Part shown: positions 1-64,000 of the stretch, piece by piece
Position numbering within the stretch: position 1 is the first letter of the stretch
How the letters are laid out: every line of letters begins with the position of its first letter
Source: Cycloclasticus sp.
GTDB taxonomy: Bacteria; Pseudomonadota; Gammaproteobacteria; Methylococcales; Cycloclasticaceae
Assembly (NCBI GenBank): GCA_040743155.1
Contig: JBFLJU010000001.1
Coordinates: 434,001-498,000 of the forward strand
DNA: 64,000 nucleotides
Direction of reading: 5' to 3'
Notes under the pieces: generated by a model
The model's input: only the letters and a program-made list of their open reading frames with translations
The model's database searches: none
Told to the model about the DNA's origin: nothing
Program-made: the position numbers and the translations under genes

Positions 1-26
1 TAGGGTTTCTATTGCTCAACGCTATT

Positions 27-1094
27 CTAGTGTTTTTGTTGTTTCCTATATTGTTGAGGAGTGAGCCCGAACCAACGTTTAAAACTACGCCGGAAGTTAG
101 CCGGGTCTTGGTAACCAAAAATGATTGAAAGAGTGTTCACCGAAAGGCTACTACGACGCAGGTAGTTTGCAGATTGAAATGCATAGACACTGTCTTTGAT
201 GGCTTGGTAGGAGGTATGTTGTTTATTGAGTTGACGGATGAGCGTTCTTGACGAGACATTCAATACTTGGGCAACGTGTTCTAAAGTAATGTTATGGCCC
301 AAATGGCTTGAAATATAATCATGAACATCGCTGCTTATATTAATGGTTCGCTGTAACTGGCGTGAAGATTCTTGGCATTGTTCAAGTGCCAAATGATACA
401 TTTGACTATCAGCATTGGGGTTCTCGATGTTTTTTAATGCCAACGGTAACTGAATTTCAAGGTGTTCAGCATCAAAATAAACAGGGCAATGAAAATAATG
501 GTGATAACTTTTGGCATAATCAGGCTTTGAGCTATTAATGCACAGTATTGCTTCATCCATTTCTCGGCCTAAAATAAACTCAATAACGTGCTGTAGCAAC
601 ATAAGCATTGCCTCAACAAAAATCATATGGGCAGTTTTTAGGTTCTGCGTCAGTGTTAAGCGAATAATATATTTATCATCACGGATCATGGGGTTGTACA
701 GGATAAATGGAGTGCGTATATGACTGTATTTTTGGAAAATTTCGATAGCGTCAGATAATGTGGGGCTATTGATGGCAGCCCAACCAACCGGGCCATGAGT
801 AGAAGGGTGAAGCAAAGAGCCTAATAGTAATCCTATGGCGGGGTTGCCGGACATTTTCTGAGTATTCAAAATAACGGATACAAACTGATCTAGTGAAACA
901 TAATCACTGTTATGCAATGTTTCGGAGGTTAGCCCAACTTCATGGAGGATTTTTTCCGTTGATATACCCTCGTTTTCCAATGTCCGTATGGCTATTTGGA
1001 TATAGCTAACGGGCAATGTTTTTATTGTTGACATGCTGAGATGATGATGGGTTTCAATTGGTAACTCAGGAAGTTCGCTTAACTTGATTGTCAC
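27..1094 (-). CDS. AraC-family transcriptional regulator (arabinose-binding-like N-terminus)
   Basis: A 355-residue protein with an AraC/OruR-type sensor domain in the first 230 residues (the stretch GPVGWAAINSPTLSDAIEIF is typical) and a C-terminal double helix-turn-helix. The second HTH region carries the family signature around FGYQDPANFRRSFKRWFGLTP, close to residue 340. It is divergent from the desaturase-type oxygenase at 1210, so it probably controls that gene. The first in-frame start is a GTG lying inside a palindrome (1089-1124). An internal ATG at 1034, giving a protein beginning MSTIKTLP, is a credible alternative because it would leave the palindrome in the leader as an operator. 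Family assignment is secure; the ligand is unknown. Confidence 0.9.
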   Translation of the reverse strand: MTIKLSELPELPIETHHHLSMSTIKTLPVSYIQIAIRTLENEGISTEKILHEVGLTSETLHNSDYVSLDQFVSVILNTQKMSGNPAIGLLLGSLLHPSTHGPVGWAAINSPTLSDAIEIFQKYSHIRTPFILYNPMIRDDKYIIRLTLTQNLKTAHMIFVEAMLMLLQHVIEFILGREMDEAILCINSSKPDYAKSYHHYFHCPVYFDAEHLEIQLPLALKNIENPNADSQMYHLALEQCQESSRQLQRTINISSDVHDYISSHLGHNITLEHVAQVLNVSSRTLIRQLNKQHTSYQAIKDSVYAFQSANYLRRSSLSVNTLSIIFGYQDPANFRRSFKRWFGLTPQQYRKQQKH

Positions 1095-1124
1095 TTATTG
1101 ACACCCATGTGTCAAATAATGACA
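1089..1124. promoter_or_regulatory. Imperfect palindrome with four TGTCA/TGACA half-sites, probable operator
   Basis: Two 16-bp arms (1089-1104 and 1109-1124) are near reverse complements around a 4-bp spacer, and each arm itself starts with TGTCA and ends with TGACA or its complement. It lies between the divergent AraC gene and the oxygenase gene and covers the GTG start of the former. A perfect TATAAT follows at 1150-1155 with no good -35 box, as expected for an activator-dependent promoter of the oxygenase. The role as operator is inferred. Confidence 0.5.
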
Positions 1125-1209
1125 CTGGTCTGGCAGTGCTGATTGGACATATAATTACTGTTCGAACGAAAAATAATGTTCGTTTATTCTAAAATATGAG
1201 GAGTATGTA

Positions 1210-2139
1210 ATGGCGACAATAGAACAAGAATTGCCGAAAGAATCGCCGAGTGAGGCGTTGTTTCAGTCTTACCTTAAAGCACCAACACTAGCGATCCCAA
1301 CTGTTTTGATTTTCATTGGCGTTATGGCCGGTCTTGCAACAGTCTGGTATTACGCATTAGCGGGAGCGCTTCCCTTGTGGCAAGGCGCGCTTATGAATGG
1401 TCTCTTAACGTATTGGTTGTTTAGCGTTATTCATGATGCGTCACACCATTCATTGTCTAGTATTAAACCGATTAATGAAACACTAGGTGCCATAGGCCTG
1501 TTTTTCTTATTTCCCTATGCGCCGATGGTTGCGCTTAGATGGGTGCATAACAAACACCATATCCATGCAAATGGCCCTATGGATCCTGACCGTTTTGAAC
1601 ATGATGCAACATGGTGGCAAGCACCATTCAAATGGTCTTTCTTTGACGGATATTATATTTATTACTTCTTTAAGTACGGAATGAAAGTTGTAAAAAGGCA
1701 TTTGGTGAGCCTTATCATGTACTACTCAGCTCTAGTGGCTTTGTTTGTTACGGCATTGTACTTTGGGTATGGTTACGAGTTATTTATGTTGTGGTTTATA
1801 CCGTCACGCATCACCGTATTTTTGATTTGTGTTGTGTTTGTTATTTTGCCTCATGCGCCAGGTACAGTGGGCCAAGAACAAGATAAATACATGGCAACAA
1901 CAATGCGTATGGGTTGGGAGTGGCTATTAACACCAGTATTGGTGTATCAAAACTATCACTTGATTCATCATCTCTGGCCAGAAATACCGTTTTATAAAAT
2001 GCATAGGGCTTGGTATTTAAAGTATGACGAAATCAATGCTGAGAATATCAGTGTGCAAACTGCTTTTGGTGTAACACCGGCCAATATTGAATCTCATATT
2101 AATTTTGATCATTCAAAGCACCCAGTGGTACCAGCTTAA
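1210..2139 (+). CDS. Membrane fatty-acid-desaturase-family diiron oxygenase
   Basis: A 309-residue integral membrane protein of the FA_desaturase superfamily (desaturases, carotenoid hydroxylases and ketolases). Three histidine boxes that bind the diiron centre are visible: HDASHH near residue 76, HNKHHIH near 113, and NYHLIHH near 248, with long hydrophobic helices between them. The last box continues into WPEIPFYKMHRAW, the usual family ending. A clear Shine-Dalgarno (GAGGAG) precedes the ATG. It stands alone behind an AraC regulator and ends at a strong terminator. The substrate cannot be read from sequence; it could be a lipid, alkane, terpenoid or carotenoid. It is not an AlkB-type alkane hydroxylase, whose box spacing differs. 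A decayed second copy lies just downstream. Confidence 0.82.
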   Translation: MATIEQELPKESPSEALFQSYLKAPTLAIPTVLIFIGVMAGLATVWYYALAGALPLWQGALMNGLLTYWLFSVIHDASHHSLSSIKPINETLGAIGLFFLFPYAPMVALRWVHNKHHIHANGPMDPDRFEHDATWWQAPFKWSFFDGYYIYYFFKYGMKVVKRHLVSLIMYYSALVALFVTALYFGYGYELFMLWFIPSRITVFLICVVFVILPHAPGTVGQEQDKYMATTMRMGWEWLLTPVLVYQNYHLIHHLWPEIPFYKMHRAWYLKYDEINAENISVQTAFGVTPANIESHINFDHSKHPVVPA

Positions 2140-2162
2140 ATAGCTCTACATAATGGTCCAAT

Positions 2163-2190
2163 AAAAAAGCGCTTTTATAAGCGCTTTTTT
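2163..2190. terminator. Rho-independent terminator
   Basis: AGCGCTT stem arms flanked by A and T runs, 24 bp after the stop of the oxygenase gene. The symmetry lets it act in both directions. Confidence 0.8.
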
Positions 2191-2286
2191 ATTGCTTGGT
2201 CGGAACTCATAGCTAAGGAAATTAACTAGTAATCGACGTTAGTTTTCTTTTTTGTATGACACATAGTCCTGAAGCTGCATGTGCTA

Positions 2287-2507
2287 AGTATTGATATTTA
2301 TTACATATCGTAGGCAGTAGTGGTAGCTGCGCTTTACATGGATTATGGCGATGAAATATTTATGCAGTGGTTTATTCCTTCGCGTATTTCATTTTTTTTG
2401 ATATCAGTCGTTTTGTCATTAGCAAGTCAAACAGCATTTGGCATTGAATCGGCGAATATTGACTAACATATGAATGTTGAACATTCAACATTTAAAGCGC
2501 GAGCATA
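2287..2507 (+). pseudogene. Decayed, internally deleted copy of the desaturase-family oxygenase
   Basis: Translation in one frame gives a stop at 2311-2313, then EIFMQWFIPSRI, which matches ELFMLWFIPSRI in the intact gene upstream. The reading then jumps directly to QTAFGIESANID, matching QTAFGVTPANIE at the C-terminus, then a stop and NVEHS matching NFDHS. The roughly 70 residues carrying the last histidine box are deleted, so no function is possible. This is direct sequence evidence of a tandem duplication followed by decay. Confidence 0.85.
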
Positions 2508-2530
2508 GAGTTAAGTTTTAGGAAAGGCAC

Positions 2531-2564
2531 AATAAAAAGGCTCCTATTTGGAGCCTTTTTATTG
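2531..2564. terminator. Bidirectional rho-independent terminator
   Basis: AAAAAGGCTCC and GGAGCCTTTTT arms around a short ATTT loop. It sits between the pseudogene and the convergent alcohol dehydrogenase gene and can serve both strands. Confidence 0.8.
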
Positions 2565-2581
2565 TGTTTGGGTTAGGGATG

Positions 2582-3643
2582 TTATGGTCGTATCAACACC
2601 TTTAAGGCATTATCAGACTTTTTATAAAAGGTTTCAAAAGCTTGATCAATGTTATCGAGGCTAAACTCATGAGAAAAATATTCAGCAGGGTTGATAACGC
2701 CGCGTTCCATGAGTCGTATGCCTTCCCACATAAAAGGCTGCACGTTGGCAAAACCGTTCATGTGTAAGCTGATATCGCGTAAAAAAACGTCGGCTAGCAC
2801 TAAATTAAATTCTTGGTCACAAAAAACACCGATCGCGGCAATGGTGCCGCCAGGGCGTATGATGTCTATACACATTTGTAAGGTTTCTGGGTAACCGACT
2901 ACCTCAATGACTTTATCAAAACCTCGGTTGCTGGTTAATGCGAGTGCTTTTTCTTTCCAACCTTCTTTAGTTGAATTGAAGGTAGTCGCACCTTTTTTAG
3001 CAGCAATAGCTAGGCGGTAATCAAGCTGATCAATGCAGATAACTTGCCCCGCAGACTTGCCCAAGGCAATATCCATTGCCAACAAACCGGTAGGGCCACA
3101 ACCAATAATTGCGACGTTTTCGCCGGGTTGAATATCAGCAAGATTGTTGGCGATTATCGCAGACGGTAAGCTGCAAGAGAGTGAAATTGCCGATGCATCA
3201 TCGATGGCGTCGGGTACTTTAATAGCATGTCCGTCGGCATACGGTAAAATCAACGCTTCTGTATGGGTGCCGTTTAAATCACCAAAAGGCATACCAAAAC
3301 CATACACAGCTTTTTGTGTGGTTTCGCAATGTGCTGTTTGCCCCACTTCGCACATATAGCAATCACCACAAGAGCATGAGTAAGCCATAGAAACACGGTC
3401 ACCTTTTTTGAATTTTCCTACGCCATTACCTACTTCGGTGACGCGACCGATGAGCTCGTGGCCAATTTGTGAATGTCCGCGTTCCAAAATAGGGTCCATT
3501 GCGCCACGGTACAAATGTAAGTCAGACCCACAGATGGATGTAGCGTTGACCTCAACAAGAATTTGATGGGGCTCTTCAATGCTAGGCTCGGGTTTTTCGC
3601 CGCAGCGAATATCTTCAGGACCATAATAAATGGCAGTTTTCAT
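2582..3643 (-). CDS. Zinc-dependent alcohol dehydrogenase (MDR superfamily)
   Basis: A 353-residue medium-chain dehydrogenase that would oxidise an alcohol or polyol with NAD(P)+. The catalytic zinc ligands are visible as Cys38 and the GHE motif (His62, Glu63). The structural zinc cysteines cluster at residues 92, 95, 98 and 106. The Rossmann glycines appear in GCGPTG at 181-186. It resembles the Tdh/glutathione-independent formaldehyde dehydrogenase side of the family more than classic ADH1. It is convergent to the oxygenase locus and separated from it by a terminator. Oxidation of an alcohol made by a neighbouring oxygenase is plausible but is inference. Confidence 0.88.
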   Translation of the reverse strand: MKTAIYYGPEDIRCGEKPEPSIEEPHQILVEVNATSICGSDLHLYRGAMDPILERGHSQIGHELIGRVTEVGNGVGKFKKGDRVSMAYSCSCGDCYMCEVGQTAHCETTQKAVYGFGMPFGDLNGTHTEALILPYADGHAIKVPDAIDDASAISLSCSLPSAIIANNLADIQPGENVAIIGCGPTGLLAMDIALGKSAGQVICIDQLDYRLAIAAKKGATTFNSTKEGWKEKALALTSNRGFDKVIEVVGYPETLQMCIDIIRPGGTIAAIGVFCDQEFNLVLADVFLRDISLHMNGFANVQPFMWEGIRLMERGVINPAEYFSHEFSLDNIDQAFETFYKKSDNALKVLIRP

Positions 3644-3896
3644 AGTTAACCCCTCTTAATTGTTTATTTAATTGTAGTGACTTAAATCATTAAACATTTA
3701 GTCATTTAATGACATAGATCATCTTATGAAAATATAGTACAGAAGAAAAGGCAAATACAGGGATCTACTTAAACGCTTTAAACGGACTAACGTTAGGTAT
3801 TTAAGTTGTAGCAAGGTGGGTGGTTTGGTGTGCTCGGCACGTTAAATGCCTCCTGTTTTTTTTGGTTAGAACTAAGTGATTTTATCGAGAGGGAAA

Positions 3897-4889
3897 ATGA
3901 AATTTCACACATTATTAATACCGTTTACTTGTGTAATGCTCGGAGCTTGTGAAGCACCTTTGGTGCTAGATGGCGTTGAGCAATCAAAAACAGAAGCCAT
4001 CCATCGTACAGACCGTATTCAGGCGGTAGCCTCATCAGGCAATGACATTGTTGTTGCTGGTATTGGCTTTATTTTGAATTCTAGTGATTCAGGAGAAACA
4101 TGGAGTCGTACCCAACCCGTGGGGTTACCGGCCTTTATTAGCGCAACGATTTGCCCTAACAAAGATCAAGTGGTTGTATCAGCTGAGAAGCAAGCGTGGG
4201 TATCAACCGATAGCGGTAAAACATGGCAAGCAAATGATTTAGCAACTGAAGAGGCACCACAGTTTCTTAGTTGTTCAGCTGACAATAGGTTATGGGTTGC
4301 TGCGAGTTTTAGCACGATCTTAAATAGTACTGATCAAGGACGAACTTGGCAGCAAACGACATTTGATGAAGATCTCATTCTTACGTATATAAATTTCTTT
4401 GATGCGCAAAACGGTATAGCCGTGGGTGAGTTTGGTAGTGTTTTTAGTACTGTGGACAGTGGCGAGAACTGGGTTCAAAAAGACGAACCAATTCCAAACG
4501 ACTTTTTCCCATTATCGGTTACTTTCGCTGACAGTTTACATGGTTGGGTGGGTGGTTCTAGTGGGGTAGTTTTCCAGACTAGCGATGGTGGGAGCACTTG
4601 GAGAAGAGAGGCAACCGGTACAGATGCACCTATTTATGGTTTGTCGGCCAGTAAACTTGGTGTGTTTGCGGTAGGTGGTTTTGGAACATTTCTGGAAAGA
4701 AAACAGGGGCCGAATGAAGTGGCTATTTGGCAAGACTCAACAACGGTTGAGACAAGGTCTTATTTGCGTGCTCTTACACCCTTAGGTGATAAGGCGCTCA
4801 TTTTAGGTGGGGGGGCAGGTACATTACAGGCATTGATTAATGGTGGTTTGGGGTATATGTCAATTGCCAACATTAAGGGCGGAGAATAA
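3897..4889 (+). CDS. YCF48/BNR-repeat beta-propeller lipoprotein
   Basis: About 330 residues. The chosen ATG at 3897 has a GAGAGGG Shine-Dalgarno at the right distance; a GTG 21 bp upstream lacks one. The start yields a lipoprotein signal with lipobox LGAC near residue 19, so the protein is probably anchored in the outer membrane. Repeated Asp-box-like motifs (SSDSGETW, STDSGKTW, STDQGRTW, TVDSGENW, TSDGGSTW) mark the blades of a YCF48/HCF136-like beta-propeller. It is the first gene of a tight operon with the RND pump (2-bp gap) and is followed by DUF1302 and DUF1329 genes. Such propellers are often assembly factors; the exact role is unknown. Confidence 0.85.
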   Translation: MKFHTLLIPFTCVMLGACEAPLVLDGVEQSKTEAIHRTDRIQAVASSGNDIVVAGIGFILNSSDSGETWSRTQPVGLPAFISATICPNKDQVVVSAEKQAWVSTDSGKTWQANDLATEEAPQFLSCSADNRLWVAASFSTILNSTDQGRTWQQTTFDEDLILTYINFFDAQNGIAVGEFGSVFSTVDSGENWVQKDEPIPNDFFPLSVTFADSLHGWVGGSSGVVFQTSDGGSTWRREATGTDAPIYGLSASKLGVFAVGGFGTFLERKQGPNEVAIWQDSTTVETRSYLRALTPLGDKALILGGGAGTLQALINGGLGYMSIANIKGGE

Positions 4890-4891
4890 TC

Positions 4892-7231
4892 ATGGGTGCT
4901 ATAACAAAGCAACTTAAAAAAATTGACCGTCTGGTGTTTGCATTTCCTAAAGTGACTGCATTGATCATTTTGGCGATTAGTACATTCTTTGCGATGCAAA
5001 TTCCAGGGGTTAAGATGGTATCTAACTTTGCCGATTTATTACCGCAAGAACACCCCTATATTCAAACACATAACACGCTTACCGAAACGTTCGGTGGCGC
5101 GAATACGGTGATTGTGTCGCTAAAAGTAGACGAAGGGACTATTTTTACTAACGACGTGTTGAGCAGAATTAAACGCTTAACCGACAAAGTCGATGCGTTG
5201 CCTGCTGTGAATCATAATTTAGTTAATAGCTTAACGCATAGAAATACTCGTCGAGTGTGGTTAAACGAATATGGAACCATGAAGTCTGCGCCGTATTATG
5301 ACCCACTTAAAGAGCATTATTCTGAAGAAGAGTTGCAGGCGATGCAAAATCAGGTTGTGGCGAATCCGCGCGTGTATGGCCTATTAGTTTCGCCAGATCT
5401 TAAATCTGCACTCATAAAAGGTACGCTAAATGAGGGTGACTTAGACTATGAAGAAGTCTTTAATGCGTTGGCAAAACTTAGGAATGAAGAAAAAACTGAT
5501 GGGTTAACAATCTATGCCAGTGGCCAACCAGTATTAGTAGGCTGGGTAACAAGTTATGTTAGTGAGGTCATTCAAATTTTTGGCTATACCTTAGCCATTT
5601 TATTGATTTTGTTGGTAGCGTATTTTAGAAAGTTCTATGGTTTACTGTTACCCCTTATTGGTATCGCCTTGACGACGACTTGGGGCTTGGGAATGTTGTC
5701 GTTGTTGGGCTATAACCTAGATCCATTGATGCTAGTTGTACCATTCCTTGTATCTGCAAGGGCTATGTCGCACGGTGTTCAAATAGTGGAACGCTTTTAT
5801 ACCGAACTGGGTGAAAGTGGGGATAAACAAACAGCCGCACGTAATACCTTTGAGGGTTTGTTTAGGCCAGGCTCTTTAGGGGTTATTTCAGACGCTATTG
5901 GTTTGTTGCTTATTTCATTAGGCTCTGTGCCAATTAACGATAAATTGGCGATATATGCGTCACTTTGGGCGGGTAGTGTGATTGTTACGGTGTTGATTTT
6001 ACTGCCTGTACTACTTGAGATTTTGCCGCACAAGCAAGCTAAAAACACTGAGCATGTGCTTTTGCAAAAATTATTTCCAGTTGTCTCCAAAATATCGTGC
6101 ACCCCCAACGGTGCACTAGCAACGTTATTTGTTTCGTTTGGTTTAGTGATTGGGGGTGCCTATTTAAGTTCAAAGGTGCAAATTGGTGAGGCAGAGTCAG
6201 GCTCTCCATTGCTGTATGCGGATCATGACTACAATATTTCTTCTAAGGCGATAAACCAAGCGTTTCCCGGTTCGGAAGAAATGTTTATTTTGGCGCACTC
6301 CGATAAAGAACATGGTTTGAAACACCCCGATGCGATTAAAGCATTGGCTGATTTTCAAAACTATATGATGCTTGATCCTGAATTAGGCGGCACCAAAGGG
6401 TTGCCAGACTTGCTCTCTCAAGCCAGTCGGATTATCCGAAATGATGATCCGCGTTGGTTGGTGTACCCAAAAGATGAGTTTGAATCGGGTGGCCTAATGT
6501 TCGCTTATATGATGTCGAGTCCCATTCCGGGGGCCCTGTTAGAGTTTATTGATCCAGATGAACAAAACGCCAATATTGTTTTCTATTATAAAGATCATAA
6601 AGGTGAAACGATTCGCCGTGCTATCCATATGGTTAAAGAATGGAGCAATAGTGCAGCGGCACAAGTAGAGGGTTTCTCGCTTAAATTAGCGGGTGGCTTA
6701 ATTGGTGTAACGGCGGCGGTTAATGAAGCGTCTTACCAAACCAACGTGATAGTTATCCCCTTGGTTTTTTTGCTTATATTGGTATTTGTTACTGCATTTT
6801 ACTGGTCTATCCATGCGGGTTGGCTAATGTTGCTCGCGATGGGTTTTGCAACAACGTTAACGTATGCCTACATGGGCATAGTTGGGTTGGGTATTAACGT
6901 GAATACCGTACCTATCTTGGCTGCGGGCATTGGTATTGGTGTGGATTATTCCATCTACATTATGGATAAAATTAAAGAGCAGTACGCTAAGCTCGGTAAC
7001 TTTGAGGCGGCTATTCAAAAAGCGATTAATACCACCGGTGTCGCAATTGGTTTCACTGCTTTTTCACTCATCGCGGGTGTCATTATGTGGGTGCTGTTAT
7101 CAACCATGAGGTTTCAAGCGGATGCAGCTATGTTGTTAATTGTTATGTTGCTGCTCAACGCCTTGGCCGCTATGTTCTTAGTACCTGCATGGGTTATGAC
7201 ATTCAAACCAAAGTTTATTGTGGAGAAGTAA
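4892..7231 (+). CDS. RND-superfamily (MMPL-type) transporter
   Basis: A 779-residue inner-membrane protein with two repeats, each of one transmembrane helix, a large periplasmic loop and five more helices. The MMPL-type motif GIGIGVDYSIYIMDKI lies near residue 685, with the proton-relay Asp in GVDY. At about 780 residues it is shorter than tripartite HAE1 pumps and fits the HAE3/hopanoid-exporter-like group, which moves lipids or other hydrophobic molecules. It starts 2 bp after the YCF48-like gene. Together with the DUF1302 and DUF1329 genes it forms a module often seen in degraders of hydrophobic compounds. Substrate and direction are unknown. Confidence 0.88.
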   Translation: MGAITKQLKKIDRLVFAFPKVTALIILAISTFFAMQIPGVKMVSNFADLLPQEHPYIQTHNTLTETFGGANTVIVSLKVDEGTIFTNDVLSRIKRLTDKVDALPAVNHNLVNSLTHRNTRRVWLNEYGTMKSAPYYDPLKEHYSEEELQAMQNQVVANPRVYGLLVSPDLKSALIKGTLNEGDLDYEEVFNALAKLRNEEKTDGLTIYASGQPVLVGWVTSYVSEVIQIFGYTLAILLILLVAYFRKFYGLLLPLIGIALTTTWGLGMLSLLGYNLDPLMLVVPFLVSARAMSHGVQIVERFYTELGESGDKQTAARNTFEGLFRPGSLGVISDAIGLLLISLGSVPINDKLAIYASLWAGSVIVTVLILLPVLLEILPHKQAKNTEHVLLQKLFPVVSKISCTPNGALATLFVSFGLVIGGAYLSSKVQIGEAESGSPLLYADHDYNISSKAINQAFPGSEEMFILAHSDKEHGLKHPDAIKALADFQNYMMLDPELGGTKGLPDLLSQASRIIRNDDPRWLVYPKDEFESGGLMFAYMMSSPIPGALLEFIDPDEQNANIVFYYKDHKGETIRRAIHMVKEWSNSAAAQVEGFSLKLAGGLIGVTAAVNEASYQTNVIVIPLVFLLILVFVTAFYWSIHAGWLMLLAMGFATTLTYAYMGIVGLGINVNTVPILAAGIGIGVDYSIYIMDKIKEQYAKLGNFEAAIQKAINTTGVAIGFTAFSLIAGVIMWVLLSTMRFQADAAMLLIVMLLLNALAAMFLVPAWVMTFKPKFIVEK

Positions 7232-7387
7232 TCATAAGTTCAAATCATTGATTTGGTGAAAATTTAAGTGGTAAAAGCGCTCAAAAAGTTGTTGCTGTTT
7301 TTTTGCGTTGCAATATCAAAGGCAGCATTAGGGGAAGCTTATAGGTAGTAAGTTTTTTTGAAATTAAAAAAAGAGTAGGGAGACACT

Positions 7388-9355
7388 ATGAAGAATAAGA
7401 AATGGCATTCTAGGCCATTAGCTACTATTGCACTGATAGGGATGGCGGTACTGCCCTTGTCGCAACAAGCGGCTGCGGGCATTAATACAGGTGATGATAC
7501 GTTGGAGATCAGTGGTTTCGTCGAAAATGCAACGTACTTTCGTGACCACGTTGGGTTGTCAAAATTCCGCAATACACTGCAATTAGAAGGTACAAAAATA
7601 CTGGGTGGTATCGGTGCGTTTGATGAAGTTAGTATTAATGGCACTTTTCGTGCGACATATGACGGAGTTTATGACCTGAATTCTGATGAATATGGTGATG
7701 GTGCTGGTGGTGCAGTATTTTTAACGCCGGTAATACCTGCGACCCCTGCTGGTTTTAATGTAGCGCCAGGGGAAGGTATTCCGCTAGGTAACCTTACAGC
7801 ACGCGGGCTTGATAATTCTGGTCTAGAAATTTTAGGTCAAAGTCGCCATAGCACCTCGGGAAATGGTGTGGAGTTGGTTGTTCCTGTGCGTCCGTGTGAT
7901 AAAGACTCGCGTGGTTGTATCGGCGGGTATATGGATGACACATTAAATGATTTACGTTATTCAGATTTCAATGATCGTTGGGATTTTATACGTGAGTTAT
8001 ATGTAAACGCTGTGATTGATATGGACAGTGGTACGACTTTCAATTTAAGTGTTGGTAAAAAACAAGAAGTTTGGGGTCGTACTGATTTATTCCGCGTATT
8101 AGATGTCATCAACCCGGTTGATTATTCTAGGAATAATATTTATGACGAATTAGAAGATACGCGTATTCCTTTGTGGATGGCAACTGCTGAATGGCAGTTT
8201 GGTGCGAATAACTTATTGGATGACATGAATGTTCAGTTTGTTTGGATATTTGACAAGTTTAGGCCTAATAAGTTGGGTCAATCCGGTACGCCTAATCAAA
8301 TTCTAGGTGCGGGCGAATTGTTTCGTTCGTTAAACCTATGCTGGGAAGAAGGCTGTACGACATCTGTATTTGCCGGTGCGGGACCGGATGATGCGAGTAT
8401 TGCAACTAACTTTGGCCCTGGTGTTCTTGGTGTTCGTGATGCACACCTGCCTGACTGGTCTCTGGATAACACACAGTTAGGTGTGAAATTTGAGGGGGTT
8501 TATGGCGATATTGGCTTTTCATTAAATGCATTCTATACACGATCTCAGCTACCTTCATTGAGAGGGGGTATTCCATCAGACAATCCATTTACAGGGTCAG
8601 TTCTAACAGAGAGTGGTCCCTATGGTAGTATGATTGAATCTCAGTTTTATAGCCATTTAATATCATTTGATATTCACTTTCCACGTGTCTTTTTAATGGG
8701 TGGTTCGCTGGATTATTATTCAGACCCACTAAAAACGGCATTCAGAGTTGAAACAGCATGGACGAAAGGTGAGGAGTTTGCTGACACGACTCAAGAGAGG
8801 CTTTTTTCTGAATCTGAAGTGGCGCGTTGGGTAATTGGTGCGGATCATAATTTGTTTATTCGCTCGATTAATAAAAATAAAGCGTTCTTAATTTCTTTCC
8901 AAACTTTTGGGCAGCATATTCTGCAACATCAACGTGAAACCCATAAATTTGGTGAATCTGGCATGCCTGATAGAAAAGACAATTATATTTCTACCTTGTT
9001 AACCAAAGGCTGGTGGATGAATGACCGTTTTAGTGCACAAATAATTCAGGCTTACGATTGGGGTGCTCAGGCTTACGTGGTCTCACCATCTATTGACTGG
9101 TTGATTGATGATCATTGGCGTTTCCAGTTAGCTGCGAATATCAAGTTTGATAACGGTGCTGAAGATTTTTCTGACTGTACTAAATGTAATCCATTTGCAC
9201 CATTCACTGTCTCATCTGACCCTATTCATGCGACAGGTATGTCAGGCGATGCTGGTTTAGGTGGCTATGAGCCATTAGGTCGTTTCATTGACGGGCCTAT
9301 CGGTACGGCACGAAATGAAGATGAAATTCAAATGACAATTCGTTACCGCTTCTAA
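7388..9355 (+). CDS. DUF1302 family protein, probable outer-membrane beta-barrel
   Basis: A 655-residue exported protein with a signal peptide ending near AAAG at residue 30. The family hallmark is visible as YVNAVIDM followed by VGKKQEVWGRTDLFRVLDV and INPVDYSRN, near residues 205-245. The C-terminus ends in aromatic Phe (IRYRF), and alternating hydrophobic strands throughout suggest an outer-membrane barrel. It lies 156 bp downstream of the RND pump and upstream of its usual partner DUF1329. The family has no settled function; it is commonly co-induced with lipid, sterol or hydrocarbon catabolism. A porin-like role for a hydrophobic substrate is inference. Confidence 0.85.
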   Translation: MKNKKWHSRPLATIALIGMAVLPLSQQAAAGINTGDDTLEISGFVENATYFRDHVGLSKFRNTLQLEGTKILGGIGAFDEVSINGTFRATYDGVYDLNSDEYGDGAGGAVFLTPVIPATPAGFNVAPGEGIPLGNLTARGLDNSGLEILGQSRHSTSGNGVELVVPVRPCDKDSRGCIGGYMDDTLNDLRYSDFNDRWDFIRELYVNAVIDMDSGTTFNLSVGKKQEVWGRTDLFRVLDVINPVDYSRNNIYDELEDTRIPLWMATAEWQFGANNLLDDMNVQFVWIFDKFRPNKLGQSGTPNQILGAGELFRSLNLCWEEGCTTSVFAGAGPDDASIATNFGPGVLGVRDAHLPDWSLDNTQLGVKFEGVYGDIGFSLNAFYTRSQLPSLRGGIPSDNPFTGSVLTESGPYGSMIESQFYSHLISFDIHFPRVFLMGGSLDYYSDPLKTAFRVETAWTKGEEFADTTQERLFSESEVARWVIGADHNLFIRSINKNKAFLISFQTFGQHILQHQRETHKFGESGMPDRKDNYISTLLTKGWWMNDRFSAQIIQAYDWGAQAYVVSPSIDWLIDDHWRFQLAANIKFDNGAEDFSDCTKCNPFAPFTVSSDPIHATGMSGDAGLGGYEPLGRFIDGPIGTARNEDEIQMTIRYRF

Positions 9356-9367
9356 GGGACGCTAATA

Positions 9368-9397
9368 AAGCAGCATTCACTTAGTTGAATGCTGCTT
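9368..9397 (+). other. Strong intergenic stem-loop between DUF1302 and DUF1329 genes
   Basis: A perfect 12-bp stem (AAGCAGCATTCA and its complement) with a 6-nt loop, 12 bp after the DUF1302 stop. There is no T run after it, so it looks more like an mRNA-processing or stability element that sets unequal expression than a full terminator. Confidence 0.6.
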
Positions 9398-9445
9398 AGG
9401 TAAAAACTCTAGGACTAAGTATTGATTTAAGGAGATTTAAATAAG

Positions 9446-10756
9446 ATGAGAAAAATGACAAAAAGTTTATTTGGCGCGGCGCTATTAAGTGTAGCTGCAA
9501 GTGCGTCGGCAGTGACGGATGCAGATATTGATAATTCGTTCCAACCATATACGAACGGCTTCCCCGTAGCAGACGGTGTTGTGGCTGGTTTGGTAATTAA
9601 TAAGGCTAATGTGGATAAATATGCAAGCGTCCTAGACGCTGGTATGGTTAAGCATATTAAAGATGATTGGGTAGAAATCACGGTTGGTGACTCACAGGAT
9701 ATTATCCTTAATCAAAGTTATATTGATGCCACTAAAGCGGGTTCTCAAAATGTAAAGCTTGGTGCTAAAGTTGGCGAAATAGAAGGTTATGTTGCTGGCC
9801 GCCCATTCCCAATAGAGCCCAATCTAGATGACCCTCGTGCAGGTGAAAAAATGGCCTGGAACTTTCAGTACGGTTATAACTGGGGCGATGGCGCGGCTAT
9901 TTCACCGTTCTACTGGAAATACCGAAATATGAAAACAGCGCAGGTTGAACGGACAATTAAGTTTAATTTTTATTTCCTAAATTTAATGCACCGCGTGAAC
10001 CATGAGCCTAAACCTGAAATTACGCCGAACCCAAGTAAATTGTTCCGTGCTATTTATTTGAATGTATCAGAGCCTTTCGATGTTAAAAACACACAGTTGT
10101 TGATTCACCGTCATAAAAACGATTTAAAACGTGATAACGCTTGGTTGTACCTAGGTTTTCAACGTCGTGTGCGTCGTTTAGCAACGGGTCAAGTGACCGA
10201 CTCTTTCCTAGGTTCTGACATTATGATTGAAGACTTTGAAGGTTATAATGGCCGTATATCTGATATGAACTGGACCTTCAAAGGCACAAAAAACATGTTG
10301 TTGCCTGTGTATGATTCATCTAAACAAAAGCGTACCGATGAGTTTAAGGAATCTGATGGCTATACCTACACAACGTATCATGGGAAAGGCGGTTGTTTCC
10401 CAAACGTGAATTACTCATTAAGGAAAGTATATGTTGTAGAGTCTGTGCCGATTGACCCTAACCATCCAATAGGTAAACGTGTGCATTATATGGATGCGCA
10501 AACCTTCACATTGCCACGTACGGTCACTTTTGATCGTCAGGGTAAATATTGGAAATCCTGGATGATCGGTCAAGCACACCCAGATACTCACTTACCTGCG
10601 AACAAGGGTAGTGGTGTTGCAATTGACGATGCCTTTGGCATGATGGATGTGCAGGCCATGCATTGTACAACTGGCCAGTTTAAAGGTATTGTTGATCCAA
10701 CATTGGTTAAAAAGAAACAATTTAGCGTGCAGTATATGCGTTCATTTGGTAAGTAA
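9446..10756 (+). CDS. DUF1329 family periplasmic protein (LolA/LolB-like fold)
   Basis: A 436-residue secreted protein with a signal peptide cleaved near ASA at residue 22. The DUF1329 signature is seen in RHKNDLKRDNAWLYLGFQRR followed by VRRLATG and DSFLGSDIMIEDFEGYNGRI, residues 215-270. The family is structurally related to outer-membrane lipoprotein carriers, so it may ferry a hydrophobic ligand through the periplasm. It completes the set of outer-membrane DUF1302, periplasmic DUF1329, inner-membrane RND pump and propeller. Family assignment is firm; function is inferred. Confidence 0.85.
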   Translation: MRKMTKSLFGAALLSVAASASAVTDADIDNSFQPYTNGFPVADGVVAGLVINKANVDKYASVLDAGMVKHIKDDWVEITVGDSQDIILNQSYIDATKAGSQNVKLGAKVGEIEGYVAGRPFPIEPNLDDPRAGEKMAWNFQYGYNWGDGAAISPFYWKYRNMKTAQVERTIKFNFYFLNLMHRVNHEPKPEITPNPSKLFRAIYLNVSEPFDVKNTQLLIHRHKNDLKRDNAWLYLGFQRRVRRLATGQVTDSFLGSDIMIEDFEGYNGRISDMNWTFKGTKNMLLPVYDSSKQKRTDEFKESDGYTYTTYHGKGGCFPNVNYSLRKVYVVESVPIDPNHPIGKRVHYMDAQTFTLPRTVTFDRQGKYWKSWMIGQAHPDTHLPANKGSGVAIDDAFGMMDVQAMHCTTGQFKGIVDPTLVKKKQFSVQYMRSFGK

Positions 10757-10772
10757 TTTTTTATAGTAGGGA

Positions 10773-10815
10773 ATTACAAAAAAAAGCCGGCGGTTACGCC
10801 GGTTTTTTTTGTAAT
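10773..10815 (+). terminator. Rho-independent terminator after DUF1329
   Basis: A GC-rich stem CCGGCG/CGCCGG with a GTTA loop, inside A and T runs; even the outer ATTAC/GTAAT pair. It ends the envelope-module operon. Confidence 0.85.
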
Positions 10816-10994
10816 CAGGTTAATGAGGAGATAATGCTTCATCAGCTAATAAAAATGAGGCTGATCATATTTATAGGAAAAATAGAGTGACTCATGATAA
10901 AAAAAATGAGATTGATCACCTTTGCGCGAGAAACAGAATAATGGGTTAAAAAAAAGTGTTAGATTAACAACTGGTTACAATTAGAGGAAGAATA

Positions 10995-12356
10995 ATGGGT
11001 AAGAAACAAGATATAGATTTTGCAAGTTATTTAATTGACGATAAAGAGAACGGCATTTATCGGGCGGACAGAAAAGTATTTACTGATCCAGAAATTTATG
11101 AATTAGAAATGAAATACATCTTTGAAAAAAACTGGGTGTATTTGTGTCATGAAAGTCAAATAAAAAACCCCAATGATTTTTTCACTGTATATATGGGTAA
11201 ACAACCCGTTATTGTGACGCGTGATAAAGACGGTGAAATTCATGGTTTCATTAATGCCTGTACTCACCGTGGCGCGCAGCTTGTTAATACTGGGTGCGGC
11301 AACAAAAGAAAAATGGTCTGCCCTTTCCATATGTGGACGTTTGATATGAAAGGCAAGCTGCTTGACTGTGGTGAGCACAAAGGCAACGTTGGTTATAGTG
11401 ATAGTTTTAGTAAGGATGACTTAGGTCTACAAAAAATTGGTAATATCGAAAGTTACCGAGGTTTTGTATTCGGTGTTTTAGATGATAATGCGTGCACTCT
11501 AAAAGAGTTCTTAGGTGAAACGACGCAGTCAATTGATTTAATGGTTGACCAGGCCGATGAAGGTCTTGAGATTCTGCCAGGAAAAACGACTTATACATAC
11601 AATGGTAACTGGAAGTTACAAGCCGAGAATGGCGTTGATGGTTATCATTTAGAAGCAATTCACGGCAACTATGTGATGACAATTGCAAACCGTAAGAAAC
11701 TGCAAGCCGAAAATGACGCGGTTAAATCTGCTGACGTAGGTGCATTGGCTAGTGGTACTGCTGAAGAGCTTCCAGGTGGGTATTATCATTTTGGTAATGG
11801 TCATGTGATGTTATGGGCAAAATTTCCAAATGCTTCTGATCGGCCGCTTTATGTGGGTGGAAAGATGCCTGAGTTGCAGAAGAAGTTTGGTGAGCAAAGA
11901 GCTGAATTTATGGGCGGCTATTTACGAAACACCTGTATCTATCCAAATATGTTTTTAATGGATCAAATGAGCACGCAAATTCGCCATTTCCGTCCTGTTT
12001 CAGTCGATAAAACTGAAATTACTACTTATTGTATTGCCCCTGTGGGTGAGTCTGATGATGCGCGAGAACGTCGTATTCGCCAATATGAGGATTTCTTTAA
12101 CGCAACGGGTATGGCAACGCCAGATGATTTAACGGCATTCAATAATAGCCAGCTTGGCTTTATGGGTGAAAAGGCGCGTTGGAGTGATATGTGTCGTGGT
12201 GCGAAAAATGTTGTTGAAGGTCCTGGGCCATATGGAAAAGCTTTTGGGATCAACCCTGAAGAATCAGGTACAAACCTTGAAGATGAAGGGCTGATGGTAG
12301 CGCAGCATAAAAACTGGGCGGATATGATGAATAAAGCACAGGCGGAGGAGAAATAA
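10995..12356 (+). CDS. Rieske aromatic-ring dioxygenase, large (alpha) subunit, benzoate/anthranilate type
   Basis: A 453-residue oxygenase subunit matching the BenA/AntA/XylX group in length and in the N-terminal run DPEIYELEMKYIFEKNWVYL. The Rieske [2Fe-2S] ligands are Cys89/His91 (CTH) and Cys109/His112 (CPFH). The mononuclear iron triad is visible as Asp215, His218 and His223 in the D-x2-Y-H-x4-H pattern. The usual CPFHGW motif reads CPFHMW here, an uncommon Met at position 113. The beta subunit follows directly. No BenC-type reductase or cis-diol dehydrogenase follows, so electrons must come from elsewhere. The substrate is probably an aromatic carboxylate, but this is not certain. Confidence 0.9.
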   Translation: MGKKQDIDFASYLIDDKENGIYRADRKVFTDPEIYELEMKYIFEKNWVYLCHESQIKNPNDFFTVYMGKQPVIVTRDKDGEIHGFINACTHRGAQLVNTGCGNKRKMVCPFHMWTFDMKGKLLDCGEHKGNVGYSDSFSKDDLGLQKIGNIESYRGFVFGVLDDNACTLKEFLGETTQSIDLMVDQADEGLEILPGKTTYTYNGNWKLQAENGVDGYHLEAIHGNYVMTIANRKKLQAENDAVKSADVGALASGTAEELPGGYYHFGNGHVMLWAKFPNASDRPLYVGGKMPELQKKFGEQRAEFMGGYLRNTCIYPNMFLMDQMSTQIRHFRPVSVDKTEITTYCIAPVGESDDARERRIRQYEDFFNATGMATPDDLTAFNNSQLGFMGEKARWSDMCRGAKNVVEGPGPYGKAFGINPEESGTNLEDEGLMVAQHKNWADMMNKAQAEEK

Positions 12357-12357
12357 G

Positions 12358-12849
12358 GTGGATGCTTCTACAAAAGAACAAGCAATAGACGTAATTATTA
12401 ATGAATCGGCTGCTCTTGACCATAGGCAGTGGGATGAATGGGTTAATTTATATACAGAAGATGCGACATATTGGATGCCCGCTTGGATTGATGAGCATAC
12501 TTTAGTCAGTAACCCTAAAAGAGAAATTTCATTGATTTATTATGGAGACCGTTCGGGCTTGGAAGACAGGGTCTTCAGAATTCGTACAGAGTTGTCGTTT
12601 GCGACGACGCCACTTCCACGCACTTGCCATATGAATTCAAATTTTAGAGTGTCTGAAAATGATGCGGGTGAAATAGTTATTCATTCGTCTTGGGTGACGC
12701 ATTGTTATAGTTTAAAAGTTTCACGTGCTGCATTTGGTGTGCAAGAGCATCGTTTACGTAAAACCGACGATGGTTTGAAGATTTGTTTTAGAAAAATAAC
12801 CCTACATAACGATATGGTTGATACAGTGCTGGATGTTTATAATATTTAG
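12358..12849 (+). CDS. Rieske dioxygenase small (beta) subunit
   Basis: A 163-residue SnoaL-like-fold subunit of the BenB/AntB/XylY type. Recognisable stretches are LDHRQWDEWVNLYTEDATYW near residue 20 and the family's FRIRTELSFATTP near 73. It starts at a GTG, one base after the stop of the alpha-subunit gene, with GGAGGAG inside the end of that gene as ribosome binding site. Together the two would form an alpha3-beta3 dioxygenase. A terminator follows within 25 bp, confirming a two-gene unit without its own reductase. Confidence 0.9.
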   Translation: MDASTKEQAIDVIINESAALDHRQWDEWVNLYTEDATYWMPAWIDEHTLVSNPKREISLIYYGDRSGLEDRVFRIRTELSFATTPLPRTCHMNSNFRVSENDAGEIVIHSSWVTHCYSLKVSRAAFGVQEHRLRKTDDGLKICFRKITLHNDMVDTVLDVYNI

Positions 12850-12871
12850 TTAAGAGTGATGTTGTTTTAAT

Positions 12872-12907
12872 AAAAAGCCCGCGTAATAATTTGCGCGGGC
12901 TTTTTTT
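12872..12907 (+). terminator. Rho-independent terminator after the Rieske operon
   Basis: AAGCCCGCG arm and CGCGGGCTT arm around an AT-rich loop, followed by seven Ts. Confidence 0.88.
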
Positions 12908-12993
12908 GTGTGTGGAAAAGCTAAACTAAAAAGAAATGACCGATTTCTAAAGCTTAGAGATTGGTATGGTAGAAAGCGTCTCTAAAAGCATCA

Positions 12994-13116
12994 TTAATTG
13001 TGTTTGTTGTTTAAAATACTGATATAGCTAGGGTTGATTAGGTCGGGCGCGGTCCAGCCATCAATGTCATATTCGCTCAAGCATTTATCTGCAAAGCCTG
13101 TTAACTGGTCGGCCAG
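12994..13116 (-). pseudogene. C-terminal remnant of an unidentified protein (minus strand)
   Basis: On the minus strand an open stretch of about 40 codons reads [20 protein letters not shown], continues [16 protein letters not shown], and ends at a normal TAA at 12994. There is no start codon or ribosome binding site; it simply begins at the junction near 13110 where the catechol dioxygenase remnant starts on the other strand. It looks like the tail of a gene cut by a deletion. I do not recognise the family. Confidence 0.35.
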
Positions 13117-13205
13117 TTACTACTTGGACAGAAGATCTAATTGGTGGTGGTATTTTCTATCATACCGGCGTGTTGAATGAGGCATTTACAACGCTCTATA
13201 CCTAG
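13116..13205 (+). pseudogene. C-terminal remnant of a catechol 2,3-dioxygenase
   Basis: The only frame gives [20 protein letters not shown] ending in NEAFTTLYT and a stop. This is the C-terminal tail of XylE/NahH-type catechol 2,3-dioxygenases; the intact enzyme at 23115 ends [20 protein letters not shown] with the same layout. No start or metal ligands remain. It is a scar of a second extradiol dioxygenase, closer to the classic XylE ending than to the intact copy, so it need not be a simple duplicate of it. Confidence 0.8.
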
Positions 13206-13239
13206 TTTAGCTGCCACGAAATTAGTTGGATTAATATTT

Positions 13240-13270
13240 AAAAGGCCGTGTATTTTTAGCACGGCCTTTT
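13240..13270. terminator. Rho-independent terminator behind the dioxygenase remnant
   Basis: AAAAGGCCGTG and CACGGCCTTTT arms around a 9-nt loop. It can also terminate the convergent AraC-family gene that ends at 13331. Confidence 0.78.
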
Positions 13271-13330
13271 AATTTTGCTTGAGATGTGGGTTTTTAATTA
13301 TTGTGGTTTCCTACTTCTCAATAATTAGTT

Positions 13331-14278
13331 TCAATTTTTAAGGGTTTCCGAAGGTTTTTCAAAATAAAGACGTTGATAGAGCATTGAGAAGTGGCTGGCA
13401 TGTTGAAAACCAAATTTTTCGGCGGTTTCTATGACCGATGTTTTTTTAGGCGTAGATTTGATAAGAACATTACGAACGAGCTCTAGTTTTTTATTGCTGA
13501 CGAATTTCATTGGGCTGATATGAAAAAATTTCGTGAAATTCATTTCGAGAGAACGCCTGCTAGTGCCGGTGCAATTAACTAAATCATTCATTGTAATATT
13601 ATTATGGATATTTTCTTCAATGTATTCAATGGCCTGTTTTATAGAGTGAGGAAGAATTTGAGCTCTTTTAGCTTGTCTTAGTTCGGGCATAGAGAGGGTG
13701 AGAGCTTCAAATAATAAGTTTTCACAATTCCTTTGCATATAATTTGACTCCATCAGTAATGGATTGCCTTTATTGGTGGAATCAATATAGTTAATTAGGC
13801 TAGAAATGGCCATGGCACCGTTTGCAGTTGGGCTAAGTTTTATTTCTTTACTTTTCTCAGGAAATTTAGAACATATTTTGAAGTATTCCTTAAGAGAAGC
13901 AGGGTCAATAGTAATTGTAATGGCTTGACTAAGGTGCTCCCAAATAACATTGACATTGCAAGAAGGAGGTACTATGAGAAATTCATTTGGTAGTATGGTT
14001 TCACCGGTGTTATTGCTGTAGATTTTGCCCTTGATGGGACACAATAGATGATAAGTTGTTAGTGGTATAGACTGGATCATGGCTTCCATACCCATTGAAA
14101 CGTGATGTATGTCGCTGCCCGCTATATGTTGTGAAGTGATTAAGGTTTCTCCGATGTTTGCCTTTTTAGCTTTTAACGTATGTTCGTCCATATTATTTAC
14201 GTTGTTAATATAATCACAGATTATATTTGGGGACCGAGATGATATTAGCTTCTTCCTGATATTGTCCATAGAGCCCAT
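13331..14278 (-). CDS. AraC/XylS-family transcriptional regulator
   Basis: A 315-residue regulator with an AraC-binding-like cupin N-terminus of the XylS type (IANIGETLITSQHIAGSDIH-like region near residue 40) and a C-terminal AraC DNA-binding domain starting near residue 210 (NITMNDLVNCTGTSRRSLEM). The second helix-turn-helix ends in FGFQHASHFSMLYQRLYFEKPS. It is divergent from the flavin monooxygenase pair at 14520, its likely target; a direct repeat at 14425-14455 is a candidate binding site. Because it also backs onto the Rieske dioxygenase locus, it may respond to an aromatic acid, as XylS does; that is inference. Confidence 0.88.
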   Translation of the reverse strand: MGSMDNIRKKLISSRSPNIICDYINNVNNMDEHTLKAKKANIGETLITSQHIAGSDIHHVSMGMEAMIQSIPLTTYHLLCPIKGKIYSNNTGETILPNEFLIVPPSCNVNVIWEHLSQAITITIDPASLKEYFKICSKFPEKSKEIKLSPTANGAMAISSLINYIDSTNKGNPLLMESNYMQRNCENLLFEALTLSMPELRQAKRAQILPHSIKQAIEYIEENIHNNITMNDLVNCTGTSRRSLEMNFTKFFHISPMKFVSNKKLELVRNVLIKSTPKKTSVIETAEKFGFQHASHFSMLYQRLYFEKPSETLKN

Positions 14279-14424
14279 TATGGCGTCACCGTGACTAGTA
14301 AAATTATTTACAAATAATACACACTAAGTTGCCTATTGTACAAAGGTTGGAATTTAACGTTAAATTTGGATAAAAACCAATAAATTGTAATTAAGTAAAT
14401 GGCTTAAGAGGGGGGTAAATATAC

Positions 14425-14455
14425 TTGCGCAAAATAGATATGCTTTGCGTAAATA
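14425..14455 (+). promoter_or_regulatory. Direct repeat, candidate AraC/XylS-type operator
   Basis: TTGCGCAAAATA at 14425 is repeated as TTGCGTAAATA at 14445, 20 bp start to start, i.e. two helical turns. It lies between the AraC-family gene and the flavin monooxygenase operon, about 65-95 bp before the ATG. AraC/XylS proteins usually bind pairs of direct repeats with about this spacing. Confidence 0.5.
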
Positions 14456-14519
14456 TGATAACAAGTTGTTGCTTTACTGGATTAGAATTTACGTTAACCA
14501 AAAAAATGGGAGATAAAAA

Positions 14520-15731
14520 ATGGGTAATATTCAAGCACCAGTGACATTTGAACAACTCACTTCTTTTGATAGGAAAGAATTTCTTAGACGTGCTGAAATT
14601 ATAGGCAAGCTTGGCGAAGAAGATGCAATGGACGCCGATAAAAATTGCCGTGCAAGTGCACGTGTTATTCAAGCCATAAAAGCTGCGCAAATCGCAGACT
14701 TATGGAAGCCAAAAATTTATGGCGGCTTAGGCGTTGATTTAAAATCATATAATGAAATTGTTCGTACCGTGTCTCGTTATAACGTAACTGCAGGCTGGCT
14801 AACTTATTTTTATTCGATTCATGAAGTTTGGGTAGGCTATATGCACCCTGAAGGCCGTGAAAAAGTATTCAATGATGGTGGCCTTGTTGCCGATGTCCTA
14901 GCGCCTGTTGGCCAAGTTGAAAAGGTCGGTGATGACTATAAATTATCAGGTCAATGGAATTTCGCCAGCGGTGTTCTTGATAGCACTTGGATTGGCCTTG
15001 GCGCTGTCACTCAATTACCCGATGGTGATGCACCTGAGTACTGTATTTTTGTTCTACCTGTTTCTGACTGTGAAATTATTGAGAACTGGGATGTAATGGG
15101 CATGCGTGGCACTGGTAGTAATGGTGTACTGGTAAAGGATCTAACGGTACCTTCTCATATGATTCTTCCAGCTGGCCGTATACTTGGCAGCGGTAAACCA
15201 GTGGGCGGAAATTATGATTCTTCTGAGCCCATTTATCGTATGCCCTTCCTGCCATTCTTTGCAGGCTTTTTCCCCACCGTCGCTCTGGGCGGTGCTGAGC
15301 GAATTGTTGAAGAGTTTAAACAACGTACAGAAAATAGAGTTAGAGTTTACTTAGGTAATTCCAAAGCTACAGCGACAAGCTCACCTCGAGTTTTAGCTGA
15401 GTTAAAAATACGTTTGTTTGAAATGGAAGGCCTTGTAGAACGTTACCAAAACCAGCTTGAAAACTGGCTTGAAAAAGGTCAAATAACAAACACTGATGAA
15501 GAAAAATCGATGATGTTTGGCCTACGTGGCGCCATTGCTAAATGTGGCGTTGATATTGCCATTAAAGCTACGCAGGCTCTTGGTGGTACAGCATTATATA
15601 AAGGTGATCCAGTGGAGTTGTTTACGAGAGACCTGATTGTATTAGGTGCGCATTCTAGCCATATCTATGAGGACGCCATGACAACGTATGGTGGTGCCTT
15701 GTTTGGCGGCCCGGCCCACCCAGTTTGGTAA
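14520..15731 (+). CDS. Acyl-CoA-dehydrogenase-like flavin-dependent monooxygenase (group D), copy 1
   Basis: A 403-residue protein with the acyl-CoA dehydrogenase fold, but in the oxygenase branch that includes HsaA, HpaB-like hydroxylases, DszC and indole monooxygenases. Visible markers are YGGLGVDLKSYNEIVRTVSR near residue 70, LSGQWNFASGVLDSTWIGLG near 143 (flavin pocket) and WDVMGMRGTGSNGV near 190. Such enzymes use reduced flavin supplied by a separate reductase. It has a GGGAGATAAAA leader with a good ribosome binding site and is followed 58 bp later by a paralogue, then by an FNR-type reductase. A hydroxylation role on an aromatic or heteroaromatic compound is likely; the substrate is unknown. 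Confidence 0.82.
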   Translation: MGNIQAPVTFEQLTSFDRKEFLRRAEIIGKLGEEDAMDADKNCRASARVIQAIKAAQIADLWKPKIYGGLGVDLKSYNEIVRTVSRYNVTAGWLTYFYSIHEVWVGYMHPEGREKVFNDGGLVADVLAPVGQVEKVGDDYKLSGQWNFASGVLDSTWIGLGAVTQLPDGDAPEYCIFVLPVSDCEIIENWDVMGMRGTGSNGVLVKDLTVPSHMILPAGRILGSGKPVGGNYDSSEPIYRMPFLPFFAGFFPTVALGGAERIVEEFKQRTENRVRVYLGNSKATATSSPRVLAELKIRLFEMEGLVERYQNQLENWLEKGQITNTDEEKSMMFGLRGAIAKCGVDIAIKATQALGGTALYKGDPVELFTRDLIVLGAHSSHIYEDAMTTYGGALFGGPAHPVW

Positions 15732-15789
15732 ATAATAAGAAGGGCAGTTAAAATGAGAATTAAAAATCAAACTTAAGAGGGCGTATATT

Positions 15790-16959
15790 ATGGCTATTAT
15801 TGAACACAATGAATGGATGCGACGGGCTGAATTAATTGGAAAAAAAGCTGAGCCAATGGTGGCGGAGGCCGAGGAGACAGGGTGTTTTTCTTTAGAACTG
15901 CGAGATTATGTTCATGAGCTTGAAATGCATAAGGCACTGAGACCTGTGCAATATGGTGGCTCGGGCATCGGTGCATTTACTTTCTCAGAAATTGTTAGAA
16001 CGATTGCGAACTACAATGGGTCGGCAGCGTGGTTGGTCTATTTTGTTATTTTACACGAGCAATGGGTGGCTTTTTTAGATGAAAAAGGCCGTCAGGAAGT
16101 ATATGACAGTAATAAATTAACAGGCGATATTTTTATGCCGCTCGGCCAAATTGAATATGTTGACGGTGGCGTTAAAATGTCGGGTCAATGGTCATTTGGT
16201 AGCGGTGTTTTATGGAATGATTGGATGGGTTTAGGTGCCATTGTGCAAGTGCCTGGTGAAGATCCGCAACCTTGTTTGGTGAATGTTGAAAAGTCGCAGT
16301 TGGAGGTGATTGAAGACTGGAACCCGTTTGGCCTTCGAGGTACGGGAAGCCATAGCGTGAAAGTAGAAGACGTTTTTGTGCCTTGGCACCGTATTCTGCC
16401 CGTGCTCAATGTTAAGAATAAGGGTGTACCTGTGGGTGGGCACTATTCGGATGAGCCGATCTTTCGTGTGCCTTTTATGGCGATGTTCTGTGTTGGGTTT
16501 CCTGCGATTTCTACAGGCTTAGCGCAACGTGTCGGACGTGACTTAAAGACTAGAATAGAAGCTAGGCAACGTATTTTGTACAACATGAAGGAATCTGAGT
16601 CGCCAATTGCACAAAGAAACCTTGCTGAAGTGATGGTAAAAGTTGACGCGATTGAAGCAATGAATGCGCGATATGTTGATCAACTGGAAGAGTGGACTGA
16701 AGCCGGAACGCCCGTTGTAGCAGATGAAGAGAAAAATAAAATGGGTGCTTGGCGCTCACATATCGGAAAAGAAGCGTCGGATTTAGCTTTTCATGCTATG
16801 AATTTGCTAGGTGCTTCAGCGACAGGCAGTGGTGATCCGCTTGAAACGGCGGCTCGAGATGCTTTTATGGTATACATTCATTTAGGCCAAATTTATGAAG
16901 ATAACATGATGGCTTATGGTAGAACGCAGTTTGGTTTATCAGGGCACCCATTGTTATAA
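15790..16959 (+). CDS. Acyl-CoA-dehydrogenase-like flavin-dependent monooxygenase (group D), copy 2
   Basis: A 389-residue paralogue of the preceding gene with the same landmarks: YGGSGIGAFTFSEIVRTIAN near residue 55, MSGQWSFGSGVLWNDWMGLG near 125 and WNPFGLRGTGSHSVKVEDVF near 177. The two proteins are clearly diverged, so they may form a heteromer or act on successive substrates rather than being a recent duplication. A stem-loop with a T run (16978-17005) lies between it and the reductase gene, suggesting lower expression of the reductase. Function is inferred from family and context. Confidence 0.82.
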   Translation: MAIIEHNEWMRRAELIGKKAEPMVAEAEETGCFSLELRDYVHELEMHKALRPVQYGGSGIGAFTFSEIVRTIANYNGSAAWLVYFVILHEQWVAFLDEKGRQEVYDSNKLTGDIFMPLGQIEYVDGGVKMSGQWSFGSGVLWNDWMGLGAIVQVPGEDPQPCLVNVEKSQLEVIEDWNPFGLRGTGSHSVKVEDVFVPWHRILPVLNVKNKGVPVGGHYSDEPIFRVPFMAMFCVGFPAISTGLAQRVGRDLKTRIEARQRILYNMKESESPIAQRNLAEVMVKVDAIEAMNARYVDQLEEWTEAGTPVVADEEKNKMGAWRSHIGKEASDLAFHAMNLLGASATGSGDPLETAARDAFMVYIHLGQIYEDNMMAYGRTQFGLSGHPLL

Positions 16960-16977
16960 ATTCTTAATTAGAAGGTC

Positions 16978-17005
16978 CGCGCTCTGTATGAAGGGCGCGT
17001 TTTTT
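16978..17005 (+). terminator. Terminator-like stem-loop inside the flavin monooxygenase operon
   Basis: CGCGCTCT pairs with AGGGCGCG (one G-T wobble) and is followed by six Ts. It lies between the second monooxygenase and the reductase, 24 bp before the latter, and probably gives partial read-through. Confidence 0.6.
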
Positions 17006-17029
17006 ACGTAGTTAAAATGAGAGCGTTAA

Positions 17030-17749
17030 ATGCAAGCAACACATACAGGCCAAGTTGTTCATTCGGCCGAAGTTAGTAAAGGGATTATTCTTCTTAACAT
17101 CAAGTTAAATGAGCCTTCCTCAGTGGATTTTAAGGCGGGGCAGTACGTGGCCGTTTTATTGCCTGATTCTGATAAGGCGTCATATTATTCAATTGCTTCA
17201 TCGCCAAATAAGAAAGGTGAAATAGAACTGATCGTTAAAGAAGATAAATTGGGCGCTGGAGCGGTATATCTATTTTCCTTAAAGGAAGGGGATCAAGTCA
17301 CTTTAAACATGCCATTAGGCGATGCTTTTTTACGTGACGATAGCGATAAGAATATCGTTTTTGTTGCCGGTGCGTCTGGGGCCAGCTATATCCGCTCGAT
17401 GATCCATTTTTTGGATGAATCTAATCATTTGGCTTTCCGTGAGATTCATTACTTTTTAGGTTGTCGTGAAGAAGATGAGTTGATGGAACCGAGCTACATG
17501 CATGCATTAGCAGAAAAGTATGAAGGCTTTCATTTTCATCCTGCTTTGTCGCATCAAGACGACTGGGACGGGCATACCGGTCTCATTACGGATGTTGTTG
17601 ATAAAGTCCTGTCGAATGACCTGTCTAAATGGGAGGCGTATTCAGCAGGCTCTCCAGCGATGGTGAAGGCGGTGGCAGACTTGTTGATTTCGACTAAAAG
17701 TCTAAAGCCTACCCAATTTTTCTCCGATTTATATACCCCCGAAATATAA
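17030..17749 (+). CDS. FNR-type NAD(P)H flavin oxidoreductase (Fre-like)
   Basis: A 239-residue ferredoxin-NADP reductase-superfamily protein without an iron-sulfur domain. The FAD-binding motif reads YYSIASSP near residue 52, a variant of RxYS in which Arg is not present, as in flavin reductases that use flavin loosely. The nucleotide-binding region is VFVAGASGASYIRSMI near 106, and the C-terminus has AGSPAMVKAV near 206. Size and domain content fit Fre/LuxG-like flavin reductases, which supply reduced flavin to two-component monooxygenases. Its place behind two such monooxygenases supports that role. It lacks the [2Fe-2S] domain of BenC, so it is a poor candidate reductase for the Rieske dioxygenase. 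Confidence 0.8.
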   Translation: MQATHTGQVVHSAEVSKGIILLNIKLNEPSSVDFKAGQYVAVLLPDSDKASYYSIASSPNKKGEIELIVKEDKLGAGAVYLFSLKEGDQVTLNMPLGDAFLRDDSDKNIVFVAGASGASYIRSMIHFLDESNHLAFREIHYFLGCREEDELMEPSYMHALAEKYEGFHFHPALSHQDDWDGHTGLITDVVDKVLSNDLSKWEAYSAGSPAMVKAVADLLISTKSLKPTQFFSDLYTPEI

Positions 17750-17903
17750 AGCTGAGCCAAACGACTTTCGTTTGAGCGAAACTTATCCTCTGTGTGGGTA
17801 AAGCTGAGCCAAACGACTTTCGTTTGAGCGAAACTTATCCTCTGTGTGGGTAAAGCTGAGCCAAACGACTTTCGTTTGAGCGAAACTTATCCTTTGTCCG
17901 GCT
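17748..17903. repeat. Three tandem 52-bp repeats with internal hairpins
   Basis: Units start at 17748, 17800 and 17852, each opening AAAGCTGAGCC. Copies 1 and 2 are identical; copy 3 diverges only in its last bases. Each unit holds CAAACG-ACTTT-CGTTTG (perfect 6-bp hairpin) and an overlapping, mutually exclusive TTTCG/CGAAA stem. A decayed fourth unit (TTCAAACACCTTTAGC) begins exactly in phase at 17904. The first unit overlaps the stop codon of the reductase gene. The period is not a multiple of three. No spacers, so not CRISPR. Confidence 0.9.
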
Positions 17904-17976
17904 AAAACAGGTTCAAACACCTTTAGCGATGCCCAGTTTAATACTAGCGACGGACGTTAGCTTCTGAATTGCTTAA

Positions 17977-18021
17977 TTGATAGAGATAGGCCTATCAATA
18001 ATAAGTTCATCAAATGATGAA
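17977..18021. promoter_or_regulatory. Candidate upstream activator sites of DmpR/XylR type
   Basis: Two palindromes. The first has 7-bp arms TTGATAG (17977) and CTATCAA (to 17998). The second, TTCATCAAATGATGAA at 18006-18021, agrees at 13 of 16 positions with the XylR/DmpR-type palindrome TTGATCAATTGATCAA as I recall it. They lie about 100-145 bp before the predicted sigma-54 start, the usual distance for such enhancers. Confidence 0.55.
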
Positions 18022-18095
18022 ATCATTGTCGAACATATCATAAACATAAACCTTATTTATACAGCTGATCGCTTATGAATAGGGGAAACCCTAGG

Positions 18096-18112
18096 CTGGC
18101 ATAAAGATTGCT
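18096..18112 (+). promoter_or_regulatory. Sigma-54 (-24/-12) promoter of the phenol hydroxylase operon
   Basis: CTGGCATAAAGATTGCT matches the consensus YTGGCAC-N5-TTGCW, with GG at 18098-18099 and GC at 18110-18111, exactly 10 bp apart. The predicted transcript would start at about 18123, one base before the ATG of the first gene, implying a leaderless first cistron or a second promoter. Confidence 0.7.
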
Positions 18113-18123
18113 CCATGGGTTGA

Positions 18124-18399
18124 ATGATGACAGCAAAAAAAAACAATTCTGGTATTGAAGGGCAACGATATGTCCGCGTCACCAAGGTGGTGAAAGAGAA
18201 GTACGTTGAATTTGAATTTTCTATTGAAGACCCGACCATACACGTTGAGCTAGTGTTGCCTTTTGAGCATTTTAAGAAGTTTTGCAAAACCAATGATGTG
18301 AAGCACTTAAGCCCGGAGCAAGAAGCAGCTGTTGAATACGATAAGCTCAAATGGCGTTTTGGTGCACCCGGCTTCGATGAAGAAACCGAGAACGACTAA
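18124..18399 (+). CDS. dmpK: Phenol hydroxylase component P0 (assembly/activation subunit)
   Basis: A 91-residue DmpK/TomA0/PhhK-type protein, recognised from RYVRVTKV near residue 17 and FEFSIEDPTIHVELVLPFEH near 31. P0 is thought to help load iron into the oxygenase rather than take part in catalysis. It is the first gene of the phenol hydroxylase operon and matches the family's usual length of about 90. The start is ATG-ATG with only a weak ribosome binding site, and the sigma-54 box implies almost no 5' leader. Confidence 0.88.
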   Translation: MMTAKKNNSGIEGQRYVRVTKVVKEKYVEFEFSIEDPTIHVELVLPFEHFKKFCKTNDVKHLSPEQEAAVEYDKLKWRFGAPGFDEETEND

Positions 18400-18423
18400 T
18401 TTTTAAGTTTAGGAGAGCAATGA

Positions 18424-19422
18424 ATGAGTATTGAGATTTCGGCAAAATCCATACAGCCAGTAAGGCTGACCTACGGTAACTTGGAAGAGCGTTTTGGTGG
18501 CAAAAAGCCGGCATCACGTTATCAAGAGGCGGTATACGATGTGCAACCAACTGCTAACTTTCATTACCGTCCCCTCTGGGATAAAAATCATGAGATTTAC
18601 GATAAGAGTAGAACCGCTATTGTAATGGAAGATTGGTATAGCTTTACCGATCCTCGTCAGTACTACTACGGCACATACACGATTGCGCGTGCTAAACAGC
18701 AAGATGTTGCTGAGCATAACTTTGCCTTTGTTGATAAGCGTGATTTGTTTGACGCTATGCCAGAGGCGGTAAAGCAAGCGACCCGTGAAATTTTGGTGCC
18801 GTTACGCCATGTTGAGTGGGCCGCGAATATGAATAACTGCCAAATAACAGACGAATGTTATGGTGCGAATTTTAGTGCGCTGGCAATGTTTAATGCGATG
18901 GATAGGTTGGGCATGGCTCAGTATGTGACTCGCTTAGGCTTGTTACTGGATGGTAATGAGGAAACTGCGCTAGATGCAGGTAAGCAAGCTTGGATGGAAG
19001 CGCCTGAGTGGCAGAAGCTTCGGCATGCCATTGAAGATATGTTTGTTCTTGATGATTGGTTTGAGCTAATGATTGCGCAAAATTTTGTATTGGATGGGTT
19101 GATATTTCCGCTCCTATACGATCGCTTTGAGAAAAAGCTAACGGCGGAGGGTGGTGCGACCGTCGCGATGTTAACCGAGTTTATGGATGATTGGTATAAA
19201 GAAACTGTCCGTTGGACGAATGCCTTGGCAAAGGTTACTGCAAAAGAGTCCGATGAAAACAAGGCCTTATTATCATCGTGGCTGTCTAAGTGGATCAATC
19301 GCTTAACCGAAGCGGTTGAGCCCATTGCAACCAAAGCGTTTGGGGCTGAAGGGGTGAATGAGCTCGCAGAAGTGAAACAAGAATTGTTAGCCCGTTTGGC
19401 TAAGCAAGGTCTTACGGTTTAA
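18424..19422 (+). CDS. dmpL: Phenol hydroxylase component P1 (oxygenase beta subunit)
   Basis: A 332-residue beta subunit of the (alpha-beta-gamma)2 phenol hydroxylase. Family landmarks include LTYGNLEERFGGKKPASRYQ near residue 15 and the YSFTDPRQYYYGTYTIARAK block near 72. It has the ferritin-like fold of the alpha subunit but no iron ligands. A GGAGAG ribosome binding site precedes it, and P2 follows after 13 bp. Length matches DmpL/TomA1 (about 330). Confidence 0.93.
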   Translation: MSIEISAKSIQPVRLTYGNLEERFGGKKPASRYQEAVYDVQPTANFHYRPLWDKNHEIYDKSRTAIVMEDWYSFTDPRQYYYGTYTIARAKQQDVAEHNFAFVDKRDLFDAMPEAVKQATREILVPLRHVEWAANMNNCQITDECYGANFSALAMFNAMDRLGMAQYVTRLGLLLDGNEETALDAGKQAWMEAPEWQKLRHAIEDMFVLDDWFELMIAQNFVLDGLIFPLLYDRFEKKLTAEGGATVAMLTEFMDDWYKETVRWTNALAKVTAKESDENKALLSSWLSKWINRLTEAVEPIATKAFGAEGVNELAEVKQELLARLAKQGLTV

Positions 19423-19435
19423 TAAGGAGAAAAGC

Positions 19436-19714
19436 ATGTCAGCTAAAAAAAATACAGTGTTTTTAATTGTGCAAGATAACGATGATGCGCGTCCAATTAT
19501 TGAAGCCGTTGAGCAAGATAATCCAGAAGCCAACATACAATACCAGCCGGGCATGGTGCGTATGGAAGCAGCAGGGCGATTAATTGTTCAGCGCGAAACA
19601 GTTGAAGAAAACATTGGCCGTGAATGGGACGTACAAGAGTTGCACTTAAATTTAGTGTCATTAGCCGGAAACGTTGATGAAGACGAAGATAAATTTGAAC
19701 TTAGCTGGCACTGA
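19436..19714 (+). CDS. dmpM: Phenol hydroxylase component P2 (MmoB/DmpM-type effector)
   Basis: A 92-residue cofactorless regulatory protein that binds the oxygenase and couples electron use to hydroxylation. The MmoB/DmpM family pattern is visible in FLIVQDNDDARPIIEAVEQD near residue 9 and EENIGREWDVQELHLNLVSL near 58. It carries an AAGGAG ribosome binding site, and P3 follows 26 bp later. Confidence 0.93.
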   Translation: MSAKKNTVFLIVQDNDDARPIIEAVEQDNPEANIQYQPGMVRMEAAGRLIVQRETVEENIGREWDVQELHLNLVSLAGNVDEDEDKFELSWH

Positions 19715-19740
19715 TTGCCAGAAATATAGAGGATGAAATA

Positions 19741-21258
19741 ATGCCAGCAAAAAAGTTAAACTTACGCAAACGATACGAATTATTAACGCGAGGTATGGGT
19801 TGGGAAACGACGCATCAAAAAATGGATGATGTGTTTCCTTACGATTCATTTGAAGGAATCAAAATCACCGACTGGGATAAGTGGGAAGACCCATTCCGCT
19901 TGACGATGGACGCGTACTGGAAATTCCAAGCCGAAAAAGAGAAAAAACTGTACGCCGTTATTGACAGCTTTGCTCAAAACAATGGCCAAACAAATTTGTC
20001 GGATGCGAGCTACTTAAGTGCTATTAAGTTATTTATTACGGGTGTTACGCCAATTGAATACGCCGCGCACCGTGGTTTCGCTCATTTGGGCCGTCATTTC
20101 CGTGGTGATGGTGCGCGTGTCGCTTGTCAAATGCAGGCTATTGATGAGCTGCGCCACCAGCAAACTCAAGTGCATACTATTAGTCATTATAATAAGCATT
20201 TTAATGGCTTGCATGACCCTTTTTATCAGTTTGATCGAGTGTGGTATTTATCGGTTCCTAAGTCATTTGCTGAAGACGCATTGTCATCAGGGCCCTTTGA
20301 ATTTATTACGGCCATTTCATTTGCATTTGAGTACGTCTTAACCAACTTGTTATTTGTACCCTTTATGTCAGGTGCGGCTTATAACGGTGATATGGCGACG
20401 GTAACATTTGGTTTCTCGGCGCAGTCGGATGAGTCTCGACATATGACCTTGGGCTTAGAGATTATTAAATTTATGCTTGAGCAGCATGAAGATAATTTGC
20501 CCATCGTGCAGCGTTGGATGGATAAGCATTTTTGGCGTGCTTACCGCCTATTAAGTCTTGTTTCAGCTATGCAGGACTATATGTTGACCAATAGCCCGAT
20601 GTCATGGAAAGAAGCGTGGGATGTGTACTTCGTTGAAAACGGCGGTGCATTATTTGAAGATTTGTCGCGTTATGGTTTAAGAATGCCAAAATACCATGAG
20701 TTAGCAACGGCTGAAGCAGACCATATCAGTCATCAAATTTGGTCTGTATTTTGTTCGCTGGGTAATGCGACTGGCTTTCATACTTTCTTACCAACAGAAG
20801 AAAAGATGGCTTGGTTATCTGAGAAGTATCCCGATACATTCGACAAGTATTATCGCCCACGGTTTGAATACTGGGCTGAACAGAAAAAAGCAGGTACCTT
20901 TGAATATCAAAAAGGCTTGCCGCAACTTTGTCAGGTATGCCAAATTCCAATGGTGTTTACAGAAGTGCAAACAGACCCAATGCAGATCAGTTACCGAGTG
21001 ACTGAGCACGCTGGAGATAAATATAATTTCTGTTCAGATGGCTGTAAAGACATCTTTGAACACGAGCCAGAAAAATATACCCAAGCTTGGTTACCGGTAC
21101 ATCAAATTTATCAAGGCAACTGTGGTGGTCCAACGCTTCCGGAAGTGCTTGAGTGGTATAAATTCACGCCTGAAGATAGTGGCGATTACATCGGGTCCCA
21201 AGATCATGCGCGCTGGGAAGAATGGAAAGGCGCGGATAAAACGGCAAAACAAGCGTAG
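19741..21258 (+). CDS. dmpN: Phenol hydroxylase component P3 (diiron oxygenase alpha subunit)
   Basis: A 505-residue catalytic subunit that hydroxylates phenol to catechol with O2. All six diiron ligands can be placed: Glu106, Glu136 and His139 (DELRH), then Glu197, Glu231 and His234 (DESRH). A C-terminal YHS-like zinc-type region has paired cysteines in CQVCQ near 396 and FCSDGCKDIFEHEP near 427, as in DmpN. Length and gene order match the dmp/phe/tom family. The enzyme needs P1, P4, P2 and the P5 reductase, all encoded here in order. Confidence 0.95.
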   Translation: MPAKKLNLRKRYELLTRGMGWETTHQKMDDVFPYDSFEGIKITDWDKWEDPFRLTMDAYWKFQAEKEKKLYAVIDSFAQNNGQTNLSDASYLSAIKLFITGVTPIEYAAHRGFAHLGRHFRGDGARVACQMQAIDELRHQQTQVHTISHYNKHFNGLHDPFYQFDRVWYLSVPKSFAEDALSSGPFEFITAISFAFEYVLTNLLFVPFMSGAAYNGDMATVTFGFSAQSDESRHMTLGLEIIKFMLEQHEDNLPIVQRWMDKHFWRAYRLLSLVSAMQDYMLTNSPMSWKEAWDVYFVENGGALFEDLSRYGLRMPKYHELATAEADHISHQIWSVFCSLGNATGFHTFLPTEEKMAWLSEKYPDTFDKYYRPRFEYWAEQKKAGTFEYQKGLPQLCQVCQIPMVFTEVQTDPMQISYRVTEHAGDKYNFCSDGCKDIFEHEPEKYTQAWLPVHQIYQGNCGGPTLPEVLEWYKFTPEDSGDYIGSQDHARWEEWKGADKTAKQA

Positions 21259-21299
21259 TGGGTTATTGAAAAAGAAGCATTAGTTTTTAGGAGATAAAA

Positions 21300-21659
21300 A
21301 TGGCAGTTATTGCAAAAGACGGATATGTCGATATCGTCAGAGATAAGGTAGAAAATTTTCACGGTAATCAATTAGTGTATGTTGGTTGGGATGACCACTT
21401 GTTGTTTTCAGCCGCATGGGCTTTTCCGGTGCCGCCCGAGATGCCATTTCAGGCGTTTATTTCAGATGTCATGTCTGTTTCATTTAGTGACCACCCTGAT
21501 TATAAAAATATTGATTGGGCAGCGGTTGAGTGGGTGTTAGATGGGGAATCATTTGCGCCTACATTAGATAACTCATTAAAAGAAAACGGCGTTGTCCACA
21601 AGTCGCTGATTCGATTTAAAACACCTGGTTTGATGGGTATAAATGGCACAAGGCTATAA
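21300..21659 (+). CDS. dmpO: Phenol hydroxylase component P4 (oxygenase gamma subunit)
   Basis: A 119-residue DmpO/TomA4-type gamma subunit. It is recognised by length, position and the stretch NQLVYVGWDDHLLFSAAWAF near residue 25, followed by PPEMPFQAFI. It forms the hydroxylase together with P1 and P3. A TTAGGAGA ribosome binding site precedes the ATG; the reductase gene starts 3 bp after its stop. Confidence 0.92.
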   Translation: MAVIAKDGYVDIVRDKVENFHGNQLVYVGWDDHLLFSAAWAFPVPPEMPFQAFISDVMSVSFSDHPDYKNIDWAAVEWVLDGESFAPTLDNSLKENGVVHKSLIRFKTPGLMGINGTRL

Positions 21660-21662
21660 ATA

Positions 21663-22730
21663 ATGAGCTATGAAGTAACCATTGAACCATTGGGTGTAAC
21701 CATTGAAGTTGAGGATGATCAATCAATTCTTGATGCTGCGCTGAGACAGGGTGTTTACTTGCCGCATGCTTGTGGTCACGGACTTTGCGGTACTTGTAAA
21801 GTAGATGTGCTTGAAGGCGATGTTGAGATTGGTGAGGAAGCGTCTCCATTTGCGCTGTTGGACTTTGAACGTGATGAAGGTAAGTGCTTAACGTGTTGTA
21901 CAAAACCTGAGTCTGACTTAGTAATAGAAGCAGATGTTGAAGAAGAACCGGATGCTGCCAATATTCCGGTTCGTGACTTTGTTGGTAAAGTCATTAAAAT
22001 AGAAAAGTTAACACCTAGAATAGTTGGTGTTTTTCTTGAAGTTGAAGGCGATGAAGTGGAGTTTCAGTCGGGCCAATATGCAAACCTGCATATTCCTGGC
22101 TTAGACACGCCTCGTCCATTTTCGATGGCGCAGTCACCTAACGAGAAAATGGTGCTTGAGTTTGATATAGCACTCATTCCAGGCGGTGAAGGGACGACGT
22201 GGATTCACAATGAATTAAAAGTTGGGGATACACTTGAATTCTCTGCGCCTTATGGGCATTTTTTCCTCAGAACATCTGATGACAAACCAATGGTGTTTTT
22301 CGGTGGAGGCTCAGGTTTAGCGAGTCCAAAGTCAATGGTGCTGGATTTGTTGGAGTCAGGTGATGCACGTGAGATTATTTTGTACCAAGGTGCAAGAAAC
22401 CTTGAAGAATTGTATTATAAGGATTTGTTTGAAGAATTAGCGCTTAAGCATGCTAACTTTACTTATGTCCCCGGCCTCTCAGGGCCAGATATTGAACCTG
22501 AATGGAATGGCCCGACCGGCTATATCCATGAGGTGGCTAAAGAACATATGGGGGGTAAATTTGAAGGCTATCGTGCTTATATGTGTGGACCTCCGATGAT
22601 GATTGACGCGTGCATTACCATGTTGATGCGTGCTCGTTTATTTGAAAAAGATATGTTCATGGAAAAATTCTTTAACGCGGCTGATGCGGAGGCCGAAAGT
22701 AAAAAGAGTCCGCTGTTTAAAAATATTTAG
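21663..22730 (+). CDS. dmpP: Phenol hydroxylase component P5 (FAD/[2Fe-2S] reductase)
   Basis: A 355-residue NADH reductase that passes electrons to P3. The plant-type [2Fe-2S] ligands appear in ACGHGLCGTCKV near residue 36 with the fourth Cys in CLTCC near 76. The FAD motif is RPFSMAQSP near 154, the NAD site FFGGGSGLASPKSMV near 212, and the C-terminal MCGPPMM near 310. Domain order and length match DmpP. It may also serve the neighbouring tmo enzyme, which lacks its own reductase; that is inference. Confidence 0.95.
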   Translation: MSYEVTIEPLGVTIEVEDDQSILDAALRQGVYLPHACGHGLCGTCKVDVLEGDVEIGEEASPFALLDFERDEGKCLTCCTKPESDLVIEADVEEEPDAANIPVRDFVGKVIKIEKLTPRIVGVFLEVEGDEVEFQSGQYANLHIPGLDTPRPFSMAQSPNEKMVLEFDIALIPGGEGTTWIHNELKVGDTLEFSAPYGHFFLRTSDDKPMVFFGGGSGLASPKSMVLDLLESGDAREIILYQGARNLEELYYKDLFEELALKHANFTYVPGLSGPDIEPEWNGPTGYIHEVAKEHMGGKFEGYRAYMCGPPMMIDACITMLMRARLFEKDMFMEKFFNAADAEAESKKSPLFKNI

Positions 22731-22738
22731 GATCAGAT

Positions 22739-23041
22739 GTGTCGTTTCAAATTACGATTGAAGACACAGGGGAAACCTTCTCCTGTAATGAAAAAAAACA
22801 TTTATTGGCTGGAATGCTTCAGCTAGGTAAAAAAGGTATTCCGGTTGGCTGTAGAAGTGGTGGTTGTGGTGTCTGTAAAGTTAAGATATTAGCTGGGCAG
22901 TACACATCCAAAAAGATGAGTAGAGACCACGTAACTGAAGAAGAAGAAAGCCAGGGTGTTGTGTTGGCGTGTCGTGTTTTTCCTCAGTCTGATGTGGTTT
23001 TAAGTGTCATCGGTCATTTACATAAAGCTATAACGCGGTAG
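22739..23041 (+). CDS. dmpQ: Chloroplast-type ferredoxin (DmpQ/XylT-like)
   Basis: A 100-residue [2Fe-2S] ferredoxin with cysteines in GCRSGGCGVCKVKI near residue 38 and a fourth in VVLACRVF near 78. XylT/DmpQ ferredoxins re-reduce the active-site iron of catechol 2,3-dioxygenase after oxidative inactivation, notably by substituted catechols. It sits directly before that enzyme's gene, as expected. It starts at GTG, 8 bp after the reductase stop. Confidence 0.9.
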   Translation: MSFQITIEDTGETFSCNEKKHLLAGMLQLGKKGIPVGCRSGGCGVCKVKILAGQYTSKKMSRDHVTEEEESQGVVLACRVFPQSDVVLSVIGHLHKAITR

Positions 23042-23114
23042 AGTAACCGGTTCGCGTACTTTTAAAGCGAATCGCTGTTTGTTTTAGAGTTTAAATACAT
23101 AGAGGAGAATTAAC

Positions 23115-24035
23115 ATGGCAATGACAGGTATTTTACGTCCAGGACATGTTCAACTTAGAGTGTTGGATATGGAAGAAGCATTGAAGCACTATTGTGAAGA
23201 TATAGGGTTGATTGAAACTGATCGTGATGATGAAGGTCGCGTGTATTTGAAGTGTTGGGATGAACAAGATAAGTTTTCTGTGGTGTTAGAGCCTTCAGAT
23301 CGCTCCGGCATGGATCATATGGCATTTAAAGTTGCCACAGAGCAAGACTTGTGGCGTTTTGAGTCAAACATTAAAAAGTTTGGTATTGAAACAACTAGGG
23401 TGGCTTCTGGTGAGTTAAATGGTTGTGGTGAAAGGGTTCGTTTCGTTGCGCCCGCAGGCCATACCTTCGAACTATTTGCTGAAAAAGAACAAGTAGGTAA
23501 TGGTCTTCCAACGACTAATCCACCACCTTGGCCAAGAGGCTTGAAAGGAATGGAACCTATTCGCTTCGACCACTGTTTGTTGTACGGCGACAATTTTGAT
23601 GAAAACATAAAGTTCTTTACCGAAGCGTTAGAATTTCAACTCACTGAGCAAATCGTTGATGGAGAAATGCAGTTAGCTGCCTTCTTAACATGTAGTACTA
23701 AGGCACACGATATCGCATTTATTCGCTCAGAAGAATCCGGTAAATTGCATCATGCTTCATTCTTATTGGGCTCTTGGGAAGGTGTTTTAAAAGCAGGTGA
23801 TATTATTTCTATGGAAGATATTCCACTAGAAACGGGCCCAACACGCCATGGTTTAACACGCGGCCAAACCATTTACTTCTTTGATCCATCAGGTAACCGT
23901 AACGAAGTGTTTGCGGAAGACAGTTATTTCTACCCAGATTCGCCTGTATTGACTTGGACGGCAGATAATATTGGTCAGGCGATTTTCTATCATTCACGTC
24001 AATTGGTGGAAAGCTTTATGGGCGTAACGTCTTAA
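23115..24035 (+). CDS. dmpB: Catechol 2,3-dioxygenase (extradiol, meta cleavage)
   Basis: A 306-residue type I extradiol dioxygenase that opens catechol to 2-hydroxymuconic semialdehyde. Two vicinal-oxygen-chelate domains are present. The Fe(II) ligands are His153 (RFDHCLLY), His213 (LHHASF) and Glu264 (NRNEVFAED), with the usual spacing. An AGGAGA ribosome binding site precedes the ATG. Length equals XylE/DmpB (307). The degenerate tail at 13116-13205 is from a second enzyme of this family. Confidence 0.95.
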
Positions 24036-24039
24036 TCGT

Positions 24040-24459
24040 ATGTCTATTAGCGTCGCAACAAAAAACATTTCAACAGAGTCCGCCAGTACTGCAGTACTGG
24101 CGGCTGTCGAAAAGGCTAAAGAGATAGGTATCAGTATTAATGTCTCTGTCGTAGACAGTTCAGCGATAGAAATTGCATTTTTACGGATGAATAACTCATT
24201 TCTCCCTTCAATGAGTATTGCCAAGGACAAAGCTTATACAGCTGCTGGTTTTGGTTTTCCCACAATGCAATGGGGGGAAATACTTCAAGGGACGACTCAA
24301 TTACAAGCCGGGATCACGGTCAGGCCACACGTGGTAACTTTTGGTGGTGGTTTGCCTGTTATTGATGGTGAAGAGCTTATAGGAGCGATTGGTGTCTCGG
24401 GTGGCTCTGAAGAGGAAGATATTCTCTGCGCGCAAGCGGGTATAGATGCCATCAGTTAA
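24040..24459 (+). CDS. GlcG/HbpS-family (DUF336) heme-binding-like protein
   Basis: A 139-residue GlcG/HbpS protein recognised from the pattern ALAAVEKAKEIGISINVSVV-like N-terminus, AKDKAYTAAGFGFPT near residue 66, and the C-terminal GVSGGSEEEDILCAQAGIDA. It starts 4 bp after the catechol dioxygenase, so it is part of the operon. In classical dmp/xyl operons nothing lies at this place, but naphthalene lower operons end with a related gene (nahX). HbpS relatives bind heme or help in oxidative-stress sensing; its job in ring cleavage is not established. Confidence 0.85.
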   Translation: MSISVATKNISTESASTAVLAAVEKAKEIGISINVSVVDSSAIEIAFLRMNNSFLPSMSIAKDKAYTAAGFGFPTMQWGEILQGTTQLQAGITVRPHVVTFGGGLPVIDGEELIGAIGVSGGSEEEDILCAQAGIDAIS

Positions 24460-24498
24460 GTATTGTTAATTATTTTTTAAGCAAAAGGTTTGAAAATC

Positions 24499-25950
24499 AT
24501 GAGAGAAGTAAAGGGGTTTATTGATGGCGAATTTGTTAGCTCAGGTGAGTTTGGTGATATTTATTCGCCAACAACAGGAGAGTTGGTTTGCCAATATCAT
24601 AAAACATCGACAGCACAAGTAGATGAAGCGGTAAACGCGGCTCGTGTTGCCTTAAAAGGCCCTTGGGCAGGCTATTCAATACAACAGCGTGTTGATATTT
24701 TGTACAAAATTGCCGATGGGATTGATGCGCGTTTTGATGAGTTTCTTGCGGCAGAATGTTTGGATACAGGGAAACCTTACTCTTTAGCTAGCCATATTGA
24801 TATTCCTCGTGGTGCTGCAAACTTTAAAGTGTTTGCAGACACGATTAAAAATGCAGCAGATGAAGCGTTTCATATGCCCACACCTGATGGTACCGGTGCG
24901 TTGAATTATACGGTCCGTAAAGCAAAAGGCGTTATTGGCGTTATTGGTCCGTGGAATTTACCGTTGTTATTAATGACTTGGAAGATTGCACCCGCCTTAG
25001 CTTGTGGTAATACGGTGGTGGTTAAGCCCTCTGAAGAAACGCAATTAACATCAAGTCTATTAGGCGAGGTGATGAATGACGCGGGAGTTCCAAAAGGGGT
25101 TTACAACGTTATTTTAGGTAAGGGGCGTGAAGTGGGTGAAGCGCTGATTACGAACCCAGGTCTAGATGCTATAACCTTCACGGGATCAACGGCAACGGGT
25201 GAACGTATTGCAGCGGCGGCGTCGGTTGGCGTTCGTGATTCATCGTTAGAGCTCGGCGGCAAAAATGCAGGTATTGTGTTTGCCGATTGCGATATGGACA
25301 AGGCGATTGAAGGCACGTTGCGATCAGCTTTTGCAAATTGTGGTCAGGTTTGTTTGGGTACAGAAAGGCTTTATGTCGAACGTCCAATTTTTGAAGAGTT
25401 TGTTCAGCGTTTAAAAGAAGGCGCGGAAGCACTTAAATTGGGTCGATCAGACGATCCTGAAACGAATATGGGCCCACTGATTAGCAAAACCCACCGTGAG
25501 AAAGTGTTAGGCTATTACAAGGCTGCGGTTGATGAAGGTGCAACAGTTGTGACGGGTGGCGGAATACCAGAAATGCCTGATGATTTGGCCGGCGGGTATT
25601 GGATAGAACCGACTATTTGGACGGGACTATCTGAAACAGCGACGGTGGTTCAAGAAGAAATTTTTGGCCCTTGTACGCACATTCGCCCATTTGATACTGA
25701 AGAAGAAGCGATAGAATTGGCCAATGATACGCCTTACGGTTTGGCGTCCTCAGTGTGGACAGAGAATATGTCGCGTGGACACAGAGTAGCGGCTCAAATG
25801 GACACTGGCGTTTGTTGGGTCAATAGTTGGTTCTTACGTGATTTGCGTACGCCGTTCGGTGGCGCAAAACAATCTGGTACGGGTCGTGAAGGCGGCCATT
25901 ATTCATTGGAGTTCTATTCAGAGCTAACCAATGTTTGTGTGAAACTATAA
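24499..25950 (+). CDS. dmpC: 2-hydroxymuconic semialdehyde dehydrogenase
   Basis: An aldehyde dehydrogenase of about 483 residues that oxidises the ring-cleavage product to 2-hydroxymuconate with NAD+. The ATG at 24499 is preferred over a TTG nine bases earlier. Visible motifs are GPWNLPLLLMTWKIAPALAC near 150, the NAD-binding TFTGSTATGERI near 227, the catalytic Glu in ELGGKNAGIVF near 253 and the catalytic Cys in CGQVCLGTERLY near 287. FGGAKQSGTGREGG marks the C-terminus. Opens the 4-oxalocrotonate branch of the meta pathway. Confidence 0.94.
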   Translation: MREVKGFIDGEFVSSGEFGDIYSPTTGELVCQYHKTSTAQVDEAVNAARVALKGPWAGYSIQQRVDILYKIADGIDARFDEFLAAECLDTGKPYSLASHIDIPRGAANFKVFADTIKNAADEAFHMPTPDGTGALNYTVRKAKGVIGVIGPWNLPLLLMTWKIAPALACGNTVVVKPSEETQLTSSLLGEVMNDAGVPKGVYNVILGKGREVGEALITNPGLDAITFTGSTATGERIAAAASVGVRDSSLELGGKNAGIVFADCDMDKAIEGTLRSAFANCGQVCLGTERLYVERPIFEEFVQRLKEGAEALKLGRSDDPETNMGPLISKTHREKVLGYYKAAVDEGATVVTGGGIPEMPDDLAGGYWIEPTIWTGLSETATVVQEEIFGPCTHIRPFDTEEEAIELANDTPYGLASSVWTENMSRGHRVAAQMDTGVCWVNSWFLRDLRTPFGGAKQSGTGREGGHYSLEFYSELTNVCVKL

Positions 25951-25959
25951 GGATAAAAA

Positions 25960-26745
25960 ATGGATCAAGATAAAATAATACAATATGGCGACGAACTTTA
26001 TAACGCGTTAATTACGCGTCAAACGATTGCGCCAATTACCGAGCGCTCTCCAGAAGTGACAATTGAAGATGCTTATGCCATCCAAAACCAAATGATTTCT
26101 CGTCGTATTGAGGCGGGTGAAAGTATTGTTGGTAAGAAAGTAGGTTGTACCAGTCAAGTGGTTATGGACATGTTAAATGTTAATCAACCGGACTTTGGTT
26201 ATTTGTTAACGGATATGGTGTATTCAGAAGGTCAAGATATTCCTATCTCTGAGACAATGATCCAACCAAAAGCAGAAGGCGAGATTGCCTTTGTGCTTAA
26301 AAAGGACCTATGTGGCCCAGGTCTAACTAATGCGGACATTTTGGCAGCAACTGAGGCCGTTATGCCTTGTTTTGAAATTGTTGACTCAAGAATTAAAGAT
26401 TGGAAAATTAAAATTCAAGATACCGTTGCGGATAACGCATCATGTGGTTATTTAGTATTAGGTGGCACAGCGGTTGATCCACGAAAAGTTGATTTAAGCG
26501 TTTGTGGTCTTACCTTAGAAAAAAATGGTGAATTGATGTACACCGGTGCGGGTGCGGCTGCCTTAGGCTCGCCTGTTAACGCAATGACTTGGTTGGCTAA
26601 TACAATGGGCGCTTTAGGCGTTACATTGAAAGCGGGTGAAGTTATTCTATCAGGCGCTTTATGTATGATGGTTGATGCTAAAGCGGGCGACTCCATGCGT
26701 GTGAGTGTCGGCGGTATCGGCTCTGCTTCAGTCCGGTTCGTTTAA
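25960..26745 (+). CDS. dmpE: 2-oxopent-4-enoate (2-hydroxypenta-2,4-dienoate) hydratase
   Basis: A 261-residue hydratase of the FAH-like decarboxylase/hydratase family; it adds water to 2-oxopent-4-enoate to give 4-hydroxy-2-oxovalerate. The family motifs GKKVGCTSQVVMDML near residue 55, PKAEGEIAFVL near 98 (metal-binding Glu pair) and FEIVDSRIKDWKIKIQDTVA near 132 are clear. It is a paralogue of the decarboxylase at 28719; these two enzymes normally form a complex that channels the unstable dienol. Confidence 0.93.
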   Translation: MDQDKIIQYGDELYNALITRQTIAPITERSPEVTIEDAYAIQNQMISRRIEAGESIVGKKVGCTSQVVMDMLNVNQPDFGYLLTDMVYSEGQDIPISETMIQPKAEGEIAFVLKKDLCGPGLTNADILAATEAVMPCFEIVDSRIKDWKIKIQDTVADNASCGYLVLGGTAVDPRKVDLSVCGLTLEKNGELMYTGAGAAALGSPVNAMTWLANTMGALGVTLKAGEVILSGALCMMVDAKAGDSMRVSVGGIGSASVRFV

Positions 26746-26769
26746 GAGAAAGTTTTAGGAGATTTATAG

Positions 26770-27675
26770 ATGGCGATAAATTGCGCAATGATTGGGTCTG
26801 GTAATATCGGTACAGACTTAATGGCAAAATTACTACGTAGTAACAACCTAAATCCAGTTTGGATGGTAGGTATTGATGAAGAATCGGATGGTTTGTTGAA
26901 AGCACGTGAAGCAGGGTTAAAAACCACGCATGAGGGTGTTGATGGGCTTATTCCACACATAGAAGCAGATAATGTTCAAATTGCCTTTGATGCTACGTCT
27001 GCCTATGTGCACGGTGAAAATAACCGTAAGTTACAAGAAAAAGGTGTGTTGGTCATTGATTTAACCCCTGCTGCTATCGGTCCTTTTTGTGTGCCGCCGG
27101 TCAACCTTAAAGAGCATGTTGGCGAACAAGAAATGAACGTCAATATGGTCACTTGTGGCGGGCAAGCAACGATCCCAATGGTTGCTGCTGTCAGTCAAGT
27201 ACAAGCGGTTGAATACGGCGAAATTGTTGCCACGGTAGCCTCTAAATCAGCAGGCCCAGGCACACGTAAAAATATTGATGAATTTACCCGTACAACAGCG
27301 CAAGCGGTAGAACAAATTGGCGGTGCCAAAAAAGGTAAGGCTATTATTATCCTTAACCCAGCGGAACCACCTTTAATGATGCGTGATACGGTTCATTGTT
27401 TAACTGAAACGACGCCAGACCAAGAAGCGATTACCGCTTCTGTTCATGCCATGATCAAAGAGGTGCAGAAATATGTGCCGGGCTATAAATTGAAAAATGG
27501 CCCAGTATTCGATGGTAACCGAGTGAGTGTTTTCCTTGAAGTTGAAGGTTTGGGTGACTATTTGCCTAAGTATGCTGGCAATTTGGACATTATGACTGCA
27601 TCAGCAACCAGAACAGCCGAAATGTTTGCCGAAGAAATTGAAAATGGCACATTAACGCTAAAGAAACAAGCTTAG
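26770..27675 (+). CDS. dmpF: Acetaldehyde dehydrogenase (acylating)
   Basis: A 301-residue enzyme that converts acetaldehyde to acetyl-CoA (or propanal to propionyl-CoA) with NAD+ and CoA. The N-terminal Rossmann motif [17 protein letters not shown] starts near residue 9. The catalytic Cys is in [12 protein letters not shown] near 130. It forms a bifunctional channelling complex with the aldolase encoded 8 bp downstream. An AGGAGA ribosome binding site precedes it. Confidence 0.95.
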
Positions 27676-27682
27676 GAGACTG

Positions 27683-28708
27683 GTGATGAATTTAAAAGGT
27701 AAAAAAATTAAATTGCATGACAACGCACTCCGCGATGGTATGCATTCGGTTAGTCATCAGTTTTCCATTGAAGACATGGTGCGTATGGCAGTGGCGCTTG
27801 ATGAAGCGGGGATGCCGTTAATTGAAGTGACTCATGGTGATGGGCTTGGTGGCTCATCAGTTAACTATGGTTTTGGCAGACATACTAACCGCGAGTATCT
27901 TGAAGCGGTTGTGCCGAAAATGAAGAACGCCAAAATTTCAGCATTATTGTTACCTGGTTTGGGAACGGTTGATGATTTAGCGATGGCAGCAGATTGCGGT
28001 ATTTCAACGATCCGTGTTGCGACGCACTGTACTGAAGCTGATGTCTCAGAGCAGCATATTATGAAAGCGCTTGAATATGGCTTAGACACCGTAGGTTTCT
28101 TAATGATGGCGCATATGACGACACCTGAAGCCTTGTTAGAGCAAGCTAAAAAAATGGTTGATTACGGTGCAAACTGTATTTATGCCACAGACTCAGCAGG
28201 CTATTTATTACCAGATGACGTCACCGATAGAATTGCGATTTTAAAAGCTGAATTTGGTGACAAGGTGGAGATTGGTTTCCATGGACATCATAACCTTGCA
28301 ATGGGTATTTCTAACTCGTTGGCAGCTATCGAAGCTGGTGCAACACGTATTGATGGATCTGTTGCTGGTTTTGGCGCAGGCGCAGGCAATACACCGTTAG
28401 AAGTGATGGTGGCCGTTTGTAATCGAATGGGTATTGAGACAGGCGTTGACGTAGACATGATTATGGATGTGGCTGAAGATATCGCTTTACCGTTAATGCC
28501 AACGCCAACAAGAATTGATAGGGATTCATTAACATTGGGTTATGCCGGTGTTTACTCTTCATTCTTATTGCACGCAAAACGTGCTGAGAAAAATCACGGT
28601 GTTCCAGCAAGAGAGATTTTGATGGAACTTGGAAGAATGGGTGCAGTGGGTGGTCAAGAAGACATGATCGAAGACGTAGCACTAGAAATTAAAAAGAAAT
28701 CAGCTTAA
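27683..28708 (+). CDS. dmpG: 4-hydroxy-2-oxovalerate aldolase
   Basis: A 341-residue DRE-TIM metallolyase that splits 4-hydroxy-2-oxovalerate into pyruvate and acetaldehyde. The metal and substrate motif [12 protein letters not shown] lies near residue 18, and the second metal ligands appear in [20 protein letters not shown] near 196. The N-terminal MM gives two ATGs three bases apart; the choice does not change the product. Tight coupling to dmpF is as in other meta operons. Confidence 0.95.
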
Positions 28709-28718
28709 GGGGAATGAC

Positions 28719-29507
28719 GTGAGTTTAGATAAAGCAACGATTGATAAACTAGCCGAGCACTTAGAGAACGCAGAATTAAATTGTGTTGAGGTGACAAAAA
28801 TTACAGATGACTACCCAGATATTACATGGGATGAATGTTTGGACGTGCAATGGGAAATTCGCCGTCGAAAAGAAGCGCGAGGCCATAAAATTGTCGGTAT
28901 GAAAATGGGATTAACGTCTGTAGCAAAAATGCGTCAGATGGGTGTCGAAACACCGTGTTATGGATTTTTGGCAGATTATTTTAGTTGTCCTGATGGTGCC
29001 GAAATTAAAATTGATGAATTGATTCATCCAAAAGTGGAAGCTGAAATTTCATTTGTTACCAATAAGGAGCTTAGCGGTCCAGGGTGTCATATTGGTAATG
29101 TGTTAGCAGCTACAGATTTTGTCGTGCCTTCTGTTGAAGTCATCGATTCGCGTTATAAAGACTTTAAGTTTGACCTTAAAAGTGTGATTGCCGATAACTC
29201 ATCATCATCTCGTTTTGTGACAGGTGGAAGAATGAGAAGTTTGGATGGACTAGACCTTAAAACACTCGGTGTTGTGCTAGAAAAGAATGGCAAAGTGGTT
29301 GATTTGGCAGCTGGTGCCGCTGTATTGGGACACCCCGCAGCGAGTGTGGCGATGTTAGTCAACTTACTAGCTGAACGTGGTGAAGTTCTTCCTGCAGGCT
29401 CTTTTGTGATGACAGGCGGGATGACAGCAGCAGTTGCTGTTGAGAAAGGTGATAGCATCACAGTTCGTTATCAAGAGCTTGGTTCTATCACGATGAGTTT
29501 TGTTTAA
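28719..29507 (+). CDS. dmpH: 4-oxalocrotonate (2-oxo-3-hexenedioate) decarboxylase
   Basis: A 262-residue homologue of the hydratase at 25960, with the decarboxylase variant of the motifs: GMKMGLTSVAKMRQMGV near residue 59, PKVEAEISFVT near 107 and VIDSRYKDFKFDLKSVIADN near 141. It removes CO2 from 2-oxo-3-hexenedioate, feeding the hydratase. It starts at GTG with a GGGGAATGAC leader, 10 bp after dmpG. Confidence 0.94.
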   Translation: MSLDKATIDKLAEHLENAELNCVEVTKITDDYPDITWDECLDVQWEIRRRKEARGHKIVGMKMGLTSVAKMRQMGVETPCYGFLADYFSCPDGAEIKIDELIHPKVEAEISFVTNKELSGPGCHIGNVLAATDFVVPSVEVIDSRYKDFKFDLKSVIADNSSSSRFVTGGRMRSLDGLDLKTLGVVLEKNGKVVDLAAGAAVLGHPAASVAMLVNLLAERGEVLPAGSFVMTGGMTAAVAVEKGDSITVRYQELGSITMSFV

Positions 29508-29521
29508 TAAGGAGGAATGAT

Positions 29522-29713
29522 ATGCCAATTGCACAAATCCACATGCTCGAAGGTCGTACTGAAGAACAAAAAGCGGCTGTTATTGAAAAGGTAACTGATG
29601 CTTTATGCGAAGCTGTTGGTGCGCCACGTGAAGCTGTTCGCGTTATGATTCTTGAAATGTCAAATACGCATTACGGTATTGGTGGTAAAACTGTAAAGTC
29701 TTTGGGGCGTTAA
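29522..29713 (+). CDS. dmpI: 2-hydroxymuconate (4-oxalocrotonate) tautomerase
   Basis: A 63-residue tautomerase-superfamily protein. Proline is the first residue after Met (MPIAQIHMLEGRTEEQKAAV), the catalytic amino-terminal base. Arg residues at 12 and 40 are in the expected places. It converts the enol product of DmpC to the keto form for DmpH. An AAGGAGG ribosome binding site precedes it. It is the last gene of the operon, followed by a terminator at 29801. Confidence 0.95.
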   Translation: MPIAQIHMLEGRTEEQKAAVIEKVTDALCEAVGAPREAVRVMILEMSNTHYGIGGKTVKSLGR

Positions 29714-29800
29714 AGAACAAAAGTATCCCAAAAGAGAGGTAACTATTTCATGAGGTGATGGGTTTTTTTTTACCAATTCGTGAAAAAAGTATTATTAAAA

Positions 29801-29831
29801 GAAAGGGCGCCTTTATGGCGCCCTTTCTTTT
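29801..29831 (+). terminator. Rho-independent terminator of the meta-cleavage operon
   Basis: GAAAGGGCGCC pairs perfectly with GGCGCCCTTTC around a TTTAT loop, followed by TTTT, 87 bp after dmpI. Confidence 0.88.
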
Positions 29832-29857
29832 GCTAGGCTTTTAATGATTTTAATTAG

Positions 29858-29874
29858 CTGGCATGAATTCTGCT
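29858..29874 (+). promoter_or_regulatory. Sigma-54-like promoter of the toluene monooxygenase operon
   Basis: CTGGCATGAATTCTGCT has GG at 29860-29861 and GC at 29872-29873, 10 bp apart; one position of TTGC is changed to CTGC. The start would be near 29885, giving a leader of about 59 bases to the ATG at 29944. It shares the CTGGCAT half with the promoter at 18096. Confidence 0.6.
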
Positions 29875-29943
29875 CTAGAGAATAAATAGTTTAGGTTTTA
29901 AATGTATTTTTGATAACTAAAAAATTTATATTAGGAGAAAAAC

Positions 29944-31440
29944 ATGTATCAGATACCACGGGCTGAATGGTATGACTTAACTCGGGCTACTAACTGGACT
30001 TATAGTTATGTATCTGAAGAGGAGATTTTCCCAGAAGAAATGAGTGGTAGTAGGGGTATCCCTATTGAGGAATGGGAAACTTATGATGAGCCTTACAAAG
30101 TAACTTATCCTGAATATGTGGAAATTCAACGCGAGAAAGATTCAGGCGCATATTCAGTGAAAGCGGCGTTGGAGCGTGATGCGTACGTTGATAGAGCGGA
30201 TCCGGGTTGGATCTCAACGATGATAGCGCATTATGGAGCGATTGCTGTTAATGAATACGCTGCGAGTTTGGCAGAAGCGAGAATGGCACGTTTTTCAAAA
30301 GCCCCAGGTAACCGTAATATGGCAACGTTTGGTACATTAGATGAAAATCGACACGGCCAAATTCAATTGTTTTTTCCGCATGCAAATGTAAAGCGCGGTC
30401 GGCAGTGGGACTGGGCACATAAAGCCATGCATACGAATGATTGGGCATCGATAGCAGCGCGTTCGTTTTTTGATGACATCATGTTATGTCGTGATGCAAT
30501 TGCGGTCTCAATTATGCTGACCTTTGGTTTTGAAACTGGGTTTACCAACATGCAATTCCTAGGCTTGGCGGCGGATGCATCTCAGGCAGGCGATCACACA
30601 TTTGCAAGCTTGATTTCAAGTGTGCAAACAGATGAAGCAAGACATGCGCAACAAGGCGGTCCTTCGTTAAAAATATTGATTGCAAATGGTAATAAAGAAG
30701 AAGCGCAAAAATTAGTAGATATTTCAATCTGGCGTGCATGGAAATTATTTTCGGTGTTAACAGGGCCCATCATGGACTACTACACGCCTTTAGAACATAG
30801 AAGCCAATCCTTTAAGGAGTTTATGGTTGAATGGATAATCATTCAATTTGAACGGCAATTAGCCGATTTGGGACTTGATGCACCTTGGTTTTGGGAAGAT
30901 TTGACAAACGATTTAGACGTAACACATCACGGCATGCACCTTGGTGTGTGGTATTGGCGTCCGACAGTTTGGTGGAATCCTGCCGCGGGCGCATCTCCTG
31001 AAGATCGTGAATGGTTGGAAGAGAAGTATCCAGGTTGGAACGACACATGGGGCAAATGCTGGGATGTTATTACTGAGAATTTAAACAATGGTCGTGAAGA
31101 TTTAACACTGCCTGAAACACTCCCGTACGTTTGTAATATGTGTCAATTGCCGATTGTTGGTACGCCAGGTGATGGCTGGAATGTGCAGGACTACCCTCTA
31201 GAATATGAAGGTCGTTTGTATCACTTTGGTTCAAAAGCAGATCGTTGGTGTTTTGAACAAGACCCAGAACGATATAAAGAACATCAAAATTTAATTGACC
31301 GTTTCTTAGCGGGTCAAATTCAACCAGCCGATTTACCAGGTGCACTGGCCTATATGGGCTTGGGTCCCGGTGAAATGGGTAAAGATGCACACGATTATGC
31401 TTGGGCGGAAGCGTTTAAAAAGCAAACAAAAGTAGCGTAA
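29944..31440 (+). CDS. tmoA: Toluene/benzene monooxygenase, diiron hydroxylase alpha subunit
   Basis: A 498-residue catalytic subunit of a four-component aromatic monooxygenase (Tmo/Tou/Tbu group). The diiron ligands fall at exactly the family numbering: Glu104, Glu134, His137, Glu197, Glu231, His234. Pocket residues Ile100, Ala107, Gln141, Phe176 and Thr201 match toluene 4-monooxygenase numbering, while position 103 is Asn. A YHS-like tail with CNMCQLP near 397 is present. It would hydroxylate benzene or toluene to phenol or cresol, the substrates of the dmp enzyme just upstream. TTAGGAG ribosome binding site. Confidence 0.93.
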   Translation: MYQIPRAEWYDLTRATNWTYSYVSEEEIFPEEMSGSRGIPIEEWETYDEPYKVTYPEYVEIQREKDSGAYSVKAALERDAYVDRADPGWISTMIAHYGAIAVNEYAASLAEARMARFSKAPGNRNMATFGTLDENRHGQIQLFFPHANVKRGRQWDWAHKAMHTNDWASIAARSFFDDIMLCRDAIAVSIMLTFGFETGFTNMQFLGLAADASQAGDHTFASLISSVQTDEARHAQQGGPSLKILIANGNKEEAQKLVDISIWRAWKLFSVLTGPIMDYYTPLEHRSQSFKEFMVEWIIIQFERQLADLGLDAPWFWEDLTNDLDVTHHGMHLGVWYWRPTVWWNPAAGASPEDREWLEEKYPGWNDTWGKCWDVITENLNNGREDLTLPETLPYVCNMCQLPIVGTPGDGWNVQDYPLEYEGRLYHFGSKADRWCFEQDPERYKEHQNLIDRFLAGQIQPADLPGALAYMGLGPGEMGKDAHDYAWAEAFKKQTKVA

Positions 31441-31492
31441 GCCTTAATTTATTTATTATATGTAATAGAAAGCCTAATATGTAGGTATCAAC

Positions 31493-31514
31493 AATCCCTA
31501 GCAAAGCTGGGATT
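31493..31514 (+). other. Stem-loop between tmoA and tmoB
   Basis: AATCCC and GGGATT arms, one bulged T, then AGC/GCT closing an AAA loop. No T run of terminator length follows, and a ribosome binding site for tmoB comes right after. It could set the ratio or stability of the subunit messages. Confidence 0.4.
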
Positions 31515-31531
31515 TTAAAGAGGAGAAAGAC

Positions 31532-31792
31532 ATGGCAATATTTCCGATTAACTCAAATTTCGAAGGTGACTTTGTAATGCAATTAGTCCCAGTGGATACA
31601 GAAGATACGATGGATCAGGTGGCAGAAAAATGTGCCTACCATTCAGTGGGTCGCCGTGTTGCGCCACAACCCGATAAGGTTATGCGGGTAAGGTTACATA
31701 ATGCCAATGCAAATTTCCCACGCGATATGAAAGTGTCGGATGCCGGTTGGCGACCTACGGAAACATTAGATATTATTTTTTCAGATCAATAG
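31532..31792 (+). CDS. tmoB: Toluene monooxygenase gamma subunit
   Basis: An 86-residue TmoB/TouB-type gamma subunit of the hydroxylase, recognised by FPINSNFEGDFVMQLVPVDT at the start and the family-typical RVAPQPDKVMRVRL near residue 47. It has a GAGGAG ribosome binding site. A 91-bp gap with a stem-loop separates it from tmoA, wider than the other gaps in this operon. Confidence 0.92.
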   Translation: MAIFPINSNFEGDFVMQLVPVDTEDTMDQVAEKCAYHSVGRRVAPQPDKVMRVRLHNANANFPRDMKVSDAGWRPTETLDIIFSDQ

Positions 31793-31809
31793 GTTGGAGG
31801 TATTAACAG

Positions 31810-32148
31810 ATGGCTTTTGAAAAGATTTGCACACTCGATGATGTTTGGGAAGGTGATATGGATACTTTTGAGACGGAGAATGGAACGCAGGTGCTTGTTT
31901 TAGGTATAGAGGGCGGTGACCTAAAGGCATTTCAAGCGATTTGCCCTCACCAAGAAATTGAACTAGTTGAAGGCGAGTTTGATGGCAAGGTGCTGACGTG
32001 TAAAGCGCACTTATGGCAGTTCGACACGGCAGATGGTCGAGGCTTAAACCCGACTGATTGCAAAATTGCTGAATACCCGTTAAAGGTCGAAGATGAAGAG
32101 GTTTTTGTCAATATAGACGGTATTGAACCCTTTACGGCGCACTCCTGA
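31810..32148 (+). CDS. tmoC: Toluene monooxygenase Rieske ferredoxin
   Basis: A 112-residue Rieske [2Fe-2S] protein carrying electrons from the reductase to the hydroxylase. Ligands are in CPHQEIEL near residue 45 (Cys, His) and CKAHLWQFD near 64 (Cys, His). Length and position match TmoC/TouC. The presence of a Rieske ferredoxin separates this enzyme from the phenol-hydroxylase type. Confidence 0.93.
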
Positions 32149-32194
32149 GCTAAAACCAATGCGGCTTAAATGCCATGCTAAAAAGAGAATTATT

Positions 32195-32506
32195 ATGACG
32201 ACAAACCTAAAAGATGCATATAAACAAAATAAAGTGGGCCCAGTATTAAATGGTGGCGATGTAGCACAAGCAGCTATTGAGGCGGCCGAGTGGGATAACC
32301 CCGGTAAAGAAATTACGGTTGATGATAAAGGTGCTTATATAAGAATTTCTGCCGAACAGGAGTTGATTCTTACTCGAGAATCTATGGAGGAAGCGTTAGG
32401 GAGAGACTTCCAGATGCGTGAAATAGAGATTCATTTGGGTTCAATGGCTGGGCAAATTGAAGTAACGCCGGAACAAATCCGCTTTTATTTTGAAAAAACA
32501 CTTTAG
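32195..32506 (+). CDS. tmoD: Toluene monooxygenase effector protein
   Basis: A 103-residue MmoB/DmpM-family coupling protein. The ATG at 32195 with an AAGAGAA ribosome binding site is chosen over an upstream in-frame ATG at 32123 that would overlap tmoC and add non-homologous residues. [20 protein letters not shown] near residue 12 and [20 protein letters not shown] near 63 are typical of TmoD/TouD. Confidence 0.92.
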
Positions 32507-32521
32507 TTAAAGGAATTAATT

Positions 32522-33517
32522 ATGAGTAATGAGCAGACAGAAACATTAAAGCCATTGAAAACATGGTCGCACCTTTCTAAACAACGAAAAAGGCCAAGTG
32601 AATACGAAATAGTCACTGCAAACCTGCACTTTCATACGAATAATAAAGATAAGCCATTTGAAGTGGGGCAAGGCGCAAAAATGAATGACTGGTATTTAAA
32701 GTACCGCAATAACAGCCCGTTGAAACATGAAGACTGGGATGCGTTTAGAGATCCTGAGCAACTGGTGTATAGAACCTATAATATTCTTCAAGAAGGTCAG
32801 GAGGCGTACGTAACTGGTTTGCTAAACCAGTTTAGTGAACGTGGTAATGATCAAATGATTTCTAAACAGTGGGCGACTGATTTAGCGCGTTTATATACAC
32901 CGTCGCGTTATATATTTCATACATTACAGATGATCGCCGCTTACCTTCACCAGATGTCACCGGCTAGTACCATTTCTAATTTGGGTACCTACCAATCAGC
33001 CGATCATTTACGCTGGGTTACGCATACCGCCTATCGAACCTGTGAACTTGCCAAAACTTGGCCTGATGTAGGTCTAGGTGAAAAAGAGCGAGAACATTGG
33101 GAAAATGACTCGGCATGGCAGGGCTTTAGAGAGCTGGCCGAGAGGGCTTTGGTAGTATGGGATTGGGCAGAGGCAACTATCGTTCTTGAGGTTGTACTGA
33201 AACCTGCGGTGTCAGCGGCTTTGCAAAAACAATTGGGGTTAGCGGGTGCTGAAAATGGTGATACTTTATTATCACTTTTAAATGATGCGCAAATGCGCGA
33301 TTCGGAACGGCATCAACGTCAAACACAGAAACTAATAGAGTTTGCGTTAAGTAACGAAGGTAACGCGTCAATTATTCAGGGCTGGGTTGATAAGTGGCAG
33401 CCATTAGCTGATAAAGCGGTTGAGAGCTATTGCGCAGCCTTAACAGACTTACCCGATGCGGCGGAGGAAGCAAAGGCCTATATGACGTCTATAAGGCACT
33501 CGTTTGATTTAAAATAG
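32522..33517 (+). CDS. tmoE: Toluene monooxygenase hydroxylase beta subunit
   Basis: A 331-residue beta subunit without iron ligands, homologous to TmoE/TouE. Typical stretches are KTWSHLSKQRKRPSEYEIVT near residue 13, EDWDAFRDPEQLVYRTYNIL near 71 and TYQSADHLRWVTHTAYRT near 157. It is the last tmo gene; a terminator follows 20 bp later and no TmoF-type reductase is present. Confidence 0.93.
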   Translation: MSNEQTETLKPLKTWSHLSKQRKRPSEYEIVTANLHFHTNNKDKPFEVGQGAKMNDWYLKYRNNSPLKHEDWDAFRDPEQLVYRTYNILQEGQEAYVTGLLNQFSERGNDQMISKQWATDLARLYTPSRYIFHTLQMIAAYLHQMSPASTISNLGTYQSADHLRWVTHTAYRTCELAKTWPDVGLGEKEREHWENDSAWQGFRELAERALVVWDWAEATIVLEVVLKPAVSAALQKQLGLAGAENGDTLLSLLNDAQMRDSERHQRQTQKLIEFALSNEGNASIIQGWVDKWQPLADKAVESYCAALTDLPDAAEEAKAYMTSIRHSFDLK

Positions 33518-33536
33518 CTTGGTTGGCTAATGAGAG

Positions 33537-33568
33537 GCCGTGCAAGGATTAATTGCACGGCTTTTTTT
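33537..33568 (+). terminator. Rho-independent terminator of the toluene monooxygenase operon
   Basis: Perfect 9-bp stem GCCGTGCAA/TTGCACGGC, 7-nt loop, then a run of seven Ts. Confidence 0.9.
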
Positions 33569-33665
33569 GTGTATAGAAGGTATTAAAAAATATATAATAA
33601 ATCATTAAAGTCTAATGTTTTGAAAAATAAATAGTTAGTGTGTTCAAAGTAAAAATAGTGATCGT

Positions 33666-34697
33666 ATGAGTAATTTAAAATTAAGTGTTTTAGACCAATC
33701 ACCCGTCCATGATAACCAACCAGAATCTAGTGGGTTATTCTCAACAATTGAATTAGCAAAGGCCTGTGATGAAGCGGGTTATCACCGATATTGGGTAGCG
33801 GAACATCATGATACGCCGGGGTATGCGAGCCCTTGTCCAGAAATGATGGTGAGTAATGTAGCGCATGCCACCAAACGAATCCGCGTTGGTAGTGGTGGAG
33901 TCATGTTACCGCACTATAGTTCATTTAAAGTGGCTGAAACGTTTAAAATGCTGGAGGCTTTTCACCCAGGGCGTATTGATTTGGGTATAGGTCGGGCACC
34001 GGGTGGAAATCCTATATCGTCGAGTGCGATTTCAGCGCCAAGACAAACGATACCGTCAGAATACTACCCAAGTCAGACGCAAGATTTAATCAGCTATTTA
34101 AAAAATGATTTACCGTCGGATCACCCGTATAGCAGGACAACCATTGTACCTAGTGATGTAGGCGCAACCCCTGTTTGGATGCTAGGTTCTAGTGACGGCA
34201 GTGCAGAGATAGCAGGTGTCCTTGGGGCTGGTTTTGTTTTAGCGTTATTTATTGGCACGCATGATAGGCCACCTGAAATTATTCAACGCTATAAAGACGC
34301 TTTTAAGAGCGGAGGTAGCCTTGAAAAGCCGGAGGCGATTATTGCTGTTGCAGGTATCTGCGCTGACTCAAAAGAAGAAGCAGAATATATCGCTAGTAGT
34401 CATACATACTGGAAAGTTCAAGCTTTTCGGCATGGCGCGCGTGACGCACTCTTTACGCCAGAAGAGGTGATGGATAAAAAGAAGCAGTTATCGTTGTCTG
34501 ATCAAGCGTATTACGATGAAACTTTAGCAACAATGGTGACGGGGACACCGCAACAGTGTCAATCACGACTGGAGCAAATCGCTGAGTTGTATAAAGTGAA
34601 TGAATTAATGATTGTGAATGTGACTCATGCCTTTAAGCCGCGTGTAGAGTCGTATAAAATGTTGGCCCATCAATTTGGTTTACAAAATAACGTTTAG
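33666..34697 (+). CDS. LLM-class (luciferase-like) flavin-dependent oxidoreductase
   Basis: A 343-residue protein of the bacterial-luciferase superfamily, MsnO8/YhbW-like subgroup. Motifs are YRYWVAEHHDTPGYA-like sequence near residue 40 (YHRYWVAEHHDTP), RIRVGSGGVMLPHYSSFKVA near 72 and RIDLGIGRAPGGN near 98. Such proteins use reduced FMN and may be monooxygenases, but many are uncharacterised. It lies 9 bp before the meta-pathway hydrolase and is probably cotranscribed with it. No specific reaction can be assigned. Confidence 0.85.
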   Translation: MSNLKLSVLDQSPVHDNQPESSGLFSTIELAKACDEAGYHRYWVAEHHDTPGYASPCPEMMVSNVAHATKRIRVGSGGVMLPHYSSFKVAETFKMLEAFHPGRIDLGIGRAPGGNPISSSAISAPRQTIPSEYYPSQTQDLISYLKNDLPSDHPYSRTTIVPSDVGATPVWMLGSSDGSAEIAGVLGAGFVLALFIGTHDRPPEIIQRYKDAFKSGGSLEKPEAIIAVAGICADSKEEAEYIASSHTYWKVQAFRHGARDALFTPEEVMDKKKQLSLSDQAYYDETLATMVTGTPQQCQSRLEQIAELYKVNELMIVNVTHAFKPRVESYKMLAHQFGLQNNV

Positions 34698-34706
34698 GAG
34701 ATAGTC

Positions 34707-35537
34707 ATGAGTTCAAATCCAGAAATTGCAAACAGCATCCAAACAGGTGCCTTTAAAACCAACTACCATGACGTGGGCGAAGGCTCTCCTGTTTTTATGA
34801 TTCATGGCTCTGGCCCAGGCGTGACAGCGTGGGCAAACTGGCGTTTAGTTATTCCTGCATTGGCCGAAAATCATCGAGTAATCGCTCCAGATATGGCTGG
34901 CTTTGGTTTCACTGAACGGGTTGATGATTATGAATATTCAATGGAAAACTGGGTGCAGCACGCCATTGATTTAATGGATGCGCTTGAAATTGAAAAAGCT
35001 CATTTAGTGGGCAATTCCTTCGGTGGTGGCTTAGCAATCGCCTTAGCAATCAAACACCCTGAACGTGTTAATCGCCTTGTTCTAATGGGTGCCGCTGGTG
35101 TTGATTTTGAATTGACGCAAGGGCTTGATGAAGTGTGGGGTTATGAGCCTTCAGTCGCTAACATGCGTAAAATGATGGACTTATTTGCTTATGACCGTAG
35201 CTTGGTGAGCGATGAGCTAGCGGAACTTCGTTATAAGGCGAGTATCCAACCTGGCTTCCAAGAATCATTTAGTCAAATGTTTCCTGCTCCGCGTCAACGC
35301 TGGGTTGAAGCACTGGCGAGTGATCCTGAAGAGATCAAGAAGATTCAACACGAAACATTGATGGTTCACGGCCGTGAGGACCTAGTGGTACCACCAATTA
35401 CGTCAAAAACGTTGTTTGAATTAATTCCAAACTCGCAATTACATATGTTCGGTTGTTGTGGCCATTGGACGCAAATTGAACACAATGCCCGTTTTAATGA
35501 ATTGGTATTGGACTTTTTTGCAGAAGACAATCAATAG
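34707..35537 (+). CDS. dmpD: 2-hydroxymuconic semialdehyde hydrolase (alpha/beta hydrolase)
   Basis: A 276-residue meta-cleavage product hydrolase of the DmpD/XylF/TodF group. The oxyanion motif HGSGPGVTAWANWR is near residue 32, the nucleophile Ser in GNSFGGGLAIAL near 107, the Asp in HGREDLVVP near 225 and the His in CGHWTQIEH near 253. It hydrolyses the ring-cleavage product to 2-hydroxypentadienoate and formate or acetate, which is the route for 3-methylcatechol. In dmp and xyl operons this gene lies between dmpC and dmpE; here it is displaced about 9 kb downstream. Confidence 0.9.
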   Translation: MSSNPEIANSIQTGAFKTNYHDVGEGSPVFMIHGSGPGVTAWANWRLVIPALAENHRVIAPDMAGFGFTERVDDYEYSMENWVQHAIDLMDALEIEKAHLVGNSFGGGLAIALAIKHPERVNRLVLMGAAGVDFELTQGLDEVWGYEPSVANMRKMMDLFAYDRSLVSDELAELRYKASIQPGFQESFSQMFPAPRQRWVEALASDPEEIKKIQHETLMVHGREDLVVPPITSKTLFELIPNSQLHMFGCCGHWTQIEHNARFNELVLDFFAEDNQ

Positions 35538-35554
35538 CGTTAGGTAACGTACGG

Positions 35555-36520
35555 GTGAAGTTCGCAGTTATCGGTGCTGGGGGTATTGGTTGTTACTATG
35601 CAGCTAGGCTGATTCAGTCAGGTCACGATGTGACATTGGTTGCACGCGGAGCCCACCTACAAGCAATGCAAGCCCGCGGTTTAGAAATTAAACACGCGGA
35701 GCTTGTGTTTAAACAGTCGGTTAATGCGATGAGCCTTGATGGGTGGTTTAAGGAGACGGACCCAGATCAGCTGGACGTCATTATTGTTTGCTTGAAAGGT
35801 ATGCAAACAAAAGCTTTCTCGGAACAACTTGAGGCGTGGCTCAAACTGTTTCCTAAAGCTGACACGCCGTTTGTTTTATCTTTGCAAAACGGAGTTGATA
35901 ACGAACAGCAGTTAAACTCGATATTGCCTAAGGGTTCAGTTCTAGGCGGTATTGCCCGTCGAATTGGAGCGCATATTGTTCAACCAGGTGTTGTTGAGTC
36001 AATTGGCCCCGCGCAGGTTATTTTAGGTCTGTGGCCCAATGACCCAGCTAATGATGTTGCTATCAGTGAAAAAATTAAATTAATAGCGGACTGTTTTAAT
36101 GCGGCGAAAATTCCAACGGAGGTTTCTGCTGATATTAATAAGGAACTTTGGCGTAAATTAATCATTAATAACGGTGTCAACCCGTTGTGCGCACTGTTGG
36201 AAATGGAAACCGGTGAAGCTACGCCACGTGAAGATTTAAAGCCTTTGATAAGAGGTGCCATGAAGGAAGCCGTTTTAGCGGCTAAGGCCAATGGTGTCGA
36301 GTTAACGAGTGATGACCTTGAAGAAATGCTCGAACTCATTTCTACATTTGATTCAATAAAACCATCGATGTTGGTTGACCGTGAAAAACAGCGCCCCCTA
36401 GAAATTGAAGAGATTTGTGGTGTGGTGATTCGAGGTTGTGAAAAGATGGGCGAAGACGCACCTTATAATCGGACAATTTCCACGTTACTACGTATTGCCA
36501 TAGAAAACCCTCAGGCTTAA
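35555..36520 (+). CDS. panE: 2-dehydropantoate 2-reductase family protein
   Basis: A 321-residue ketopantoate reductase-fold protein with NADP-binding GAGGIGCYYAARL near residue 7, LSLQNGVDNEQQ near 109 and the active-site Lys region NKELWRKLIINNGVNPLCAL near 199. It starts at GTG, 17 bp after the hydrolase. The family includes true PanE but also paralogues recruited to catabolic operons for other 2-oxo or 2-hydroxy acids. Its place within a degradation operon makes such a recruited role possible. Confidence 0.8.
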   Translation: MKFAVIGAGGIGCYYAARLIQSGHDVTLVARGAHLQAMQARGLEIKHAELVFKQSVNAMSLDGWFKETDPDQLDVIIVCLKGMQTKAFSEQLEAWLKLFPKADTPFVLSLQNGVDNEQQLNSILPKGSVLGGIARRIGAHIVQPGVVESIGPAQVILGLWPNDPANDVAISEKIKLIADCFNAAKIPTEVSADINKELWRKLIINNGVNPLCALLEMETGEATPREDLKPLIRGAMKEAVLAAKANGVELTSDDLEEMLELISTFDSIKPSMLVDREKQRPLEIEEICGVVIRGCEKMGEDAPYNRTISTLLRIAIENPQA

Positions 36521-37822
36521 ATGTCCCTTTTTAAAAAGGCCGCCGGCCCTTTGTTATTGCTTAGTTTTGCATTAACGGTCTTTAGTGCCTTTATGCCGGC
36601 TGCACTTACCTGGGTTCAGGGTGGGGTTATGTGGCTAGCAGGCATTATTTTATTTTTTGATTTAGCGGCAAGGCAGAAAAAAATAATTTTAACGATTAGT
36701 TTGCTGGCTATAAGTAGCTGGGTTGTTGCGTGGCAAACAGGCGAAATTTCACATATTGTTAACGCACTATTGGCAAATCAATTAATGATTGTTATGTTGA
36801 TTGGTGTGCAGTTTTTACAATTGGTGGCGTTACCAGTGGATGAAAAAACTGAGCCATTACCCACGGGAAGAAAAGCATTTATTAGAACCTACCTAGGTGT
36901 GCATTTCTTTGGTTCAGTGATAAATATATCATCTGTTTTATTGGTGGCTGACCGTTTGGTAAAAGAAGCAAAGCTTTCCATGAACCAACAAAAACTGTTA
37001 ACGAGAGCCTTCACCTCGGGAGCACATTGGTCACCATTTTTTGCAGCTTTTGCAGCGGCATTAGTTTTTACCTCTGAGGCTTCGCTGCCTGTCGTATTTG
37101 GAGTGGGCCTGAGCATGGCTTCGCTAGCTTTTTTTATTACCTTATTTGAAGCGAATAAGAATAAAAGTGAAGCACTTAATAACTTTGTCGGCTACCCAAT
37201 GCACTTCGAAGCACTGTGGTTGCCAGTGGGTTTGGTGATTATTGTTAGTGCGGCACATTATATATTTCCGGCCATCAATATGTTGGTTTTGATAGCGTTG
37301 AGCTCTTTATTAATGAGCGTTGTTGTTTTGTTGATACGGCAAGGATTGGCTGAAGGTTGTAGTGACTTTACCGGTTACGCGCTGAATAAGCTGCCGCAGA
37401 TGAAAAATGAGTTGTTACTTTTTTTAATAGCCGGTGTGTTAGGTTCTGGTTTGGCAGCGGCGCTCGACGGCTTATCTATTGCCATTCCTTTTGACCATTT
37501 TGATGGTTTGGTTGCGTCAGCTATTTTGTTGTTTATGTTTTTGCTAGCAGTTTTAGGTGTTCACCCTGTCATCAGTATTGCCGTCATCGGTCACTGGATT
37601 GCCACGGTTGAGCCTAATCAGACTTTATTAGCGATCATGTTTTTAATGTCTTGGGCGATAGGTGTGTCAACCAGTCCGATATCGGGTATCAATCTTGCGT
37701 TGCATGGACGGTATGGCGTGTCTGGACAGCAGATTTTTAAATGGAATTTGTCTTACGCTTTAAAAATGTATTTGTTTGATTGTGTCGTTTTAATGATTGT
37801 TGCGCATTTACTGGGTGTTTAA
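36521..37822 (+). CDS. Polytopic membrane protein, unknown function
   Basis: A 433-residue protein with roughly ten to twelve hydrophobic helices and short loops. I do not recognise a family with confidence. It starts immediately after the panE-type gene (zero gap, TAA then ATG), so it is translationally linked to it. The stretch RAFTSGAHWSPFFAAFAAAL near 165 and a similar SWAIGVSTSPISGINLAL near 388 look like paired re-entrant or hinge segments of an ion-transporter-like fold. A transporter for an aromatic acid or another intermediate is conceivable but unproven. Confidence 0.7.
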   Translation: MSLFKKAAGPLLLLSFALTVFSAFMPAALTWVQGGVMWLAGIILFFDLAARQKKIILTISLLAISSWVVAWQTGEISHIVNALLANQLMIVMLIGVQFLQLVALPVDEKTEPLPTGRKAFIRTYLGVHFFGSVINISSVLLVADRLVKEAKLSMNQQKLLTRAFTSGAHWSPFFAAFAAALVFTSEASLPVVFGVGLSMASLAFFITLFEANKNKSEALNNFVGYPMHFEALWLPVGLVIIVSAAHYIFPAINMLVLIALSSLLMSVVVLLIRQGLAEGCSDFTGYALNKLPQMKNELLLFLIAGVLGSGLAAALDGLSIAIPFDHFDGLVASAILLFMFLLAVLGVHPVISIAVIGHWIATVEPNQTLLAIMFLMSWAIGVSTSPISGINLALHGRYGVSGQQIFKWNLSYALKMYLFDCVVLMIVAHLLGV

Positions 37823-37909
37823 GGTGCTCGCTCAAATGCTCAAGAACAAGTATCATATGACATTATAAATCCGGCGTATGCCCCACTTAAACTTTAAGGA
37901 AGCCTTGTT

Positions 37910-38434
37910 TTGACAGAGACTAGTAGACAGAATTCATATAATCGAGAAGAATTATTAAGTTGTGGTAGGGGTGAGTTATTTGGTCCTGGTAATGCGCAGC
38001 TCCCAATGCCAAATATGTTAATGATTGATAGAATTGTGTCGATTACTGAAAATGGCGGCGTAAGCGATAAAGGGCAAATCATTGCGGAATTAGATATTAC
38101 GCCAGATTTGTGGTTCTTCGATTGTCATTTTCCGGGTGATCCAGTTATGCCAGGTTGCTTGGGCTTAGATGCCATGTGGCAGTTGGTTGGTTTTTTTCTG
38201 GGTTGGAAAGGCGGTTTGGGCCGTGGTCGCGCACTAGGTGTGGGTGATTTGAAATTTACGGGTCAAGTACTGCCAACGGCAAAAAAAGTGACTTATAAGA
38301 TTGATTTGAAACGGGTTATTATGAGAAAACTTGTCATGGGCATTGCAGATGCTGTCATGGAAGTGGATGGAAAAGTGATTTATGAAGCCAAAGATTTACG
38401 TGTAGGGCTATTTACCTCGACAGAGAATTTTTAG
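37910..38434 (+). CDS. fabA: 3-hydroxyacyl-[ACP] dehydratase/isomerase FabA
   Basis: A 174-residue hot-dog-fold enzyme that introduces the cis double bond in unsaturated fatty-acid synthesis. The active-site His73 ([20 protein letters not shown]) and Asp87 have the same 14-residue spacing as in E. coli FabA. The start is a TTG with an AAGGAAG ribosome binding site. fabB follows 13 bp later, the usual gammaproteobacterial pair. Confidence 0.94.
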
Positions 38435-38447
38435 AGAAGGATTTGAT

Positions 38448-39665
38448 ATGAGACGTGTAGTTATTACGGGTATGGGAATTGTTTCATCACTGGGTAGTGA
38501 TGCGGATGCAGTGGCTGAATCGCTTAAAGCGGGGAAATCGGGCATCAGTTTTGTTGAAGCATACAAAGAAAAAGGTTTTCGCAGTCATGTTGCTGGTGTT
38601 CCAGATATTAATTTAGACGAGCTGATTGATCGCAAAGCCCGCCGTTTTATGGGCGATGCTGCGGCCTATGCTTATGTGTCTATGCAACAAGCGATTGATG
38701 ACGCAGGGTTAACAGAAGACGAAGTGTCTAACCCTAAAACAGGCCTTATTATGGGTTCTGGTGGTGCATCCACAAAGAACGTTGATGATGCGTTAAACAT
38801 TCTTGAGAACAAAGGTATTCGCCGTGTTGGCCCTTATATGGTGCCTAGAACAATGAGCAGCACGGTATCTGCTGGGCTTGCAACGCCGTATAAAATTAAA
38901 GGCGTTAACTACTCAATTACCTCGGCCTGTGCGACCAGTTCGCATTGCATTGGTAATGCAATGGAGCTTATTCAGTTGGGTAAGCAAGATCGCGTTTTTG
39001 CAGGCGGTGGAGAAGAAGAACATTGGTCATTAACGATGATGTTTGATGCGATGGGCGCATTATCTAAAAAGCGTAACGACACGCCTGAACAAGCCTCTCG
39101 TGCATACGATGCAGACCGAGATGGTTTTGTTATTGCTGGCGGCGGCGGTGCGGTTGTCGTTGAAGCCTTAGATGTTGCCTTGGCGCGTGGTGCGAAAATT
39201 TATGCTGAACTGGTGGGCTATGGCGCAACATCTGATGGCTATGACATGGTTGCACCATCAGGCGAAGGTGCAACGCGTTGCATGCAAATGGCGATGGAAA
39301 ATGTAGATACGCCAATTGATTACATTAATGCACATGGCACCAGTACACCTGTGGGTGATATGGCGGAACTAAAAGCGGTGAAAGCGGTATTTGGTGATGA
39401 TACGCCCCCGATTGGATCAACTAAGTCATTATCTGGCCACTCTTTAGGGGCGGCGGGTGTTCAAGAGGCTATATATTGCATGTTAATGATGAAAGATAAT
39501 TTCATTACAGCATCAGCGAATATTGATAACCTAGATGAAGCGGCTGAAGGTGTAAACATCGTTCAAGAAAAACAAACTAACGTGACATTGAATACAGTTA
39601 TGTCAAACAGCTTTGGTTTTGGTGGGACAAATGCAACGTTGGTAATGAAACGCTACGAAGCATAG
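38448..39665 (+). CDS. fabB: 3-oxoacyl-[ACP] synthase I FabB
   Basis: A 405-residue condensing enzyme. The catalytic Cys161 lies in [10 protein letters not shown], and the two catalytic histidines are in [11 protein letters not shown] near 298 and SGHSLGAAG near 333. It elongates the cis-unsaturated acyl-ACP made by FabA. A strong terminator follows. Confidence 0.95.
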
Positions 39666-39687
39666 GGATTTAAAAACGAGCAAGTAT

Positions 39688-39717
39688 AAAAAAGCCGGTC
39701 ATATGACCGGCTTTTTT
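39688..39717. terminator. Bidirectional terminator between fabB and the FKBP gene
   Basis: AAAAAAGCCGGTC and GACCGGCTTTTTT arms around ATAT. It serves fabB and the convergent FKBP gene. Confidence 0.88.
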
Positions 39718-39735
39718 ACGAAAGGAGTTTTGATA

Positions 39736-40338
39736 CTATTTGATGGCTAATAGCTCCATTTCAAAAATCAATGTTTCATTCGGTCCAATTGCGCCGCCTG
39801 CACCGTGTTCACCATAGGCTAAGTTGGAAGGAATGAATACTTTCCACTTAGTGCCAACTTCCATTAGTTGTAAGGCTTCTTGCCAGCCTTGAATGACGCC
39901 ATTAACAGGGAAAGTAGCTGGTTCGCCTCGTTTGATTGAGCTATCGAATACAGTGCCATTAATTAAAGTGCCTTCATAATGCACGTCAACAGTATCGGTT
40001 GCTTGTGGTTTTTCGCCGCTGCCTTGGTTGATGACGATATATTGCATACCACTTTCTAGAACCTGCACGCCTTCATTGGCTAGGTTATCTTCTAGAAACG
40101 TAATTCCTTTGTCGGCATTGCCACCTTTTACTTCACTGGCTTTTTCTTGCATTTCTTTTTGGAACGCTTCGATAACGGCCTGCATTTCGGCAGGGTTTAA
40201 AAGACTAGGGTCGCCATTTAAACTGTGTGTTAGGCCTAAAACAAGTGACTCAGTCTCGACGTCTAGCTTGTCTTGTTGAATGCCGTTGCCAATTTGTTGG
40301 CCCATGGTGTAGCTAAGCTTTTGCTTTTCTGTTTCCAA
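39736..40338 (-). CDS. fklB: FKBP-type peptidyl-prolyl cis-trans isomerase (FklB-like)
   Basis: A 200-residue protein with the N-terminal helical dimerisation domain of FklB/Mip proteins (YTMGQQIGNGIQ near residue 10) and a C-terminal FKBP domain from about 100. Recognisable stretches are VDVHYEGTLINGTVFDSS near 125 and FPVNGVIQGWQEALQLM near 151, very close to E. coli FklB. No signal peptide is seen, so it is probably cytoplasmic. Confidence 0.9.
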   Translation of the reverse strand: METEKQKLSYTMGQQIGNGIQQDKLDVETESLVLGLTHSLNGDPSLLNPAEMQAVIEAFQKEMQEKASEVKGGNADKGITFLEDNLANEGVQVLESGMQYIVINQGSGEKPQATDTVDVHYEGTLINGTVFDSSIKRGEPATFPVNGVIQGWQEALQLMEVGTKWKVFIPSNLAYGEHGAGGAIGPNETLIFEMELLAIK

Positions 40339-40458
40339 AATACTGTCCTATAAATGAGGTTAAAACGCATATTTTACAATAAGCCGGCACAAAAAGGCCA
40401 TAGCATAAGGAATGCTATTAGTAATGACTGGGCGTAATAATGACTCGGAGGATGAAAA

Positions 40459-40698
40459 CTAAGCTCTAACGTCAATTATACTGCCGATAACATCACCGGC
40501 GGTTTGTGCGACGCTAGCTGACATTTGAACTTGCTGTTTGGCTTGTTGTAATGCTAAAAGATCCTGAGTTGTTTCTTTGTCTGATTTCTCACCACTGAGC
40601 TGCTCGCTGCTAGCCAATTTTTGGCTAGCGTTGTTTGCTTGGTTTAGGCCGTTGTTAATACCTAATAAAGCGCTTTGACTGATGGACCCAACGTTCAT
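40459..40698 (-). CDS. Small conserved protein with flagellar-rod-like C-terminus
   Basis: A 79-residue protein (MNVGSISQSALLGINNGL at the start). Its tail, LLALQQAKQQVQMSASVAQT followed by AGDVIGSIIDVRA, resembles the C-terminal helix of flagellar rod and hook proteins (LVNLIVAQRAYEANAKVIQT type). No flagellar genes are near. It is a known type of short orphan protein in gammaproteobacteria; its function is not established. Confidence 0.6.
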   Translation of the reverse strand: MNVGSISQSALLGINNGLNQANNASQKLASSEQLSGEKSDKETTQDLLALQQAKQQVQMSASVAQTAGDVIGSIIDVRA

Positions 40699-40794
40699 AG
40701 TGATGTTGTCTGGTTAATCATGCGTCAATTATAGTTAACAAGCAGGGGTGCTTAATGTGACTTACTTCACATTTTGAGCGCTAGAATTCATTAT

Positions 40795-43062
40795 TTACTC
40801 CGATAAGTTGTGTTCAACGGAGCATAAAGCCGTCATATTTAAAATTCGCCTGACAGAGGCCAAAGGTTTCAAAACGTGAACGGGCTTTTCTATTCCAAGT
40901 AAAATGGGTCCAATAGTGACGCCATCACTCAAGATGCGGAGCATATTAAATGAGATATTGGCGGCATCTAAATTAGGGAAAATGAACAAGTTGGCTTCAC
41001 CGCTCATTTTTGAGTCGCTAATGACTTCTTTTCTTAGGTTTTCAATCAAAGCTGCGTCAGCTTGAATTTCACCTTCTACTTCAAGTTGAGGGTGGTTTTT
41101 ATGAAGAATGCCAACAGCATCTGCCATTTTGTTTGCGCCTTCATCTTTTGCACTGCCAAAGTTTGAATGCGACAGTAACGCCGCTTTAGGTGTAATCCCA
41201 AAACGTTTAACGTAGTCGGCGGATTGTAAGGTCATAGCGACGAGGTCGTCGGTACTTGGGTTGCTATTTACCATGGTGTCACAGAAGAAGAACACGCCTT
41301 TTTGTAGCGAGATAGCATTAAGCGCAGCGACTTTTTCGACGCCCGCTTTCTTATCTAAGATATCGGTGATGTGACCAAGGTGTCGGTGATAGTTTCCGAC
41401 CATGCCGCAAATCATAGCGTCTGCCTTACCCAGTTTAACGAGCAACGATGCTAAGACGGTTGTTTTGGTACGTACGTAGTTTTGAGCTAAGGTTAATGAG
41501 ACACCTTTGCGACCTTTTGCTTGGTGATATTCTTGTACACACTCACGAAAATAAGGGTTGCTGTCTGGTTCGATGACTTCAATGTCATCAAGCATAGACT
41601 GGTTGAGGCCAAGTCGTTCTATGCGTTCGAGAATAACGTTTTTACGCCCGACAAGAATCGGTTTTGCTAATTGTGAATTCACAACTTCCTCCACCGCACG
41701 AAGGACTCGTTCATTTTCACCTTCCGCGTAAACTACGCGTTTTGGGGTGAGCTTGGCTTGCTCAAAGATGGGCTTCATAACCATGCCGGAGCGATAAACG
41801 AAGCGTTCGAGAGAAGCTCTATATTGGTCGAAATCTTCAATAGGCTTGGTGGCAATGCCACTGTCCATGGCCGCTTTTGCTACAGCCATTGGGATTTCTA
41901 TAATCAGATTTGGATCAAAAGGGCGAGGTATTAAGTACTCTGGGCCAAAAACAGGTGTTTTTCCAACATAGCTATCACTGTCGTCGTTTACGGTTTTCTG
42001 CGCCAGTTGAGATAGTGCGCGGATACAAGCAAGTTTCATTTCTTCATTGATGGTTGTTGCGCCAACATCAAGGGCGCCCCTAAAGATATAGGGAAAACAC
42101 AAAACATTATTAACTTGGTTTGGGTAATCTGATCGCCCCGTTGCAATAATGGCGTCATCCCTTACTGCTTTAATTTCCTCAGGTAGGATTTCTGGCGTAG
42201 GGTTAGCAAGAGCAAAAATAATGGGTGATGCAGCCATGTTTTTAACCATGTCTTGGGTCATCATGCCTGCGCGAGAAACGCCTAAAAATATATCTGCACC
42301 AACGATGGCTTCAGCGAGAGTTCGTATGTCGGTTTTAGCTGCGTATCGTTGTTTACGTTCATCCATGCCTTCAGTTCTACCGGCATGAATAATACCTTTG
42401 CTATCGCTGACAAGGATATTTTCTCGCTTTAATCCCATTTCTAACAGCATATCCAAGCATGCAATGCCCGCCGCGCCAGCGCCAGAGGCCACTAATCGAA
42501 CGTCTGCAATGTCTTTTTTGGCGACTTTTAGTCCGTTTAGAATGGCTGCTGCAGTGATAATAGCGGTGCCGTGTTGGTCGTCGTGAAAAACAGGGATGTC
42601 GATTCTTTCACGAAGCTTCTTTTCTATAAAAAAGCACTCGGGTGCTTTGATGTCTTCTAGGTTAATGCCGCCGAATGTTGGTGCTAAGCTAGCGACAATA
42701 TCGACAAATTTATCAGGGTCTTTCTCGTCAATTTCAATATCAAAAACATCCACACCACCAAATTTTTTGAATAGGACGCCTTTACCTTCCATCACGGGTT
42801 TTGAAGCGAGCGGACCGATATCACCTAAGCCCAATACAGCAGTACCGTTAGTAATAACGGCTACTAGATTACTACGTGCGGTGTAAAGTGAAGCAGTAGA
42901 TGGGTCTTTTGCTATTTCTAAACAAGGTTCTGCAACGCCTGGGCTGTATGCTAAAGCAAGGTCGGTTTGGTTACTCAGTGCTTTAGTGGGTGTGACCTCT
43001 ATCTTCCCGGGTTTTGGGTGCTGGTGATAATACAGGGCATTCTTTATAGGCTTATCAGACAT
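40795..43062 (-). CDS. maeB: NADP-dependent malic enzyme with phosphotransacetylase-like domain
   Basis: A 755-residue two-domain protein. Residues 1-420 form the malic enzyme ([17 protein letters not shown] near 34, dinucleotide site [16 protein letters not shown] near 190), which turns malate into pyruvate, CO2 and NADPH. Residues 430-755 form a PTA-like domain ([17 protein letters not shown] near 448), which in MaeB is regulatory rather than catalytic. Length matches E. coli MaeB (759). It stands alone, divergent from the ABC exporter genes. Confidence 0.94.
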
Positions 43063-43181
43063 AATTATTCTTATTAATAGTTTGGTGAAGGTTAAAAGTT
43101 CGGCACATTATACGTTAAACTACGCGGTCAATTATGCTGACATGGCTTCCAAGCTAAACTTTTTATTAACCACCATTAAAT

Positions 43182-44108
43182 ATGAATGCACTTGAAATAA
43201 AACAGTTAAACAAACGATATAGCAATGGATTTCATGCGGTTAAAGGTATTGACCTTGAAGTAAAGCAAGGAGATTTTTTTGCCTTATTAGGTGCGAACGG
43301 GGCTGGCAAGTCAACAACTATTGGAATCGTTGCTTCGTTAGTCAATAAAACATCTGGTTCGGTTAAAGTCTATGGTCACGATTTAGATACAGACCCAGAA
43401 GCGGTTAAGCGATGCATTGGCTTGGTGCCGCAAGAGTTTAATTTTAACCAGTTTGAAAACGTATTTGATATTGTGGTGTCGCAGGCAGGTTACTACGGAA
43501 TTCCGCGAAAAAAAGCACTGGAAAGAGCTGAAATTTGTTTAAAACAACTTGAGCTTTGGGATAAGCGTAATGAAGCGTCCAGGGAATTATCTGGCGGCAT
43601 GAAAAGGCGCTTGATGATCGCTCGCGCCCTAGTTCATGAGCCGAAATTGTTAATATTAGATGAGCCAACAGCGGGTGTGGATATTGAAATAAGGCGGTCA
43701 ATGTGGCAGTTTTTTAAGCAAATAAATGCCGCTGGAACAACCATTATTTTAACAACGCATTATTTAGAAGAAGCAGAAAGCTTGTGTAGGCACATCGCGA
43801 TCATTAATAAGGGTGAAGTTATTGAAAACATGGATATGAAGGGCTTGCTTGAAAAAGCACACGAAGAGATTTTTGTGTTGAGCCTAGAGTGCCCTGTTGA
43901 AAAGACCCCATTGATAACAGGTAGCAGTATTGAAGTAATCGATGAAACAACTTGGCAAGTGAGTGTGCGTAAGGAAGCAGGTATACATGCTTTATTTGAT
44001 GAGCTGAGTCGTTTAAAAATTAAAGTGACGGGTATCCGCAATGAGTCCAATAGGTTGGAACAGCTGTTTGTTAAGTTGCTGTCAGAAATTGAGGTGGCGG
44101 ATGTTTAG
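43182..44108 (+). CDS. ABC-2 type exporter, ATP-binding subunit (YadG-like)
   Basis: A 308-residue ATPase with Walker A GANGAGKST near residue 38, signature LSGGMKRRL near 137 and Walker B LLILDEPTAG near 156, followed by the switch His in LTTHYLEEAE. The extra C-terminal region after 225 fits YadG/CcmA-type subunits. It overlaps its permease gene by 8 bp. Substrate unknown. Confidence 0.92.
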   Translation: MNALEIKQLNKRYSNGFHAVKGIDLEVKQGDFFALLGANGAGKSTTIGIVASLVNKTSGSVKVYGHDLDTDPEAVKRCIGLVPQEFNFNQFENVFDIVVSQAGYYGIPRKKALERAEICLKQLELWDKRNEASRELSGGMKRRLMIARALVHEPKLLILDEPTAGVDIEIRRSMWQFFKQINAAGTTIILTTHYLEEAESLCRHIAIINKGEVIENMDMKGLLEKAHEEIFVLSLECPVEKTPLITGSSIEVIDETTWQVSVRKEAGIHALFDELSRLKIKVTGIRNESNRLEQLFVKLLSEIEVADV

Positions 44109-44874
44109 AAATGAATATTTGGTTGCTCTGCAAACGATCACTTATAAAGAAGTGAAGCGTTTTTTACGAATTTGGGTGCAAACCTTGTTGCCTTCTATGA
44201 TCTCTACAACGCTTTACTTTCTTATTTTCGGTACCTTGATAGGATCAAAAATAGGTCAAATGAAAGGCTATGATTACATGGATTTTATTGTCCCGGGCCT
44301 TATTTTGATGGCGGTAATAAGTAATGCTTATTCCAATGTGGTGTCGTCTTTTTACGGGTCAAAGTTTCAGCATAATATTGAAGAAATGTTGGTTGCACCC
44401 ATGCCAGGTTGGGTGATTCTGACGGGGTATATTTCGGGTGGCGTGTTAAGAGGGTTAATTGTTGGTGTCTTGGTGACCATCGTTTCGCTATTTTTCACGG
44501 ACTTGCAGATTGCTCATCCGGTGATGATGGTTATTGTGTTTTTGTTAACGGGTATTTTGTTTTCTGCCGCGGGTTTTATTAATGCGGTCTATGCAAAAAG
44601 TTTTGATGATATTTCGATTGTGCCAACGTTTGTTCTGACGCCATTGATTTATTTAGGTGGTGTTTTTTATTCCATAGACTTGTTGCCCGCGTTCTGGCAA
44701 AAGGTATCGTTACTAAACCCAGTGCTTTATATGGTCGATGTGTTTCGCTTTAGTATCTTAGGTACGTCTGATATTTCTTTGCTTTCAGGCTTTGCCGTTA
44801 TCATTACCTTTATTATTTGCCTATTAGGTATCAGTTTAAGACTGCTTTCTAAGGGAATTGGCATAAGGAATTAG
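44101..44874 (+). CDS. ABC-2 type exporter, permease subunit (YadH-like)
   Basis: A 257-residue membrane protein with six predicted helices and the ABC-2 family pattern FIVPGLILMAVISNAYSNVV near residue 63. The ATG at 44101, inside the end of the ATPase gene, is preferred over an upstream in-frame ATG at 44041, which would add 20 residues with no membrane character. YadGH-type exporters have no agreed substrate. Confidence 0.9.
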   Translation: MFRNEYLVALQTITYKEVKRFLRIWVQTLLPSMISTTLYFLIFGTLIGSKIGQMKGYDYMDFIVPGLILMAVISNAYSNVVSSFYGSKFQHNIEEMLVAPMPGWVILTGYISGGVLRGLIVGVLVTIVSLFFTDLQIAHPVMMVIVFLLTGILFSAAGFINAVYAKSFDDISIVPTFVLTPLIYLGGVFYSIDLLPAFWQKVSLLNPVLYMVDVFRFSILGTSDISLLSGFAVIITFIICLLGISLRLLSKGIGIRN

Positions 44875-45043
44875 TGAACGAGATTGAATGTTGCGGTGCC
44901 ATGAGATAAAATCACAAAAGTTTTATACGTAATTTTTTCCAGTAATTTTGGGCGACAGATCAAAAAGAATTTAGTGCCTTTCTAAAAGCATAAAAAATGC
45001 TCTGCTCAAACAAATAAATTTAATTCAATAAGAAGCCTAATCA

Positions 45044-46387
45044 ATGAATCACTTTAAGATTAAGAAAGGTTTGGACTTGCCAATTACGGGCGCTCCAGAC
45101 CAAGTTATTTCAGAGGGTAATCAGGTTTCCAGCGTTGCCATTTTTGGCAGAGACTATATAGACATGAAGCCGACCATGATGGTTAAGGAAGGCGATCGTG
45201 TGAAGCTGGGGCAGACTTTATTTACCGATAAAAAGACGGAAGGTGTGAACTTCACGTCACCAGCTAGTGGTATCGTTCAAAGCATCAACCGAGGTGCAAA
45301 GCGCGCGTTACGTACGGTAGTCATTGAGCTGGATGGTGATGATCAGGTTGAGTTTTCAAGATACCCATCTGATACGTTAGCTAGCCTTAATGCTTCAGAT
45401 GTTGTTAAAAACCTAACAGAGTCTGGGTTATGGACAGCGTTTAGAACGCGCCCATTCAGCAAGATTCCAGCTTCAGCGACAAAGCCCGCGGCCATTCATG
45501 TGTCGGTTATGGATACTAATCCATTGGCGGCTGATCCTGGAGTTGTCATTGCAGCTGACGCGGATGCGTTTAAAAATGGTTTAGCCGTTATATCTTGCCT
45601 GACGGAAGGAAAAGTTTACGTCAGTAAGTCTGTTGATGCGGATATCGCCGTTCCCGATATGGTTGAGGTCACTGAGTTTTCAGGCCCGCATCCAGCAGGC
45701 TTGTCCGGCACACACATGCACTTTATCAGTCCGGTTAGCGCAAAAAGAATTGCTTGGACAATTGGTTATCAAGACGTGATTGCGGTAGGTAAGCTTTTCA
45801 CGACGGGGTTTTTGAATGTTGAGCGGGTTATTTCGCTAGCGGGTCCGTTGGTCAGCCAACCTCGGTTAATAAAAACAAGGTTAGGCGCTAATACTGAAGA
45901 GCTAGTAAGAAAAGAGATTGGGACAGGTAACGTTCGTATTATCTCTGGTTCAGTTTTATCGGGCAGAAAAACAAATCACTGGGCGTCATATTTAGGCCGT
46001 TATCACGTTCAACTGTCTGTTATCCAAGAAGGTAGAGAACGTCAATTACTAGGCTGGCTGAACCCGGCGGGTGAAAAATTCTCTTTCACTAATGCGTTGT
46101 TTTCTAGTTTTAATCGTAAGCAAAAAATGGCGATGGATACATCAGCACACGGAAGTCCGCGTGCCATTGTTCCAATTGGCGTATTTGAAGGTGTGATGCC
46201 ATTGGATATTTTGCCGACTCAATTGCTACGTGCATTGGTTGTGAATGATGTAGATGCGGCTGAATCACTTGGCGCATTAGAATTGGATGAAGAAGATTTA
46301 GCCTTATGTTCATTCGTCGATTCAGGTAAACATGATTTTGGTATGGCGTTACGCGCCAACTTGGCACACATTGAGAAGGAGGGTTAA
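45044..46387 (+). CDS. nqrA: Na+-translocating NADH:quinone reductase subunit A
   Basis: A 447-residue soluble subunit of the Na+-NQR complex, identified by its N-terminus [17 protein letters not shown] and by the complete operon behind it. It contributes to quinone binding. It is the first gene of the operon, which follows a 169-bp gap; its stop overlaps the nqrB start by one base (TAATG). Confidence 0.95.
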
Positions 46388-47592
46388 TGTCTCGTTTAAG
46401 GAATTATTTAGATTCAATACACCCACAGTTCGTAAAAGGTGGGCGTCTTGAAAAGTACTATGCTTTATATGAAATGGTCGATACGTTTCTGTATACGCCA
46501 AAAGATGTAACGGCAGGTACGACACATGTAAGAGATGCGATTGATTTGAAACGCATCATGACCTACGTATTTATAGCAGCATTGCCTTGTGTGATTATGG
46601 CTATGTGGAACACCGGCCATTTGGCTAATGTGGCGATGGCGGAATTGAACATGACGTCGCTAGATTCATGGCGTGGTCTGGTAACAAACTTAGTGGGCTA
46701 TAACCCAGATAGTATTTTTGCCTGTATGGTTCATGGGGCGATGTACTATTTGCCAATTTACCTTGTAACTCTGCTGGTTGGTGGTATTTGGGAAATTTTA
46801 TTTGCCATTGTCCGTGGGCATGAGGTTAACGAAGGCTTCTTTGTAACATCAATGCTATTTTCTTTGATTTTGCCAGCAACAACTCCTCTTTGGCAGGTTG
46901 CTTTAGGCATTTCGTTTGGTGTGGTGATTGGTAAAGAGGTGTTCGGCGGAACGGGTAAAAACTTTTTAAACCCTGCGCTAACGGGACGTTGCTTCTTGTT
47001 TTTTGCTTATCCAGCTCAAATGTCTGGAGATGCGATTTGGACAGCGGTTGATGGCTTTAGTGGTGCTACTGCATTGAGTATGGCTGCTGCTGGTGGTATT
47101 ACAGCGGTTGCTGCTTCTGGTATTACTTGGATGGATGCCTTTGTTGGAACCATCCAAGGATCAATTGGTGAAACATCTACCTTAGCGTGTTTAATCGGTG
47201 CTAGTTTCTTGTTGTATACCCGCATTGCTTCGTATCGAATTATGTTGGGTGTTTTAGCCGGCATGGTTGTTACCAGTACATTATTCAATTTTATTGGTAG
47301 TGATACGAACCCTATGTTCGCAACTCCATGGTATTGGCATGCAGTGTTAGGTGGTTTTGCTTTCGGTGCTGTCTATATGGCAACAGACCCTGTTAGTGCT
47401 GCTATGACTAATACGGGTAGATGGATATATGGCATCTTGATTGGCTTAATGGTGGTGCTCATTCGCGTAGTAAACCCAGCTTTCCCAGAAGGCATGATGT
47501 TAGCGATTCTGTTTTCAAATATGTTTGCACCGTTGATTGACTACTTTGTTGTTCAATCAAACATCAAAAGAAGGGAGAGAAGAAATGCCTAA
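46387..47592 (+). CDS. nqrB: Na+-translocating NADH:quinone reductase subunit B
   Basis: A 401-residue membrane subunit that carries a covalent FMN. The FMN-attachment motif SGATALS is visible near residue 225. It contains about ten transmembrane helices and forms the Na+ channel with nqrD/E and the quinone site. Length agrees with the family (about 410). Confidence 0.95.
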
Positions 47593-48406
47593 TGAAGAAA
47601 AAGCTAAAGCGGGTAGCGCAATAAATTTCTTGGCCTTACCTAACGATAGTAAAATCAAAACGTTCATCATGGCGACCTTAGTGTGTTTGGTTTGTGCGGT
47701 GTTTGTATCGGTGTCTGCAGTTATGCTTAAGCCGCTACAAATATTGAATAAGGAGCTGGATAAGAAAAAGAATATCTTGCAAGTGGCGGGCTTATATCAA
47801 GAAGGTGATGATATTGAAGCTGCGTTCTCTACAATTGACATTAAATTAGTTGATTTGGAAACGGGTGAATACACAATAGAGCTTGATGCGGCAACGTATG
47901 ACGATAGAAAAGCGGCGAAAGATCCTGCGTTGAACGTGAAGATTATCAAGGCTGATGATTTTGCTAGTATCAAAGCTCGCCCTAAATATATGCCTGTTTA
48001 CCAAGTTAAAGAAGGTGACACTGTTAAGCAACTAATTTTGCCGGTAAATGGTTATGGCTTATGGTCGACATTGTATGGCTTTCTTGCAGTAGAAAGTGAC
48101 GGCCAAACAATTGTCGGTTTAAGTTATTACGAACACGCAGAGACACCGGGTTTAGGGGGTGAAGTTGATAACCCTAACTGGAAGAAAATCTGGGTAGGCA
48201 AGAAGATCTATGGTGCTGATGGAGATGTTGCCATTGAGGTTGTCAAGGGTGTCGTGATACCTGGCAATGTTAGAGAGGAGTTCCAAGTTGATGGCTTAGC
48301 GGGCGCAACGTTAACCAGTCGTGGAGTAAGCAATATGCTGAAATACTGGATGGGTGCAAACGGTTATCAAAAGTACCTTAATAAGATTCAAGCAAACGGA
48401 GCATAG
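47585..48406 (+). CDS. nqrC: Na+-translocating NADH:quinone reductase subunit C
   Basis: A 273-residue subunit with one N-terminal membrane anchor and a periplasmic FMN-binding domain. The FMN-attachment threonine lies in [12 protein letters not shown] near residue 243. The ATG at 47585, which overlaps nqrB by 8 bp, has an AGGGAGAGA ribosome binding site and is chosen over an upstream ATG at 47537 that gives residues unlike the family. Confidence 0.94.
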
Positions 48407-48408
48407 TA

Positions 48409-49071
48409 ATGAGTAATGAGACTAAAAAAATCATTTTAGATCCGTTAGTTGATAACAACCCTATCGGTCTTCAAGTATTAGGTGTTTGTTCGGCTCTGGC
48501 GGTTACAACGAATCTTGGTACGGCATTGGTGATGTCACTTGCTCTGACATCAGTAACGGCGTTTTCAAACTTATCAATCAGTATGATTCGTAATCACGTG
48601 CCGAGTGCGATTCGGATTATTGTTCAAATGACGATTATTGCATCGTTGGTTATTGTGGTTGATCAAGTATTAAAAGCATACGTATACGATTTAAGTAAAC
48701 AGCTTTCAGTATTTGTTGGCCTGATTATCACTAACTGTATCGTGATGGGGCGTGCGGAAGCCTTTGCAATGAAAAACCCACCAGGGCTTAGTTTCTTAGA
48801 CGGGATCGGAAACGGTTTAGGTTATGCATTGGTCTTAATGAGCGTTGGCACATTCCGTGAGTTATTAGGCTCAGGCAAGCTTTTTGGTGTGGAGATTCTC
48901 TCGACTGTTAACGATGGTGGCTGGTATGTGCCGAATGGCTTAATGCTACTACCTCCAAGTGCTTTCTTTATCATTGGTCTGCTGATTTGGGGTGTTCGTA
49001 CATGGCGTCCAGCACAGGTTGAAGTGGCAGATTTTAAGATTAATAACGTAAGTGGTACGGAGGCAGTTTAA
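48409..49071 (+). CDS. nqrD: Na+-translocating NADH:quinone reductase subunit D
   Basis: A 220-residue six-helix membrane subunit, family RnfA/NqrD-E. The motif [20 protein letters not shown] near residue 105 is diagnostic; its cysteine belongs to the intramembrane iron site shared with NqrE. Confidence 0.95.
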
Positions 49072-49679
49072 TGGAAGCGTATATTAGTTTATTTGTTCGG
49101 GCGGTTTTTGTAGAAAACCTAGCACTTGCCTTCTTCCTAGGCATGTGTACTTTTTTGGCGGTATCAAAAAAGGTTTCCACCGCATTAGGTTTAGGCGTGG
49201 CCGTTATTGTGGTGCAAACCCTTACGATGCCACTTAATAATTTGATTTACCATAACCTTTTAAAGGAAGGTGCCTTAGCTTGGGCTGGGTTACCTGAAGT
49301 AGACCTAAACTTTTTAGGGCTCATCAGTTATATCGGTGTTATCGCGGCAGTCGTGCAGATACTAGAAATGGCATTAGATAAATATGCGCCTGTGTTGTAC
49401 AACGCGCTGGGTGTGTTTTTGCCATTGATTACCGTTAACTGTGCCATCCTTGGTGGTTCGTTATTTATGGTAGAACGAGATTATAACTTCGGCGAAAGTG
49501 TCGTATTTGGTTTTGGTAGTGGCTTAGGCTGGGCGCTTGCAATTACAGCTATTGCAGGGATTAGAGAGAAGTTGAAGTACTCAGATGTGCCGGATGGCCT
49601 TCGTGGTCTAGGGATAACCTTTATCACAGCAGGATTAATGGCAATGGGCTTTATGGCCTTCTCAGGTATACAACTGTAA
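49071..49679 (+). CDS. nqrE: Na+-translocating NADH:quinone reductase subunit E
   Basis: A 202-residue six-helix subunit, partner of NqrD with inverted topology. Diagnostic stretches are [20 protein letters not shown] near residue 18 and [17 protein letters not shown] near 121, each with an iron-binding cysteine. Its ATG overlaps the nqrD stop by one base. Confidence 0.95.
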
Positions 49680-49692
49680 GTAGGGTTTCAAT

Positions 49693-50916
49693 ATGTTAGA
49701 AATTGGATTAGGTATTACGTTTTTCACAGCCATTGTGCTGATACTTGTGGTTGTGATCTTGGCTGCAAAGTCTAAATTAGTTGCACACGGTAACGTAAAG
49801 GTTTTAATCAACGGCGAAAAAGAAATTGAAGCGCCGGTTGGTAGTAAATTGCTGGGTGCTTTGGCAGATGCACAGTTATTTGTCCCTTCGGCTTGTGGCG
49901 GTGGTGGAACTTGTGGTCAGTGCAAAGTACGTGTTCAAGAAGGTGGCGGCTCAATGTTGCCAACAGAAGGGACGCATATTAATAAGGGTCAACAGCGTGA
50001 TGGTGAAAGATTGTCATGTCAGCTAACCGTTAAGCAAGACATGGAAATCACTGTTCCTGAAGAAGTGTTCGGCGTTAAAAAGTGGCAGTGTAAGGTTAAG
50101 TCTAATCATAACGTTGCTACGTTCATTAAAGAACTCGTTCTTGAATTGCCTGAAGGTGAAGACGTTGGTTTCAGAGCCGGTGGTTATATTCAGATCGAAT
50201 GTCCTCCTCATGTGGTTGATTACAAGGACTTTGATATTGAAGAAGAATACCGAGGTGATTGGGATCACTTTAATATTTGGCAATATAAGTCCGTTGTAGA
50301 CGAGGATGTTTTAAGAGCGTATTCAATGGCGAGTTATCCTGAAGAAGAAGGGATTATTATGCTGAACGTTCGTATTGCTTCTCCTCCTCCTCGTTCTGAA
50401 GAAGGCACGCCTCCAGGCAAAATGTCTTCTTATATCTTTAATCTTAAACCAGGTGATGAGGTAACAATTTCAGGCCCTTATGGTGAGTTCTTCGCTAAAG
50501 AAACAGGCGCTGAAATGGTCTTTATTGGTGGTGGTGCCGGTATGGCGCCGATGCGTTCACATATCTTTGATCAGCTTCGCCGATTAAAGGCTGATCGCAA
50601 AATGTCTTTTTGGTATGGCTCAAGAAGCTTAAAAGAAATGTTCTATGTAGAAGATTTCGATATGCTTGCGAGAGAAAATGATAACTTTGATTGGCATGTG
50701 GCATTATCTGATCCACAACCAGAGGACAACTGGGACGGTTTAACAGGATTTATTCATGAAGTGTTGTTAGAAGAATATCTGAAAAACCACCCAGCACCTG
50801 AAGACTGCGAATTCTACATGTGTGGTCCTCCAATGATGAATGCAGCGGTTATTAAAATGCTACAAGACCTTGGTGTTGAAGATGAAAACATCATGCTTGA
50901 CGACTTTGGTGGCTAA
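49693..50916 (+). CDS. nqrF: Na+-translocating NADH:quinone reductase subunit F
   Basis: A 407-residue NADH-oxidising subunit. It has an N-terminal membrane helix, a [2Fe-2S] domain ([14 protein letters not shown] near residue 68 and LSCQ near 110), the FAD motif RAYSMASYP near 210, the NADH site [18 protein letters not shown] near 277 and MCGPPMM near 376. It is the electron entry point of the complex. Confidence 0.96.
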
Positions 50917-51969
50917 TTGAGCTTAATTAATCGACCCGTTAAAAACTATATGTTTTTAGCGGGTTTTTTTCTATTTGTCGCCTTAATCTCTGGTTGCGAT
51001 TCGCAACGAGCTACGTCAGTTTTATTGACGGGCGAGACGATGGGTACAAGCTACCACATCACGATTGCTGACGAGAACTCAAACACCAGTAAAGAACGTT
51101 TAAAGAAAGAAATAGATTCAAAACTAATTCAAGTAAATGAATTATTTTCGACTTACATTAAATCGTCTGAAGTGTCTCGGTTTAATGCTTACCACGGTGT
51201 TGAAGCACAAAAAAAATCAGCTGAGTTTATTAAGGTTTTAGCGGAAGCGCAAAGGATTAGTGACATAACGCAAGGCGCTTACGATATCACGGTGGGGCCG
51301 TTGGTAAACCTTTGGGGTTTTGGGCCAAGCTTTAAGGAAGAAGATATACCAGACCTTCAGAAGATTGAAGCGGCATTATCTGAAGTGGGTTATAAGAATA
51401 TCGTTTATGACAAACAAACTAATGAGGTTAGAAAGCTTAAAGAAAGTGCCTATATCGACTTTTCTTCGATAGCGAAAGGTTATGGCGTAGATGTACTCAG
51501 TGAGTTTCTTGGGTCAGAGGGCTATATGAATTATATGGTCGAAATTGGTGGAGAAATGAGAGTTAAAGGTGTCAACTCTCAAGGTATTAAATGGCGAATT
51601 GCCGTTGAAAAGCCAGACTCAATGACAAGGTCTATTTATCGAGTTATCTCAGTCACAGATGTGGCGATTGCTACATCGGGTGATTACAGAAACTTTTTTG
51701 AAAAAGATGGAGTTAGGTTCTCTCATACGATTGACCCGACTACGGGGCAGCCAGTACAGCATGATTTGGCATCGGTGACTGTATTGTCGAAAAGTAGTAT
51801 GACGGCCGACGCTTGGGCGACAGCTTTTATGGTGTTGGGTGATAAAAAAGGGTACGATTTGGCTATAAGAAATGAATTAGCCGTATTATTCCTAGTGAAA
51901 AAAGGCGATGAGATAAGAGAAGTATCAACGCCGATGTTTCATAAAATGACAGAGGAGCATTCATCATGA
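50917..51969 (+). CDS. apbE: FAD:protein FMN transferase ApbE (lipoprotein)
   Basis: A 350-residue flavin transferase that attaches FMN to the threonines of NqrB and NqrC. The TTG start is chosen because it gives the positively charged n-region before the lipoprotein signal with lipobox ISGC near residue 27; an ATG 33 bp later would lose it. Family motifs include [10 protein letters not shown] near 41, [12 protein letters not shown] near 188 and TSGDYRNFF near 251. Directly abuts nqrF. Confidence 0.93.
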
Positions 51970-52148
51970 ATACATTTATAGTCACATTTTTGGTTTTCTT
52001 ATTGGTTGTTGTTGCAATGGCTGTGGGTGTTATTTTTAGTAATAGAGAGATCAAAGGTAGTTGTGGCGGTTTGAACGACGTGGATGGTATGGAAGGCGAT
52101 TGCCTGCTTTGTAGTAAGAAGACGTGTGAAAAAAAGAAAGCTGCATAA
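51966..52148 (+). CDS. nqrM: Na+-NQR maturation protein NqrM
   Basis: A 60-residue membrane-anchored protein with one helix and four cysteines (SCGG near residue 37, then [12 protein letters not shown]). NqrM is needed to deliver iron to the NqrD/E site. The start overlaps the apbE stop (ATGA), matching the nqr-apbE-nqrM order known from Vibrio. Confidence 0.92.
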
Positions 52149-52206
52149 CGTTCAATACCTTGATATTTTTAACTAAGAAAGTTCTTTAAACATTTAAGGG
52201 GAAGGT

Positions 52207-52608
52207 ATGTTTAAGTCGGTATTAATAAAAGATTATATGGCAACAAATTTAACGACGTTCTCGCCAGAAATGGAGATCTCTGAGGCGATTAAGTTTTTAA
52301 ATACCCATAAAATATCAGGGGCACCTGTGGTTGATGATAGAGGCCAACTTGCTGGAATTTTGTCTGAGAAGGATTGCCTTCAAGTTGCACTTCAATCTAC
52401 TTACTATGAAGATTGGGTGGGTGGTGTAGTGTCAGAATACATGACTAAAGACGTGGAAACGGTTTCCGATACGGCGAGTGTTGTTGATATCGCCGAAAAG
52501 TTTTTAAAATCATCGTATAAGCGATATCCGGTACTTAATGAAGATGGTGCCCTTGTCGGTCAGGTCAGTCGGAGCGATGTGCTTAGGGCTTTAGATATAC
52601 TTTGGTAA
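52207..52608 (+). CDS. Tandem CBS-domain protein
   Basis: A 133-residue protein consisting only of two CBS motifs (SPEMEISEAIKFLNTHKISG near residue 19 and TVSDTASVVDIAEKFLKSSY near 82). Such stand-alone pairs bind adenosine nucleotides and regulate partners. It is followed 3 bp later by exonuclease I, probably cotranscribed by chance of packing; the partner is unknown. Confidence 0.88.
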   Translation: MFKSVLIKDYMATNLTTFSPEMEISEAIKFLNTHKISGAPVVDDRGQLAGILSEKDCLQVALQSTYYEDWVGGVVSEYMTKDVETVSDTASVVDIAEKFLKSSYKRYPVLNEDGALVGQVSRSDVLRALDILW

Positions 52609-52611
52609 GTT

Positions 52612-54063
52612 TTGTCTGAAACATATTATTGGTACGACTACGAAACGACTGGTATCGACTCAGCGAGAGACCGGGTCGTTCAATTCGCAGGTATACGGAC
52701 AGACTTGGATTTTAACCAGGTGGCAGAGCCTGATGTTTTTTATTGCAAATTACACGATGATATTCTGCCTCACCCTGAGGCCTGCTTGGTTACCGGTATT
52801 TCACCACAACTGGCTATCCAAAAAGGCCTAATAGAATGCGATTTTATTGAACGTGTTCACCGTGAATTTAGCACACCAAAAACCTGTGTTGTAGGCTATA
52901 ACAGCATTCGGTTTGATGACGAGTTTACTAGAAATCTTTTATATAGAAATTTCTATGACCCCTATGCCAGAGAATGGAAGTCTGGCAACACACGTTGGGA
53001 TTTAATCGATGTTGTTCGTTTAACTCATGCGTTGAGACCGGATGGTATTAACTGGCCCACTAGAGAAGATGGTTCAGCCAGTTTCAAGCTTGAAGAGCTG
53101 ACTCTTGCCAATCAAATCTCGCATGAATCAGCGCACGATGCATTGTCAGATGTATATGCGACAATTGCATTAGCAAAGCTTATTAGGCAGAAACAACCCA
53201 AGTTGTATGATTGGGGTTTTGGCTTACGCAATAAGAGAAAAGCGGCAGAGAGTCTTGATCTCATACATAAAAAACCCGTTGTTCACGTCTCCAGCAAATA
53301 CCCTGCAGCTCAAGACTGTTTAGCCATAGTTCTACCATTGGCACCTCATCCAATAAATAAGAATGGCGTCATCGTGTTTGATTTATCGGCTGACCCAACA
53401 GAGCTTGTGACGTTATCTGCTGACGAGATTTACCAGCGACTGTATACGCCAACAGCAGACCTAGCTGACGGGCAAAAGAGGATACCGCTTAAGACGGTCC
53501 ATATTAATAAATCGCCCATGTTGGCTCCGCTTGGGACATTAACGGATCAAGTTAAGGCTAAACTTAATATCGATTTGCTACGCTGTGAAGATAATCGGCA
53601 GCTAATTCTAAAAGCGGGGATTGAAGATAAGTTGGCTAAGGTGTTTTCAATTAATGAATTTGAAAAAGCCACTGATCCTGACTTAATGCTCTATGGTGGT
53701 GGGTTTTTTAGCCATATTGACGCAAAAAATATGGAACAAATCCGAACATGTCCAAAAGGCCAACTCGCTGAATTGAAATTAGCATTTGATGATGAGCGAT
53801 TAAGTGAAATGTTGTTTCGCTACAGAGCAAGAAATTACCCAGAAACACTGACTAAAGAAGAGAAAATCAAACGACAGACATATCGCCACAACTGCCTAAC
53901 TAACGAGCTCAATGATGGGCGATTAACCTTAACATCATACTTTGAAAGATTGGATGAACTGATTGTCGAGGGTGAATGGACAGAAGAGCAGCAAGAATTA
54001 TTGGATAACCTGATTGCTTATGGTGAGAGTATTGCTGATAGCCTAACGTTACAGGATTGCTGA
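52612..54063 (+). CDS. sbcB: Exodeoxyribonuclease I
   Basis: A 483-residue 3'-5' single-strand DNA exonuclease of the DEDDh type. The first acidic pair lies in WYDYETTGIDSARDRVVQFA near residue 7, the second motif in GYNSIRFDDEFTRNL near 97 and the last in HDALSDVYATIALAK near 179. Length is close to E. coli SbcB (475). The start is TTG. Confidence 0.93.
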   Translation: MSETYYWYDYETTGIDSARDRVVQFAGIRTDLDFNQVAEPDVFYCKLHDDILPHPEACLVTGISPQLAIQKGLIECDFIERVHREFSTPKTCVVGYNSIRFDDEFTRNLLYRNFYDPYAREWKSGNTRWDLIDVVRLTHALRPDGINWPTREDGSASFKLEELTLANQISHESAHDALSDVYATIALAKLIRQKQPKLYDWGFGLRNKRKAAESLDLIHKKPVVHVSSKYPAAQDCLAIVLPLAPHPINKNGVIVFDLSADPTELVTLSADEIYQRLYTPTADLADGQKRIPLKTVHINKSPMLAPLGTLTDQVKAKLNIDLLRCEDNRQLILKAGIEDKLAKVFSINEFEKATDPDLMLYGGGFFSHIDAKNMEQIRTCPKGQLAELKLAFDDERLSEMLFRYRARNYPETLTKEEKIKRQTYRHNCLTNELNDGRLTLTSYFERLDELIVEGEWTEEQQELLDNLIAYGESIADSLTLQDC

Positions 54064-54119
54064 GCTATACACTTTATTAATATTGAGGTTTGTTCATTGC
54101 TGTTCGTTGGCAGGTAGCT

Positions 54120-54145
54120 GTTTTCCACGGGAGTGTGTGGAAAAC
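54120..54145 (+). terminator. Stem-loop after exonuclease I, possible terminator
   Basis: Perfect 9-bp stem GTTTTCCAC/GTGGAAAAC with an 8-nt loop, 57 bp after the sbcB stop. The T run is missing, so termination is uncertain. Confidence 0.4.
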
Positions 54146-54286
54146 GGTTAAGAAAATAAAACTATCGTAAGTTTATTGATAGAATGCGACCACTCGATGA
54201 CAATACACGTTGATGACGAGCCGTATTACGCCAAGTAAGGTGAAATATCACGTCGCTAGTCGCAACACATACATAGGAAAAAAAAC

Positions 54287-54571
54287 ATGGCTGAAACAGT
54301 AGAAGAATTAACCGTGAGTTACACCGACGGTGGGATTGAAACAGTAAAAGAACTTGATAAAGTAGTACTTTCCAAGGGTGCGTGGGCAACGATCATTTAC
54401 AAGCATCAAGACTGGAACCGTACCAAAGAAGAATATGGTCCTGATAAGTACACTATTCGCCGTTACCAAAAACGGAATGGTGAATATCAGCAAAAATCAA
54501 AATTCAATATTTCAAGTGCGGCTCAGGCTGAAGGCATTATTGCAGCGCTACAAGGTTGGATAAAAGACTAG
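54287..54571 (+). CDS. Conserved hypothetical protein
   Basis: A 94-residue acidic soluble protein without signal or membrane segments (VEELTVSYTDGGIETVKELD near residue 4, RYQKRNGEYQQKSKFNISSA near 59). It has a good start region (AGGAAAAAAAAC before ATG). I do not recognise a named family. It stands alone between exonuclease I and the metal-resistance remnant. Confidence 0.7.
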   Translation: MAETVEELTVSYTDGGIETVKELDKVVLSKGAWATIIYKHQDWNRTKEEYGPDKYTIRRYQKRNGEYQQKSKFNISSAAQAEGIIAALQGWIKD

Positions 54572-54717
54572 GAAAAGCTATTGGGGCTATTTGAGAGAAC
54601 TCATTTAGCCCTTACGATTTAAAGCAACCTTGGCGTTAGCTTCATGCTTTATATCAGAATTTAATAATCTAAATCATGCTAGAGTAAAGTATGTTTTACT
54701 GAGTATGTAATGTATAG

Positions 54718-55023
54718 ATGCCTTTTCAAAGAAAACTGTTAGTCTTAATCCTTGTGCTGTGTAGCCTGGGGTATAGCACTGCTTGGGCATTTGATGAGCA
54801 CGTTATCGGTGAGGCTTCTCATACAGTAGACGTTAATGTCATGCTGGACGAGCATACTGAACAAGTGACGGATCACTGTGGCCACATATCGGCTCATTTG
54901 GTGGGCTTGTTCAGTGAACTTAATTTCTTGATTAACGAAAAACCTCTTATTGTTTACTTACACTCCCCGGAGCACTTCATTTCATTTGTGCCCCAAACCC
55001 AATTAAGGCCTCCTAACGTTTAA
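54718..55023 (+). CDS. Small secreted His-rich protein of a heavy-metal efflux locus (CzcI-like)
   Basis: A 101-residue protein with a signal peptide cleaved near AWA at residue 24 and a metal-binding-looking stretch with His and Cys (DEHTEQVTDHCGHISAHLVG near residue 43). Such small proteins usually precede czcCBA-type efflux genes; here only a czcA tail follows. It may still be expressed, but its partners are gone from this place. Confidence 0.65.
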   Translation: MPFQRKLLVLILVLCSLGYSTAWAFDEHVIGEASHTVDVNVMLDEHTEQVTDHCGHISAHLVGLFSELNFLINEKPLIVYLHSPEHFISFVPQTQLRPPNV

Positions 55024-55056
55024 TGATCGGTAATGCCAGCATTGTGCTGGTGGTGA

Positions 55057-55530
55057 TGCGTACTAATCGTTCCTACTTCGCTAGGCTTGATCTTTTTACT
55101 GCTATATTTTGCATTTAACTCCATTGGTCAGGCCATATTGATCATGCTTAACGTATCGTTAGCATTGATTGGGGGCATTGCCGCGCTGTTTATAACAGGG
55201 CAGTACTTGTCGGTACCAGATTCGATAGGCTTTATTGCGTTGTTTGGAATTGCAGTACTAAATGGTGTGGTGATGGTGAGCGAAATCAATCAGCGTTTGC
55301 AGGGTATGAGAGAAGTTAACCAAGCAATATTTCAAGGTGCCTTATCGCGATTACGGCCCGTGTTAATGGCAGCACTAACATCCGCATTGGGGCTGATACC
55401 AATGTTATTGGCCTCGGGTGTTGGGTCTGAGGTTCAACGCCCATTAGCCACAGTTGTTGTCGGTGGGTTGATAACGTCGACCTTGTTAACGCTGTTTGTA
55501 TTGCCAGTATTATTTAAGAAGTTGTTCTAA
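55057..55530 (+). pseudogene. C-terminal remnant of a CzcA-type heavy-metal RND pump
   Basis: The frame reads VLIVPTSLGLIFLLLYFAFN, then the CzcA motif ALFGIAVLNGVVMVSEINQR, and ends LFVLPVLFKKLF at a normal stop: the last 150 or so residues (about four helices) of a pump that is normally over 1000 residues. It opens right after an in-frame stop at 55054, with no proper start. A CCAGCA/TGCTGG hairpin (55036-55050) sits at the breakpoint. Non-functional relic. Confidence 0.85.
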
Positions 55531-55982
55531 ACAAGCCATTAAAGATAGTCAACATGGCTGATGAGTTCTAATTGTATTAAAAAAGGCATTTACTGCACAT
55601 TGAGCAAAGTGATTGTTGATTAGGAAAAAAAACTTTTAAAGATGGTGTCGCTATGAATAAGTTTCTAAAAACGTGGTGAAATCAGAATTTTTACAAGTTT
55701 GTGCATTTGTTGGTATTAGGGTGGTTCTCTTTTTATTTGCGCTGTACTTTAATATCAAGTACTTGGCTGTTACTCCTATTATTGCGCACTAGCGCCCTGA
55801 CTTGAATTTAATGAGGCGTAGGGACGTTACTTACCGCCTTGTTGTGCTAAGGGCTGGGTTGTTGTTTGGGCGCTAAATTATTAATGATGTCGCTACTAAA
55901 CCTAATATCAGTGCCTTGATTCAAAGAGGGGGTACTTTAAGCAATGAGTAAAGGTGGGAAAAGTTAATGTTTAGAAAGTTTA
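55531..55982. other. Intergenic region without a convincing gene
   Basis: A stretch of 450 bp after the czcA remnant. The only open run I see is about 38 codons from 55676 to 55791 (GTG start, EFLQVCAFVGIRVVLFLFAL then a hydrophobic end), a possible one-helix peptide or the tail of a membrane protein. The rest is AT-rich and full of stops, consistent with decay after the metal locus. Confidence 0.4.
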
Positions 55983-58517
55983 ATGAATAAATCACTTTGG
56001 CGCTGGATTTTGATGGCTATGCTTGTTTCAAGCATATTGGCTGCGTACGTTATTTTAAATATTATCGAAAACAAAGTAGCGGCTTTTGTTGAGGGACAGG
56101 TTGATCAAATTCAAGAGGGCATTAATCAACGTTTTAAAACGTTTGATGCCATGCTTAAAACAAATGAGGGGAACCTTGACAAACATTTAAACAAAATCTT
56201 GCCTGAGTTAGCCAAAGCGCTAAGACGCAGAGAAAATCTTGAACTGTGGTCTCCGGCTGAATTAGGGGAGTTAGCTCAGCATTATAATGTTAGTGAAGTC
56301 TATATTATCAATAAAGCCACAAGGGTGATCGCAAGCAGCTTTAAAGCAGATTTAGGGTTTGAGCTTGGGACAGTGTCCTCTGGCCTTCGTGGTTTTTTAG
56401 TGGGCTTATCATCCAGTAAAACGGACGTAGCGGTCATAGATAGAATCAATGCGTCATCAAAAACAGGCATATTAAATAAGTACGCCTATTTTTCACCCGC
56501 TGATAGCACTTATATATTTGAAGTATCTGTTGAAATTAAACCGTATCTTGAAGGCGTACATTCGAGTGAATACGTGAGGTTTATTTTTGATGAAATGTTT
56601 GCGGACCGAATTGGAGACCAGCTCCTATTAAAATCAGTAGACTTGTTTATTGTTAACAATCTTGCGGTGTTGCCATTTGCTGGCAACGCAAAGCCTATTT
56701 CACGCAGCGCAATACCGGATATACCGTCATTGGGCTTTATAAAGAAAGTAACGAATAACGACGTGGAGTATTTTTCACGACTACGTTTAGACGGGACGCT
56801 GCTTGATAACGAGGCGTACTTCATGGCTGTTCGTGTGCGCTATGACCATAACGCAGCGCATGAAATAGCACTGGATATCATCGTTTCTAACTTCTTAATA
56901 TTTGGTTTTACCTTATTAACAATGCTTGCATTAATACATTTAGTGCTGGTTAAAAATATCGACAGGCGTGTAGCAATTATTAATAAATCTCTCAAAAGAA
57001 TATCAGTTGGTGATTACGACGAGCTATGTGAGGTAGGCGGTAATGATGAGATTGCCTACATAGCTGATCGAGTGAATACCATGAGTGGGTTATTGTCGAG
57101 TCGTGAAGCAGAGCTTAATGAGGTGCAGAATACACTTGAGATCAAAGTGCTAGAGCGAACAGCAAACTTATATAAAGAAATTGAGAGACGCAAGGAAGCA
57201 GAGATAAAACTTAACGTTCTTGCAACAACGGATCCACTGACAGAGCTACCCAATCGTCGTATGTTGGACCAGTACGTGGAGCGTGCGCTTATATCTACTC
57301 AGCGCAGTAAGGATGTGCTGGCGGTGTTATTTTTAGACCTTGATAACTTTAAGTATGTTAATGATTCTTTAGGGCATAGCGCCGGTGATGTGTTGCTTAA
57401 AACGATTGCATTTCGTCTATCTAACGCCATTCGATCAAGTGATGTTGCAGGTCGCTTTGGTGGTGATGAATTTGTCATTTTATTGCAGAACTTAAAAGGA
57501 GATCGAGACACTATTGCACAACACGTTCAAACTATTGTTGAGCAGATATTAGAGATAGTTCACGAGGAAATACCGCTGGGTCATCATGTGCATCATTGCA
57601 CCATGAGTATAGGTGTGGCGCTAAGCAATAATCATTCTTCAGTTGAAATGTTATACAAGCAAGCTGATGCGGCCATGTATCGGGCTAAAGAGGCAGGGAA
57701 AAACACTTTTTCTTTCTACGAAAAAAGTATGCAAGAGCGTGCAGATGAAAGGTTAATCATTGAGAAGGGAATACGGCAAGCAATAAAAGATGAGGCGTTC
57801 ACATTAAACTACCAACCTCAAATAAATGCAGAGGGTCAGTTGGTTGGTGTGGAGGCACTTATTCGTTGGCAAAATGCGGAAGGGGGGTTTGTGCCACCAG
57901 ATAGGTTTATTCCCGTTGCAGAAGAAATTGGTTTGATAGTGCCTATTGGTGATTGGGTGCTTTTTGAAGCGTGCAGACAATTTGTTAAGTGGCAAGAGCT
58001 CGGTATGACCGTGCCGCATATATCAGTGAATGTCAGTGCCAAGCAATTTCAACAATCAGATTTTGTGGAGCATACGCATGGTATCGTTAAAGCGAATGGT
58101 GTTGCTCCATCGTCAATATGTTTAGAAATAACAGAAACTGCTACGATTGGCGATGAACGTACCATTTTTGAACGAGTTCATGGCTTGCACGAAGTTGGCT
58201 TCTTGGTATCTATTGATGATTTTGGCACCGGCTATTCATCACTTAATTACCTAAAAAACCTGCCGTTCGATCAGCTTAAAATTGATAAGTCATATATTGA
58301 TGGAATTGGCCAAAATGAGAACGACTCAGCAATTGTGAAAATGATAATCAGCATGACGCATCACTTAGGCGCTAAACTTATTGCTGAAGGAGTGGAGACA
58401 AAAGAGCAACTAGATTATTTGGCTGAGAATGGTTGTTTGGAATATCAAGGGTATTATTTTAGTAAACCGCTGTCAGCTGATGGTTTTGAGGCGTATGCAA
58501 GGGGTTTAGAGCATTAG
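55983..58517 (+). CDS. Membrane-bound GGDEF-EAL cyclic-di-GMP enzyme
   Basis: An 844-residue protein: transmembrane helix near residues 10-28, periplasmic sensor to about 305, second helix near 310-328, HAMP-like linker (ISVGDYDELCEVGGNDEIAY near 340), short coiled coil, GGDEF domain with intact FGGDEFVILL near 490, and EAL domain with EALIRW near 623 and DDFGTGYSSLNYL near 747. Both domains keep their catalytic signatures, so either c-di-GMP synthesis or breakdown is possible. The ligand is unknown; no obvious operon partner. Confidence 0.92.
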   Translation: MNKSLWRWILMAMLVSSILAAYVILNIIENKVAAFVEGQVDQIQEGINQRFKTFDAMLKTNEGNLDKHLNKILPELAKALRRRENLELWSPAELGELAQHYNVSEVYIINKATRVIASSFKADLGFELGTVSSGLRGFLVGLSSSKTDVAVIDRINASSKTGILNKYAYFSPADSTYIFEVSVEIKPYLEGVHSSEYVRFIFDEMFADRIGDQLLLKSVDLFIVNNLAVLPFAGNAKPISRSAIPDIPSLGFIKKVTNNDVEYFSRLRLDGTLLDNEAYFMAVRVRYDHNAAHEIALDIIVSNFLIFGFTLLTMLALIHLVLVKNIDRRVAIINKSLKRISVGDYDELCEVGGNDEIAYIADRVNTMSGLLSSREAELNEVQNTLEIKVLERTANLYKEIERRKEAEIKLNVLATTDPLTELPNRRMLDQYVERALISTQRSKDVLAVLFLDLDNFKYVNDSLGHSAGDVLLKTIAFRLSNAIRSSDVAGRFGGDEFVILLQNLKGDRDTIAQHVQTIVEQILEIVHEEIPLGHHVHHCTMSIGVALSNNHSSVEMLYKQADAAMYRAKEAGKNTFSFYEKSMQERADERLIIEKGIRQAIKDEAFTLNYQPQINAEGQLVGVEALIRWQNAEGGFVPPDRFIPVAEEIGLIVPIGDWVLFEACRQFVKWQELGMTVPHISVNVSAKQFQQSDFVEHTHGIVKANGVAPSSICLEITETATIGDERTIFERVHGLHEVGFLVSIDDFGTGYSSLNYLKNLPFDQLKIDKSYIDGIGQNENDSAIVKMIISMTHHLGAKLIAEGVETKEQLDYLAENGCLEYQGYYFSKPLSADGFEAYARGLEH

Positions 58518-58597
58518 AACGCTGAGTTTTATTTGCTTAAGGTTTACTGTAGCAACACGTAATAGTGAATTTTAATCACGTTAGTGACGATTTTTAC

Positions 58598-58625
58598 TTG
58601 ACCTTTGGTGTCAGGCTAATACAAT
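58598..58625 (+). promoter_or_regulatory. Sigma-70 promoter of tRNA-Arg
   Basis: TTGACC and TACAAT boxes with a 16-bp spacer; the start would be a few bases before the tRNA. Confidence 0.7.
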
Positions 58626-58637
58626 AGCCGCCTCAAA

Positions 58638-58714
58638 GCGCCTGTAGCTCAGCTGGATAGAGTACTCGGCTACGAACCGAGCGGTCAGGAGTTCGAATCT
58701 CTTCAGGCGCGCCA
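58638..58714 (+). tRNA. tRNA-Arg (anticodon ACG)
   Basis: Full cloverleaf: acceptor GCGCCTG/CAGGCGC, anticodon stem CTCGG/CCGAG with loop CTACGAA, T loop GTTCGAATC, discriminator G and encoded CCA. The inosine-type ACG anticodon reads CGN arginine codons. An integrase fragment points at its 3' end. Confidence 0.97.
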
Positions 58715-58730
58715 TTCAATTCGTAATAAA

Positions 58731-58767
58731 AAAAGCAGTTAGATAATTCATTGTCTAGCTGCTTTTT
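58731..58767. terminator. Terminator after tRNA-Arg
   Basis: AGCAGTTAGA and TCTAGCTGCT arms (one G-T pair) inside A and T runs. It overlaps the 3' end of the convergent integrase fragment. Confidence 0.75.
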
Positions 58768-59077
58768 TGTGCGCACGATCCGGCGTGCCGGATAATGTGC
58801 GAATCGCTATTTTCTCCTCCTTCGGTAAGGTTATATTGTTTGCAAACCCAGCAATATGGGAGGTGTTTAAATAGGCATATTTTTGCACCATTCGTATATC
58901 TGACCATCCACCTAATTTTTGAAGCACATGAAAGGTTGTACCTGTTTGAATGTGCCAGCTAGCGTATGTATGACGTAGATCATGCCAGCGTAAACTCTCA
59001 ATGCCTGCCTTCACTAAGGCTTTACGCCATGCTTTCGTATTAGCTTTTTTTATAGGACTGCCGTAGTAGCTAAACAC
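58748..59077 (-). pseudogene. C-terminal fragment of a phage-type tyrosine integrase
   Basis: About 109 residues of a tyrosine recombinase catalytic domain: VFSYYGSPIKKANTKAWRKA, then HDLRHTYASWHIQTGT (Arg and His of the active site), LGGWSDIRMVQKYAYL with the catalytic Tyr. The N-terminal arm-binding and core-binding domains and the first active-site Arg are missing, so it cannot work alone. Upstream codons stay open for a few more triplets but no longer look like an integrase. It abuts the 3' end of tRNA-Arg, the standard attachment target of such elements. Confidence 0.85.
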
Positions 59078-59336
59078 GCGAGTAATGTGTGTATAAAATC
59101 GGATGGAAAGCGGTGTGGGCGTAACGAGTCTCTCGCTTAGTTACTCATTCTTAAGGGTGGTTGTGAATCTATAGAGTGGTGGGTGGTTAAGAGTGTCCAG
59201 AAATGCTAAAAAGCAGGTGGTTGACTCTCGCTTAGCTTGAAATGTTATATATGCTGAGGTCTCAGGTTAGTGTGATTTGTAACTAATTCTCAATTAGTGC
59301 ATTGCACTTGGGGATCAATTTCAAGGAATAAAAAAA

Positions 59337-59401
59337 ACCACCCATAAGGGTGGTGAGTTGAGAAACAACGTTTGTTTCTCGGAGGACGGACAGTAACTGT
59401 C
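59337..59401 (+). other. Cluster of three consecutive hairpins upstream of pmoC
   Basis: ACCACCC-ATAA-GGGTGGT (59337-59354), a 9-bp stem GAGAAACAA/TTGTTTCTC with loop CGT (59360-59380), and GACAGT-A-ACTGTC (59389-59401). Perfect stems packed in 65 bp suggest a structured RNA or a mobile-element end. No T run follows. Confidence 0.5.
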
Positions 59402-59557
59402 TAGGTGATATGCCTACAATGACTGTATGCGGACGTTTATTACAAGCTAGAAGAGGTGCCCGTGTGAGAGATTCTAACGATCAAAGCCACTGTGCTGCCA
59501 ATATTTGAATAGAAGCCCAGTCAATCATGATCTAGGTCAGTTTTAAGATATTTCTGT

Positions 59558-59587
59558 TTTACAGTAGTGATAGGAAAAAGTTATAAT
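59558..59587 (+). promoter_or_regulatory. Probable sigma-70 promoter of pmoCAB
   Basis: TTTACA and TATAAT boxes with an 18-bp spacer; transcription would start about 100 bases before the pmoC ATG. The three hairpins lie upstream of it. Confidence 0.5.
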
Positions 59588-59696
59588 AAAAATTGCATGT
59601 GATGCGACAAGTTGTCACGTGGGTGTTTTTAATAATTAAATTAATACTAATTTCAGACGGAACTTTAGATTTGAAAATTAGCGGAGGAGTTGGAAT

Positions 59697-60497
59697 ATGA
59701 GTAGTAATGCAGGAAATTTTAATCAAGTTACGGAGTCGGCCAGTTCGGTTGATGGTGGCTTTTCAGCGTCCAAGATGATGTTGGTGCCGTTTTTAAAGAC
59801 AGCGCTACCCTTTATGTCATTGCTTGTAGTGCTAGCGGTAGGCACAATCGTTTATCAGGGTTGGGCGGCGTGGGCGTACGGCTTAGATGCAACGACGGTA
59901 GAGTTTACAGAATACTGGATGAACTTGTTCTACGGAGAGACCGTGGTTATCTGGGGAGTTTCGCTTAGTACTTGGGTTTGGCTCTGGGTGAGTAGGGATC
60001 GCAACGTCGCTAACATCAAGCCAGTAGAAGAGTTAAGACGTTATTCAGTCTGGATTGGTATAATCGGTTGTTATGTATTAGCGCTTTATTTTGCAGCTAG
60101 TTTTTTCGCCGAGCAAGATGCTTCTTGGCATCAGGCGGTGGTACGTGATACAGCTTTCACTCCAACCCATATTGTTCTGTTTTACGGCTGGTTTCCGATA
60201 TTTATCGGCTTTGGTGGGGCGTTGTTCTTTTATAGTATGACAAGGCTACCTGTATACGCGAAACGTTTGTCATTAATGGTTATAACGGCTGTGCTTGGTC
60301 CGTTCATGGTTTTGCCAAATGTTGCCTTCAATGAGTGGGGACACGCATTCTGGATTTCCGAAGAAATCTTTTCCTTACCGCTACACTGGGGCTTTGTTGT
60401 CTTCGGCTGGGCGGCACTGGCTTTCGGTGGACTATTGGTGCAGGTTTTGAACCGCCTGATGGTGATTATTCCACAAGTTGCAAATGAGAGTCGATAA
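59697..60497 (+). CDS. pmoC: Particulate hydrocarbon monooxygenase subunit C (PmoC/AmoC family)
   Basis: A 266-residue integral membrane subunit of the copper membrane monooxygenases. The conserved copper-binding triad Asp141, His145, His158 (EQDASWHQAVVR, then PTHIVLF) keeps the exact spacing of Asp156/His160/His173 in methanotroph PmoC. About six helices. GGAGGAG ribosome binding site before ATG. In the order C-A-B, as in pmo, amo and bmo operons. In a gammaproteobacterium with aromatic pathways the likely substrates are short alkanes; this is inferred. Confidence 0.93.
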   Translation: MSSNAGNFNQVTESASSVDGGFSASKMMLVPFLKTALPFMSLLVVLAVGTIVYQGWAAWAYGLDATTVEFTEYWMNLFYGETVVIWGVSLSTWVWLWVSRDRNVANIKPVEELRRYSVWIGIIGCYVLALYFAASFFAEQDASWHQAVVRDTAFTPTHIVLFYGWFPIFIGFGGALFFYSMTRLPVYAKRLSLMVITAVLGPFMVLPNVAFNEWGHAFWISEEIFSLPLHWGFVVFGWAALAFGGLLVQVLNRLMVIIPQVANESR

Positions 60498-60499
60498 CA

Positions 60500-60516
60500 A
60501 GCTAGTCTGACTAGCT
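60500..60516 (+). other. Hairpin just after pmoC
   Basis: AGCTAGT-CTG-ACTAGCT, a perfect 7-bp stem starting 3 bp after the stop codon, without a T run; probably protects or ends part of the pmoC message. Confidence 0.45.
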
Positions 60517-60589
60517 GAATCTGCTTAAATCGCAAACGCTTTTTAAGCAAAAGAACGACATTTAAGATAATTATAATTGACCACTTTGG

Positions 60590-60611
60590 CCGTAGTAGAT
60601 ACTTACTACGG
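60590..60611 (+). other. Hairpin before pmoA
   Basis: CCGTAGTA/TACTACGG, perfect 8-bp stem with a 6-nt loop in the 159-bp pmoC-pmoA gap. Not followed by Ts. Similar stem-loops are known in amoC-amoA gaps. Confidence 0.5.
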
Positions 60612-60656
60612 TTAGGGGTGGCTTGCACACTAAATTTAAATAATAGGGAGTAAATT

Positions 60657-61493
60657 ATGGCTTATTCTGACGCCATCACACAAGAACTCAATATGAGTAC
60701 AAACGAGGAGCGGGCTTACCGCATGCTTGATTTGATTATTATACCCATCGTCTTCGTCGTGATGGGTGCGGCTTTTCACCTTCACTATATGCTTACAGCG
60801 GGTGATTGGGATTTTTGGGTAGATTGGAAAGATCGCTTGTACTGGCCAATCGTTAGCTCGATCTCATTCATAATATTTGCAGGAGCTGTTCAAGGTTTAA
60901 TGTGGCGGTTGGTTCGCATGCCGATTGGCATGACTCTGGTAGGAACAGGGCTTGTGCTTATGGAATGGATTTCGCGTTATTATAACTTCCACTTGTGGGC
61001 ATACTTTCCAATGAGCCAAGTTTGGCCTGCTACATGGATTGCTGTGGGAATATTCGTTGATGCTATTTTGCTGATAACAGGTAGTGCTCTTATGACCTCA
61101 TTATTCGGTGTATTTTTCCTACCAGTAATATTTATTACCTCAAATTACCCAATGTTGGCACCTTTTAGAGCTCCGACAAGTGTAATGGGGACTGAAGTTC
61201 CTGTAGCTGATTGGATAGGTTATGTCTTCCAGCGTGGTGGTTCTCCTGAGTACCTACGCATTATTGAGGATGCTGGTTTGCGAGTTCTTGGTGGCGAGAC
61301 TTGGTTTATTTCTTGTTTGTTTGGTGGCTTTGTTTCAATCTTTATTTATATGCTGTGGTGGTGGATTTCTGGTATTGCTACGAGACCATATTCTAGATCT
61401 AATCCATTAGCTGAATATATGGGTGGAACACAACCAAGTGACAAAGATGACGCAATTACTGCAGACGCATATCCAACCTCAGCGGTTAAATAG
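60657..61493 (+). CDS. pmoA: Particulate hydrocarbon monooxygenase subunit A (PmoA/AmoA family)
   Basis: A 278-residue membrane subunit with about seven helices. The universal family motif GDWDFWVDWKDR lies near residue 49 and is the usual PmoA/AmoA primer site; further landmarks are WISRYYNFHLWAYFPMSQVW near 105 and a C-terminal FIYMLWWWISG. GGGAGTAAATT leader before ATG. It differs enough from classic methanotroph PmoA around the helices to suggest the hydrocarbon-monooxygenase branch (ethane to butane), but substrate cannot be fixed without a tree. Confidence 0.93.
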   Translation: MAYSDAITQELNMSTNEERAYRMLDLIIIPIVFVVMGAAFHLHYMLTAGDWDFWVDWKDRLYWPIVSSISFIIFAGAVQGLMWRLVRMPIGMTLVGTGLVLMEWISRYYNFHLWAYFPMSQVWPATWIAVGIFVDAILLITGSALMTSLFGVFFLPVIFITSNYPMLAPFRAPTSVMGTEVPVADWIGYVFQRGGSPEYLRIIEDAGLRVLGGETWFISCLFGGFVSIFIYMLWWWISGIATRPYSRSNPLAEYMGGTQPSDKDDAITADAYPTSAVK

Positions 61494-61521
61494 TTTGCGA
61501 TCTTCAAAGGAGAAAAATAAA

Positions 61522-62865
61522 ATGCAAAAAGAAAATATAAATACCAGTCAGAGTTCGGTTGTCCGTGACGGGCAGCAAAGCCGCTTCGCTTGGCTGTTGA
61601 TGATCGCGATTACTCTAATTACCTTTCTACCTGCTGATATGGCATGGGCGCATGGCGAACGAACACATGCACCATCGCTACGTATGCGCAGTATTCAGTT
61701 TTACGATGTGCAATGGCAGGGAGCAGGAGATATGAACGTGGGCGACCAAGTCATTATGACTGGTAAGATTTATCTCCCACCAGAGTTAAATTGGCCTACG
61801 ACCTTACAAAAGCCTGATATTGGTTATTTGCAAACATCTGGACCAGCAGCGGTATTTGCTAAAGTCGAGAGTTATATAAGTGATGTGCCCATGATTCAGT
61901 CTGCTTCCGGGATAACGTTGGGTCGGACATACACCTTTAAACTCGTTATGGAAGCTCGGATACCTGGTGAATGGCACATTCATCCTTCCCTACAAATGAT
62001 TGGAAATGGCCCGATTGTGGGTCCAGGGCTTTGGACAAATGTAACTGGAAACTGGTCAGACTACAAACTACCTGGTACAGCTGGAATAGACGGGGAAATT
62101 GAAATTGAGAACCTCGGTACTTATGCGCTAGATACTGTTTACGGCTGGCATGCTGTGTGGTTTGTAATGGGTATTATCTGGTTGCTTTGGTGGATTAGAC
62201 GACCAACTTTGTTACCACGCTACCGTGCTATTCAAGAAGATGTTGATAAAAACCTTCTCATCACTAGTGCAGATAAACGCATGGGTGTTTTAATGTTGAG
62301 CGTTACACTGGCACTGGTTATTGGCGGCGCAATGAATGCTAATGCGAAATATAACGACATCGTTCCTTTGCAGACAGGAAATGTACCTGTTTTCCCATTG
62401 CCAGCGCAGAATTCGCAATTGGTAGTAAAGGGTCTAAGCAGCAAATACAACGTACCTAAACGTGCAATGTCGTTAGAGGTGAGTGTTACCAATAATGGCA
62501 ATAAACCAGTAAAAATTGGTGAGTTTGCAACAGCAGGAATACGCTTTGTGGTAGATCAATCGACATTATCTGATACGGCTGGTCAGGCTCTAAAGGCTAG
62601 CTACAGCAATGTTACTGAGGATTACGTTGAAGAATACGTTCGAGAAGCACTTGAGATAAAAGGTGGTGATACAAGCGCAATACTTCCGGGTGAATCACGT
62701 ACGTTAACCCTAGTTGCTGCTGATGCAGTTTGGGAGATTCAAGGCTTAAGTAAGATTGTTGAATCACCTGTTCGTCGTGTTGGTGGGCTTATTTACTTCT
62801 TTGATGCCGATGGAAATCGCTACAGAGAGTATGTAGATATGGCAACCGATGTTGCCTACCGCTAG
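61522..62865 (+). CDS. pmoB: Particulate hydrocarbon monooxygenase subunit B (PmoB/AmoB family)
   Basis: A 447-residue subunit with a signal peptide ending AWA and mature N-terminal His44 (HGERTHAP), then His152 and His154 in EWHIHP. These three are the CuB ligands of PmoB (His33, His137, His139 in Methylococcus). Two cupredoxin domains flank two helices near 220 and 265. The ATG at 61522 with an AAAGGAGAA ribosome binding site is chosen over an upstream ATG inside pmoA. All three subunits therefore look intact and functional. Confidence 0.94.
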   Translation: MQKENINTSQSSVVRDGQQSRFAWLLMIAITLITFLPADMAWAHGERTHAPSLRMRSIQFYDVQWQGAGDMNVGDQVIMTGKIYLPPELNWPTTLQKPDIGYLQTSGPAAVFAKVESYISDVPMIQSASGITLGRTYTFKLVMEARIPGEWHIHPSLQMIGNGPIVGPGLWTNVTGNWSDYKLPGTAGIDGEIEIENLGTYALDTVYGWHAVWFVMGIIWLLWWIRRPTLLPRYRAIQEDVDKNLLITSADKRMGVLMLSVTLALVIGGAMNANAKYNDIVPLQTGNVPVFPLPAQNSQLVVKGLSSKYNVPKRAMSLEVSVTNNGNKPVKIGEFATAGIRFVVDQSTLSDTAGQALKASYSNVTEDYVEEYVREALEIKGGDTSAILPGESRTLTLVAADAVWEIQGLSKIVESPVRRVGGLIYFFDADGNRYREYVDMATDVAYR

Positions 62866-62875
62866 GAGGTAACAA

Positions 62876-63478
62876 GTGGAGTATCGCAAAAGTAACAAGC
62901 GGGCTCGCAGCTACGCAACCAGGGTCATTATGACCCTGGTTGCGTTTTTAGCGATTACAAGCCATACATCGGTATACGCTCAGAAGGCTGGCTCACAGGA
63001 AGAATTAGTTGGCTGTATTTTTAGTCTAGAAGGAAAGCGTATTCTTTTTGCCGCCTACCAGCCGCATATCGACAATAAAAGATTGTGTAGAAAATTGCCA
63101 GGTGCGACAGGTGCGACCTATTTTTCTTTAGATTTGGTCGATAAGCCATTACGGGAACGAGCGCTTAAGATAAGGGTTACGACAATTAAGCAAGGCGACA
63201 CAGATCTTCAATCTGCTAGCCCTATTGTGGACTTTGAAGTTGCCTCTTCACCAAGTGGGGTGGTGGATTTTGAACATGACTTCAATGGAGCCAAAGGTCA
63301 TTATCGTCTTGAGGTCATCAATGAGATGGATAATACGCAAGGTGGCTTCAATTTTGAGGTGGGTGCAGAGGAGTTCAAATGGAAAGGGAAATTTGGACAA
63401 AGAGTGGCTTTCGGCATGTTTGGAGGTTTCGCATTAGTCGGACTAGGCTATTTGGCATTCAGGAAGAAAAAAGCATAA
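62876..63478 (+). CDS. Secreted, C-terminally anchored protein of pmo operon (PmoD/AmoD-E-like candidate)
   Basis: A 200-residue protein: signal peptide cleaved near VYA at residue 35, periplasmic domain, and a C-terminal helix (FGMFGGFALVGLGYLAF) with a basic tail. It starts at GTG with a perfect AGGAGGT, 10 bp after pmoB. The core has GCIFSLEG, then FAAYQPHIDNKRLC and LPGATGATYFSLDLVDKPLR. Topology and place match the PmoD/AmoD-AmoE proteins that follow pmo/amo operons and are linked to copper handling. Sequence similarity to those is my recollection, so the label is tentative. Confidence 0.65.
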   Translation: MEYRKSNKRARSYATRVIMTLVAFLAITSHTSVYAQKAGSQEELVGCIFSLEGKRILFAAYQPHIDNKRLCRKLPGATGATYFSLDLVDKPLRERALKIRVTTIKQGDTDLQSASPIVDFEVASSPSGVVDFEHDFNGAKGHYRLEVINEMDNTQGGFNFEVGAEEFKWKGKFGQRVAFGMFGGFALVGLGYLAFRKKKA

Positions 63479-63842
63479 AGTTTGCAACAAAAAAACTGTT
63501 TCACTTGTACTTAGCTCAACAAGTCAGTAGCTGGAAATAGAAACTATGAATGCTATAAATATAGGGCTGCTAGAGTTTTTATGTTAGTTAACTTCCTGTG
63601 ATTATGACGGAAGGCTATTTCAGTGGTTAGTAGTATAAGTGGTGGTAAATTTATAAAGTTATAACGAAACCTCAGAATAACTACAGCGCTTGACAATACA
63701 GCGTCGCCTAAAAGTGACTACTGTTGGTAAAAATTGGCTCAAAGTTTCCATTTACTAACGTAAACTGCGTTTTTCCGCCACTTTTTGTCGTGCCTTCATT
63801 CGCGTACGTTATGCAGAGGTCTCACAATGATAAGGATTACAA
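63479..63842. other. Intergenic region between the two YQP-motif genes
   Basis: About 360 bp with no clear gene, promoter or terminator. On the minus strand one open run (63705-63812) reads KSGGKTQFTLVNGNFEPIFT but lacks a start signal and I do not recognise it. Confidence 0.4.
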
Positions 63843-64000
63843 ATGTTTACAATAGCTAGAGTAATTATAGTGTGTGTGTTGTTGTCTCTGTCCAGTCAGA
63901 TATGGGCGCACGGTGGTGTGGTGAGCAGGGGAAACGAGTGTAGATTACTCGTAGGTCCTTATACTATAAACTTTTCAGGTTACCAGCCACAAAACAATAG
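63843..64000 (+). CDS. 5' part of a second secreted YQP-motif protein (runs off the window)
   Basis: ATG followed by a signal peptide (VIIVCVLLSLSSQIWA, cleaved before HGGVV) and the start of a mature domain ECRLLVGPYTINFSGYQPQN. The C-x4/5-G-x-x-x-x-F-x-x-YQP pattern also occurs in the protein at 62876 (CIFSLEGKRILFAAYQPH), so the two are related. The N-terminal HGG after cleavage recalls copper-site histidines. It extends past the last base, so length is unknown. Confidence 0.7.
   Translation, partial: MFTIARVIIVCVLLSLSSQIWAHGGVVSRGNECRLLVGPYTINFSGYQPQNN

Follow-up and report, generated by a model that had tools for sequence, protein, structure and literature searches.

How water-insoluble aromatic hydrocarbons move across the outer membrane, the periplasm and the inner membrane during biodegradation is, to our knowledge, poorly understood, and a four-gene locus of Cycloclasticus sp. 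raises the question of whether it encodes such a route and in which direction. The locus lies in a window of 64,000 nucleotides, the whole stretch of DNA analysed here, and consists of four open reading frames on the + strand (3876-4889, 4892-7231, 7388-9355 and 9446-10756) in the order C-D-A-B. Their products scored above the curated Pfam cut-offs for PSII_BNR (60.4 bits), MMPL (85.9), DUF1302 (120) and DUF1329 (242.2), respectively. An earlier sequence-only reading had listed these four genes as a YCF48 propeller, an RND/MMPL pump, DUF1302 and DUF1329, and the reading frames and Pfam show that it named them correctly. The position it gave as the start, 3897, is the likely ATG start of C, the frame itself being opened by a less likely GTG at 3876. 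We consider it probable that the window holds a four-part RND transport system of the type named AmeABCD in Castellaniella defragrans, of a lineage tied to monoaromatic catabolism, which would move hydrophobic cargo by proton drive, likely outward.

The four families occur together far beyond chance. All four were found in 35 of the 37 related loci whose sequence extends 5 kb or more to both sides of the pump, the best 80 of 143 relatives having been kept in the scan of genome contigs. Scoring was limited to four (phylum pump scan) or five candidates in each genome, which makes the counts per genome minimum values; on this footing the pump lineage was present in 34 of 249 genomes of the phylum. 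DUF1302 accompanied it in 34/34 genomes, against 35/215 genomes without the lineage, where 33 of the 35 matches were weak. The suggestion that the four-family set recurs was thereby borne out. The host genome (2.56 Mb) alone has four distantly related sets with pump identities of 28-36%. A supposed break in the RND pump of one of them, set V, was rejected: the frame is intact (782 aa) and the three TAA codons belonged to an extended match. No viral relative of the set was confirmed; eight stretches in the viral contig set matched the search patterns. Gene order differs among relatives of the set. C stands immediately 5′ of D in 67 of 70 loci and A immediately 5′ of B in 60 of 63, and this adjacency suggests two modules, C+D and A+B. 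Pairwise distance correlations agree with the two modules only partly, the value for A-D (0.725) being nearly equal to that for A-B (0.750).

The first module opens with an AmeC-like YCF48-type β-propeller lipoprotein, C (3897..4889, + strand; PSII_BNR 2.2e-16), which by sequence matches Ycf48 structures in the PDB (5ojp, 3.3e-16). Its lipobox, MLGAC-EAPL, confirms in the window that C is a lipoprotein, as had been proposed. The pattern CE[ASGN]xL after a small residue recurs in 55 of the 77 C proteins, the window's included; the remaining 22 mostly have different residues behind the cysteine or an unreadable N-terminus.

A (7388..9355, + strand) is an AmeA-like DUF1302 protein (2e-34), with DUF1302 as its sole Pfam match, and is modelled as a porin/Occ-like outer-membrane β-barrel. 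The AF2 model (pTM 0.82), which supports the barrel of the sequence-only reading, is almost all strand, and its longest helix has 14 residues (308-321). Occ channels, which are uptake channels, head the Z list for the model at 23-24 with 5-10% identity (OccK2 23.8, BenF-like porin 23.6); chitoporin (23.4) and MOMP (23.2) are tied with them within 1 Z, AlgE follows at 22.0, and Foldseek's own ranking puts OmpF-type porins first. FadL-type channels were absent among the 50 matches listed. Outer-membrane factors of the TolC type form a long helical tunnel, and a TolC-like role for A was rejected on its long-stranded model without long helices. OpcA has about 10 strands. By our own count the A model has about 18 long strands, more than OpcA, and the OpcA-like nature put forward in 2018 (PMC6394551) is on this model doubtful for A.

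B (9446..10756, + strand; DUF1329 1.4e-71) is an AmeB-like, LolA-like periplasmic carrier with an additional N-terminal stretch of about 100 residues. Its AF2 model (pTM 0.88) has the half-barrel LolA fold, in line with the carrier originally proposed, and matches LolA3 (9tp6, Z 24.7, rmsd 2.1 over 238) and a DUF1329 protein (4z48, Z 23.5).

The pump, D (4892..7231, + strand, 779 aa; MMPL 3.2e-24), is an AmeD-like, HAE3-like RND/MMPL protein. MmpL3, MmpL4/5, HpnN and Patched/NPC1-related proteins are its closest solved relatives by sequence, HpnN and MmpL3 being also among those found in a profile search, and its best NCBIfam model is TIGR00921 (HAE3), at 110.4 bits below the cut-off of 351.9. 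Its key residues are S293-H294..Q297 in TM4, D334 in TM5 and D685-Y686 in TM10. Ser-His..Gln in TM4 was found in 40/40 propeller-linked pumps of a phylum-wide sample, against an acid in 38/40 other pumps. A propeller was found near 0/40 of the latter, where six loci were shorter than 14 kb and a propeller could sit beyond their ends. The sample was hand-picked with at most four pumps per genome, the window's genome excluded, and took in 40 of the 50 matches that scored over 200 bits and 40 of the 71 with lower scores; the cut between the pump lineage and other HAE3 proteins was placed after a gap had been seen (about 221 to 190 bits). In the pump tree, for which 14 of the 40 signature pumps and 17 of the 40 others were picked by hand, the signature marks a single branch, so the contrast of 40 against 40 is one evolutionary event counted many times. 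Three pumps lack both the TM4 acid and the propeller: L036 (AS..H), which belongs to the window's own genome, L259 (GH..Q) and L277 (SY..Y). L259 lies beside a 1937-aa gene that, by reading of the sequence, opens like a synthetase.

The TM5 aspartate was rejected as part of a universal signature, for it was present in 92/92 rows of the first set but in 31/40 of the phylum sample; it was also missing from 3/10 plasmid homologues. The pumps of L152, L153 and L154, which are split or truncated, failed the length or score filter and were left out of the 92-row set, and so was that of L088, which is broken and could not be read in TM4. This set and the ten plasmid pumps have two members in common, and the C profile of the plasmid and phylum tests was built partly on six plasmid propellers, for which the plasmid test gives no independent evidence. 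In a literature search that lay mostly outside subscription journals and did not query the motif itself, no papers on the TM4 signature or the monoaromatic lineage were found. We propose tentatively, as a possibility less likely than not, that pumps linked to a propeller form an RND branch of their own in which the proton path was rewired: the TM4 acid gave way to an invariant Ser-His..Gln and the TM10 Asp-Tyr was kept. On this view the lipoprotein propeller would have been captured along with the change, and might for that reason have a part in gating or coupling transport; each sublineage would have become specialised for cargo from a single catabolic pathway, which for the window's sublineage means monoaromatics.

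Upstream of the operon lies a sigma-54-like −24/−12 site (3835..3849, + strand), CGGCAC-N5-ATGC, with two mismatches to TGGCAC-N5-TTGC. One-mismatch sites occur at roughly the same place in three relatives (L101, L102, L103), and sites with at most one mismatch in 11 of 71 related upstream regions, against a mean of 0.7 and a maximum of 3 in 200 mononucleotide shuffles. Two-mismatch sites are at chance level across the whole window (63 found, 64.75 expected), and the site at 3835..3849 is therefore suggestive only. At the other end, 238 bp beyond B, begins a BenAB-like Rieske dioxygenase (10995-12849) composed of a BenA-like α subunit (10995..12356, + strand; TIGR03229, 580.5 bits, below the cut-off of 780.95) and a BenB-like β subunit (12358..12849, + strand; Ring_hydroxyl_B 2.3e-40). 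The BenA-like gene is kept beside the set in Cycloclasticus relatives with a long enough locus (L068-L071). In the gap between B and the dioxygenase, a simple consensus scan found nothing resembling a terminator on the + strand and flagged a hairpin at 10787-10802 for the − strand only; a strong terminator-like hairpin, with a 15-pair stem and a T run, follows at 12872..12905 (+ strand) and is the likely end of the operon. The operon thus probably takes in the dioxygenase genes, and the original description of a set encoded with no enzyme becomes doubtful.

Further context is provided by dmp-like phenol/benzene monooxygenase genes (18424..22730, + strand), whose β (18424-19422), α (19741-21258) and reductase (21663-22730) products are 50, 66 and 55% identical to proteins annotated DmpL, DmpN and DmpP on a P. 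veronii plasmid, with Phenol_Hydrox matches on the β and α genes. Meta-cleavage genes follow (23115..28708, + strand; 57-68% identity to the marker proteins used) for catechol 2,3-dioxygenase, aldehyde dehydrogenase, hydratase, acetaldehyde dehydrogenase and DmpG aldolase. A DmpR/XylR-type regulator, 49% identical to two such proteins, lies just 5′ of the window. Meta-cleavage or phenol/benzene-monooxygenase genes were near 33/53 lineage loci and 0/18 loci of the genus's other lineages, with a small bias from locus length (up to 22 kb and up to 20 kb, respectively); 20 lineage loci were without a marker. With the regulator counted the numbers are 39/53 and 2/18. One locus of another lineage, L076 (9.1 kb, below the length limit of the test), has a hydratase match. 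The lineage is associated with monoaromatic (benzene/toluene/phenol-type) catabolism. Among the cargoes suggested earlier, hydrocarbons thus agree with the enriched neighbours, and a sterol or lipid fits the lineage, judged by gene neighbours only, less well than monoaromatics.

The set likely moves a hydrophobic substrate or intermediate of the pathway across the envelope by proton drive, and net movement is probably outward. We infer its docking order, substrate, direction and proton coupling as follows. D, a proton-driven inner-membrane pump akin to lipid-exporting MMPL/HAE3 transporters, would draw this substrate or intermediate out of the membrane; the propeller C would dock on D and aid handover of the cargo; B would shield it through the periplasm and pass it on to A, the Occ-like barrel, which would release it. 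Outward net movement could relieve toxicity while the neighbouring pathway runs, and inward or two-way movement may also occur. What the data show are the families, the modelled folds of A and B, the co-occurrence, the gene-order modules, the pathway association and the TM4 signature. For this explanation we counted the family match to AmeABCD with its deletion phenotype, the solved relatives of D, the modelled folds of A and B, the C-D and A-B adjacency, the pathway genes near lineage loci, the DmpR/XylR-type regulator and the AlphaFold contacts published for P. putida proteins. Counted against it were unchanged real-time Nile Red efflux, the ameB::Tn5 result on perillic acid, Occ barrels being uptake channels, the partial fit of the pairwise distances to two modules, and the 20 of 53 markerless loci. 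In Castellaniella, mutant and wild type were alike in the real-time assay, and ameB::Tn5 also lowered growth on polar perillic acid (PMC6394551).

Uptake, in which A would admit the aromatic, B carry it through the periplasm and D drive its delivery to the inner membrane to feed the neighbouring pathway, would account for the pairing of the lineage with that pathway, for the resemblance of the A model to Occ/BenF-like barrels, and for four sets in one 2.56-Mb genome, which general efflux would hardly need. It would also suit YCF48, MMPL and DUF1329 proteins being well expressed in a benzene-degrading enrichment, and the impaired growth on phenanthrene after a Delftia DUF1329 deletion, as PMC13101534 relates citing Shetty et al. 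P. putida requires PP_0765, PP_0766, PP_2018 and PP_2019 for growth on Tween 20 (PMC10866462), which fits uptake, or the placing of an esterase, no less than efflux and was counted against the preferred reading. We nevertheless regard uptake as unlikely: the RND transporters HpnN, AcrB, MmpL5 and MmpL3 are described as antiporters that couple proton influx to substrate outflux (PMC10466384), and deletion of ameABCD raised Nile Red accumulation slightly, in CCCP-treated cells, rather than lowering it (PMC6394551). Less probable again, in our estimate, is remodelling of the outer membrane, with D and B moving a lipid or lipoprotein there by an RND-LolA route and growth on hydrocarbons affected indirectly, as membranes, vesicles or the position of an esterase change. 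The modelled LolA fold of B and the similarity of D in sequence to MmpL3 and HpnN could be read in this way, as could the DUF1302 and DUF1329 proteins in Delftia nanopod/vesicle preparations. Disruption of the Delftia YCF48 gene phnL reduced vesicle formation (PMC3958437), which suits remodelling and was counted against efflux. Among the propeller-less pumps of the phylum sample, 35/40 are near a weak LolA/DUF1329-like match, and this was likewise counted for remodelling, as was the synthetase-like gene start beside one of the 35, L259. The pairing of the lineage with one catabolic pathway argues instead for pathway-specific cargo.

The analysis connects a single lineage of pumps with a single pathway in several proteobacterial classes, and the short TM4 signature is a means of spotting propeller-linked pumps in genomes. 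We predict that the TM4 Ser-His is essential and that the propeller acts on the pump. If true, this would be a propeller-coupled RND transporter class set apart from the well-known tripartite efflux pumps.

From tripartite HAE1 pumps of the AcrAB-TolC type the set differs in that A is without the TolC-type helical tunnel. Propeller-less HAE3/MMPL pumps with a LolA-like gene (L036, L094, L096, L186 and most of L259-L298) share the RND pump and, in 15/40 loci of the phylum sample, a DUF1302-like match nearby; unlike the window, they have neither a propeller match nor the TM4 Ser-His. In P. putida, fitness data link PP_0765/PP_0766 with PP_2018/PP_2019 as a proposed transport system (PMC10866462). 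AlphaFold contacts published there are strong between the periplasmic protein PP_2018 and the efflux transporter PP_2019, and weak between PP_0766 (DUF1329) and both PP_2019 and PP_0765 (DUF1302). The system resembles the window in pairing DUF1302 with DUF1329 and a periplasmic protein with an efflux transporter, but it occupies two loci instead of one, has a Tween 20 phenotype, and PP_2018 is not termed a YCF48 protein in the section on it. The highly expressed ORM2a 'Nanopod' cluster of a methanogenic benzene-degrading enrichment, a proposed benzene mover, likewise has YCF48-related, MMPL and DUF1329 proteins and a porin-like protein, but it adds universal-stress and hypothetical proteins, its host is anaerobic, and DUF1302 is unnamed in the text (PMC13101534).

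The closest parallel is AmeABCD of C. defragrans 65Phen, described in 2018 with the same four families (DUF1302, DUF1329, a COG4447/YCF48-type protein and an HAE3-type RND pump), likewise beside hydrocarbon catabolism genes, and with a deletion phenotype: the mutant grows less well on limonene and further hydrocarbon monoterpenes, whereas growth on perillyl alcohol, aldehyde and acid is not impaired (PMC6394551). The combination was therefore already known, and the earlier view of the locus as the best candidate for an undescribed system does not hold. AmeABCD has the order A-B-C-D, conserved in its lineage (PMC6394551), and monoterpene genes as neighbours, whereas the window has C-D-A-B beside aromatic meta-cleavage and monooxygenase genes; the comparison is one of families, gene order and neighbours, and the A-B-C-D-ordered set of the window's own genome has a pump 28% identical to the window's. 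Given the order C-D-A-B and its variation among relatives, we describe the window's set as of the AmeABCD kind, but as a separate lineage and not an AmeABCD orthologue.

The positions and families that the sequence-only reading had proposed at 3897-10756 agree with our analysis, which placed there four open reading frames for a YCF48-type lipoprotein propeller (C), an RND/MMPL pump (D), a DUF1302 barrel (A) and a DUF1329 LolA-like carrier (B). The end of C at 4889 is followed almost at once by the start of D at 4892, with gaps of 156 bases before A and 90 bases before B. The lipobox of C reads MLGAC-EAPL, and hydropathy peaks suggest twelve membrane segments and two long loops in D. A BenAB-like Rieske dioxygenase (10995-12849) lies downstream of B, and since the first + strand terminator-like hairpin outside coding genes stands at 12872-12905, the transcription unit probably spans 3897-12849. 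A sigma-54-like site at 3835-3849 is better preserved in three relatives within the genus (L101-L103), but because the 2-mismatch pattern occurs at chance level across the whole window, this candidate promoter-type site is a hint only. Just upstream of the window, a DmpR/XylR-type regulator gene (8304-10004 of locus L037) has 49% identity to two such regulators. Three relatives, L068, L069 and L070, carry a ~355-aa gene between B and the dioxygenase and a ~518-aa gene beyond it, which in L068 are of the fatty-acid-desaturase family and HpaB-type, respectively. The corresponding part of the window (10757-14278) has no ORF between B and the dioxygenase, and an AraC-type regulator (13331-14278) stands where those loci have the ~518-aa gene.

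Comparison across genomes indicates that the set is a unit built from two modules, C+D and A+B. A GTDB genome scan with the pump found 143 relatives, and the best 80, which were kept, belong to Gamma-, Beta- and Alphaproteobacteria and a few other groups. Among related loci, all four families were present in 35 of the 37 with 5 kb or more of sequence on either side of the pump, the exceptions being L141, without B, and L116, without A and B. The latter is a Thiotrichaceae MAG locus with lineage C and D and neither A nor B within ~10 kb. C was directly upstream of D in 67/70 loci (L152, L159 and L174 do have C, with a pump that is split or whose frame overruns C), and A was directly followed by B in 60/63 (the order is B before A in L150 and L155, and B is missing from L141). 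The order and orientation of the pairs vary, as C-D-A-B, A-B-C-D or an inverted B-A adjoining C-D. Distance correlations over 59 loci were 0.866 for C-D, 0.750 for A-B, 0.725 for A-D, 0.579 for A-C, 0.410 for B-D and 0.324 for B-C; as A-D nearly equals A-B, it is mainly gene order that supports the module reading.

In a phylum-wide sample, C was found in the fetched locus (at most ~8 kb each side) of 40/40 signature pumps, the D homologues with Ser-His..Gln in TM4, and A and B scored above the cut at 31 of these; at two further loci, L220 and L221, A fell just below it. B was present with no A detected at L227, L237 and L238, and C-D stood alone at L239, L243, L244 and L246, the L239 locus ending at a contig end; all seven genomes behind these loci carry DUF1302 elsewhere. 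This split arrangement agrees with that reported for P. putida, whose PP_0765/0766 and PP_2018/2019 form separate loci joined by fitness data (PMC10866462). Genome-wide, a pump of the lineage (score >220 bits, a cut chosen after a gap in scores was seen) occurred in 34 of 249 phylum genomes, and DUF1302 in 34/34 of those. DUF1302 was also detected in 35 of the 215 genomes without the pump, in 33 of them weakly; above 380 bits it was found in 33/34 pump-lineage genomes versus 2/215 others. Because the 249 genomes are related to each other, p-values computed from these counts should not be taken at face value.

The source genome (2.56 Mb, one contig) holds four sets: that of the window (C-D-A-B), L032 (C-D-A-B with a second B), L033 (C-D-A-B-B, adjoining a PQQ dehydrogenase and Rieske oxygenases) and L031 (A-B-C-D, adjoining glmS and ATP synthase genes). 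An A-B pair within a Rieske oxygenase operon (L030) lies ~17 kb away from L031. B genes also occur singly at 272994-273938 (L034) and 397689-398831 (L035), where no member of the other three families was found in the 20 kb covered; the L035 gene is the closest paralogue of window B (46%). L032 has a divergent C, which scores 23.1 bits with Pfam PSII_BNR (cut-off 27) and matches window C weakly by BLAST. The pumps of the other sets are 28-36% identical to the window pump and therefore represent old lineages, not recent copies. The closest named loci among the best 80 of 143 relatives are Cycloclasticus MAGs (pump identity up to 94%), and a window-lineage pump at 89-100% identity is present in 7/18 searched genomes of the genus, the source genome included and several being incomplete.

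The model of A (AF2 from 36 sequences, pLDDT 79.9, pTM 0.82) has ~18 strands of at least 7 residues by our own count. Its top VIA-align matches, at 5-10% identity, were OccK2 (Z 23.8, rmsd 2.9 over 300), OpdK with vanillate (23.7) and a BenF-like porin (23.6), tied within 1 with chitoporin (23.4) and MOMP (23.2); AlgE came next (Z 22.0), and Foldseek's own ranking put OmpF-type porins first, with high rmsd. Residues 125-435 of the B model (pLDDT 90.1, pTM 0.88) match Porphyromonas gingivalis LolA3 (Z 24.7, rmsd 2.1 over 238) and 4z48, a DUF1329 protein (Z 23.5); the stretch before 125 lies outside both matches.

Ser-His-x-x-Gln in TM4 (S293, H294 and Q297 in the window) was found in 92/92 propeller-lineage pumps of a first alignment, all of which keep Asp-Tyr in TM10 (D685-Y686 in window D); in three related propeller-less pumps TM4 has Ala-Asp or Ala-Ser followed by His. 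The proton-carrying pairs proposed for MmpL3 are Asp256-Tyr646 and Asp645-Tyr257 (PMC10466384). In a profile search window TM10 matched both MmpL3 Asp-Tyr helices, and window TM4 was absent from the printed MmpL3 alignments. On plasmids, SH..Q occurred in 10/10 intact propeller-accompanied pumps and DY..H in the one without propeller (Haliovirga), a partly circular test since the C profile included six of the plasmid propellers. In the phylum-wide sample a propeller was present with 40/40 SH..Q pumps versus 0/40 other pumps, near which no propeller match was obtained even at E 1. Asp or Glu occupies the TM4 position in 38/40 of these others, the exceptions being L259 (GH..Q) and L277 (SY..Y); a further pump of the source genome, L036, also lacks the acid (AS..H), so acid loss also occurs outside the propeller pumps. 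The TM5 Asp, present in 31/40 of the phylum sample, is not a universal feature. Every signature pump fell on one branch of the tree (support 100/100; 26 vs 18 rows), which makes this one event, and the test therefore cannot separate signature from propeller.

The L259 pump is possibly an intermediate form. It has no propeller match, a weak LolA-like neighbour, and a neighbouring 1937-aa gene whose start looks synthetase-like as read from the sequence without family search. On a Fusobacteriota plasmid (L186), DUF1302, pump and LolA-like genes form a trio with no propeller, so this simpler trio extends outside proteobacteria.

Gene neighbourhoods tie the lineage of the window to monoaromatic catabolism, and the window itself has monooxygenase and lower pathway genes at 18424-28708. 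With phenol/benzene monooxygenase, catechol 2,3-dioxygenase, 2-oxopent-4-enoate hydratase, acetaldehyde dehydrogenase and DmpG as markers, and loci of at least 14 kb, at least one marker was present in 33/53 window-lineage loci versus 0/18 loci of other lineages in the same genus. The counts were 32/53 versus 0/18 without the monooxygenase reductase, and 39/53 versus 2/18 with a DmpR/XylR-type regulator added. In the phylum sample they were 1/38 signature loci (L235) versus 0/34 others, with L222, below the length limit, also positive. On a Pseudomonas veronii plasmid a lineage pump, spread over two reading frames, and a YCF48-related gene adjoin dmpKLMNOP and a sigma-54 regulator, and in Zoogloea oleivorans DUF1302/DUF1329 genes are reported inside a phenol hydroxylase cluster (PMC7012976). 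The P. veronii pump (L178, 14001-16078 and upstream) is unannotated, though the neighbouring dmp genes are annotated throughout. The window also encodes a second phenol/methane-type monooxygenase alpha subunit (29944-31440; Phenol_Hydrox, YHS), separate from 19741-21258. Next to its meta-cleavage genes, a small gene (24040-24459) falls into one cluster with an HbpS-like protein that accompanies the same pumps at 10 other loci.

Export is the leading reading of the transport direction, preferred in view of the description of characterised RND transporters as exporters (PMC10466384) and of the Castellaniella defragrans mutant. Deletion of ameABCD is reported to give poor growth on limonene and other hydrocarbon monoterpenes and normal growth on perillyl compounds, with lower limonene tolerance and slightly higher Nile Red accumulation with CCCP; real-time efflux was no different in the mutant (PMC6394551). 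The system may instead serve uptake or membrane remodelling. The four Ame proteins were enriched in alpha-phellandrene-grown Castellaniella cells, and an insertion in the DUF1329 gene among them reduced growth, including that on perillic acid (PMC4109377). In Delftia, disruption of the YCF48 gene phnL lowered vesicle formation (PMC3958437), and nanopod preparations contain DUF1302 and DUF1329 proteins (PMC3110197). For a cluster with high expression in a benzene-degrading enrichment, the authors commit to no direction (PMC13101534).

The pathway link, the module structure, the barrel type and the TM4 signature were not found described in the literature searched, and are new relative to it. The window system is already known in kind, as AmeABCD of C. 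defragrans is described as comprising the same four families (PMC6394551), and the window set is a distinct lineage.
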